Origin: a virus
Length of the DNA: 29,270 bases
Reading direction: 5' to 3' (one strand)
Virus record (IMG/VR): IMGVR_UViG_3300030109_000514
Coordinates: 5,469 to 34,738 of that record
Both the position numbers and the translations under genes were made by a program. This document shows positions 1-29,270 of the stretch, in pieces. Each line of letters starts with the position of its first letter. Position 1 is the first letter of the stretch. The notes beneath the pieces were generated by a model. That model made no database searches. It had not been told where the DNA came from and was given only the letters and a program-made list of their open reading frames with translations.

Positions 1-3000
1 GTTTATGACAATACGTGGTGATTTTTTACCTTTAAATTGAAAGTAACCATTAAGACCTTCTTGTAATCTATTAAGTTCTGGTGATTTTTTAACAAACACT
101 TTATACATTTCAACAAGATCAATTAGATCTATACCTCTTGGTGAGTTATAAAATCTTTTCCATTTTGCATTGTTTTCACCTAGGTTTATTTTTGTTTCAC
201 CATATGGTTCATTAGGTATACCCCAGTTATCACCAGATCTAGAGTTGTTTACTCTATCAAAATGCATACCATCCATATCTTCTTTAATTTTATGATCTTT
301 AAAATATCTATCTGCTTGTGCTTTAATGTCATTGTTTATTCTTCTAGGCATTAATAATGCTATAAGATTTTTAGTTTCTGGATGTATAAATGCTAATGGT
401 GCATCTGTAGCATTACCTACCATTTCTGCCTTTTTAATTTTACCATCTTTATCTGTAAATTTAATTAGTTCGTTATATGCTTTTCTACTAAATTCTACAT
501 ATTCTTTACCTACTCTACCAACCATAACATCTACATCTTTACCAAAACCACCACCTTTATTAGCGGCAAAAACAACTGTAACTTTTTTATGTTTGTTAGA
601 TAAACCTTTAAATACTCTAGATATAAGTTCATTAGATGTTTTAAACTTACCTTCCATTTCTTTCATTCTGCTATCTTTTAATATTTTAGATACTTTTGGA
701 TAGTATTCGTTTTTAACTAATAAATTTTTGTTTGTAGATACTTTACCGTCTGTACTTTCTATAAGTATTCTACGACCTGTATCTATAACAGCTTGTAATG
801 GTGTAGATTTATATGTACCAGTATTATCTACAACAAAAGCACCATCTTTATCTTTTGTAAGTTCTACAATCTCTTTACTAAAAACACCATTTTCTTGTTT
901 AGACTTAAATGTTTTATCTTGTTTGTTTGTTATTTCTATTTTATCACCATTAACTTTTGCTTCTACAGGTACAGGATCTATCTTTCTTGCTTCTGTTTCT
1001 AATACAGGTATTTTTTCACCATTAGCTTTTTGTATTATTAATACATTATCATTACCTATAACTTCTTTACCTACAACTTTACCTTGTTGCGTACCTTCTA
1101 CACTAATGTTTACAACTTCATTGTTTTTAAATTTAGGTGGTGGTAGTAATTTTATATTACTTTCTTTTTCAAGACCTTGTAATACTGTTTTAGATCCATT
1201 TTGAAATATAGATGGTTCTTCTATATTCATAATTTGTTTTCTAAATTCACCGTTTTCTTCTGCTAATCTAACTATATCTTTTGGATGTACACTATATTTT
1301 CTGTACATATTTTTTATATGTCGTAATCCTGTAATAGAACCATGTATACCAAATATAAGAACAGTAGCGTGTGCAAAATCTCTAGCTGTAGGAACATGAC
1401 CTTCTAGGGCCGCACCTAATGTAGTCATAGTTACAACTTCTGTACCTAATCTAGCGGCTGTGCTACCAGTAAGTTGTTTTACTTTTGCACCTGCACCAAA
1501 TGTTGCGCCACCAACTACAGCACCTTTACCAGCAGTAATAGCAGTTTTAATATCCATAAAATGATCTAAAAATTCATTAAAGTCATTTACTTCACCGCTA
1601 TCTATTGCTCTCATATAACTATCACGTAATGCTTCTGGTATAGCAAAACCACCAGCACCACACACTACAGGGGCGGCTATACCACCCATAGGGCCTGTAG
1701 TTGCTATAGTTGCACCTGCCGCCGCAAAACAACCTGCCGCCATCCATGGTAAATCATTAACAAGAGTAACAGCACTTTGTATAACTTCTTTACTAAAAGT
1801 TTGTTCTTGATACATAAATACTTTTTGTATTGCTTCTTTAGGTGGTATTTTATCTTCTGTAATTAATTGATGGTATCTATCTATAAGACCATTAACAGAT
1901 AATGCGTATCCATTACTAAATACGTTGTATCTACTTTCACCGCCAAACGCTGTAACAAATTTACCACCATAAGGTAGTTTACGTATTGCTTTTGCAACTG
2001 TACTATCAGAAGAAAAGAACCCCATTTGTGGTGTTTCATATTCATATAATTTACCCCATACACTAAATGCTTTATCTATACGTGCATCTAATGCAGGTAG
2101 TTCTCTTAATTGTGTTTTGCCATCATCTAATGTTTCGTATGATGCATGATGATATTCTCTATATAAAGTTTTCCATGCTTCTACATCACCATTAAGACCT
2201 GCTTTAATAATATCATCTGTACCTACTCTATTAAATTTTTCACTAGCAGGTGTTTCTAATAAATAAGCCATTGTTAATGCTCTTTGTAAATCTGGATCTA
2301 ATGCTGTAACATCTTTATGTTCTAAAGCTAATTCTAATTCTACAGGTATTTGATACGAAGGATCATTACGTGTCATAATATTTATGTATCTTTGTACAGC
2401 TACAGGTAAAGTATTTTTTCTTATTTGAAACAAACCAGCCGCATTACCATCATAACCAATAATATTTCTATTATCACTTTCTAACCAACTATAAGCACTT
2501 ATAGCTTCATTAAAATTTTGTGCCGCTACATCATCTACACCAAAATATTGTTTTGTGTGTTCCAACATATTGTTAGTATGTTTTCCTGTTGTAAATTGTG
2601 TATGTAAATATTTAACGTCTTTATCTGTATTTTCTTTTATAAAATTTTCTATGTCTTTTTCTTGTAATTCTTTTGATACTTGTGCAATATGTTCTGCATT
2701 TGTAATGTATCTATTTGTTTCTGCATCAAAACCTATTTTACCTTCTAATATTAATCTTTTTGTTTCATTATCAATATAACTGTCTTTTACTTGTGTATCG
2801 TTTACTGCACTTTCTGCTACAGTAAGATCTCTATTAGTGTAAAATTGTTTTGCATCATATGTTACATTAGGATATGTGCTACCCATCCAATCATTAATAA
2901 AACCAACACGACCTTCACCATCATCTTTAAATAATTTATATGCACTATCTATTTTTTGTATAATGTTTTGTTGATCTACCTCTTTTAACATATCAAATGT

Positions 3001-3303
3001 TTTACTATGAGCAGTTTTGTTATTCTTAATATTGTTTTGTGTATTTGTATGAGATAGTTCGTTTTCTGTTTTTTTTTCTATTTCGTCTTTACTACCTAAT
3101 AATTTTTGTTGTTCATATGCAGGTTCTTGCATATCTTCATTAAGCAAAGATTGACTATTTGTAGGTGCTATACCAAATTCTTTATTTATTTCTACATCAG
3201 AAAAACCAGCTTGTTTTAATATTGGTCTTTGATCTTCAATAAGACTTAATATAGTATCTTCGTCAAAACCTGCTTGTCTTAATTGTGTTGCAGTTAATCT
3301 CAT
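1..3303 (-). CDS. Giant internal virion protein with lytic transglycosylase motif (partial, C-terminus off the window)
   Basis: Starting from ATG at 3303 the minus strand stays open for 1101 codons to the window edge, so the C-terminus is missing. Residues 273-294 carry a lysozyme-fold signature: WLESDN with candidate catalytic Glu275, then GNAAGLFQI at 286-294, which matches the E-S ... G-A-x-G-L-x-Q-I pattern of SLT lytic transglycosylases. About residues 515-555 form a Gly/Ala-rich hydrophobic stretch, with a second near 590-610, which could insert in a membrane. The rest is Lys/Asn/Glu-rich and I do not recognise it. It is the last visible gene of the virion operon, 2 bases after the 608-residue protein. 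Known family context: T7 gp16 is a giant internal core protein with transglycosylase activity that helps DNA cross the cell envelope. I infer the same role here. The motif is good; the rest is by position and size. Confidence 0.8.
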   Translation of the reverse strand, partial: MRLTATQLRQAGFDEDTILSLIEDQRPILKQAGFSDVEINKEFGIAPTNSQSLLNEDMQEPAYEQQKLLGSKDEIEKKTENELSHTNTQNNIKNNKTAHSKTFDMLKEVDQQNIIQKIDSAYKLFKDDGEGRVGFINDWMGSTYPNVTYDAKQFYTNRDLTVAESAVNDTQVKDSYIDNETKRLILEGKIGFDAETNRYITNAEHIAQVSKELQEKDIENFIKENTDKDVKYLHTQFTTGKHTNNMLEHTKQYFGVDDVAAQNFNEAISAYSWLESDNRNIIGYDGNAAGLFQIRKNTLPVAVQRYINIMTRNDPSYQIPVELELALEHKDVTALDPDLQRALTMAYLLETPASEKFNRVGTDDIIKAGLNGDVEAWKTLYREYHHASYETLDDGKTQLRELPALDARIDKAFSVWGKLYEYETPQMGFFSSDSTVAKAIRKLPYGGKFVTAFGGESRYNVFSNGYALSVNGLIDRYHQLITEDKIPPKEAIQKVFMYQEQTFSKEVIQSAVTLVNDLPWMAAGCFAAAGATIATTGPMGGIAAPVVCGAGGFAIPEALRDSYMRAIDSGEVNDFNEFLDHFMDIKTAITAGKGAVVGGATFGAGAKVKQLTGSTAARLGTEVVTMTTLGAALEGHVPTARDFAHATVLIFGIHGSITGLRHIKNMYRKYSVHPKDIVRLAEENGEFRKQIMNIEEPSIFQNGSKTVLQGLEKESNIKLLPPPKFKNNEVVNISVEGTQQGKVVGKEVIGNDNVLIIQKANGEKIPVLETEARKIDPVPVEAKVNGDKIEITNKQDKTFKSKQENGVFSKEIVELTKDKDGAFVVDNTGTYKSTPLQAVIDTGRRILIESTDGKVSTNKNLLVKNEYYPKVSKILKDSRMKEMEGKFKTSNELISRVFKGLSNKHKKVTVVFAANKGGGFGKDVDVMVGRVGKEYVEFSRKAYNELIKFTDKDGKIKKAEMVGNATDAPLAFIHPETKNLIALLMPRRINNDIKAQADRYFKDHKIKEDMDGMHFDRVNNSRSGDNWGIPNEPYGETKINLGENNAKWKRFYNSPRGIDLIDLVEMYKVFVKKSPELNRLQEGLNGYFQFKGKKSPRIVIN

Positions 3304-3305
3304 AA

Positions 3306-5132
3306 TTAATCATTCGTTATAAATATGTTGCCATAATCATCATCATTTAGATATACGCCTGTCATTGTTGAAGGCATACTACTATCTTTTACAATACCTT
3401 CTTTTTGTAATCTTAAAATATATGTTTGTATATCTTCGTTTTCTAATCTTGGTGGTACAACAACATTACCACCTCTAGGTGTTTTATTATTAAAGTATGT
3501 AGATGGTACAATGTAGTGTGTTCTAAATTCTTTACCATCAACTTGTTTAGATAATATATCTATTTTAGTTTTTAAATTGTTAATTTTTAGTTTGTTAATA
3601 GGTTCTTTGTATACGTTTATAACATCATTTAATAAATAATTTTCAGACCTAGGATTTGCTAACATATTTTCAAAACTAAATCCTTTACGTTCACCTTCTG
3701 CTATAAGTTCATTAAGATTATTCATAGCATTATATGCTTCAACACTTAAATTATCTGTTGACATCATACTTTGTAAAACACTTATAACATTTTCTGGTGC
3801 TACATTTTCTAATTGATCTAAAACTGCGCCTTTATCTTCAACACCTAATTCTTTTAATAACATTCTAGTTGCATTTTTAACTAATGTTTTCTTATAGCTA
3901 TTTTTGTCTTTAGTTTGTTTTCTAGCATCTGTTATAAGTTTTGTAGCATATTCTGGTTTTATTAAACCTTTACCCATCATATCTAATATTATTGTTTCTT
4001 CTTTTTTTGTATCAATAACACCACTATAAACTAATGTTGTCATAATAGATTTAGCCGCTAAACCTTGTGGGCTATCATAAGAATTAGTACCAGCAGATAA
4101 ATTTTTAATAGAAGTTTCATATGCATTTCTTAATGTTAATTTATCTTTAGGATCTAGACTACTATTTGCTAAATCTGAATAAAATGTTTTTGATTTTGTT
4201 TGTGCAGTTTTATCACCTGCCATTATACCTAAAATAGTATCTGTAAATTCTTCTCTTGTATCTTTATCTTTTTCTTCTTTTTGTGATTTAATAATAGCAT
4301 CTTGATCTGACGCTAATGTTTTTAATGCTTTTACTATATCTTTTCTTTTATCATCATCTGGTGTCAATGCATTACCATCTATATCAACAATAGAAAAATC
4401 TTTGTTTCTAGCTTTTTCATATGCATCATTATAATCTATTTCTGTATCACCGTTTGGTGTAACAATTTTAGAACCGTTAAATAATTGAAACTCTATATAT
4501 TTAGAATTAGCAAAATTTTTACTATCTTCTACTAATGTCTTATAAGTATCACTATTAAATAATTCTGTTGTTAGATTTTTTTTAAGGGTTAAATCTTTAT
4601 GTTGTGTATATGCAGATTTTATTGCAGGTAAATTTGTTGCTGTTTCTATTTTACTTTGAAATAATTGATTTTCACCATCTAATGCTATTTGTGCATTTAT
4701 AACTTTTTGATCTGCAATTTTATTAACAATAGCAGATTTAGTTGCAAAATAACTTTCATAAAACGTAGGCATAAACTCTTTAAATGTTTGTTCATCTAAT
4801 TGTTTTTTGTAATTAAGTTCTTGTTTTTTAAAATCTGCTTCGTATTCATTTAACCAATTATCTGGTGTTAAATAATCATCTCTACTTTTTAATCCATCAA
4901 CATATAATTGATTGTTACCACCAAATTGTGCATTAGATAAAGATACGTTAGTATTTATTTCTAATCTACGCATTTTAGCGTCATAATTAGTTTTAGCATT
5001 TGCGTATTGTGTTACTGCGTTAAGAGCAGTTTTACCAACTTCTACAAGACCTTGGCTACTACCTATTCCTGTAGTTAATGATCTACCACTACTTATATTT
5101 ACATCTGTATCTTTATACCTTGGTATCTTCAT
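3306..5132 (-). CDS. Internal virion (ejection) protein, 608 aa
   Basis: This is a 608-residue hydrophilic, Lys/Asn/Asp-rich, probably mostly helical protein without signal peptide or membrane segment. It begins MKIPRYKDTDVNISSG, and I see no enzymatic motif. It lies between a gp14-like small internal protein and the giant transglycosylase protein, which is the place and rough size of T7 gp15, an internal core/ejection protein. Its start overlaps the upstream 60-residue gene by 20 bases, and the next gene begins 2 bases after its stop, so the set is probably translationally coupled. The assignment rests on synteny and composition; I see no sequence signature that proves it. It could also be another structural or tail-associated protein. 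Confidence 0.65.
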   Translation of the reverse strand: MKIPRYKDTDVNISSGRSLTTGIGSSQGLVEVGKTALNAVTQYANAKTNYDAKMRRLEINTNVSLSNAQFGGNNQLYVDGLKSRDDYLTPDNWLNEYEADFKKQELNYKKQLDEQTFKEFMPTFYESYFATKSAIVNKIADQKVINAQIALDGENQLFQSKIETATNLPAIKSAYTQHKDLTLKKNLTTELFNSDTYKTLVEDSKNFANSKYIEFQLFNGSKIVTPNGDTEIDYNDAYEKARNKDFSIVDIDGNALTPDDDKRKDIVKALKTLASDQDAIIKSQKEEKDKDTREEFTDTILGIMAGDKTAQTKSKTFYSDLANSSLDPKDKLTLRNAYETSIKNLSAGTNSYDSPQGLAAKSIMTTLVYSGVIDTKKEETIILDMMGKGLIKPEYATKLITDARKQTKDKNSYKKTLVKNATRMLLKELGVEDKGAVLDQLENVAPENVISVLQSMMSTDNLSVEAYNAMNNLNELIAEGERKGFSFENMLANPRSENYLLNDVINVYKEPINKLKINNLKTKIDILSKQVDGKEFRTHYIVPSTYFNNKTPRGGNVVVPPRLENEDIQTYILRLQKEGIVKDSSMPSTMTGVYLNDDDYGNIFITND

Positions 5133-5295
5133 AAGTTATCCTATATTTAGCTGGGTTATATTCTGCTTTTTGTACAGCACCATTACCATCTTTAACAACT
5201 GTCCACGCCTCAAAGTTTTGTCCTTCTTTTGGTATTCTTTTACTGTAACCTTCAAATATTAACGTATCCATATCCCAAACTCTTATTTTGTACAT
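5113..5295 (-). CDS. Small protein of unknown function in the virion operon
   Basis: A 60-residue protein starting MYKIRVWDMDTLIFEG and ending YRITYEDTKV. It is rich in aromatic and charged residues and looks like a small beta-rich domain, with no signal peptide or membrane segment. It starts 3 bases after the gp14-like gene ends and overlaps the following 608-residue gene by 20 bases, so it sits inside the internal-protein cluster. No strong Shine-Dalgarno is visible before the ATG (the nearest purine run is distant), which fits coupled translation. I do not recognise the family. A small virion or assembly factor is the simplest guess from position. Confidence 0.6.
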   Translation of the reverse strand: MYKIRVWDMDTLIFEGYSKRIPKEGQNFEAWTVVKDGNGAVQKAEYNPAKYRITYEDTKV

Positions 5296-5298
5296 TTG

Positions 5299-5736
5299 TT
5301 AAGATAAACCTTTTGCGGCTAATTTTTGATTAGTTTGGTAGGTATTATAATTAACACCTGCCTGTAATAACGTAGAACCCATTTTATATGTTTCACTAGC
5401 TATCATACCAGTAAGTTCTGCATTCATGGCCGCATTCTTAACAAACACTCCTTTCTCTAAAAAAAACAAATCATTTTCAAATTCTTCTAAATCAGATTTA
5501 GCTGTAAGTAATGGTGATCCTGTAAATTGTATACCACTAGCACCTACTCTTGCTCTTTTTTCACTAAATAATTTTGCTTGTTTTTTAAACAGTTTTTGTT
5601 TGTCGTATTCAAGCTGTAATGTATTTTCGTATCTTTTCCATGCGGCGTTGGCCTTCATGTTTTTTATATTCTGTCTATGCCCCATAATAGTCATAGCAGT
5701 TGAAGCCGCCATCATTGCTGGTACAAACCACGCCAT
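5299..5736 (-). CDS. Internal virion protein, T7 gp14-like
   Basis: A 145-residue protein with a small hydrophobic N-terminus (MAWFVPAMMAASTAMTIMG), then a charged helical centre, then ARVGASGIQFTGSP followed by a helical, Ala-rich C-terminus. The R-x-G-A-S-G-[IV] ... G-S-P-L pattern after a helical N-terminal half is typical of the short internal virion proteins (gp14-type) that podophages encode just after tail tubular protein B. T7 gp14 is ejected into the outer membrane early in infection; the same role is inferred. It starts 14 bases after tail tubular protein B, with AAGGA upstream of the ATG. Length is somewhat short relative to T7 gp14. Confidence 0.75.
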   Translation of the reverse strand: MAWFVPAMMAASTAMTIMGHRQNIKNMKANAAWKRYENTLQLEYDKQKLFKKQAKLFSEKRARVGASGIQFTGSPLLTAKSDLEEFENDLFFLEKGVFVKNAAMNAELTGMIASETYKMGSTLLQAGVNYNTYQTNQKLAAKGLS

Positions 5737-5750
5737 ATTATAAATCCTTC

Positions 5751-8192
5751 CTAATCACTTGTTACCAAAGTTCCTGTTATACCCAAGACCGTCATTGGTA
5801 ATGGTTGTTCTTGTAAAATTTCTATTTGTCCATCTCTATCCCATCCTAAATTAGTTACCCGTTTATCGCCAGTAAATTCTGGTATATTTTGGCCCATAGG
5901 TGTAGATGATGTTCTAAAAGGTAATTGATCCCCATTTATCTTAATACCAACAGTTTTATGTAATCTTACCATAACTTCATTATACCTTTTTTTTCTTCCT
6001 TGTGCAGTACCAGCGTTTGCACCTGCTTCAATTCTCATAGTTTTTATTTTTGATGTATAAGCAAGGCCTATTTCAATACTTTTAAAACCAGAAGTACTGT
6101 TTAAACTAACAGATATAGCACCATTTGTTACTGTTTGATTAGGAAATACAGCATCACCAATAAGTATTTGTACTTCTTCACCTTCTAAATGATCTAAACC
6201 TGTTATAGTACTACTAGAACCATTTACAGTACCAGCAAGACCACTATCTAACTTTAACAAATCATCTAAATATTCTACGTATTGTACAATGTTACCGTTT
6301 ATTCTACGTCTAACTACAATGTAAGTTTGGTTTTCACTAGCTTCTGATATTGTAGATACTGATTTAACTTGTGCTTGTGCTTTTACAGAATGATTAGCAC
6401 CAACACCATCTTGTATTTGTATTATAGTTCTATCTATTGCTTGTTCATATGTTGATGCAAATTCAAATTTATTAGCATCTACAACATAAACAAAATAATC
6501 TTGACCATCTACAATACCACCTAATTTTGTACCTCCACCTGCACTATATGTAACTTTATCACCTGTAGATAAACCATGATTACTTATTGTAACAAAACCA
6601 TTATTATTACTATCTGTTACACTATCTGTAACATCTGATGCGCCGTTAAATGTTAGTTTATAAGATCCACCAATAATGTGCCTATGCCATGCTATAACAT
6701 CTTCTTCTCTTTGATATGTTAAACCTAACAATGCGCCATCTTTTCTTACAGCCCAATAAATACTATCTGGTTCTTGTGCATAGTCTACGTCTACAATACC
6801 CTTGCCTGTTATATGTTCTGCTAACAAAGTCATATCTGGTGCTAAATATGCATCACTTTCAAATCTATATGCAAACTCTCTAACTTTTTTTTGTTGTCTT
6901 TGTACAAACAATACAGCATTACCTATTTGTATAGGTTGTGTAGTGTAACCACCATATGTAGTTTGTTGTGTTATTTGTACATTGTCTGGTTTTAAAGGTT
7001 CACCTGTTGGTCTACCTACTTTAAATTCACCACCAACTGTACCTACAATAAGATCACGTGCAGGTGCTAACCATCTAATAACATTTACTCTATTAGCGGC
7101 TATTGTATAAATAAATGCATCTGCGGCGTTACCAGAACCTACGTCAAATTCTTCATACAAACCACTTTCACTTGCAAATATAGTTTGTGGAAAAGATGTA
7201 GTACCAGCAAAAACTAATCTTTGTTCAAAAAATGATACAGCTTTTGGAAAACCTTTTGTGCTTGTAAATGTACCTAATGACCAATCTGTTGTTCCTCCTG
7301 TACCACTAAAATTATCTGTTGTAGTTGCTGTAACTTGTGTTGCAGAAGAAAAGTTTGTAATTTTAGCATGACCACTATTAAACTTAATTAATCTTCCAAC
7401 GTCTGTAGCCACAAATGTACTAGAAGATGCAGTTATAGTAACACTACCAGAAGTACCACTAGGTGTCATTGTTGTACTTGTTGTGTTTTGATCTAAATAT
7501 GGGCCACGTTTAAAATCTACTTCTGTTAAAGTCCAGTTTGTATGACCTGTTCTAGATAATTTTCTAGGTGATACATCTTCGTGTACTAAATACATAACAT
7601 CTGCTGATTGAGTAAATGCTATTTCGTATAATTGAGTTTCTGTAAAAGGTGATGCTATTTCAAAAACATCTGCCGCAGTACCAGCAGAAGCATATGCAGT
7701 ATATCCTGTACTATTTACACCTTGTAATTCAAAAGTATTTGTTGTTACATTTGCTATTCTAAATCTTCTATTATTTAATTGTGTCATTCCTACAACACTA
7801 TTAATCCATACATCATCACCATTAGTATAACCATGAGATGATACTGTAACTACAGCAGGATTTGCTTGTGTTATACCTGTAATAGTTTTAGGTGTATTTG
7901 TTATTTGTCCGTTATCTTTGTAAAATCTAATGTATTGATCGCCAAGTTCTAAAATATATGATTGTGTAATATTAAATTCAAAAGGTATTATTCTTGTAGA
8001 TTTACTACTATCTTTTACTTCTGCAACAAATCTACTACCATATCTTCTTGTTGCACCGCCTTGTGGAAATACTGTCATATTCTGCATTTCCTCAACACCA
8101 TTATTGTATTTTTTAAAATCAACTTGACCTGCAAGTTTTGGTGTTAATTCACCAGCAGTAAAATTAGTTTGAAAAGGGTGTACTCTTGCCAT
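5751..8192 (-). CDS. Tail tubular protein B (T7 gp12-like tail nozzle)
   Basis: 813 residues, near the usual size for podophage gp12-type nozzle proteins. The N-terminus is characteristic: QTNFTAGELTPKL near residues 8-20, then NMTVFPQGGATRRYG near 38-52 and SYILELGDQYIRFY near 78-91. These are hallmarks of the family that forms the distal short-tail tube. Two internal beta modules of about 70 residues (roughly 103-175 and 515-590) share the layout V-T-[VI]-S-x-H-G-[YL]-[ST]-[NT]-G-D ... F-x-[VF] and resemble the FCCH-like beta domain found inserted in many phage tail proteins. The ATG overlaps the stop of tail tubular protein A in TAATG, so the two are translationally coupled. Strong identification from N-terminal motifs and synteny. 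Confidence 0.93.
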   Translation of the reverse strand: MARVHPFQTNFTAGELTPKLAGQVDFKKYNNGVEEMQNMTVFPQGGATRRYGSRFVAEVKDSSKSTRIIPFEFNITQSYILELGDQYIRFYKDNGQITNTPKTITGITQANPAVVTVSSHGYTNGDDVWINSVVGMTQLNNRRFRIANVTTNTFELQGVNSTGYTAYASAGTAADVFEIASPFTETQLYEIAFTQSADVMYLVHEDVSPRKLSRTGHTNWTLTEVDFKRGPYLDQNTTSTTMTPSGTSGSVTITASSSTFVATDVGRLIKFNSGHAKITNFSSATQVTATTTDNFSGTGGTTDWSLGTFTSTKGFPKAVSFFEQRLVFAGTTSFPQTIFASESGLYEEFDVGSGNAADAFIYTIAANRVNVIRWLAPARDLIVGTVGGEFKVGRPTGEPLKPDNVQITQQTTYGGYTTQPIQIGNAVLFVQRQQKKVREFAYRFESDAYLAPDMTLLAEHITGKGIVDVDYAQEPDSIYWAVRKDGALLGLTYQREEDVIAWHRHIIGGSYKLTFNGASDVTDSVTDSNNNGFVTISNHGLSTGDKVTYSAGGGTKLGGIVDGQDYFVYVVDANKFEFASTYEQAIDRTIIQIQDGVGANHSVKAQAQVKSVSTISEASENQTYIVVRRRINGNIVQYVEYLDDLLKLDSGLAGTVNGSSSTITGLDHLEGEEVQILIGDAVFPNQTVTNGAISVSLNSTSGFKSIEIGLAYTSKIKTMRIEAGANAGTAQGRKKRYNEVMVRLHKTVGIKINGDQLPFRTSSTPMGQNIPEFTGDKRVTNLGWDRDGQIEILQEQPLPMTVLGITGTLVTSD

Positions 8193-8770
8193 TATTTTCT
8201 AAAGTCCGTAAAAGTATCAGAAACAAGATCATCCATAAATCCTTCTTGTCCATCAATACTACGGGCTTCAGAAAGTTTTAATTGATATAATTTCTGCATT
8301 TGTGTTTGTACTTGCATACTACTTGTTACAGGGTATGCTAAATCAACAGATAATTTTGCAGTTAAAACATCAACAAACATAGCGTCAAATAAATTTGTGT
8401 CTGTAATTCTTGCTATATATAAAATATTAGCAGTACCTTGATCTGTAAGTAACACTCTACCTTGTGTTCCAAAATTTTCTATTTTAAATTTATAATCTTT
8501 TTCTTCCATTTCTAAAACACGTAAACAGTAAGGATTTGTAGGTAATGCATATTGATATGCAAAACCATAGGTAGGTGCAGTTGATAATTGTGCTAAAGTT
8601 GTTCTTGTTATTGAAAAATTAAATGGGTGAGATCTTAATACGCTATCTCTTGCGTCTGAATAAAATGAATTACATAATCTTGCTCTTTCACTATCATCTG
8701 TCAATGATGTAATAGGATCATCACCTAATCTTCTTAATGCATTTGAACAAATTGATACTTCTGTAGCCAT
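8192..8770 (-). CDS. Tail tubular protein A (T7 gp11-like head-tail adaptor)
   Basis: 192 residues, the usual length of gp11-type gatekeeper/adaptor proteins that join the portal to the short tail. The N-terminus MATEVSICSNALRRLGDDPI followed by a D-x-S-E-R-A-R-L-C-N ... Y-x-x-A-R-D-x-V-L-R-S-H-P-[FW] segment (about 25-50) is the standard family signature. It is preceded by a 69-base gap that contains a GC-rich hairpin and followed, with a 1-base overlap, by tail tubular protein B. This gap is the only sizeable one between the capsid and tail genes, so expression of the tail genes may be set at that hairpin. Confidence 0.93.
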   Translation of the reverse strand: MATEVSICSNALRRLGDDPITSLTDDSERARLCNSFYSDARDSVLRSHPFNFSITRTTLAQLSTAPTYGFAYQYALPTNPYCLRVLEMEEKDYKFKIENFGTQGRVLLTDQGTANILYIARITDTNLFDAMFVDVLTAKLSVDLAYPVTSSMQVQTQMQKLYQLKLSEARSIDGQEGFMDDLVSDTFTDFRK

Positions 8771-8784
8771 AATATGAATATATC

Positions 8785-8821
8785 AAAGGGGCGACTATAA
8801 TTCAATATATATCGCCCCTTT
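8785..8821 (-). terminator. Hairpin between decoration protein and tail genes (attenuator candidate)
   Basis: A perfect 10-bp inverted repeat: AAAGGGGCGA (8785-8794) and TCGCCCCTTT (8812-8821), separated by an AT-only-like 17-base loop. It follows the decoration-protein stop and precedes the tail tubular protein A start on the minus strand. On that strand the stem is followed by TTTGATATATTC, a poor U-tract, so partial termination or mRNA-end protection is more likely than full termination. The symmetrical structure could also act on the plus strand, where nothing is being terminated. Confidence 0.6.
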
Positions 8822-8839
8822 TAAAGTTAGTTATTAGTA

Positions 8840-9259
8840 TTAGTCAATACTATAGACAACAGCACATTTTACTGTGCCAGAAATAGCCGCACTAGCAGTA
8901 GTTAATAAAATATCTGTTTCAGCAGTATTTTCATAACCAAAGCCATCAATCTTGCCTTCTTGCGACATAGACATTTGTCCAGCCGAAGAAACCGAAGTTG
9001 CCGCTATGTATCTATCTGCATCACCACTATCACCGACAGATATAGTTGCAGAACCTAGAGCATCAAAATATACGATAATATCGTATACGATTGCACCCGC
9101 AGGTAATTTTGCAACAGATATATCTGAACCAGCCCCTAGAGAAGATGCTTCATAACTATCATATTGTACTCTTAATCTACCATGATTTTGACTTGCTATA
9201 ACCTTTTCAACAGGTTCAGCCGTTCTCTTGGTAAAATTACTTCCTTTTACACTAGCCAT
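8840..9259 (-). CDS. Putative capsid decoration / head protein
   Basis: 139 residues, Ala/Gly/Ser/Val-rich and probably all-beta, with segments such as ISVAKLPAGAIVYDIIVYFD and ISVGDSGDADRYIAA. It has no signal or membrane segment. It lies 18 bases downstream of the major capsid gene, preceded by an AGGGAAGGAG ribosome-binding site, and is followed by a hairpin. Proteins of this size, composition and position are annotated as capsid decoration or head proteins in marine podoviruses, and I infer that role. Like the capsid gene it is visibly richer in G+C-ending codons than the neighbouring tail genes, which fits high expression. Confidence 0.6.
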   Translation of the reverse strand: MASVKGSNFTKRTAEPVEKVIASQNHGRLRVQYDSYEASSLGAGSDISVAKLPAGAIVYDIIVYFDALGSATISVGDSGDADRYIAATSVSSAGQMSMSQEGKIDGFGYENTAETDILLTTASAAISGTVKCAVVYSID

Positions 9260-9277
9260 AATATTACTCCTTCCCTA

Positions 9278-10138
9278 TTATTCTGTACAAGCAATCTCAA
9301 TGACTTTTTCATCTTCTACTCTCGTAGCACCGATAGTCATACATAGATATACTTGTGTACTATAGTTCTTGTCTGCTCTTTCAGATATTTTAGTTTGAAT
9401 ATCTTTACCAAGCGCAAGGCCCATAGATGTGTTAGTGAATGCTAGTACTTGTCTGTTACTGTTACCATCTAGGCCAAGTCTTTCACTTCTGATAAACTTG
9501 AAACCCATAAAAGTATCAATATCGCCTTGTACTAACGCTTTTACGCTGTTGAAATCAGCCGAAGTAATTTGCGTTGTACCTAACAAATCAGAAATCTGTT
9601 TTGCTGAACATACAAGCGTTCTTGCTTCGTCTGGATCTACGTTAGCCGCATCTAATTTTTCTTTTGCAGAAATTAGTTTAGCTATAGTTAATCCAGTTGA
9701 TCCGTGTGCAATTTTTTGTCCCGCAGGAAGCGCAATAGTTGAACCTCCAGAAACACCGCCAAAAGCATTACCAGTAGCCGCCGCAATAATTGCGTCATCC
9801 ATTGTTCTGCCCATAGCGTATGCACCAGCTTTTGCATACTCGGATTGTGGTGAAATAAGCAATCTTACTTTATCGCTATCGTCAATAAGATCTGCCCAAT
9901 CATAGTCATCCATTGTTACTTTTCGTCTAGAATGTGGCGTATCCACTCTTGGTGTATCAGCGTGTCTAGACGTTCTTTTCACAGCCGCAGTTGATCCAAT
10001 TCTTTCAAAGAAATGTGATTTCCCGACAATACTCTCGGTTCTAACCGCATCTCTTAATTTTGAACCTTTTTGTTGCGCCAAATGAAAAACATTACTTTTG
10101 TATTGTTCTACAAAAGCAGTTGTTATTTGAACTGACAT
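9278..10138 (-). CDS. Major capsid protein
   Basis: 286 residues from the chosen ATG at 10138. The start MSVQITTAFVEQYKSNVFHL then QQKGSKLRDAVR is typical of a large family of podophage coat proteins; R-K-V-T-M-D-D-Y-D-W-A-D-L-I-D-D-S-D-K (about 72-91) and a C-terminal YLCMTIGATRVEDEKVIEI segment are also typical. An in-frame upstream ATG would add 15 residues, but only 10138 has a good ribosome-binding site (GGAGG 7 bases upstream). It lies between scaffold and decoration genes, the standard order. Codon usage includes more GCC, GCG and CTT than flanking genes, consistent with the most abundant virion protein. Confidence 0.92.
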   Translation of the reverse strand: MSVQITTAFVEQYKSNVFHLAQQKGSKLRDAVRTESIVGKSHFFERIGSTAAVKRTSRHADTPRVDTPHSRRKVTMDDYDWADLIDDSDKVRLLISPQSEYAKAGAYAMGRTMDDAIIAAATGNAFGGVSGGSTIALPAGQKIAHGSTGLTIAKLISAKEKLDAANVDPDEARTLVCSAKQISDLLGTTQITSADFNSVKALVQGDIDTFMGFKFIRSERLGLDGNSNRQVLAFTNTSMGLALGKDIQTKISERADKNYSTQVYLCMTIGATRVEDEKVIEIACTE

Positions 10139-10290
10139 AGTCGTTCCTCCATTAAAAGTTACAGAATAGAGAGCATAATGCACTATTGCATCATACCGTA
10201 TTCCAATTTAATCGGTTTTTGTCCTACTGGGAAACCTAATTTTTAAGCCATATCGGCTAACTATCCGTTATCCATAAATGGGCGAAATCA

Positions 10291-10328
10291 GTTGTGATAA
10301 TTATACAACACTTTTAGATTAATTACCA
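10291..10328 (-). promoter_or_regulatory. Possible promoter for the capsid gene, within an inverted repeat
   Basis: On the minus strand a perfect TATAAT lies at 10305-10300, about 160 bases before the capsid start, in the gap after the scaffold gene. It is embedded in an inverted repeat, GTTGT (10291-10295) and ACAAC (10305-10309). The best -35 at 17-bp spacing (TGGTAA, 10328-10323) matches the sigma-70 consensus at only three positions. The 135-180 base leader that follows contains further short dyads (ATGCA/TGCAT, AGCC/GGCT). A dedicated capsid promoter or a processed leader would make sense for expression; the evidence is weak. Confidence 0.35.
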
Positions 10329-11128
10329 TATGCTTTTTCATGTAATTGCCTAACTTTTTCTACAGCAGTTTCATCACCCTTATGGTAAGCGTGATTAGCG
10401 TCTGACATAATTTTAGCAATTTCATCTTTAGCATCTAATGGTGATACACTTAATCTATTATTTTGTGTATTTTGTGCCATATCTTCTGTTACTTCTTGCC
10501 CTAATCTTGCAAAAAATCTTATAACAGCAGGATTATTACCAGCAGAAGAATTAGTAATTAAATCACGTAATTCATCATCACCGTATACTTTTAATGCTCT
10601 ATCTGCGGCGGCAACTTTTTTATCATAGTCGTAACCCCATTCTTGCTTTAGTACACTTTCTGTTTCTGATTTTTGCCTAGATATTTCAGCAGGTTCGTTT
10701 TCTTCTTCATGTTTTATAGTATTCATTTGATACTCTAACAATGCACCTACTTGTTTATCATTAAGACCTATTTTATGAGCAACATTCTTGAATTCATCAA
10801 GGTTTTTTTCCTCAAAAAATGGTTGATAATCTTCTGGAATAGTTACAGTATATTTACTTGGATCTTCTGGTCTACCAAGTTTTGTATATACTTGTTCCAT
10901 CTCATCATCAGTTTTAGGCATAGTAATTGTATTACCTAATCTTTTTTGTTGATGTACTACAGTTTTTGCAAGATCTTCTACGTTCTTAAAATTTTGCAAT
11001 GTAGCATCATTTTTTAAATCTTCGGGTAGTGTTGATTTCCAATCTTGATTATCACTTCCCGATCCAAGTACCGTATTACTTTCTTCTTGTACTGGATTGT
11101 CGTTTGTGGTCATTTGTTCATCAGACAT
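10319..11128 (-). CDS. Capsid scaffolding protein
   Basis: 269 residues, acidic and hydrophilic, with a disordered Asp/Glu/Asn/Gln-rich N-terminus, a central segment with KTDDEMEQVYTKLGRPEDPS (about 72-91) and a charged helical C-terminus ending HEKAYGN. The phrase L-G-R-P-E-D-P-x-x-Y followed by a helical region is a common feature of podophage scaffold/head assembly proteins. It sits directly between portal and major capsid genes, the expected position. The protein would fill the procapsid interior and leave or be degraded before packaging. Its start overlaps the end of the Bbp19-like gene by 8 bases. Confidence 0.85.
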   Translation of the reverse strand: MSDEQMTTNDNPVQEESNTVLGSGSDNQDWKSTLPEDLKNDATLQNFKNVEDLAKTVVHQQKRLGNTITMPKTDDEMEQVYTKLGRPEDPSKYTVTIPEDYQPFFEEKNLDEFKNVAHKIGLNDKQVGALLEYQMNTIKHEEENEPAEISRQKSETESVLKQEWGYDYDKKVAAADRALKVYGDDELRDLITNSSAGNNPAVIRFFARLGQEVTEDMAQNTQNNRLSVSPLDAKDEIAKIMSDANHAYHKGDETAVEKVRQLHEKAYGN

Positions 11129-11336
11129 CTTTATCCTCCTTTAGTAAGTTAATTATTCTGATTAATACACTTCGTTGTCCTTCACGAAATGCTGTTTCAT
11201 GTGGATCACCTTTTGTATGTGATGATCTATGATAGTAAGCTGACGTTAAATCAGCTAACACTCTTTTACCTTCTGGTGTATCAAAAGTAATATTATAATC
11301 TTGTTTGATCTTTTTAAGATCCTTGTCCATATTCAT
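11121..11336 (-). CDS. Bbp19-like small phage protein
   Basis: 71 residues. The core F-D-T-P-E-G-K-R-V-L-A-D-L (about 18-30), then H-x-x-A-F-R-E-G-Q-R-S-V-L-I-R-I (about 46-61), matches the pattern of the Bbp19-like domain found in many phages between portal and scaffold genes. Its biochemical function is not established as far as I know. It overlaps the end of the portal gene by 23 bases and the start of the scaffold gene by 8. This tight packing suggests a head-assembly accessory role. Family recognition is from memory of the motif, so moderately confident. Confidence 0.7.
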   Translation of the reverse strand: MNMDKDLKKIKQDYNITFDTPEGKRVLADLTSAYYHRSSHTKGDPHETAFREGQRSVLIRIINLLKEDKDV

Positions 11337-12996
11337 TTTGTAAATTTTCCATACCCATTTCCTGTACTGTATCTTCTAATCCACTAGATACATTTGGATC
11401 TGCAAGTATTTTTGCCGCTTGTGCTTGATCTTTTTGTGCTTTGCCTAATGCTTGTTGTTCTTGTGCCATTTGTGCCATTTGTGCTTGTTCTGCTCTCATT
11501 GCTCTTAAACCTTCTACATCATCTTTACCACGTAGTACAGTTTTAGGTACACCTAATAATTTACCACGTAATCTAACTGCTTCGTCATGGTCTATATTAT
11601 CCATAATAGCAGGATCTATTTGTGCAATATTCATAGCTAAACTATATAATCTTTCTATAGCTACACTTTCTTCCATTCTTTGTGAACGTGCTAAAGGCCC
11701 TAAATATTCTACATCTATTTTTGTTCCTTTTATAATTTCTGGTTCTTGCATTAATGCACCTGCACGATACATAATACCAAACACACGTTCTATTAATGGA
11801 TTTAAAAACTCACTTTGAAATCTACCTAATGTTGGGCCAAGAAGTCTTTGCATCAATTCATATCTAACTTGCACTTCTGTTGCCGTCATTTGTGGGCCTT
11901 CTTGTAATTGTAATTGATCTGAATAATATGCTTGTCTTATTGCAGTACGTAATTGATTTTCTTTTAAATCTGTAATCTGCCAGTTTGTTCCTATTTGTAA
12001 AGGTTTTACAGCACCATCATTTCTAATAACTGTAATACCAGCAGGTGTCATTCTTACTCTACCTATAACACCATCATCTTGTACAAGTAATGGTGGATCA
12101 ATAGCTTTTGCCCATGCTTTTAATCCAATCTCTACAGCTTTGTTTAATGTTTTAATATCTGGTAACGCATTAAAACTTGGTGATCTACCAAATATTTCAC
12201 CTGTTGCTTTTGACCAACGTGGTACTAAATATGGAAACTCATTGTAACCACCTGTTCTAACAACCATCTTATCTTCTTCGCATACATGACATGAATGAAA
12301 CTTTAATTTAGTTGCAGACTTACCTGTAGATCTTTCATAATCTGCTGTTGGTTCTACTGCGTGTATAAAATTAAATTTATGATCTGGTCTTTCTTTAGAT
12401 GCTGTTTGTATTTTTTCACCAACATTATCAAAACCAAATTCTTGTACTGCTTGTCTAGCAGTTAATTTATATTTTCTGTAAAGTGTATCTACTTTACCAT
12501 CAATACTTTCTTGAATGTAATATTCTGCAATATGTAAACAATTAAAATGTATACCATCTGTATCAAAACCATTACTACCTTCTTCAACAAATAATGCGGC
12601 TGTACCAATAGAACATAAATCAAGATACATCTCATGTACTTCTGTATTAAAATTAGTTTCATTAAATGTGTCATACATTCTACGTGCTGTATCTTCTAAC
12701 CATAACTGTACATCACGGTTTTCGTTTAATTCTTCATCTCTTAATTTTATACTAAACCAAGGTAATGATGGTGATGTAAGTGTACCTTGTAAACTTGCCG
12801 CTAATAAATTGTTTGCTGTAATAGCTGTACTATCAAATAAAACTTCTGTTCTTTTTTCACCACGTGTTCTTAATGTAACAACGTCTGCTTTTCTTGGCAT
12901 TACATAATCTAATATTTCTTGCCAGTTGACTTCCCATGTGCCTCTTTCTTGGCCAAGTCTATCTAATCTTTTTTTTATATATTCGTAATTAGCCAT
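11314..12996 (-). CDS. Portal protein (T7 gp8-like head-tail connector)
   Basis: 560 residues, close to the T7 connector (536). Features of the T7-type family are ERGTWEVNWQEILDYVMPRK near residues 17-36, LFDSTAITANNLLAASLQG near 48-67, then YYSDQLQLQEGPQMTATEV near 360-380 followed by GPTLGRFQSEFLNPLIERVF. The C-terminal about 60 residues are Gln/Ala-rich and helical, the crown/barrel region. The protein forms the dodecameric vertex ring through which TerL packages DNA. Its ATG overlaps the stop of the upstream 74-residue gene (TAATG), so the two are coupled. Confidence 0.95.
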   Translation of the reverse strand: MANYEYIKKRLDRLGQERGTWEVNWQEILDYVMPRKADVVTLRTRGEKRTEVLFDSTAITANNLLAASLQGTLTSPSLPWFSIKLRDEELNENRDVQLWLEDTARRMYDTFNETNFNTEVHEMYLDLCSIGTAALFVEEGSNGFDTDGIHFNCLHIAEYYIQESIDGKVDTLYRKYKLTARQAVQEFGFDNVGEKIQTASKERPDHKFNFIHAVEPTADYERSTGKSATKLKFHSCHVCEEDKMVVRTGGYNEFPYLVPRWSKATGEIFGRSPSFNALPDIKTLNKAVEIGLKAWAKAIDPPLLVQDDGVIGRVRMTPAGITVIRNDGAVKPLQIGTNWQITDLKENQLRTAIRQAYYSDQLQLQEGPQMTATEVQVRYELMQRLLGPTLGRFQSEFLNPLIERVFGIMYRAGALMQEPEIIKGTKIDVEYLGPLARSQRMEESVAIERLYSLAMNIAQIDPAIMDNIDHDEAVRLRGKLLGVPKTVLRGKDDVEGLRAMRAEQAQMAQMAQEQQALGKAQKDQAQAAKILADPNVSSGLEDTVQEMGMENLQNEYGQGS

Positions 12997-13220
12997 TATT
13001 TTTTATTTTTTTTAACACCGCCGCCTAGTACAGTTTTAGAAGTTTCTGCTTCATCTTCTAAACCTTCACCACTTGTAAGAATTGTACCATACATACCCTT
13101 CTTTTTAGAACCTAACATTTTTTCTTTTTCTGCCGCCGCTTGTGCTTCTGCTTCGGAAGTTTTATCATATACTGATTGGTCTACTGGTGGTGGCATTTGT
13201 GGTTGTGATTTTCCGCCCAT
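12996..13220 (-). CDS. Small pre-portal protein with T-I-L-T ... L-G-G-G motif
   Basis: 74 residues: MGGKSQPQMPPP, an Ala/Glu/Lys helix, then TILTSGEGLEDEAETSKTVL followed by GGG and a Lys-rich tail. The same C-terminal motif recurs in the gene at 13659-13928, so the two are paralogues. Small proteins with this tail are common just before the portal gene in podophages; T7 has gp7.3 (tail assembly / host range) in the same place, and a comparable role is an inference. It is coupled to the portal gene by a TAATG overlap and starts 1 base after the GNAT-like gene ends. Confidence 0.7.
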   Translation of the reverse strand: MGGKSQPQMPPPVDQSVYDKTSEAEAQAAAEKEKMLGSKKKGMYGTILTSGEGLEDEAETSKTVLGGGVKKNKK

Positions 13221-13221
13221 A

Positions 13222-13656
13222 TTATTTCCTTATCCATTTACATTCGTCTTTTAGCATTCCGTAAACTGCCGCATCAACAAATTCATTTTTTATTTTCATA
13301 ACTTTTCTTACTATACCTTCTTTTGTCCATCCTGTACCCGATAAAATGCGTTCATTACGTTCATAGCCATTTCTACATACCGCCGTCATTCGGCCACATT
13401 TTAACTGGTTAAAACCATAGTCAAAAACATATTTTATATGTTTTCTACTAAATAATCTAGGTGTTTCTAATGCTAGATGAACATAAACATTATGGCCATC
13501 ATAATCTGTAAAAAGAAAACCACCTAAAATTTTTTCATCTTCTATAAATCCAATATAAGAAAATTTATCACCAATATCAGCAGATATGTAACATCTTTCT
13601 TTTAGGTAATCACCTATAGGTAAACGCCATTTGTCGTTTGTAACGACTTCTACCAT
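13222..13656 (-). CDS. GNAT-like N-acetyltransferase family protein
   Basis: 144 residues. The order of predicted strands and helices fits a small GNAT fold: a beta hairpin with F-S-Y-I-G-F-I-E-D-E-K-I-L-G-G-F-L-F (about 33-50), H-L-A-L (about 61-64), a helix F-D-Y-G-F-N-Q-L (about 79-86), M-T-A-V-C-R-N-G-Y-E-R-N (about 92-103) and G-T-G-W-T-K-E-G (107-114). The R-N-x-x-x-x-x-x-L-x-x-x-G-[WF]-x-x-E-G end is the usual GNAT motif region. Proteins like this are frequent next to podophage portal genes, with unknown target. Here it separates the two paralogous small proteins. A catalytic acceptor cannot be named from sequence. Confidence 0.65.
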   Translation of the reverse strand: MVEVVTNDKWRLPIGDYLKERCYISADIGDKFSYIGFIEDEKILGGFLFTDYDGHNVYVHLALETPRLFSRKHIKYVFDYGFNQLKCGRMTAVCRNGYERNERILSGTGWTKEGIVRKVMKIKNEFVDAAVYGMLKDECKWIRK

Positions 13657-13658
13657 AA

Positions 13659-13928
13659 CTAGATTTTCTTTTTCTTTTTAGTAGTACCACCGCCAAGAAT
13701 AGTTTTTTGCACGTTAGCTTCATCCTCTACACCACTTGCGCCTGTCATAATTGTTTGACCACCATATGCCCCAGCATTACTTGCCGCCATAGCACTTGCA
13801 GTTTTTTGTTGTGTAACTGGTGCTGTTTGCGGTGCAGTTTGTGCGGCTGGTTGAGGTGCAGGTTGTTGGATTACAACGGGTGCAGGTCTACTAAAAACTC
13901 GTCTTATTGCTCTTACAAATCCGCCCAT
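13659..13928 (-). CDS. Small Pro/Ala/Gln-rich protein, paralogue of the 12996-13220 product
   Basis: 89 residues: a basic N-terminus MGGFVRAIRRVFSRPAP, a low-complexity Pro/Ala/Gln/Thr linker (about 18-45), then TIMTGASGVEDEANVQKTIL followed by GGG and a poly-Lys end. The last ~35 residues align with the C-terminus of the 74-residue product two genes downstream. T7 gp7.3 is likewise a small Lys- and Ala-rich protein encoded before the portal; a tail or virion-assembly role is inferred. It lies 11 bases after the large terminase stop with AGGAAAGG upstream of the ATG. Confidence 0.65.
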   Translation of the reverse strand: MGGFVRAIRRVFSRPAPVVIQQPAPQPAAQTAPQTAPVTQQKTASAMAASNAGAYGGQTIMTGASGVEDEANVQKTILGGGTTKKKKKI

Positions 13929-13939
13929 ATTTACCTTTC

Positions 13940-15358
13940 CTATTTAAAAATGTTAAACTCACTATCAGAACGTATCTGTAAAGGTTCAGTATTTTTTATT
14001 CTAGCTTTTCTTAATGACATTACACAATATCTCATAGCAGATATTACGTCATCATTAGCAGGAACAATCTTACCATCTTTTCTATGATACATACGTAGTT
14101 CTTCCAACAGTTTACCTTGATTTCTAAATATTTTCAATCTCTTTGTCTGCATACGGGTTAGTATTTCCATAACACCAGCTTCTACGCTGTTACCACCACT
14201 ACCTTCTTTTTGGCCTTGACTTGGTGGATTACTAAAATGTTCTCTAGTCATATTAACACCTTCTTGTCTGTATTGTTCTGTAAGATTTTTACCAGAACCT
14301 TTATCTGCTTGTCTACCATCCATAGGCCATATTACAGGTATCCATTTACCTCTAGATTTTATTGCTGATGCGTGTACTGGTACAGTTTCTTGACGTAACG
14401 AATAACTATCATAAATATAAACAATATCACTATCTCTATCCCATGCTGTCCATACTGATGCTGTAGGGTGATCCCACCCAAAATCTAAACCACATAATCT
14501 AGGCCAATGTATTGGTATATCTATAGGATCACAAATTATATCATCTTCGTTTATAGGAAACACTAAACCAGATCCTAATTGTGGTATACCTTTTTCACGC
14601 ATTTTTCTTTCATGTGGTGGTAACGCTTGTAATATTTGATCTCTAACTTCTTTTGTCATATGGGGTGCATCATCCCAAGTTGCTGTAAACAATGCTTGTC
14701 CATCTTTTAATTTATTTACAAATTGTGCTACTGTTTCTGTCATACCGCTTTCTGGTGTAAACGTCATATATACAATACCACCTTTGTCTGCTGTTCTTGT
14801 CAATGCTTGTGAATATATACTTGGTGGTGGTTCTTCATCTAACCATATAACATCTATACTTTCACCCATCCATTTTTCTTTACCCATCTCATATGCCTTA
14901 AATCCTATTCTAGAATTACCACCAGAAGCGTGTTTTACTACAACACTATTTAATGCATTAGGTACACCTGCTTTTCTTACAGTATCTACTATTAAATTTA
15001 ATGGTATTGTACCTGTACCTTTTGCTGACGGATCGTCTGGTTGGCCGACAAGTTCTTTTTGGCAGACATCCCTAGTCGTTTCATTAGAAACTCCCCCAGC
15101 CCAAGCACGTATTGGTCTAGTAAATCTTCTGCCTTCCCACCACGTTGGGTATTTTCCCGACACATGGTACGCCATTTCCATAGCCCCACAAAATGACTTG
15201 CCGACACGGTTTCCAGCCATCAACAATCGTTGTGATGATTTATTATTATGAAACTTTTTTTGATATACATAAGGTTCATAATCAACCATTCTATTAGTTG
15301 CCTTACGGCGTTCTAATTCTTTAGCTATCTCTACTGCTCTTTGCAAGACTTCGTTCAT
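13940..15358 (-). CDS. terL: Terminase large subunit
   Basis: 472 residues with both motor and nuclease halves. ATPase: Walker A LLMAGNRVGKS (Lys54, Ser55), Walker B VIWLDEE with Asp174/Glu175, and a coupling motif TFTPESG at 200-205. Nuclease (RNase H fold): GLDFGWDHPTAS with Asp292, PVIWPMDGRQ with Asp346, and NDDVISAMRYC with Asp436/Asp437. The enzyme translocates DNA into the procapsid through the portal and cuts the concatemer. Its start overlaps the upstream nuclease gene by 38 bases; the ribosome-binding site is weak, so coupling is likely. The small subunit is not adjacent: 950 bases including a non-coding stretch separate them. Very secure. Confidence 0.97.
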   Translation of the reverse strand: MNEVLQRAVEIAKELERRKATNRMVDYEPYVYQKKFHNNKSSQRLLMAGNRVGKSFCGAMEMAYHVSGKYPTWWEGRRFTRPIRAWAGGVSNETTRDVCQKELVGQPDDPSAKGTGTIPLNLIVDTVRKAGVPNALNSVVVKHASGGNSRIGFKAYEMGKEKWMGESIDVIWLDEEPPPSIYSQALTRTADKGGIVYMTFTPESGMTETVAQFVNKLKDGQALFTATWDDAPHMTKEVRDQILQALPPHERKMREKGIPQLGSGLVFPINEDDIICDPIDIPIHWPRLCGLDFGWDHPTASVWTAWDRDSDIVYIYDSYSLRQETVPVHASAIKSRGKWIPVIWPMDGRQADKGSGKNLTEQYRQEGVNMTREHFSNPPSQGQKEGSGGNSVEAGVMEILTRMQTKRLKIFRNQGKLLEELRMYHRKDGKIVPANDDVISAMRYCVMSLRKARIKNTEPLQIRSDSEFNIFK

Positions 15359-15647
15359 CTATAATTTTATCCAAATCTTCACTATGTATTACAACCCAGC
15401 TACCTTTTCTATTGCTTTGACAAAGCGTAACCACAGGTATCTTATTTTCTTTTTTAGCCAATTCATTTGTGTCCTCCCATAAATTAATAACACTATGTAC
15501 CTTTCTTAACTTACATTCAATAAATAATCTAGGATGTATTACATCTGCCCTAGTTATTTTACTATTACCACCAGACAATGCATTACGTTCACCATTGAAA
15601 TATTTTGCAACATTTCGTTCTCTTTTTTTCCATGCTTTATCGCCCAT
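15321..15647 (-). CDS. PD-(D/E)XK nuclease (putative Holliday junction resolvase-like)
   Basis: 108 residues. An N-terminal basic helix W-K-K-R-E-R-N-V-A-K-Y-F is followed by GGNSKITRADVIHPRLFIEC then K: Asp35, Glu44 and Lys46 form the D ... E-x-K core, and Glu10 could complete the site. Size and layout match the small phage nucleases often found next to terL in podophages and compared with archaeal-type resolvases. It may trim branched concatemers before packaging or act in recombination; this is inferred from family and context. It overlaps terL by 38 bases and the upstream gene by 11. Confidence 0.75.
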   Translation of the reverse strand: MGDKAWKKRERNVAKYFNGERNALSGGNSKITRADVIHPRLFIECKLRKVHSVINLWEDTNELAKKENKIPVVTLCQSNRKGSWVVIHSEDLDKIIDERSLAKSSRDS

Positions 15648-15861
15648 TTATATATTTATCCTTTATTTCTTTTTGTGATAAATTTTTTTCTGTTTTTGTT
15701 TGTTTTAATTCAGCATCTATATCATTAGGTTCTATAATATCTACTAAAGCATATCTGTATACCTTGTTCTTGCATTTTTTACCTATCCATTGAAAGTGTA
15801 ATAATTCTGGTGCTTCTTCATACTGGCCAAGATTAATGGGATCAAACCTAGATATAGTCAT
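15637..15861 (-). CDS. Small protein of unknown function, first gene of the packaging/virion unit
   Basis: 74 residues, starting MTISRFDPINLGQYEEAPEL, with a Trp-Ile-Gly-Lys-Lys patch in the middle and a charged helical C-terminus. I see no known motif. It overlaps the nuclease gene by 11 bases and is the first gene after the 450-base non-coding stretch, 40 bases downstream of one copy of the 14-bp operator-like palindrome. No clear Shine-Dalgarno precedes the ATG, so the start is less certain than the frame. Translation of the 3' part overlapping the next gene is consistent with coupling. Confidence 0.6.
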   Translation of the reverse strand: MTISRFDPINLGQYEEAPELLHFQWIGKKCKNKVYRYALVDIIEPNDIDAELKQTKTEKNLSQKEIKDKYINGR

Positions 15862-15901
15862 AATAACAACAATAGCACGTATTCGCTAAATGTTCTACCT
15901 G

Positions 15902-15915
15902 TTAACATAAGTTAA
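15902..15915. promoter_or_regulatory. Operator-like site 1, TTAACATAAGTTAA
   Basis: Matches the perfect palindrome TTAACTTAAGTTAA (site 2) at 13 of 14 positions. It lies 40 bases upstream of the ATG at 15861, ahead of the packaging/virion transcription unit. I could not find a convincing sigma-70 promoter next to it. Confidence 0.5.
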
Positions 15916-15977
15916 TATGTAAAATTACCCACCGCTACACGGATTAATCCATTGTATAGTATACTCCGAAGCGTTTT

Positions 15978-15991
15978 GGGGGGTAGCCCCC
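15978..15991. repeat. G-run/C-run hairpin in the terS-terL gap
   Basis: GGGGGGTAGCCCCC forms a five-pair G:C stem with a very short loop. Runs this GC-rich are exceptional in this AT-rich genome. It could be a transcript-end structure below terS (minus strand, followed by AAAACG, no U-tract) or part of a packaging recognition or cleavage site. Only the structure is seen. Confidence 0.5.
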
Positions 15992-16311
15992 TCTAGCAAC
16001 ACGCACATTACCCGCATTCTTTTTATTTATGCCGTGTCGTAGCTGTCGTATCTATGTTTTTGTAGGAGTGTTAGAGCTTTGTAGTAAGAGAACAAGACCA
16101 CAACACAGCCACAGGCCTTGGTCTGGAGGCGTGTGAGTGTGTGTCTATAACCATTCTCTACGCAGATGTTGGCCATGTGTCAAGTGTCTATACACCTATC
16201 CGTGTAGATGTTCCGTCTATTGCTGTCCTAGTGTTGTAGTATCTATATACGCCTCTATGTACGTATCTTACTTGATATGTGTCTGTATGATGATCTATGT
16301 AAGAATAAGGG

Positions 16312-16737
16312 CTAGTTTAGAGAACCATTACCCCCGCCGTCATCTGACTTAATAACGTGGATTGTAGATAGCAGGTGGTTTAACTCTTGACGCAATTCTT
16401 CGTCTGTTTTCTTACCTGTTACGTCCTCAACCTTATGCGTTGTTTGATACCCTGTACGATCTAGCAATGAGTTGATTGCACCTAGTTTTACACTTGGGCT
16501 AATCTTATCGCCGTCTATGAGTTGTTTGAGTTTGTCTACGGCCATTGGTACGGCTGATCCTAGTAGCTTACGTGTTTCAGTATCTATCTCATTGAATAGC
16601 TTGTTTTTAAGTTCGTAGCCCTGTTGTTCGGCTGTCTTTTCTGAATACCCCGCCTTGATTGCGCTTTGAGTTGCGTTACCTGTTTGACTAAAGTACTCAA
16701 TAAAGCGTTTTTGTTGATCTGTAAGCATTCTGGACAT
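16312..16737 (-). CDS. terS: Terminase small subunit
   Basis: 141 residues. The N-terminal helix-turn-helix N-A-T-Q-S-A-I-K-A-G-Y-S-E-K-T-A (about 21-36), preceded by LTDQQKRFIEYF, is the standard Terminase_2-type DNA-binding domain; a helical oligomerisation region and a Gly/Ser-rich tail follow. It recognises the packaging site and loads TerL. The gene is visibly richer in G+C than terL (28 and 25 G/C in two sampled 60-base lines) and is separated from terL by a non-coding gap, both unusual. It is divergent from the small-gene operon at 16823, with facing promoters between them. Confidence 0.9.
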   Translation of the reverse strand: MSRMLTDQQKRFIEYFSQTGNATQSAIKAGYSEKTAEQQGYELKNKLFNEIDTETRKLLGSAVPMAVDKLKQLIDGDKISPSVKLGAINSLLDRTGYQTTHKVEDVTGKKTDEELRQELNHLLSTIHVIKSDDGGGNGSLN

Positions 16738-16746
16738 AATGAGAAC

Positions 16747-16775
16747 ATTCTAACCTAAAGCAGTTGACAAGTAAA
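16747..16775 (-). promoter_or_regulatory. Probable sigma-70-type promoter for terS
   Basis: Minus strand: -35 TTTACT (16775-16770), 17-bp spacer, -10 TAGAAT (16752-16747), matching consensus at 4 and 5 of 6. Transcription would begin near 16740, giving an almost leaderless terS message, so the true start may be slightly different. It overlaps the facing plus-strand promoter. Confidence 0.45.
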
Positions 16776-16791
16776 TATATTTATGTATTAA
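16764..16791 (+). promoter_or_regulatory. Probable sigma-70-type promoter for the small-gene operon
   Basis: Plus strand: perfect -35 TTGACA (16764-16769), 16-bp spacer, -10 TATTAA (16786-16791, 4 of 6). It lies 31 bases before the first ATG of the operon. The perfect 14-bp palindrome at 16788-16801 covers the -10 and the expected transcription start, so a bound repressor would block it. Confidence 0.65.
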
Positions 16792-16801
16792 CTTAAGTTA
16801 A
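16788..16801. promoter_or_regulatory. Operator-like site 2, perfect palindrome TTAACTTAAGTTAA
   Basis: A perfect 14-bp palindrome over the -10 and start region of the 16764-16791 promoter. It is the best copy of a motif repeated at four other positions in the window, all upstream of transcription units. Confidence 0.65.
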
Positions 16802-16822
16802 CTCTATGAAAGGGGGTTTGTT

Positions 16823-17011
16823 ATGAAATTTGAATATATCATAACTCAAACAAATAATGACAAAGTTATAGAAGCTATGTCATTCAAAAAACTTTGTAAG
16901 CGTTTAGCTACAGAATATCCTAATGAATTATGTTCTGTAATGTACGTAAACAAAAAAGGGAACAAATGCCGTAAAGACGTTTTTAACGGCAAGGTGGTTC
17001 GTTATGGATAA
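16823..17011 (+). CDS. Small protein of unknown function, first gene of the small-gene operon
   Basis: 62 residues, starting MKFEYIITQTNNDKVIEAMS, basic in its second half (NKKGNKCRKDVF). It has no membrane segment and I recognise no family. A strong ribosome-binding site (AAAGGGGGT) precedes the ATG. It is the first gene after the consensus promoter with an operator over its start, in a run of nine tiny overlapping genes. That position, early and host-promoter-driven, is where phages commonly keep host-takeover or anti-defence genes; this is inference. Confidence 0.7.
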   Translation: MKFEYIITQTNNDKVIEAMSFKKLCKRLATEYPNELCSVMYVNKKGNKCRKDVFNGKVVRYG

Positions 17012-17156
17012 AACTATAATGAAACTAGAAACTATTTTAGATTATCTTTGTAAAATGACGGGTAGAGATATAGCTATATTCTATCCTACAAAGCAATCTG
17101 AAATCGTGCCTTATCTTAAAAAAGAGATCAAGACTACTTTGGAGTTGGTTAAATGA
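17004..17156 (+). CDS. Small protein of unknown function (50 aa)
   Basis: An open frame of 50 codons starting MDKTIMKLETILDYLCKMTG and ending LKKEIKTTLELVK. It has AAGGTGG about 8 bases before the ATG, overlaps the preceding gene by 8 bases and shares an ATGA stop/start with the next gene. Predicted mostly helical. The ribosome-binding site and the overlaps on both sides support it as a real gene; no family recognised. Confidence 0.6.
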   Translation: MDKTIMKLETILDYLCKMTGRDIAIFYPTKQSEIVPYLKKEIKTTLELVK

Positions 17157-17323
17157 TTAAGATGAGGATTAAAGGTAAATTGTACACAGGCCAATCTGTG
17201 TACGATTGCCTATGTCAAGCAGTACGTCAACCTATTAACATTCATGCTAAAATGGTTGATGTTCATAAACTAATCTCAAAAAAACCTATAACTAAAAAGG
17301 AGGATAAAAATGGGATATACTAA
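17153..17323 (+). CDS. Small protein of unknown function (56 aa)
   Basis: 56 codons from MIKMRIKGKLYTGQSVYDCL to KKEDKNGIY. The ATG overlaps the previous stop (ATGA), so it is probably translationally coupled; a second in-frame ATG lies at 17162. Basic and lacking a membrane segment. Its 3' end contains the AAGGAGG ribosome-binding site of the next gene and overlaps it by 14 bases. The N-terminal K-G-K-L-Y-T-G pattern suggests a small beta hairpin; no family recognised. Confidence 0.55.
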   Translation: MIKMRIKGKLYTGQSVYDCLCQAVRQPINIHAKMVDVHKLISKKPITKKEDKNGIY

Positions 17324-17696
17324 CTATTGGAAACAACCTACGGACTTTACTAACGAGCAATGGAGTAAGGTTAAAATGGAGGCCGACTATGTACGTAGTT
17401 GGTCTGAACTTCCACAAATTAAGAAAGTTTGTGAAGTTGAAATACACAAGGATGAAATAATTATTTATGGCCCTTGTGAGAGTATGCATATTAATCGCTA
17501 TGCTAAAACTAAACCAGACTACGAGGGGCAGGATATTACATTTAATTTTTGTAAAACCCGTGAGCAAGTCTATGATCTTGCCGTGTGGCATATGCTTGTC
17601 GCTTGTGCTTTTGTAAAAGATGATTTTACTATTTCACGTGATAATCATAATTTTACCGAGGTTGTTCAAGAACCTAAAGAGGCCGTTAATGGGTAG
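17310..17696 (+). CDS. Conserved-type phage protein of unknown function (MGYTNYW-type)
   Basis: 128 residues, the largest in this operon, preceded by a strong AAGGAGGATAAAA site. It begins MGYTNYWKQPTDFTNEQWSK, a start that I recall from hypothetical proteins in several marine phages and large viruses; it then shows a beta-rich centre with YGPCESMHI and FNFCKTREQVYDLAVWHML (helix). There is no catalytic motif I can name. It follows three very small genes and overlaps the next membrane protein gene by 8 bases. Real gene with high confidence; function unknown. Confidence 0.75.
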   Translation: MGYTNYWKQPTDFTNEQWSKVKMEADYVRSWSELPQIKKVCEVEIHKDEIIIYGPCESMHINRYAKTKPDYEGQDITFNFCKTREQVYDLAVWHMLVACAFVKDDFTISRDNHNFTEVVQEPKEAVNG

Positions 17697-17838
17697 CGGT
17701 AGAAAACTACTAATCTGTGGGGGCATTGCCCTCACAGGTCTAGGTTTTTATTTATCATTCATAAATTTTAGGAATTTGGCATTCTTATTCTGTTCTATGG
17801 GTGTAATTTTATTATTAAGCAGTTTGCCAAAAGTATAG
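17689..17838 (+). CDS. Small two-pass membrane protein
   Basis: 49 residues from the ATG at 17689, which has AGAGG about 8 bases upstream and overlaps the previous stop; an upstream in-frame ATG would lie deep inside the previous gene. Two hydrophobic segments, about 7-25 (LLICGGIALTGLGFYLSFI) and 30-46 (LAFLFCSMGVILLLSSL), separated by N-F-R-N, predict a hairpin in the inner membrane with a short basic N-terminus. Holin-like in shape, but it sits in the putative early operon, far from the lysozyme, so a membrane or superinfection role is equally likely. Confidence 0.6.
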   Translation: MGSGRKLLICGGIALTGLGFYLSFINFRNLAFLFCSMGVILLLSSLPKV

Positions 17839-17846
17839 GAGGATAT

Positions 17847-18089
17847 ATGAAATGGGCAAAAAGTTCAAAGAAACTTAAAAAATACAAGATTGTGCTAATT
17901 AAGGATTATGTTGATGTTATCAATATAGCATTAGACGGCAAAGCTGATTGGCACTTTTCACAAAATAAGATTGTTAAAAATAAATTAGGCAAGGATGTAA
18001 ATATAGATCATGTTCTTGGTGATTTTTGTTTAATGATTAAACATTGTATCAATACACAATACAAAAAGCAAAGGAGGGTTAAACAATGA
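17847..18089 (+). CDS. Small basic protein of unknown function (80 aa)
   Basis: 80 residues, starting MKWAKSSKKLKKYKIVLIKD and ending YKKQRRVKQ, strongly basic at both ends with a central D-W-H-F-S-Q-N-K segment. A perfect AGGAGGATAT ribosome-binding site precedes the ATG, 8 bases after the previous stop. No known motif; nucleic-acid binding is possible from charge only. It overlaps the next gene by 4 bases. Confidence 0.65.
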   Translation: MKWAKSSKKLKKYKIVLIKDYVDVINIALDGKADWHFSQNKIVKNKLGKDVNIDHVLGDFCLMIKHCINTQYKKQRRVKQ

Positions 18090-18265
18090 CAAAAAGAAAA
18101 ATAGTAGATTGGGCTATAGTTGTTAATTATGATAAAGATAATTGTTGGGGTGTTGTTAACACAGATGATTTTGAAATTATTGCAGATATGCCAGATAGTG
18201 TTAGTGGCCCAATAGATGATTATTTAACTGAAACAAGGGAGGATAGCAATGACACAAAGAGATGA
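18086..18265 (+). CDS. Small acidic protein of unknown function (59 aa)
   Basis: 59 codons from MTKRKIVDWAIVVNYDKDNC to TREDSNDTKR, acidic, with W-A-I-V-V-N-Y and W-G-V-V-N strand-like segments. AGGAGGG precedes the ATG. It overlaps the previous stop by 4 bases (ATGA) and the following gene by 17. Small acidic proteins in early phage operons are often inhibitors of host factors or DNA mimics; that is speculation here. No family recognised. Confidence 0.6.
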   Translation: MTKRKIVDWAIVVNYDKDNCWGVVNTDDFEIIADMPDSVSGPIDDYLTETREDSNDTKR

Positions 18266-18485
18266 CGGCCACGATTATAGAGATAGTAAGAATAAAGCAG
18301 AAGCGCATAAAAAAAAGAAGTTTAGCGTTTCTATTGCAGGTCTTAATAATCAAATAAATAGGTTAAATGAACTAGATCCTACAAACGATACTGCTATCTA
18401 TACAAAACAACAACTATCAACTATAATAGATGACTTAACAGACATACTTATAGATCTGAAAATAGAAACAGGAGTAGATGTATGA
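18249..18485 (+). CDS. Small charged helical protein (78 aa)
   Basis: 78 residues: a charged N-terminus MTQRDDGHDYRDSKNKAEAH with a KKKK run, then a helical half rich in Leu, Ile, Asn and Asp (INRLNELDPT and LSTIIDDLTDILIDLKIE) that could form a coiled coil. AGGGAGGATA precedes the ATG. It overlaps both neighbours (17 and 4 bases). No known domain; role unknown. Confidence 0.6.
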   Translation: MTQRDDGHDYRDSKNKAEAHKKKKFSVSIAGLNNQINRLNELDPTNDTAIYTKQQLSTIIDDLTDILIDLKIETGVDV

Positions 18486-18619
18486 TTATAAATTTATTTG
18501 GTAAAACTCTTTTTATTACTAAAAAATGGAAAGAGGATTTAAAAACTAAATCACTTTATTATAGAACTGAAATTGTTTGTTTTGTTGTTGGTTTTGTGAT
18601 AGGTGCAATCGTTTTATAA
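18482..18619 (+). CDS. Small single-pass membrane protein (45 aa), last gene of the operon
   Basis: 45 codons starting MIINLFGKTLFITKKWKEDL and ending with a hydrophobic segment E-I-V-C-F-V-V-G-F-V-I-G-A-I-V-L (about 30-45), a C-terminal membrane anchor. Its ATG overlaps the previous stop (ATGA) and the terminator hairpin starts immediately after its TAA. Real by context; function unknown. Confidence 0.55.
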   Translation: MIINLFGKTLFITKKWKEDLKTKSLYYRTEIVCFVVGFVIGAIVL

Positions 18620-18620
18620 T

Positions 18621-18676
18621 GTTAAGGGAGGAAGCGAACAAAATCGTATTCCTCCCTCAACTTCTTGTATTTTTTT
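18621..18676 (+). terminator. Rho-independent-type terminator of the small-gene operon
   Basis: An 8-bp stem GGGAGGAA (18626-18633) / TTCCTCCC (18649-18656), extended by further outer pairs with one mismatch (18621-18625 with 18657-18661), followed by TTCTTGTATTTTTTT. It starts directly after the last stop codon at 18619. It lies between convergent operons; the T-run serves only the plus strand. Confidence 0.75.
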
Positions 18677-18691
18677 AATAACTTTTGATAT

Positions 18692-18703
18692 TTAAGTTTC
18701 CAT
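18692..18703 (-). other. Strong ribosome-binding site followed by a 3-codon frame
   Basis: Minus strand: AGGAGG (18717-18712) lies 8 bases before ATG GAA ACT TAA (18703-18692). The site is ideal but the frame encodes only Met-Glu-Thr. A neighbouring frame reads ISWKLKYQKLLKKIQEVEGG and runs to about 18617, but has no normal start codon. Either a decaying gene, a non-ATG start, or a chance site. Confidence 0.35.
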
Positions 18704-18727
18704 GATATACGCCTCCTTTTGTTAATT

Positions 18728-18874
18728 CTATTTTCCTTGGCCACGATACTTCTTATAACTCCTACGTTTATTTTTGTTCATTTTTGCTTTACTTGCATTT
18801 CTACCTATAGACGTTTTATGATGTATAGGTTCGTGTTCTACCTTTGAATATAATCCTTTACTCTTTTTGGCCAT
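18728..18874 (-). CDS. Small basic phage protein ending K-Y-R-G-Q-G-K
   Basis: 48 residues, starting MAKKSKGLYSKVEHEPIHHK and ending RRSYKKYRGQGK, nearly one third Lys/Arg. The T-S-I-G-R-N-x-S-K ... M-N-K-x-K-R-R-x-Y-K-K-Y-R-G-Q-G-[KR] layout is one I associate with short basic proteins in other marine phages; function unknown, probably nucleic-acid binding. AAGGA lies just before the ATG. It overlaps the end of the preceding gene by 17 bases and is the last gene of the minus-strand replication unit. Confidence 0.7.
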   Translation of the reverse strand: MAKKSKGLYSKVEHEPIHHKTSIGRNASKAKMNKNKRRSYKKYRGQGK

Positions 18875-19145
18875 CTTCCTTTTTTAATAGTTTACTAATA
18901 GCATCCAATAAGAATGTAATCTGTTTATTACCTATAGATCTAACAACTACAAACAACTCACGTTCTCTATCTGTCATTTTATCTACAAGTCTATGATCTT
19001 TATACTCACTAAACCCGCTATTCTGCATTTCTTCATCAAACTTGCTTATCCACTCCATAGGCACATTTAACATTGTATCTAACTTTTCTTTCTCATAAGT
19101 ATTTTTTGGAAATAACTTATCAAACTTTTTGTAATCTATTGACAT
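18858..19145 (-). CDS. Protein of unknown function (95 aa)
   Basis: 95 residues from the ATG at 19145, chosen because GGGAGGGG stands directly before it and it overlaps the HNH gene end by only 10 bases; an upstream start would overlap by 75. The protein begins MSIDYKKFDKLFPKN, has helices around MEWISKFDEEM and a C-terminal helix ITFLLDAISKLLKKEDG. R-E-L-F-V-V-V-R-S-I-G-N-K-Q may be an amphipathic helix. No known domain; it sits in the replication/recombination unit. Confidence 0.65.
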   Translation of the reverse strand: MSIDYKKFDKLFPKNTYEKEKLDTMLNVPMEWISKFDEEMQNSGFSEYKDHRLVDKMTDRERELFVVVRSIGNKQITFLLDAISKLLKKEDGQKE

Positions 19146-19423
19146 ACCCCTCCCTTGCAACAACTGACTAACTCTTTGTTTAACTTTAATAATTCTTTCT
19201 GTGTTCCCCATTTTTCTGTAAATGCTTTTGGACTAAAATGATAGCTTTCCTTTCCTTGTCTATGATGTATAGGACAAAGCCCAATCACTTCATAATGACT
19301 AGATCTCTTGCCCATACCTGTCTTATCTTTGATATGGTGTAGTTCACATGGAGTATTAGGATAGCCCATTTTATAACATATGATACAACCAAAGTCTGCA
19401 ATCTTTTGCATATGTTCTTTCAT
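19136..19423 (-). CDS. HNH endonuclease, Ref-like (RecA-dependent nuclease family)
   Basis: 95 residues from ATG 19423 (a TTG at 19453 would add 10). The layout fits the small phage HNH proteins related to P1 Ref: G-C-I-I-C near the N-terminus, C-E-L-H-H-I-K-D-K-T-G-M-G-K-R-S-S-H, then I-G-L-C-P-I-H-H-R-Q-G-K-E-S-Y-H and F-x-x-K-W-G-T-Q. The two HH pairs and paired Cys would bind zinc and the catalytic metal. P1 Ref cuts DNA at RecA filaments; a role in recombination or strand processing is inferred. Four bases separate it from the previous stop. Start choice is uncertain since the nearest AGGAGG fits the TTG start poorly. Confidence 0.8.
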   Translation of the reverse strand: MKEHMQKIADFGCIICYKMGYPNTPCELHHIKDKTGMGKRSSHYEVIGLCPIHHRQGKESYHFSPKAFTEKWGTQKELLKLNKELVSCCKGGVCQ

Positions 19424-19427
19424 GTGT

Positions 19428-19736
19428 TTAGTCTTTGTACGTGTCAAATTCAAAATCCTCCTTTGTAAATTCTATAGATCCAACTTTTTTTATCTTTACT
19501 ATGTTTTTGTTATATATAATCATTTCTTCACCTATCTCATCTTCTGATATAGACATAAAAAAATTATGACAATGCTTATCTTTTGATAATAAATAACCCT
19601 CGGTAAATGCTATTGCAGGTCTATCTTTCTTTGCTTCACTCATAGACTTCCATTGATTGTGTGATATGTGATCTATCCACCATACTTGGTACTTGTCAAA
19701 CTTGTTAATAATTTCTAGTTTATTTTTTGTTGCCAT
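19428..19736 (-). CDS. Conserved-type phage protein of unknown function (102 aa)
   Basis: 102 residues: MATKNKLEIINKFDKYQVWW then I-D-H-I-S-H-N-Q-W, later A-F-T-E-G-Y-L-L-S-K-D-K and an acidic C-terminus ending FEFDTYKD. The V-W-W-x-D-x-x-S ... T-E-G-[YW]-L arrangement recalls small phage proteins of unknown function placed near helicase and nuclease genes. Beta-rich, soluble. It overlaps the previous gene by 17 bases. No catalytic motif identified. Confidence 0.65.
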   Translation of the reverse strand: MATKNKLEIINKFDKYQVWWIDHISHNQWKSMSEAKKDRPAIAFTEGYLLSKDKHCHNFFMSISEDEIGEEMIIYNKNIVKIKKVGSIEFTKEDFEFDTYKD

Positions 19737-20079
19737 AGTTTTTATATTCCGCCATCTGATTTATAGTCTTGGTTTTCCAACTATCAAAATTAATCTGTAC
19801 TAAATATTTTTCCCAATTTAATTCTGCTTCTTTACCTACTGCGTCTGCAAGATTATCAATATGTATTTTATATCTCTCATCTGCTCTTGCTTCTCGTTCT
19901 TGGGCATTAACGCTATCCATCTTACCTGTATTAGAATTTATCATTTTCTCTTTCATTATTACAGACAATAATATTTTACGGCCATGCTCTAGTTTTGTTA
20001 GATTTTTCTTTGCGTTTGCATGGTTCTTACCTAACTCTCTTAACTGATGCATTTTCTTTTCAATATATTCTTCACTCAT
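19720..20079 (-). CDS. Helical protein of unknown function (119 aa)
   Basis: 119 residues, almost entirely predicted helix and strongly charged: MSEEYIEKKMHQLRELGKNH at the N-terminus, Q-E-R-E-A-R-A-D-E-R-Y in the middle and E-A-E-L-N-W-E-K-Y-L near 85-95. Similar helical proteins are often next to phage helicase/nuclease genes, but I cannot assign a function. It overlaps the helicase gene end by 8 bases and the next gene start by 17, so it is part of the same message. Confidence 0.65.
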   Translation of the reverse strand: MSEEYIEKKMHQLRELGKNHANAKKNLTKLEHGRKILLSVIMKEKMINSNTGKMDSVNAQEREARADERYKIHIDNLADAVGKEAELNWEKYLVQINFDSWKTKTINQMAEYKNYGNKK

Positions 20080-21568
20080 AACTAAACTCCCTTATGTTTT
20101 TAGATTTTGCTCTACGTATATTTAGATGTTGTATGTATCCCATAACATCTTTACCTGTAGCTACAGGAATTACTTTTTTAGAATGAGGCCAATGACCATA
20201 CTTTTCTTTAAATGTATATGAAGCCCATCCTTCTTTGTATCCTTTTTGTTTTGCAAAATAGACAAGTTGTGCATAAAAGTTTTCTTTATCTTCTGCATTT
20301 GGTTTCATCTTTGGCAGTTCTACTAATCTACCTTGTTTGATAAGTATAACTTCTTCTTTCTTTGTAGGTATATGGCCACAATTAGGACATTCTGGATTAT
20401 CTTTTATAGGTTTATAAACCGTATCACATTCAACACACGTAAAAGGTTGTTGATCTATAGGTTTAGGTTCTTTCTTTTTCTTTTCTTTTTCTTTGCTAGT
20501 TTTTAGTTGCCAATCTGGTACATCTTCTGGAAACCCATGTTCATACACACACCCGCTATGATCTATAATCAATGTATCTTTTTTATTAGGCGCAGGTCTT
20601 AAACTTCTACCTACCATTTGTAAGTACAATGAATATGATTTAGTAGGCCTAGCTATAATTACACAAGACACTTTGGGTTGATCCCAGCCCTCCGTCAAGA
20701 CCATACAATTAGATAATACTTTTATCTTACCACTATTTAATTTTTCTAATTGTTCTTCACGTTCTATTTCTGGCATTTCACCATCTATATGGCCACTTGG
20801 TACACCATTTTGTTTAAATATATTTGCAATGTATTTACTATGTTTTATTGATACACCAAAAACAACGGTTGGCCTTTGTTCGCCATGTTGTATCCAATGA
20901 GATACAATATCACCTACTAATTTAGGTGTATTCATTTTGTTATCTAATGTTTTCTTTTCATAATCACCTGCAACAATACGTATATCTTGTAAGTCTGGTA
21001 TTGTAGGTGCAACTATTCTATTAGGTACAAGAAAACCTTTGTTAGTTAGATCTTTGATATTACCACCTTGTACAAGTTCTTGATATATGTTGCCTAAACC
21101 TTTGCCATCAGCTCTACAAGGTGTTGCAGTAAGGCCAATAACATATGCGTCTGGATATTCTTCTATTAATTTTTTAAATGACTTTGACGTAGATCTATGC
21201 GCTTCATCTATAATTATAACATTTGCATTTGGTTTTATAAAATCATCTCTATCTTTACGTGATGTAAATGTTTGTATTGACGCTATCTGTACATCTGCAT
21301 AATGATTAGGTGTTTTACTTGCCATAATTACGCCATGTTTAATATCAAAGTCTGCTAACTTACGGCTACATTGCATCACCAATTCCCTTCTATGTGCAAC
21401 GAACAAACCGAAGTTTCCCTTTTCTACAATCTGTTCTAACATTGATGATGCAATTACCGTTTTACCGCTACCCGTAGGGGCAACAAGTAAAACTTTCTTT
21501 TTGCCTTTTGCAAAATGATTTCTAATATTATTAATTGCTTGTTTTTGATATTCTCGTAGTAGGTTCAT
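20072..21568 (-). CDS. DEAH-box superfamily 2 helicase with zinc ribbon
   Basis: 498 residues from ATG 21568, which begins the family-like MNLLREYQKQAINNIRNHF and has GGAAAAGA upstream; an earlier in-frame start would add 38 non-family residues. Motifs in order: Q-motif-like R-x-Y-Q, Walker A APTGSGKT (30-37), Walker B DEAH (121-124), TATP (147-150), motif V-like L-T-E-G-W-D (291-296) and VI QMVGRSLRP (318-326). A zinc ribbon follows with Cys378, Cys381, Cys394, Cys397. This resembles phage helicases of the T5 D10 / RecQ-UvsW-like SF2 group used in replication and recombination. It overlaps the primase gene by 38 bases, indicating a primase-helicase unit. Confidence 0.92.
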   Translation of the reverse strand: MNLLREYQKQAINNIRNHFAKGKKKVLLVAPTGSGKTVIASSMLEQIVEKGNFGLFVAHRRELVMQCSRKLADFDIKHGVIMASKTPNHYADVQIASIQTFTSRKDRDDFIKPNANVIIIDEAHRSTSKSFKKLIEEYPDAYVIGLTATPCRADGKGLGNIYQELVQGGNIKDLTNKGFLVPNRIVAPTIPDLQDIRIVAGDYEKKTLDNKMNTPKLVGDIVSHWIQHGEQRPTVVFGVSIKHSKYIANIFKQNGVPSGHIDGEMPEIEREEQLEKLNSGKIKVLSNCMVLTEGWDQPKVSCVIIARPTKSYSLYLQMVGRSLRPAPNKKDTLIIDHSGCVYEHGFPEDVPDWQLKTSKEKEKKKKEPKPIDQQPFTCVECDTVYKPIKDNPECPNCGHIPTKKEEVILIKQGRLVELPKMKPNAEDKENFYAQLVYFAKQKGYKEGWASYTFKEKYGHWPHSKKVIPVATGKDVMGYIQHLNIRRAKSKNIREFSYE

Positions 21569-22373
21569 ATCTTTTCCATATATCGTTAAGTTGAAATAAT
21601 ACTTCTTTTTCATCATCTGGTGGTTTACAATGATTATTAAATTGTAATGCTTCTGTCTTTGCATAATCATATGTTTCGCCACGTAATCTTATTGATATTA
21701 ACATCTTTACTAATTGTTCGTGTCTATCACCCTCGCCACATCCATAACGTAATGTGCCTGTATATTGGCCTTGATAAATAGATGGATCATGCTTTACTAC
21801 TTTACGTTCTGGCCTTACTAATCTCAATCCATCTCTTATTTCTTTCATAGTGTATGGTTCATGTGCAGTACATTGTATAATTTTTACAGGATAAGGATTT
21901 TTTTTATGATGATAAAAACCTGCAACACGCATTACACGTGGAAGATCTTTTACTTTAGGATCTGAATTAAATCTTGTTGCAAGTGCTTCTTGGTATAATT
22001 CAAAACTTTCTAATGGCATATCTTTTACAATCCAATAACAATGAAACTTATTACGACTTGTATTAACAACTATGTTAGGTATGACATCAAACTTTGTAGG
22101 TAATGGAGTACCATCAAGATCAATAAATACTGCTCTTACATCTTTTATATTTTTTGTAGATCTACCGCAAAGATCTGTTTTGTTTACAGTAAAATATACA
22201 CCTGCGCCTTTGCTATTTAATTCAGCAAGTTCATCAAAGTGTTCTTCAATAGTACCATGTAATTGTTTTATTAATTTTTTGTTTCTAATTTTGTCATCAA
22301 ATGTTTGGAATGTATGTGTTTGACCAAAGTAATCTAGAAACATACTATAATGTGAATTAGGAGTATATGTCAT
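21531..22373 (-). CDS. RepB-type primase (archaeo-eukaryotic primase superfamily)
   Basis: 280 residues from ATG 22373, which shares an ATGA with the stop of the previous gene (a GTG two codons earlier is also possible). Motifs: A-V-F-I-D-L-D-G with Asp85/Asp87 (metal site), T-S-R-N-K-F-H-C-Y-W with Lys109/His111, and L-P-R-V-M-R-V-A-G-F-Y-H (144-155). This is the pattern of RepB-like primases. A C-terminal helical part (about 210-270) may be a PriCT-like domain. It would lay primers for replication by a polymerase not found in this window. Next to the helicase, it fits a plasmid-like replication module. Confidence 0.88.
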   Translation of the reverse strand: MTYTPNSHYSMFLDYFGQTHTFQTFDDKIRNKKLIKQLHGTIEEHFDELAELNSKGAGVYFTVNKTDLCGRSTKNIKDVRAVFIDLDGTPLPTKFDVIPNIVVNTSRNKFHCYWIVKDMPLESFELYQEALATRFNSDPKVKDLPRVMRVAGFYHHKKNPYPVKIIQCTAHEPYTMKEIRDGLRLVRPERKVVKHDPSIYQGQYTGTLRYGCGEGDRHEQLVKMLISIRLRGETYDYAKTEALQFNNHCKPPDDEKEVLFQLNDIWKRYEPTTRISKTSN

Positions 22374-22591
22374 TCGCACCTATGCCCTATAACTAATTTG
22401 TTACCATCATTTGTATAGTAAGCAGAATGTTCCCATACACCTTCTTCGTACCAATGAAATGTAGACATATCCTCTATAATTTTATGTGCATGGTCTGAAC
22501 ACCACTCATACTTTGTATAATCATACTCGTAATATAATCTTTCTAGTTCACAAGTATTACAAGCTAATATAAATATAATTATCTTAACCAT
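22370..22591 (-). CDS. Small protein with hydrophobic N-terminus, unknown function
   Basis: 73 residues: MVKIIIFILACNTCELERLY, then an aromatic, acidic stretch (Y-E-Y-D-Y-T-K-Y-E-W-C-S-D) and a His/Glu/Trp-rich end. The N-terminal MVKIIIFILAC is a short hydrophobic segment, too short for a typical signal peptide but possibly a membrane or lipoprotein-like signal; Cys11, Cys14 and Cys31 are notable. It is wedged between DUF1376 and primase genes with 8- and 4-base overlaps. No family recognised. Confidence 0.55.
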   Translation of the reverse strand: MVKIIIFILACNTCELERLYYEYDYTKYEWCSDHAHKIIEDMSTFHWYEEGVWEHSAYYTNDGNKLVIGHRCE

Positions 22592-22979
22592 CTTCGCCTA
22601 ATGTTTCATCACTCCATCTTTTTTTTGCGCCTAACTTACCTGCAATAGATCTTTTCTTTCTATTCTTTTCTTGTTCCTTACGTTCTTCTTCTGCCTGTAT
22701 ACATACAAGAAATATATTACCTTCTTTGTCTTTCTTTTCTTCAAATAGATGTGATATTTTTTTCCAAATTTTTTCTAACTTATCAACTCTACAATTAGAC
22801 ATTCTAGATAACACTTCCATATCTTTTGGAATACGAAAACTACGCCAACAATGACAATACAATAAAATATATGCGCCTTGTTCTTCTAATGATAACTTCA
22901 TTCTGTTTGGATCTGATATCCAATCACTTGCATAAAATTGAAAAGCAGGGCTTTGTTCGTCTGTTGTAGATTTTCTCAT
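22584..22979 (-). CDS. DUF1376/YdaU-family replication-associated protein
   Basis: 131 residues. The core F-Q-F-Y-A-S-D-W-I-S-D (13-23) and L-S-L-E-E-Q-G-A-Y-I-L-L-Y-C-H-C-W (29-45) matches the DUF1376 (YdaU) family, and the C-terminal R-S-I-A-G-K-L-G-A-K-K-R-W is the usual basic tail. Members sit in phage and prophage replication regions upstream of primase/helicase or helicase-loader genes and are thought to help replication initiation; the mechanism is not known. It is the first gene after the 326-base non-coding region, with promoter and an operator-like site just upstream. Confidence 0.85.
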   Translation of the reverse strand: MRKSTTDEQSPAFQFYASDWISDPNRMKLSLEEQGAYILLYCHCWRSFRIPKDMEVLSRMSNCRVDKLEKIWKKISHLFEEKKDKEGNIFLVCIQAEEERKEQEKNRKKRSIAGKLGAKKRWSDETLGEDG

Positions 22980-22991
22980 TTATTACACATA

Positions 22992-23005
22992 TTAAGTTAG
23001 GTTAA
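22992..23005. promoter_or_regulatory. Operator-like site 3, TTAAGTTAGGTTAA
   Basis: Reads TTAACCTAACTTAA on the minus strand; 12 of 14 positions match the perfect palindrome. It ends 13 bases before the DUF1376 start and covers the expected transcription start of the 23011-23039 promoter. Confidence 0.5.
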
Positions 23006-23010
23006 TATCA

Positions 23011-23039
23011 GTTTTACATTAAGAGAAACTACGTGTCAA
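23011..23039 (-). promoter_or_regulatory. Probable sigma-70-type promoter for the DUF1376-primase-helicase unit
   Basis: Minus strand: perfect -35 TTGACA (23039-23034) inside ACACTTGACAC, 17-bp spacer, -10 TAAAAC (23016-23011; 4 of 6). The start would fall near 23004, inside operator-like site 3. The 11-bp word around the -35 recurs in the 15862-16311 gap. Confidence 0.55.
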
Positions 23040-23106
23040 GTGTGTCTACTATCTTGTATGTAGTTGTAGGTGTAGTTGAAGGTGAAGATGAAGATGAAGG
23101 GGATAC

Positions 23107-23123
23107 TTTTGCTATTAGCAAAA
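23107..23123. repeat. 17-bp perfect inverted repeat
   Basis: TTTTGCTATTAGCAAAA: two 8-base arms around one central T. Such a compact dyad is protein-binding-like rather than a transcript hairpin, because the loop is only one base. It lies in the non-coding region beside the tandem repeat and is unlike the 14-bp operator motif. Confidence 0.6.
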
Positions 23124-23134
23124 CGATACGATTT

Positions 23135-23156
23135 TATAGCAATGCTATAGCAATGC
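23135..23156. repeat. Tandem 11-bp direct repeat, TATAGCAATGC twice
   Basis: Two exact adjacent copies of TATAGCAATGC (23135-23145 and 23146-23156), one helical turn apart, followed by CATTG. The spacing places bound proteins on the same DNA face. Only two copies, so an iteron array is suggestive rather than shown. Confidence 0.6.
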
Positions 23157-23186
23157 CATTGTTTATAACCATTCTAAAGAAGGGAG

Positions 23187-23235
23187 GTGGTGCGGAAACC
23201 TAAACTAAAATGAAAGAGGGAAAAAACCGCACCAC
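23187..23235. repeat. GC-rich 9-bp dyad with 31-base spacer
   Basis: GTGGTGCGG (23187-23195) and CCGCACCAC (23227-23235) are exact inverted copies. On the minus strand the first arm is followed by TTTTTT within the loop; no U-tract follows the second arm. It may be a transcript structure between the Cro-like gene and the replication genes, or part of an origin. Confidence 0.55.
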
Positions 23236-23305
23236 GATATAGCTTACACTCTCGCTTACACTATATACACGGTATACTTTTAACCTATTTTATAATGGTC
23301 TACGC

Positions 23306-23518
23306 CTACCGTTTAGGCGCAATCTCTAAATCTGGTCTTATATAACTTATATCATAATCACCTAATTGTGCAATCTGATATGCACGAAAAGGTGGTATTA
23401 CTTGCCATTTAGATACGGCAGGATGTGAGATCCCCAGCATACGTGATAAATTTTTACCACCATATTTACCTACAATCTCTTTCTTACGTTCTTTTGCTAA
23501 TCCTACCTTTTCTATCAT
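23306..23518 (-). CDS. Cro/YdaS-like helix-turn-helix regulator
   Basis: 70 residues. The HTH reads Y-G-G-K-N-L-S-R-M-L-G-I-S-H-P-A-V-S-K-W (about 19-38), followed by I-P-P-F-R-A-Y-Q-I-A and a C-terminal Y-I-R-P-D-L. The A-V-S-K-W recognition helix with a R-P-D-L ending is typical of the Cro/YdaS-type DNA-binding proteins in lambdoid and other prophages. Its ATG shares an ATGA with the previous stop. The gene is divergent from the SSB operon, and two 14-bp operator-like sites lie in the intervening promoter region, so it is the first candidate for their repressor. Binding is inferred. A hairpin, CGCCTA/TAGGCG, overlaps its stop codon. Confidence 0.82.
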   Translation of the reverse strand: MIEKVGLAKERKKEIVGKYGGKNLSRMLGISHPAVSKWQVIPPFRAYQIAQLGDYDISYIRPDLEIAPKR

Positions 23519-23742
23519 GTTTCACCCTGTTGTATTTTTGCAACAGTAGTGTGTCTTAATTGCAACAGGTATTTAGACCTATCCTCACACTTTATTGCTT
23601 CATCTGTAAGCACTAATATATCATCTGCTTTGTTATAATGTTGAGGGATAACACTAGATCTGTCAAGATTAATAATTTCTTTATCAATCCTTTTTTGTTT
23701 AGCTTGTAATTCCTCTATAAGTTCATCTAATACACTTGCCAT
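23515..23742 (-). CDS. Coiled-coil-like small protein upstream of the Cro-like gene
   Basis: 75 residues from ATG 23742; a TTG at 23778 would add 12 residues but has no ribosome-binding site. The N-terminal half MASVLDELIEELQAKQKRID is predicted coiled coil, followed by a helical region and QLRHTTVAKIQQGET. Acidic/basic alternation fits oligomerisation. No family recognised. It is the first gene of the minus-strand control unit, directly before and coupled to the Cro-like gene, so it may act with that regulator; speculation. Confidence 0.6.
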   Translation of the reverse strand: MASVLDELIEELQAKQKRIDKEIINLDRSSVIPQHYNKADDILVLTDEAIKCEDRSKYLLQLRHTTVAKIQQGET

Positions 23743-23787
23743 AATTTGTTCTATATTTGTTTTGTTAACAAAAGTCAATCTATATAC

Positions 23788-23816
23788 TTGACTTACGTTA
23801 ATATATCATTTAACTT
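23788..23816 (+). promoter_or_regulatory. Possible promoter of the SSB-exonuclease operon
   Basis: Plus strand: -35 TTGACT (23788-23793, 5 of 6), 17-bp spacer, -10 TAACTT (23811-23816, 3 of 6). The -35 lies in operator-like site 5 and the -10 in site 4. The weak -10 lowers confidence, but the position before the first gene is right. Confidence 0.4.
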
Positions 23817-23823
23817 AACTTAA
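23788..23823. promoter_or_regulatory. Tandem operator-like sites 4 and 5, 22 bp apart
   Basis: Site 5 TTGACTTACGTTAA (23788-23801) and site 4 TTAACTTAACTTAA (23810-23823) match the 14-bp palindrome at 12 and 13 of 14. Their starts are 22 bp apart, two helical turns, as for cooperative repressor pairs. They overlap both divergent promoters. Confidence 0.55.
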
Positions 23824-23827
23824 TCAA
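23800..23827 (-). promoter_or_regulatory. Probable promoter of the control unit
   Basis: Minus strand: -35 TTGATT (23827-23822, 4 of 6), 16-bp spacer, -10 TATATT (23805-23800, 5 of 6). It faces the plus promoter and overlaps the tandem operator-like sites. Transcription would start near 23794, ahead of the ATG at 23742. Confidence 0.55.
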
Positions 23828-23856
23828 TAATAAATTAGTGAAAAAAAAGGATAAAT

Positions 23857-24462
23857 ATGACAAGCATAATAGCAAATGGTGGCAATGATACACCAAGTTA
23901 TCCAACGGTATCTGTTGGTGTACATAAGGCCAGATGTGTAAGAGTAATAGATCTCGGTACACAGCAAAACGATTATCAAGGGCAGATTAGTTGGAAAAGA
24001 CAGGTAATGTTGATATGGGAAGTACCATCTGAAACAGATAATAAAGGTGAACCATTAACAATCAGTAAGTTCTATACGTTATCATTAAATGAAAAAGCAA
24101 ATCTTGCTAATGATTTAGTATCATGGCGTGGTAGACCTTTTACTGAAACAGAAAAGAAAGCGTTTGATATATCAAAGGTAGCAGGTAAACCGTGTAGTAT
24201 AAATGTTATACTAAATCAAAACGGTAAACCAAAAGTATCAACCGTTATGCCAATAGGTAAGAATGATGAGATTGCACAACAGTTTCATCCTAACATGGTG
24301 TTTAGTATTACAGACTTTCAAGAAAAAAAGATGGAAGTATTTAATCAATTACCCGAAGGCATAAGAAACATTATCTTAAAATCTAAAGAGTTAGAAGGTA
24401 CGGAAAAACAAGATTTAGGTGATGAAAATAATGCACAAGATCTTGGTGATATTCCGTTCTAA
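23857..24462 (+). CDS. Phage SSB-like single-stranded DNA-binding protein
   Basis: 201 residues with an OB-fold-like layout: K-A-R-C-V-R-V-I-D-L-G-T-Q (24-36), M-L-I-W-E-V (51-56), L-V-S-W-R-G-R-P-F-T (87-96) and V-A-G-K-P-C-S-I-N-V (108-117). The W-x-G-R-x-[FL]-T ... F-D-[IL]-x-x-[VL]-x-G-K-P-C pattern is shared by phage ssDNA-binding proteins found beside exonucleases. The end is an acidic tail ...LGDIPF, which closely resembles the C-terminal tip by which bacterial SSB recruits partners. It is coupled to the exonuclease gene by a TAATG overlap. First gene of the plus-strand operon, behind the operator pair. Confidence 0.85.
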   Translation: MTSIIANGGNDTPSYPTVSVGVHKARCVRVIDLGTQQNDYQGQISWKRQVMLIWEVPSETDNKGEPLTISKFYTLSLNEKANLANDLVSWRGRPFTETEKKAFDISKVAGKPCSINVILNQNGKPKVSTVMPIGKNDEIAQQFHPNMVFSITDFQEKKMEVFNQLPEGIRNIILKSKELEGTEKQDLGDENNAQDLGDIPF

Positions 24463-25367
24463 TGAAAATAACAAATAGATCAAATCTACCAAAAGTTATT
24501 GAACGGGCTGTAATAAATGATCCCTATGATAGTAGTGGATCTAATATATCTACAACCCGTTTGATTGCACCACCTAGAATAAGAGTACTAGAAATGCGTA
24601 ACTGGGATCTTATTGAAGATGATGTATCAAATAGAATATTCTCTTTACTTGGTCAATCCGTACACCATATATTAGAGAGATCTAAACTAAAGGTAGATCT
24701 AGCTGAACGTAGATTATTTTACAAAGATGATAAGATAACTAATGGATGGACATTGAGTGGTCAGTTTGATTTGTTATCTAGACAAGGTGATCTAACAGAT
24801 TTTAAAGTTACATCTGCATGGGCCGCACTTGATGCATTGACTAATGGTAAAGACGAATGGGAAAACCAACTTAATGTATTAGATTTTCTATGTAGAAAAA
24901 ATCAAAAGACATTGACAAGGTATAAGAAAGAAGTCAAAGTTAAATCATTAAACATAATGGCTATACTGCGTGATTGGTCAAAACTAAAAGTAATGCAATC
25001 AGACAACTATCCAAGAAAACAAGTTGTTATGATACCTATACGTAGATGGTCAGAAGAAGAACAAGAAAACTATGTACAGGCACGTATTAAATTACATCAA
25101 GATGCAGAAAAAACAGATGATCTTCCATTGTGTACAGCAAAAGAAAGATGGCGAAAAGAAGATAGCTATGCTCTTATGTTAGACAATAGAAAAACTGCAA
25201 GACGTGTACTACCTACAAGACAAGACATGGATAAATATATGAAAGATAATAAATATGTTGAAGGCCAAGGATGTAAGGTAGTATTTCGTGCAGGTGAAGA
25301 TGTTAGATGTCAGCATTATTGTAGTGTTAATCAGTTCTGTAGTCATTTTATGAATGTGAGTTTCTAA
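24462..25367 (+). CDS. PD-(D/E)XK exonuclease, Cas4/RecB-like, with probable Fe-S cysteines
   Basis: 301 residues. Nuclease motifs: L-G-Q-S-V-H-H-I-L-E (63-72), G-Q-F-D-L-L with Asp103, L-T-D-F-K-V-T-S with Asp113/Lys115, and W-E-N-Q-L-N-V-L (133-140), the motif III-like Gln region. A conserved-type Cys set, Cys224 and then Cys283, Cys287, Cys293 in R-C-x-x-Y-C-x-x-x-x-x-F-C, would bind an iron-sulphur cluster as in Cas4/AddB nucleases. It probably resects DNA ends together with the adjacent SSB-like protein in a recombination step. Strong nuclease call; cluster and partner are inferred. Confidence 0.85.
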   Translation: MKITNRSNLPKVIERAVINDPYDSSGSNISTTRLIAPPRIRVLEMRNWDLIEDDVSNRIFSLLGQSVHHILERSKLKVDLAERRLFYKDDKITNGWTLSGQFDLLSRQGDLTDFKVTSAWAALDALTNGKDEWENQLNVLDFLCRKNQKTLTRYKKEVKVKSLNIMAILRDWSKLKVMQSDNYPRKQVVMIPIRRWSEEEQENYVQARIKLHQDAEKTDDLPLCTAKERWRKEDSYALMLDNRKTARRVLPTRQDMDKYMKDNKYVEGQGCKVVFRAGEDVRCQHYCSVNQFCSHFMNVSF

Positions 25368-25600
25368 TGAATAAAAAACCTAAAATAATAAGACCTTTCA
25401 TTGTTACAAAAGATCCCATGGTTCAAAACCTATTACATAAGTTTGCTAAAAGATCGGAAGATGGAATAAAAAAATACAATGTAACTATGCTACAAGCAAA
25501 GAAACCTATAGAAAAATGGATAGAAGATGCACAAGAAGAAGCATGGGATCAAATTGTCTATCTTGAAAAAATCAAATCATTGTTAACCAAACTAAACTAG
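25367..25600 (+). CDS. MazG-like small protein (tentative)
   Basis: 77 residues, basic N-terminus MNKKPKIIRPFIVTKD, then R-S-E-D-G-I-K-K-Y-N-V-T-M and W-I-E-D-A-Q-E-E-A-W-D-Q-I-V-Y-L-E-K. The spacing R-x-x-x-G-x-x-x-Y ... E-x-x-E-E-x-x-D-x-x-x-Y-L resembles phage MazG-like NTP pyrophosphohydrolase domains, though the second acidic pair is less canonical. It overlaps the exonuclease stop by one base. It may tune nucleotide pools in replication; family call is tentative. Confidence 0.5.
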   Translation: MNKKPKIIRPFIVTKDPMVQNLLHKFAKRSEDGIKKYNVTMLQAKKPIEKWIEDAQEEAWDQIVYLEKIKSLLTKLN

Positions 25601-25652
25601 CGATAACATTTATTATTTCTATTATCTTTTTAATCTGATAAAATAACAGGTT

Positions 25653-26051
25653 ATGAAGATTAGTGATAATACATCTGTAGCTATGCCAATGCGTAACCTA
25701 ATAGCAATAATAGGTGCTGTTGCTGTTGGTACTATGGCCTATTTCAATATAGTAGAACAACTAAATAAACACTCTACTACGTTAGAGTTAATGGCAAAAG
25801 ATCAAGAACACAATACAGAATTTAGAATAAAGTGGCCACGTGGTGAGATGGGATCTCTACCTGCGGATGCTGAACAGTTTATGCTTATAGAAGATCTATA
25901 TAAAACTGTAGAGAAGTTAGAAAAAAATCAAGAAATGAATATGACTAACAAGGTCAATATAGAATTTTTACAAAAACAAGTAGAGAAGATGGCGCAAGAT
26001 TTAGAAAAATTAAAAGACAAAGTTAGAGCAAATGGTAACGGAGGACATTAA
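25653..26051 (+). CDS. Membrane-anchored coiled-coil protein
   Basis: 132 residues. One N-terminal hydrophobic segment, about 14-31 (NLIAIIGAVAVGTMAYFN), is followed by a long charged helical region with heptad-like spacing (E-D-L-Y-K-T-V-E-K-L-E-K-N and F-L-Q-K-Q-V-E-K-M). The topology, short cytosolic N-terminus with a helical periplasmic part, is that of inner-membrane spanins or accessory lysis proteins, but I see no outer-membrane partner motif. AGG precedes the ATG. It is the first gene of the run leading to holin and lysozyme, so a lysis role is plausible. Confidence 0.6.
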   Translation: MKISDNTSVAMPMRNLIAIIGAVAVGTMAYFNIVEQLNKHSTTLELMAKDQEHNTEFRIKWPRGEMGSLPADAEQFMLIEDLYKTVEKLEKNQEMNMTNKVNIEFLQKQVEKMAQDLEKLKDKVRANGNGGH

Positions 26052-26266
26052 TGATTGAAACAGTTATAGCATTATTAATGATAGTCAATAATGAAATACA
26101 AGAACATAGAATACAACCTTCTATGTCAGAATGTTTAAAAGGTAAGAGGGTTGCCGATAGGCAGTTAAAGTCTGGTGGTAATGTTAGATATCAATGTTTA
26201 AAATCAGAAGCAGAAATTGAAATATATTTAGATAAGAAACATATAAAAAAATTAATATTAAAATAA
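26051..26266 (+). CDS. Small exported or membrane protein with two Cys (71 aa)
   Basis: 71 residues: a hydrophobic N-terminus MIETVIALLMIVNNEIQ, then M-S-E-C-L-K-G-K-R (Cys28) and V-R-Y-Q-C-L-K (Cys49), and a basic tail. The pair of Cys after a hydrophobic start suggests a disulfide in the periplasm. The gene overlaps the previous stop by one base (TAATG). The product at 26423-26641 has the same build, so both could belong to one family of small secreted lysis or envelope proteins; inference. Confidence 0.6.
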   Translation: MIETVIALLMIVNNEIQEHRIQPSMSECLKGKRVADRQLKSGGNVRYQCLKSEAEIEIYLDKKHIKKLILK

Positions 26267-26267
26267 T

Positions 26268-26423
26268 ATGATAGACGAAGATAGGACATACGAAAACGAA
26301 GTTAGATATAACAATGATAGATTGGATAATAGAAAAGATAGGCAAAGTATCAAGATCAATATTCCATTGGACTTGGAGGGTACAGGTACACCGAAAGTAT
26401 TACAGAAAGAAAAAGATAAATAA
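26268..26423 (+). CDS. Small acidic/charged protein (51 aa)
   Basis: 51 codons: MIDEDRTYENEVRYNNDRLD to KVLQKEKDK, almost entirely charged and polar, no membrane segment. It begins 1 base after the previous stop and shares its TAA with the next ATG (TAATG), so it fits the operon exactly. The later part S-I-K-I-N-I-P-L-D-L may be a strand. No family recognised; the frame is supported by the coupling, not by homology. Confidence 0.5.
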   Translation: MIDEDRTYENEVRYNNDRLDNRKDRQSIKINIPLDLEGTGTPKVLQKEKDK

Positions 26424-26641
26424 TGATTAAATTTATTTTAGTAATGCAATTATGTGTAAACGGTTTATGCTATCCACCATTACCTAATGATATATTTGAT
26501 AGTTATAAAGGATGTATTATAGCAGGTTATGAAGAAAGTTTAATATTTATAAATGATATGGATGAAGATTACTTAAATAAATCTAAACCAATAATAAGAT
26601 TTTGGTGTCAAGAAGAAAAACAAAAAGGTCTTGGTACATGA
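26423..26641 (+). CDS. Small exported or membrane protein with several Cys (72 aa)
   Basis: 72 residues: MIKFILVMQLCVNGLCYPPL, D-S-Y-K-G-C-I-I-A-G-Y-E-E-S and I-R-F-W-C-Q-E-E. A hydrophobic start followed by Cys11, Cys16, Cys31 and Cys62 suggests a short signal peptide and a disulfide-bonded periplasmic domain. It overlaps the previous stop (TAATG) and shares ATGA with the next gene. Similar in build to the 26051-26266 product. Function unknown; envelope or lysis-related by position. Confidence 0.6.
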   Translation: MIKFILVMQLCVNGLCYPPLPNDIFDSYKGCIIAGYEESLIFINDMDEDYLNKSKPIIRFWCQEEKQKGLGT

Positions 26642-26862
26642 TAAAAACAAAGAAAAAAGCTGTCAGAAAAACTATCTCTCATAGTGTCATATCGTATAAA
26701 TTAGATGAGATAAAACATTTAGTACACAAAAATTCCAAGGATATAGAAGAATTAAAAAAACAAGTAGCTATGGGTAAAGGTGGCATAAAAGCCATATTTG
26801 TGATAGGTTCTTTAGTAGCATTAATATTAGCATTATTAAAAATGTTTACATTATGGAGATAG
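26638..26862 (+). CDS. Coiled-coil protein with C-terminal membrane anchor (XhlA-like holin accessory candidate)
   Basis: 74 residues from ATG 26638, chosen because its ATGA overlaps the previous stop; an in-frame ATG at 26602 would lie inside the previous gene. Basic N-terminus, then a helical heptad region S-Y-K-L-D-E-I-K-H-L-V-H-K-N-S-K-D-I-E-E-L-K-K and a C-terminal membrane segment I-F-V-I-G-S-L-V-A-L-I-L-A-L-L-K (about 52-67). This N-coil/C-TM plan is that of XhlA-type hemolysin accessory proteins. It is followed 4 bases later by the holin candidate. Confidence 0.6.
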   Translation: MIKTKKKAVRKTISHSVISYKLDEIKHLVHKNSKDIEELKKQVAMGKGGIKAIFVIGSLVALILALLKMFTLWR

Positions 26863-26865
26863 ATT

Positions 26866-27246
26866 ATGGCATGGTTTAGTTTAGCAAAGATTGCAGTACA
26901 AGCAGGTACACATATATTTAAAAAAAGACAAGAAACAAAAATGATGATGGCAGATGCACAATACAAACACGCCGAAAAGATGGCTAATGGATCTGCTGAA
27001 TATCAAGGTAAATTATTAGAAGCCAGACAATCAGACTGGAAAGACGAGTTCATATTGATACTGTTAAGTATCCCTATCGTAATGTTAGGATTTGCGGTAT
27101 GGTCAGACAATCCTGCACACATGGAAAAGATGAAATTATTTTTTGAGTATTTTTCACAACTTCCATTTTGGTATCAAACAATTTTTGTGGGCGTGATAGC
27201 ATCTGTGTATGGACTTAAAGCAACCGATCTAATAAAAAGGAAATAA
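26866..27246 (+). CDS. Holin candidate (GTA-type 3TM-like)
   Basis: 126 residues. A helical N-terminus MAWFSLAKIAVQAGTHIFKK is followed by R-Q-S-D-W-K-D-E-F and two clear membrane segments, about 62-78 (FILILLSIPIVMLGFAV) and 103-117 (YQTIFVGVIASVYGL), with an acidic loop. The W-K-D-E-F ... TM ... W-Y-Q-T ... TM layout resembles the GTA_holin_3TM family; the N-terminal helix may be the third segment. A holin here would release the T4-type lysozyme encoded just downstream. It starts 4 bases after the XhlA-like gene. Confidence 0.7.
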   Translation: MAWFSLAKIAVQAGTHIFKKRQETKMMMADAQYKHAEKMANGSAEYQGKLLEARQSDWKDEFILILLSIPIVMLGFAVWSDNPAHMEKMKLFFEYFSQLPFWYQTIFVGVIASVYGLKATDLIKRK

Positions 27247-27247
27247 T

Positions 27248-27421
27248 ATGGCAAGTGGATATCATACTACCAAAAGTGGAAAGAAAGCAAAGAAAGGTTT
27301 ATATTACTATATGAACCGTAAGAAGAAAGCTGGTACATCTAACCCGAAATCTAAATCTACGGTTAGTGCAAAGGCATATAAAAACATGAAAGCTGGTTTT
27401 CCAAAATTTGGTAGAGCATAA
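27248..27421 (+). CDS. Small basic phage protein (57 aa)
   Basis: 57 codons: MASGYHTTKSGKKAKKGLYY followed by Y-M-N-R-K-K-K-A-G-T-S and A-Y-K-N-M-K-A-G-F-P-K-F-G-R-A. About a third Lys/Arg. The K-K-G-L-x-Y-Y-[MI]-N-x-[KR]-[KR]-K-A-G pattern recurs in short proteins of many marine and cyanophages, function unknown, probably nucleic-acid or virion DNA binding. It starts 1 base after the previous stop and is followed by the DUF6321-like gene. Confidence 0.75.
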   Translation: MASGYHTTKSGKKAKKGLYYYMNRKKKAGTSNPKSKSTVSAKAYKNMKAGFPKFGRA

Positions 27422-27424
27422 TAT

Positions 27425-27697
27425 ATGGGTTATAGCAAGGAACATAAAAATCCTAGCGGTGGTCTTAACCAAAAAGGTAGAGATTATTTTAAAAAAACCG
27501 AAGGATCTAATTTAAAACCACCTTTATCAAAAGGTAAGAGTGGCCGTAGAATATCGTTTGCGGCCCGTTTCGGGGGCATGAAAGGCCCAATGAAGGATGA
27601 TAAGGGTAGACCTACCAGAAAAGCATTAGCGTTAAAAAAATGGGGGTTCTCGTCAGCCCAAGCGGCAACTAATTTTGCTAATAGAAATAAGGCATAA
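27425..27697 (+). CDS. DUF6321-like basic protein
   Basis: 90 residues: N-P-S-G-G-L-N-Q-K-G-R-D-Y-F (9-22), G-S-N-L-K-P-P (27-33), F-A-A-R-F-G-G-M-K-G-P-M-K-D (45-58) and G-R-P-T-R-K-A-L-A-L-K-K-W-G-F (61-75). This series matches DUF6321, small basic proteins of phages and large DNA viruses with unknown role, presumably nucleic-acid binding. It overlaps the lysozyme start by one base (TAATG). More G+C-rich at its 3' half than flanking genes. Confidence 0.82.
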   Translation: MGYSKEHKNPSGGLNQKGRDYFKKTEGSNLKPPLSKGKSGRRISFAARFGGMKGPMKDDKGRPTRKALALKKWGFSSAQAATNFANRNKA

Positions 27698-28140
27698 TGG
27701 ATTATAACGATTTAAAAGAACGTATTAAGAAACATGAAGGATTTGTAAACAAGATATATAAGGATAGTCTTGGTTTTGCCACAATCGGATATGGCCACCT
27801 TGTAACAAAAGAAGATAGTTATAAAGAAGGTGTAGAATATACAGAAGAAGAATTAAGCAAACAATTTGATAGTGATTTTACAAGAGCAGGATTAAATGCA
27901 GAAATGTTATTAAAAGATAACGAAGTATCTACAATACAATGGGATGCTAAATGTGTTCTAATTGAGATGGTATTCCAATTAGGTATAGGTGGTGTTGGTA
28001 AATTTAAAAAGATGTGGGCCGCACTACAAAAAGAAGATTACGGTGAAGCATCATTTCAAATGATGGATAGCCGTTGGGCTACACAAACTCCCTCACGTGC
28101 CAAGTCTTTATCTGAAATTATGAGAAGTTGCAAATCATAG
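27697..28140 (+). CDS. Phage lysozyme (endolysin), GH24 / T4 type
   Basis: 147 residues. Catalytic triad spacing is that of T4 lysozyme: Glu14 in K-H-E-G-F, Asp23 in Y-K-D-S-L-G and Thr29 in F-A-T-I-G-Y-G-H. The C-terminal lobe has I-Q-W-D-A-K-C-V-L-I-E-M-V-F-Q-L-G and S-R-W-A-T-Q-T-P-S-R-A, again family-typical. It cleaves peptidoglycan at the end of infection. It has no signal peptide, so a holin must deliver it, fitting the upstream holin candidate. Very secure. Confidence 0.95.
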   Translation: MDYNDLKERIKKHEGFVNKIYKDSLGFATIGYGHLVTKEDSYKEGVEYTEEELSKQFDSDFTRAGLNAEMLLKDNEVSTIQWDAKCVLIEMVFQLGIGGVGKFKKMWAALQKEDYGEASFQMMDSRWATQTPSRAKSLSEIMRSCKS

Positions 28141-28144
28141 TTAT

Positions 28145-28186
28145 TTCTAGTATACATTGCATAGTGTTAGTACTAGAAAATATAAT
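28145..28186 (+). promoter_or_regulatory. Promoter candidate with 8-bp inverted repeat after the lysozyme gene
   Basis: Plus strand: -35 TTGCAT (28157-28162, 4 of 6), 18-bp spacer, perfect -10 TATAAT (28181-28186). The exact inverted repeat TTCTAGTA (28145-28152) / TACTAGAA (28171-28178) brackets the -35 and part of the spacer, a possible operator. It would drive the metallophosphoesterase operon. Confidence 0.5.
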
Positions 28187-28352
28187 AATTAATTATGAGA
28201 ACAAAAGTGAAACACCTGTTGTTAAAGACGTACACATACATAATGGCCAGTACATTTTTGTTGATCCTAATAATAAACTTAAAAAATTAGAGGAGTGGAT
28301 TGACGGTTCACCTGCTATAAATTATGACACACAAACGAATACTCGTTATTAG
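28164..28352 (+). CDS. Small protein of unknown function before the phosphoesterase gene
   Basis: About 62 residues with an uncertain start: the frame is open from a TTG at 28128 and a GTG at 28164, neither with a good ribosome-binding site; if the 28157-28186 promoter is used, an even later start is needed. The visible core N-Y-E-N-K-S-E-T-P-V-V-K-D-V-H-I-H-N-G-Q-Y-I-F-V-D-P-N-N-K looks like a small beta domain, ending L-E-E-W-I-D-G-S-P. It overlaps the phosphoesterase start by 29 bases. Coding potential looks real; no family recognised. Confidence 0.45.
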   Translation: MLVLENIIINYENKSETPVVKDVHIHNGQYIFVDPNNKLKKLEEWIDGSPAINYDTQTNTRY

Positions 28353-29025
28353 TGATCTTCATATACCATATCATCACAAGGATAGTTTTGAATTTTTACG
28401 TGAAATTAAGAAAGAATATAAACCAGACTTCGTGGTTAATATTGGCGATCTACTTGATTTCCACGCTATATCTATGCACTCTCACGATCCAGACTTATAT
28501 TCTGCTGGGCATGAATTAGATAAATCAAAAGAATACATTAAACAATTAGAAGGTATATTTCCACAATGTGTTGAAGTAGAAAGTAATCATAGTAGTTTAG
28601 TATTTAGACGTGCATTAAAATATGGAATGTCTAAACAATTTTTAAAAGGTTATGGTGAATTTCTTGGTACAAAGAAATGGAAATGGGTAGATGATTTAAC
28701 ACTTACAATGTCTAATGGACAAAGATGTTTCTTTACACATGGTAGATCTGCGGATGTATTAAAGGTATCACAAACAATGGGTATGTCAGCAGTACAAGGG
28801 CATTATCATACAAAGTTTCTTGTATCTTGGTGGGCCAATCCAGATAATCTTTTCTTTGCTATGAATGTAGGATGTTTGATAAATCAAAAATCACAAAGTT
28901 TTGCATACGCTAAAAATTTTAAGACAAGATTTATATTAGGATCTGCTATGATAGTTGACGGTTATCCTAAACTACTTCCAATGGTTCTTAATAATAAAGG
29001 TAATTGGATAGGTAAATTAGTTTAA
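28324..29025 (+). CDS. Calcineurin-like metallophosphoesterase
   Basis: 233 residues. Motif I S-D-L-H-I-P (Asp11, His13), motif II N-I-G-D-L-L-D (Asp42), motif III E-S-N-H-S-S (Asn88, His89), motif V T-H-G (His139) and the final Q-G-H-Y-H-T (His160, His162). Together these form the two-metal centre of the family. The usual G-N-H-[DE] is E-S-N-H-S here, a variation compatible with metal binding. Phage members may act on nucleotides, RNA ends or signals; the substrate cannot be named. Ends 4 bases into the convergent minus-strand gene. Confidence 0.9.
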   Translation: MTHKRILVISDLHIPYHHKDSFEFLREIKKEYKPDFVVNIGDLLDFHAISMHSHDPDLYSAGHELDKSKEYIKQLEGIFPQCVEVESNHSSLVFRRALKYGMSKQFLKGYGEFLGTKKWKWVDDLTLTMSNGQRCFFTHGRSADVLKVSQTMGMSAVQGHYHTKFLVSWWANPDNLFFAMNVGCLINQKSQSFAYAKNFKTRFILGSAMIVDGYPKLLPMVLNNKGNWIGKLV

Positions 29026-29165
29026 GCGTAGCTAGATTTTTTAGTACCAAATTTAGGAAATGACTTTTTCTTTCTTTGTTTACTCATAGCATTCTTAATA
29101 GCTTTATCTCTTTTCTTTTCGTAGCCACTCATTTTCCCATCTTTATTTAGATCACCTTTACTCAT
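29022..29165 (-). CDS. Small basic protein (47 aa)
   Basis: 47 codons: MSKGDLNKDGKMSGYEKKRD, then N-A-M-S-K-Q-R-K-K-K-S-F-P-K-F-G-T-K-K. A perfect AGGAGGATAT ribosome-binding site precedes the ATG. About half the residues are Lys, Arg or polar. D-L-N-K-D-G-K-M-S has an EF-hand-like D-x-N-x-D-G-x-[MI]-[ST] look. The C-terminal S-F-P-K-F-G resembles the end of the basic protein at 27248-27421. It overlaps the convergent phosphoesterase stop by 4 bases. It begins 9 bases after the partial tail-protein gene ends. Confidence 0.7.
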   Translation of the reverse strand: MSKGDLNKDGKMSGYEKKRDKAIKNAMSKQRKKKSFPKFGTKKSSYA

Positions 29166-29174
29166 ATATCCTCC

Positions 29175-29270
29175 TTAATATTGTAATGATACTCCTCTTA
29201 TTCTAGCTTCTTTTGAACCACTAGCTTGATTAGCAAAAGATATTTTATATTTTAAACTTGTTCCTGCTGT
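29175..29270 (-). CDS. C-terminus of a probable tail-fibre or other virion protein (partial)
   Basis: Only the last 31 codons are in the window, reading T-A-G-T-S-L-K-Y-K-I-S-F-A-N-Q then S-K-E-A-R-I-R-G-V-S-L-Q-Y and TAA. The strand-rich pattern ending I-x-G-V-S-L-x-[YW] is typical of the C-terminus of marine phage tail or receptor-binding proteins. The N-terminus lies beyond the right edge, so the late minus-strand module continues outside. Type of virion protein is inferred from very little sequence. Confidence 0.5.
   Translation of the reverse strand, partial: TAGTSLKYKISFANQASGSKEARIRGVSLQY

Follow-up and report, generated by a model that had tools for sequence, protein, structure and literature searches.

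A shared 14-bp dyad at the gene starts of an ocean phage group, probably the operator set of a P22-type Cro

In related viruses of ocean bacteria, nearly all gene blocks have the same 14-bp dyad at their start, and these sites are very likely the operators of a single phage-encoded Cro of the P22 type, which would form a timing and homeostasis circuit of the lytic cycle rather than a lysogeny switch. The sequence from which this emerged is a stretch of 29,270 nucleotides (hereafter, the window; positions 5,469 to 34,738 of the IMG/VR record IMGVR_UViG_3300030109_000514), where the original prediction had placed one palindromic operator at five sites before transcription units; this observation is confirmed and strengthened, and the operators, a single family that precedes five such units, are kept in relatives. 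Judging from the sequences, the sites would make up a Cro-only operator regulon, which probably represses the early promoters (Table 1).

Table 1. Operators, predicted promoters and associated genes in the window
Feature	Position	Strand	Elements	Remarks
Operator before terL unit	15902..15915			Centre near -46.5; 35/47 clusters, 86/104 loci
Predicted weak late promoter	15869..15897	-	TAGAAC, 17 bp, TATTGT	4 bp from operator
Operator, perfect palindrome	16788..16801			Between terS and small genes; site in 17/21 clusters
Predicted small-gene promoter	16764..16791	+	TTGACA, 16 bp, TATTAA	Operator overlaps -10
DUF1376/primosomal-type gene	22584..22979	-		First in replication unit, with primase and helicase; profile matches
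Operator	22992..23005			Over predicted start point of replication unit; 15/22 clusters have site
Predicted replication promoter	23011..23039	-	TTGACA, 17 bp, TAAAAC	
P22-type Cro	23306..23518	-		70 aa, HTH; proposed ligand of all sites
75-aa gene	23515..23742	-		Before cro, one unit with cro; ATG at 23742
Predicted cro promoter	23750..23778	-	TTGACT, 17 bp, TATAGA	From sequence and relatives
Operator O3	23765..23778		TTGACTTTTGTTAA on -	Its TTGAC is the -35 box of the predicted cro promoter
Operator O2	23788..23801		TTGACT	Likely contains the -35 box of the SSB-like gene's promoter
Operator O1	23810..23823			Covers weak -10 region of SSB-like promoter
SSB-like gene	23857..24462	+		phrog_862; opens rightward unit with exonuclease
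Exonuclease gene	24462-25367			phrog_2139; directly after SSB-like gene

When the motif scan with shuffled controls that had been suggested as a check was run, the sites with up to two mismatches proved to be all non-coding and in excess of the shuffles. The five predicted 14-bp sites were borne out, at 15902 (one mismatch), 16788 (none), 22992 (two), 23788 (two) and 23810 (one), and the whole 34,738-base record contains a total of five at this threshold, i.e., nothing beyond them. As had been claimed, all five fall within non-coding DNA, which amounts to 1,616 bases or 5.5% of the window (1-325 and 1205-3305, where a giant gene lies, being excluded from this mask), and there the shuffle mean was 0.058, with none of 2,000 shuffles getting to five; in the window as a whole, the mean was 1.14, and at least five were obtained in one of 200 shuffles. 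With up to three mismatches there is no excess (eight in total, against a shuffle mean of 9.67). The gap to the start codons, given originally as 13 to about 70 bases, was measured at 12 to 55 bases, which is close but not identical.

Written as TTAACNNNNGTTAA, with up to one mismatch in 10, the motif occurs eight times in the window (shuffle mean 3.66), an excess that is weak at window scale, given that 10 of 200 shuffles reach eight. Six of the eight, on the other hand, lie within the non-coding 5.5% of the window (not reached in any of 2,000 shuffles; binomial P 7e-7); of the two coding copies, one is in the 3306 gene and the other in the major capsid gene. A sixth site, 23765-23778, which is absent from the original five, was newly found on the predicted cro promoter.

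The comparison of 14 relatives identified TTAAC-N4-GTTAA as the true motif, which by intergenic count ranks first among the 4,073 dyad classes observed, with 22 intergenic copies in 13 of the 14 genomes, where 59 permuted control motifs average 0.10. The spacing is strictly N4, with zero intergenic copies having a spacer of 3 or 5, and one-mismatch intergenic copies number 62, against a mean of 2.2 and a maximum of 10 for 29 permuted controls; 12 of the 34 exact copies are within predicted ORFs. The orthologous gene starts, also proposed as a check, yielded the motif again at the cro/SSB, replication, small-gene/terS and terL starts, with sites lacking in 7/22 clusters at the replication start, 4/21 at the small-gene start and 12/47 at terL, and Baldr has no site within 100 bp of its DUF1376 gene. 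Among the terL contigs, most of which are fragments, Cro is present in 5/27 and an exact site in 21/27.

Four other phages of HTCC1062 have no P22_Cro, and four of their five exact sites are coding; in HTVC010P, which has no Cro, the single exact site outside coding sequence (28302) is near a gene end. As the one-mismatch motif is common in unrelated pelagiphages (9, 24, 4 and 6 copies, against 1, 12, 3 and 3 for the reversed control), weight can be given to exact or well-placed sites only. These controls also bear on the reading in which the sites, containing TTAA repeats, would be recognised by a host regulator, for instance CtrA (box TTAA-N7-TTAA), which controls other alphaproteobacterial phages. 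One study documents CtrA sites in alphaproteobacterial phages, likewise as TTAA pairs in non-coding DNA (PMC9437464). The pairs here are separated by N6, however, and in 13 of the 14 genomes there are 35 intergenic copies of TTAA-N6-TTAA, whereas N7 has only 4, in 4 genomes; moreover, the same-host phages without Cro show no run of such sites where genes begin, which leaves a host regulator scarcely credible. CtrA is not supported as ligand, the N7 boxes not being enriched.

The HTH product of 23306-23518, which had been put forward as the ligand, is likely to be so in the form of a P22-type Cro. It matches Pfam P22_Cro (PF14549) at 5e-10, with 39.4 bits against a curated cut-off of 30.2, and one such match over the cut-off is present per record in 46/46 records; the nearest solved sequence is that of P22 Cro (E 9.5e-7). 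The predicted fold has five helices (pLDDT 87.7) and is matched moderately well by others; Foldseek ranked P22 Cro first, but at E 0.18, with nothing at E 0.001, while in the fold comparison the best match was Xfaso 1 Cro (Z 7.8), P22 Cro having Z 7.0 and unrelated entries 7.3. In the recognition helix, S31, H32, A34, S36, K37 and W38 are invariant in 15 aligned Cros and P33 nearly so, and alongside these residues the half-site is likewise invariant. A search for Cros whose recognition helix differs, which might have revealed covariation with the half-site, gave only the query's own contig.

P22 Cro belongs to the same family and has a 14-bp dyad with an N4 spacer, as do the operators beside cro here; the annotated P22 operators read TTAAG-N4-CTTAA, a sequence that one OR site and one OL site match without a change. 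The half-site is thus TTAAC here and TTAAG in P22, and the Cro dimer would read TTAAC-N4-GTTAA as a variant of the P22 operator with one base changed per half. The P22 OR sites are 25 and 23 bp apart beside cro, and those of the window 22 bp (O1-O2) and 23 bp (O2-O3). In contrast to P22, no C2 repressor gene was found here, an SSB-like gene is divergent from cro, and sites are also present before the replication, small-gene and terL units.

Between the divergent predicted promoters of the cro/SSB region lies a tripartite operator, with at least three sites in 15/38 clusters, where the O3 form TTGACN4GTTAA occurs in 34/38 and the O2 form TTAACN4GTCAA in 15/38; it is only in this region that the window has several sites at a lambda- or P22-like spacing. 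The 75-aa gene before cro had no family match in profile searches, and several clades showed no copy of it in the interval from cro to the control region; its listed TTG start, at 23778, falls upstream of the predicted cro promoter. On the other side, a homologue of the SSB-like gene carries the annotation putative ssDNA binding protein, and in the five loci viewed, of the eight non-Baldr matches in other phages, no relative of this Cro was seen among the annotations. One such homologue locus adjoins a different 67-aa protein, annotated as a putative antitoxin.

In the lambda OR, too, divergent promoters go with three operators, which are spaced by about two helical turns. Given this likeness, and the spacing of 21-24 bp between divergent genes, the operators could serve immunity in a hidden temperate switch, with an unrecognised, diverged CI-like repressor and integration genes. 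Tyrosine integrase (PF00589), serine recombinase (PF00239) and S24 repressor, however, were each found in 0/46 records (13 of at least 34 kb; 33 under 34 kb, which may be fragments), as was HTH_3 over the cut-off, with four sub-threshold matches, three of them the Cro gene itself. Furthermore, the gene divergent from cro is SSB-like and not a repressor, and a search of bacterial genomes for a prophage trace of Cro gave 36 stretches that fit the pattern, none of them confirmed. Such a switch is therefore quite improbable, and because no CI-like repressor or integrase was found, the circuit would be one of timing and homeostasis in the lytic cycle. Of the lambdoid-like global switch that had been claimed, the shared operator regulon is supported and the lysogeny sense is not; in its sequence features, the circuit looks like a lambdoid switch that has its Cro half but lacks that of CI, with sites, unlike those of lambda, beyond the control region too.

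The original prediction of a phage lacking an RNA polymerase gene agrees with the search for the T7-type enzyme (PF00940), found in 0/22 family records, the positive control HTVC019P being detected. The perfect TTGACA claimed at two loci was found at 16764-16769 (+) and 23039-23034 (-). In a consensus scan, sigma-70-like matches are overall no more frequent than in the shuffles (41 against 40.6), so the claim of promoters at the sites rests on conservation in relatives and not on the scan. For example, TTGAC is found 28 or 33-36 bp before the replication operator in 20/20 anchored clusters, and 21-31 bp upstream of the small-gene operator in 18/30.

On these predicted promoters, the placement of the sites is repressor-like: at cro they cover the -35 box, at SSB/exonuclease both the -35 box and the weak -10 region, at the replication unit the start point, and at the small genes the -10 box. 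The early units would be transcribed first by the host RNA polymerase, and the accumulating Cro would then limit its own synthesis and close the early units by blocking the polymerase.

The terL site is the sole one lying entirely upstream of its predicted promoter, which is weak; when 32 relatives are averaged, the matches to -35 and -10 are highest at the offsets of this promoter, the margin for -10 being small, and in many relatives, the operator and the -35-like hexamer are 4 bp apart. Cro might therefore repress the early promoters and directly activate the late one from near -46.5, as an early-to-late switch, which is possible but doubtful. This position is half a turn off that of lambda CI at PRM (about -42), a second site over the -35 box of the terL promoter in G032, G035, G038 and L274 suggests repression, and at least seven clusters have the terL site overlapping the terS end instead. 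Whether its effect would be repression or activation, the site belongs to the same operator set.

A conserved block, CCCCCCAAAACG ... ATGGATT..TCCGCACAGCGG.GGG, lies at a constant distance before the terL site; its RNA fold is not stronger than that of shuffles (z -0.70), and the Rfam search gave no match. The block could be a cos or similar element, in which case the terS and terL sites would be terminase-binding packaging elements without a role in transcription, but the identical dyad and spacing mark promoters distant from the terminase genes, and this reading is highly improbable.

The proposed Cro regulon also has parallels outside the lambdoid phages. The stoperators of mycobacteriophages serve the immunity of temperate phages. 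One repressor there is reported to act on sites scattered over the genome (PMC6550527), whereas the sites here are few and mostly at gene starts. In Bacillus phage phi29, the p4/p6 system is described as one regulator that represses early and activates late promoters (PMC3100819), a likeness that would hold if the late site activates, activation here being a candidate only, and the proteins differ. It is conceivable but improbable that one 70-aa Cro provides the complete transcriptional programme of a widespread group of lytic marine podoviruses, shutting the cro, SSB/exonuclease, replication and small-gene promoters and opening the weak late one, from the site just ahead of its -35, with the host polymerase only; if true, it would unite the functions that lambda divides among Cro, CI (as activator) and Q.

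In the accessible parts of the open-licence literature, no transcription circuit was found for this ocean phage group, for which a concrete one is now proposed, and given the cultured relative Baldr on HTCC1062, this circuit is testable. For one Cro type, the group provides natural sites by the dozen, in contrast to P22 at one base per half, and it shows that a Cro-operator module can persist across divergent genomes without detected lysogeny genes.

The original prediction placed a 14-bp palindrome at five non-coding sites, whose positions and mismatches were recovered exactly, and no further copy with two or fewer mismatches exists in the entire 34,738-base record. At this threshold, the five sites in the window compare with a shuffle mean of 1.14, with one of 200 shuffles reaching five, and the non-coding placement is borne out, given that all five fall within 1,616 non-coding bases, where the shuffle mean is 0.058 and none of 2,000 shuffles reaches five. 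At three or fewer mismatches, the eight matches are at chance level (9.67 expected from shuffles).

Coordinates of the operators and neighbouring features in the window
Position (strand)	Feature
1-3309 (-)	Part of a giant gene, extending past the window edge
326-703, 728-1204 (+)	ORFs antisense to the giant gene
15321-15647	Gene 2 of the terL unit, resembling RusA-like Holliday junction resolvases (phrog_2002)
15902-15915	Operator
15916-15990	Conserved block preceding the terL operator by an unvarying distance: CCCCCCAAAACG ... ATGGATT..TCCGCACAGCGG.GGG, then T-rich
16738-16775	Strongly conserved promoter-like motif of terS, CTTTAGGTTATAATG, at a variable distance to the operator
16788-16801	Operator
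22992-23005	Operator
23306-23518 (-)	cro, 70-aa HTH protein
23765-23778	Sixth site: three mismatches to the palindrome, one to TTAAC-N4-GTTAA
23788-23801	Operator
23810-23823	Operator

The constant core of the operator is TTAAC-N4-GTTAA. In a census of dyads with pentamer half-sites and spacers of 0-12 in 14 representative relatives, this class ranked first of the 4,073 observed, with 22 intergenic copies in 13 genomes, followed by a class of nine intergenic copies that is nested within it, while the same half-sites with a spacer of 3 or 5 had no intergenic copies. Permuted half-sites gave a mean of 0.10 and a maximum of one exact intergenic copy (59 controls), and a mean of 2.2 and a maximum of 10 with one mismatch (29 controls), against 22 and 62 for the operator. 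An exact copy occurs in 40 of 46 records, and the reversed pattern in two. As counter-evidence, 12 of 34 exact copies lie inside ORFs, although the simple gene caller pools true and false ones. Alignment of this record to 19 other genomes gave, for 16 of them, a nucleotide identity of just 73-79% across 15-59% of the record, which makes it unlikely that the motif was kept by chance. The operators are almost certainly real.

The search for the same sites in relatives, proposed with the original prediction, returned operators at the same gene starts as in the window. The divergent control region between cro and the SSB-like gene has at least one site in all 38 clusters of relatives, two in 36 and three in 15, and sites mark the starts of the replication unit (15/22 clusters), the terS/small-gene unit (17/21) and the terL unit (35/47 clusters, 86/104 loci). 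In at least seven clusters (G039, G040, G044, L236, L262, L268, L283), an exact operator runs into the end of terS and in some of them lies beside terL, and in three clades (L067, L070, L072) some 100 extra bases separate the SSB-like start from the first operator.

The -35 box of the cro promoter, TTGAC, doubles as a half-site (TTGACN4GTTAA in 34/38 clusters), followed in the window by 17 bp and a predicted TATAGA. The predicted SSB-like promoter has its TTGAC within one site and a weak -10 region under the third, the spacings in this region being 22 and 23 bp. Upstream of the replication unit, TTGAC lies 28 or 33-36 bp ahead of the operator in all 20 anchored clusters, and the operator therefore covers the predicted start point, while for the small genes the distance is 21-31 bp in 18 of 30. 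Judged from sequence, the placements at these four promoters are those of a repressor. The terL operator, with its centre at about -46.5, is separated by 4 bp from a weak predicted -35 (TAGAAC, 17 bp, TATTGT), and in 32 relatives the mean -35 and -10 matches peak at the window's offsets, the latter only narrowly. For the sigma-70-like promoters originally proposed at the sites, the TTGAC-operator geometry is kept in relatives, but a general promoter scan gave no excess of matches. In the cro and terL units, 7-8 bases separate the end of the predicted -10 box from the start codon (window 23742, 15861), and both mRNAs may therefore be leaderless. The conserved block beside the terL operator is a candidate cos or terminator element, with RNA folding not above shuffles.

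The cro product, already suggested as the ligand, matches Pfam P22_Cro over the cut-off, has P22 Cro as its nearest solved sequence (E 9.5e-7) and is modelled with five helices (pLDDT 87.7), its fold matches to Cro proteins being moderate and level with unrelated entries. Exactly one P22_Cro match occurs in each of the 46 records. The annotated OR and OL of P22 carry TTAAG-N4-CTTAA, exact at one site of each, and in OR the sites are spaced by 25 and 23 bp; the present operator is this dyad with one base altered per half. Host CtrA was rejected as ligand, as it needs N7, which is at background, N6 being enriched. Cro is very probably the ligand.

In the annotated phage collection, the single relative of this Cro is encoded by EXVC032P Baldr, a Pelagibacter phage whose isolation host was HTCC1062. 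P22_Cro is absent from four other HTCC1062 phages (HTVC010P, HTVC008M, HTVC011P, HTVC019P). These have five exact sites combined; four are in coding sequence, and the other (HTVC010P 28302) lies where a gene ends, roughly 100 bp short of the following start. The Baldr record (OQ414636) has locus tags named EXVC031PHodr, after another phage. The giant gene, interrupted by a run of N at record 5459-5468, is related to a 2,329-aa Baldr protein (35-37% identity).

The Cro protein, the dyad and the multi-operator region are of known kinds, while the portion of the open-licence literature covered yielded no Cro-only regulon that spans five transcription units of phages in which no lysogeny genes were detected. 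As originally proposed, a phage enzyme is lacking, with no T7-type RNA polymerase found in the 22 family records tested. Host polymerase would initiate at the TTGAC promoters. Cro would be made early, repress its own promoter via the -35 site and then limit transcription of the SSB/exonuclease, replication and small genes. The late unit may be released, limited or activated by Cro; early repression is likely, late activation improbable. Of the proposed lambdoid-like global switch, one operator over five units stands, but tyrosine integrase, serine recombinase, S24 repressor and HTH_3 above cut-off were each detected in none of the 46 records. Many of these records may be fragments, but 13 are at least 34 kb. 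Sub-threshold HTH_3 occurs in four records, in three as the Cro gene itself, and a search for Cro relatives in bacterial genomes confirmed none. "Cro without CI" is the description that fits the circuit best.

Follow-up and report, generated by a model that had tools for sequence, protein, structure and literature searches.

The 29,270-nucleotide stretch analyzed here (the window) comes from a virus contig of 34.7 kb and encodes a 70-aa Cro-like protein that is likely, in our assessment, to be both an autorepressor and the master regulator of a lytic marine phage, turning its early genes off. The phage group to which it belongs has no detectable integrase or lysogeny repressor and appears to time its lytic growth with a switch of the lysogeny type. 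The nearest named relatives are Pelagibacter phages, foremost EXVC032P Baldr (OQ414636), with the same gene order, and the hosts are probably alphaproteobacteria. Baldr is an isolate genome with a circular, complete record of 39.5 kb; its Cro-like protein is 69% identical to that of the window, its cro gene is labeled just hypothetical, and the record mentions no regulation. Relatives of the 70-aa protein were found in 69 viral contigs. Gene content was surveyed in 19 contigs, namely the window's own and 18 relatives including Baldr, which are mostly linear and perhaps incomplete, Baldr being circular. The sites, their positions, their conservation and the gene content were computed; from these we infer that Cro binds the operators and thereby represses, and in what order the events set out below take place.

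Operators and promoters of the divergent gap

The cro operon and a rightward operon start from divergent ATGs at 23742 (minus strand) and 23857 (plus strand), as the first-pass annotation had it, leaving a gap of 114 bp. Two operators 22 bp apart had been proposed there. The palindromes between the ATGs are real, but there are three of them, O1 to O3, with starts at 23765, 23788 and 23810, in register at spacings of 23 and 22 bp (Table 1). The operator sequence, 14 bp long, is palindromic: TTNAC-N4-GTNAA. When the gap was shuffled 20,000 times with dinucleotides preserved, 0.9% of the shuffles contained one exact site and none contained two, so the presence of two exact sites in 114 bp is not due to chance. 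At least two exact sites are found in the divergent region of nearly all untruncated relatives (of about 70), as well as in Baldr and the window; the remaining relatives pair an exact site with a near one, apart from L067, which has a near site alone. Three exact sites 21 to 24 bp apart occur in Baldr (31720, 31743 and 31765) and in groups L025, L026, L028, L030, L037, L038, L039 and L045. An exact counterpart of O3, at the same spacing, is present in Baldr and in groups L025, L028, L030, L038 and L045. Deeper groups have two gap sites, 27 to 36 bp apart.

Table 1. Operators, promoters and genes discussed in the text, in window coordinates
Feature	Position	Strand	Sequence	Remarks
Candidate late promoter	15869..15897	-	TAGAAC-17-TATTGT	begins 4 bp after OA
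Operator OA	15902..15915		TTAACATAAGTTAA	exact; upstream of late promoter
Operator OB	16788..16801		TTAACTTAAGTTAA	exact; over -10/start of TTGACA(16764)-16-TATTAA, rightward small early genes
Operator OC	22992..23005	minus-strand sequence	TTAACCTAACTTAA	one mismatch; right after -10 of TTGACA-17-TAAAAC
Primosome promoter	23039-23011	-	TTGACA-17-TAAAAC	before DUF1376 primosomal gene (22979)
Cro-like HTH protein, 70 aa	23306..23518	-		Pfam PF14549 P22_Cro, 39.4 bits vs cut-off 30.2
75-aa ORF, first in cro operon	23515..23742	-		no family match
cro promoter	23750..23778	-	TTGACT(23778-23773)-17-TATAGA(23755-23750)	conserved; -35 within O1
Operator O1	23765..23778		TTAACAAAAGTCAA	exact palindrome, conserved; holds cro -35
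Operator O2	23788..23801		TTGACTTACGTTAA	exact, conserved; holds -35 of rightward promoter
Rightward promoter, NGO0469-family/exonuclease operon	23788..23816	+	TTGACT(23788)-17-TAACTT(23811)	conserved -35
Operator O3	23810..23823		TTAACTTAACTTAA	one mismatch; covers rightward -10
NGO0469-family phage replication initiation protein	23857..24462	+		NCBIfam NF046043, E 1.2e-59; phrog_862, 4e-12

Promoters were judged by conservation, because a generic promoter scan gave no surplus over shuffled sequence. On the cro side, 23/25 non-redundant relatives have TTGAC[AT] and, 16 to 18 bp further on, a -10-like box; the -35 boxes match consensus at 5.5/6 on average. The minus promoter first proposed, TTGATT-16-TATATT, does match the sequence but is present only in the window's closer relatives, and it was dropped in favor of the conserved TTGACT-17-TATAGA. 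The proposed plus promoter, TTGACT-17-TAACTT, is borne out. A TTGAC[AT] -35 box recurs in 22/25 non-redundant relatives (mean, 5.6/6), with a weaker -10, which in the window is the poor TAACTT. Unlike the cro-side promoter, the linkers between the gap elements vary across relatives. AGTCAA in O1 and TTGACT in O2 serve as the -35 boxes of back-to-back promoters and are 9 bp apart, so that polymerase is unlikely to sit on both promoters at once. Because the -10 box of the cro promoter ends 7 nt before the ATG in the window and in relatives close to it, their cro-operon mRNA is probably leaderless; the Baldr cro operon, unlike that of the window, has a leader. At the end of the 75-aa ORF, the direct repeat TTGCAACAG occurs twice, 22 bp apart (23538-23568).

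The gene starting at 23857 had been read as SSB. It matches the NGO0469 "phage replication initiation" family instead, which leaves single-stranded-DNA binding as a putative role. The rightward operon also includes the lysozyme gene (27697-28140).

The Cro-like protein and gene content of the group

Exactly one protein scores above the P22_Cro cut-off in each of the 19 contigs. Its recognition-helix region hardly varies, with residues S31, H32, A34, S36, K37 and W38 invariant in 34 homologues; tblastn aligns the 70-aa protein with enterobacterial Cro-like proteins at 37 to 39% identity, and phmmer connects it to 1rzs with an E value of 0.0085. Its AlphaFold model, with a pLDDT of 65 and three helices where the HTH fold of the P22 Cro family has five, is too poor for a fold search and lends no structural support. 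Operator sites lie at cro's own promoter in nearly every relative. Judging from location and co-occurrence, the Cro-like protein is probably the operator binder. At the protein level the likeness is to Cro of Salmonella phage P22 (PF14549; PDB 1rzs), which belongs to the same family by profile, is of similar size and has a DNA-binding HTH; P22 differs in that neither an opposing C2/CI repressor nor an integrase was found here.

The absence of an integrase and a CI-type repressor, noted at first for the window, extends to all of the 34.7-kb contig and to the 18 relatives. With positive controls throughout, a search of the 19 contigs for integrase (PF00589), for a partition gene (ParA) and for a second repressor of the S24 type (PF00717) gave no match, although a repressor lacking both S24 and HTH_3 would escape it. 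HTH_3 itself produced only weak, sub-threshold matches, all at the cro gene except for one 35-aa frame in G012. Moreover, a scan of 84,980 species genomes of bacteria and archaea, which would pick up only close relatives of Cro, found none; hence no integrated copy was seen, and host prophage copies were set aside within that reach.

The first-pass annotation had recognized the architecture of a repressor/Cro switch, a view now supported by the P22_Cro match, by three operators over the -35 and -10 boxes of both promoters and by their conservation. It had wavered between a timing switch in a lytic phage and a sign of temperate ancestry. Lytic timing is favored, with temperate ancestry hinted at only by the family of Cro and by how the operators are laid out. 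These two features, the P22_Cro family and the lambda-like spacing of the three operators, would suit a CI/Cro immunity region that has lost cI and integrase and retains its operators merely for cro autoregulation. We regard such a relic as unlikely: integrase and S24 repressor are absent from all 19 contigs, the gene facing the cro operon across the operators is a replication gene and no repressor, and throughout the group operators are kept at three more promoters. That replication operons carry the operators could also indicate a dormant or carrier state, in which Cro silences the replication genes, keeps a non-integrated genome quiet and confers superinfection immunity. This is more improbable still, since ParA is missing from the 19 contigs and the same sites would repress the cro promoter itself, which would disfavor stable repression.

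Operators at other promoters

In an unbiased palindrome scan of 16 non-redundant contigs (1024 five-base half-sites by 12 gaps), TTAAC-N4-GTTAA ranked first of 12,288 palindromes, with 39 occurrences against 1.4 expected (z 27; runner-up, z 8). When TTNAC/GTNAA was examined by gap length, N4 alone stood out strongly (87 vs 16.5 expected), and in 21 contigs the reversed-motif control had 17 matches vs 109 for the real motif. A TTGAC[AT] box lies in a repressor-compatible place at 41 of the 87 sites in the 16 non-redundant contigs (background, 1.6%), a figure that runs too high for embedded boxes, TTGAC being permitted by the motif itself.

The motif has two TTAA elements and the hosts are probably alphaproteobacteria, so the host regulator CtrA (TTAA-N7-TTAA) was weighed as the binder, CtrA-regulated phages of alphaproteobacteria having been published (PMC9437464). 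This is extremely improbable. TTAA-N7-TTAA is unenriched (41 vs 46.6 expected) and has no occurrence in the window's own contig, and the real motif has N6 between the TTAA units, with C and G fixed; CtrA boxes were ruled out by this spacing.

The window's own contig has exact sites only at O1, O2, OA and OB, the latter two in promoter regions. Together with the imperfect OC, the operator thus recurs at three promoters outside the gap (22992, 16788 and 15902), which makes it a genome-wide regulon. Baldr likewise has late and early sites. The sites at early promoters cover the -35, the -10 or the start, a repressor-type placement. At the OC position, imperfect TTAAC-N4-CTTAA recurs in many relatives, with an exact site in L040 and L068; since O3 shares OC's imperfect form, graded affinity is suggested. 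At OB, 31 non-redundant relatives have a TTGAC -35 box 22 to 31 bp upstream of the operator, as would be expected of a repressor position. The rightward small early genes at OB carry ribosome-binding sites.

Two further observations concern the surroundings of these sites. TTTACT-17-TAGAAT (16747-16775), with similar sequences in relatives, is a divergent small-terminase promoter whose elements interlock with those of the rightward early promoter. The non-coding stretch that separates cro from the primosome promoter (23030-23300) is rich in repeats (GATGAAGATGAAG and tandem TATAGCAATGC), with similar repeats in some relatives, and is a candidate replication origin. An Rfam search of the window gave zero matches.

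Outside the group, HTVC010P and HTVC112P, pelagiphages without P22_Cro, have one site each, about chance level. The motif is not shared by the NGO0469-family neighborhoods of unrelated phages, barring one scattered match. In one unrelated phage, MW202545 (L252:3686-4657), a YdaS-like protein is divergent from the NGO0469-family gene, the sole YdaS-like partner among these neighborhoods; its recognition helix differs from that of the 70-aa Cro-like protein, and TTAAC-N4-GTTAA is absent from the 8.6-kb stretch covered.

The late operon and the proposed timing circuit

OA stands before the late operon, which consists of a 74-aa ORF, a Holliday-junction resolvase-like gene, the terminase large subunit and structural genes. 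Neither OA half-site varies across 22 non-redundant contexts, in contrast to the four bases between the two. In most of these contexts OA is followed after 4 bp by a poor -35 (TTGAAC, TTGTAC, TTGCAT or TAGAAC) and, 17 bp on, by a TA-rich -10. The late ATG lies 5 to 7 nt after the -10 in most of the 22 contexts; in the window it is at 15861, 7 nt after the -10, and the late mRNA is therefore probably leaderless. The late (15861-15874) and cro (23742-23755) operons thus both have an ATG 7 nt after the -10, and the other early mRNAs have ribosome-binding sites.

Upstream, from the late operator to the small terminase gene, about 400 bp are non-coding (15916-16311), and AGCGG-GGG is strongly conserved 13 to 25 bp upstream of the operator; this stretch is a possible packaging site or second control element. 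In L121-L200, many viral contigs have their start 20 to 350 bp before the small terminase gene, possibly marking the physical genome end.

No T7-type RNA polymerase gene was found in the 19 contigs (the control pelagiphage HTVC011P was positive), and these phages therefore probably use the host enzyme. At the start of infection, host RNA polymerase would fire both gap promoters, back to back, the leftward transcript covering the 75-aa ORF, cro and on to the replication genes and the rightward one the NGO0469/exonuclease operon. Rising Cro would then occupy the three 14-bp operators. With both -35 boxes inside O1 and O2 and the rightward -10 under O3, Cro would shut its own and the divergent operon; at OC and OB it would close the primosome and rightward small-gene promoters too. 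Affinity would probably be graded between exact and conserved imperfect sites. With no CI and no integrase involved, the circuit would thus set timing and dosage rather than a choice between lysis and lysogeny. The presence of lysozyme in the rightward operon makes a plain "early only" label doubtful, and its expression under Cro may depend on internal promoters or on derepression as replicated DNA titrates Cro.

An extension of this scheme is that the same Cro represses the early genes and activates the late structural operon, an early-to-late switch that we consider possible, at somewhat less than an even chance. A strong site just upstream of a weak late -35 would correspond to the usual activator layout, and the lack of a phage RNA polymerase gene is consistent with it. 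The -35 consensus match is about 3.5/6 for late promoters against 5.5/6 for early ones, even with offsets picked to favor the late boxes. Against this, the operator center falls near -46.5 from the predicted late start, whereas lambda CI at PRM has its operator centered at -42. Moreover, deeper relatives have a weaker second site overlapping the late -35, which would repress, so that repression at high concentration is possible too. We know of no case of Cro activating late genes.

Among known systems, lambda OR likewise has three palindromic operators over the -35 and -10 boxes of divergent promoters, 21 to 24 bp apart; the present system differs in its 14-bp core sites, its one regulator, its replication-gene partner and its extra early and late sites elsewhere. 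In phiKO2/N15, too, a P22-type Cro goes with a divergent OR region that has several short operators, but there CB fills all operators and Cro just OR3 (PMC4997575), and a CB-like protein was not found here. PY54 Cro is likewise reported to bind one operator, beside the prophage repressor (PMC4488713). The nearest functional parallel for a dual switch is phi29 p4, which with host polymerase represses early promoters and activates late ones (PMC11476376). The likeness is one of possible logic alone, late activation being a prediction here, and each promoter of the present phages has separate sites, unlike p4; the site positions would fit such early-repress/late-activate logic.

The literature searched describes no Cro regulon for pelagiphages, and the pelagiphage transcriptome paper found concerns other phage types. 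To our knowledge, gene timing in SAR11 phages without their own RNA polymerase has not been worked out. The fullest version of the proposal, which we consider less likely than not, is that in a widespread group of lytic marine phages using host polymerase Cro acts through operators of graded affinity to repress four early promoters and, from an upstream operator, activates the late one, with the regulator and late mRNAs leaderless. The analysis singles out one regulator, defines a 14-bp operator and points to four promoter regions, all of which can be tested with a named isolate. If true, this would be a Cro switch operating without its usual partner, the CI repressor.
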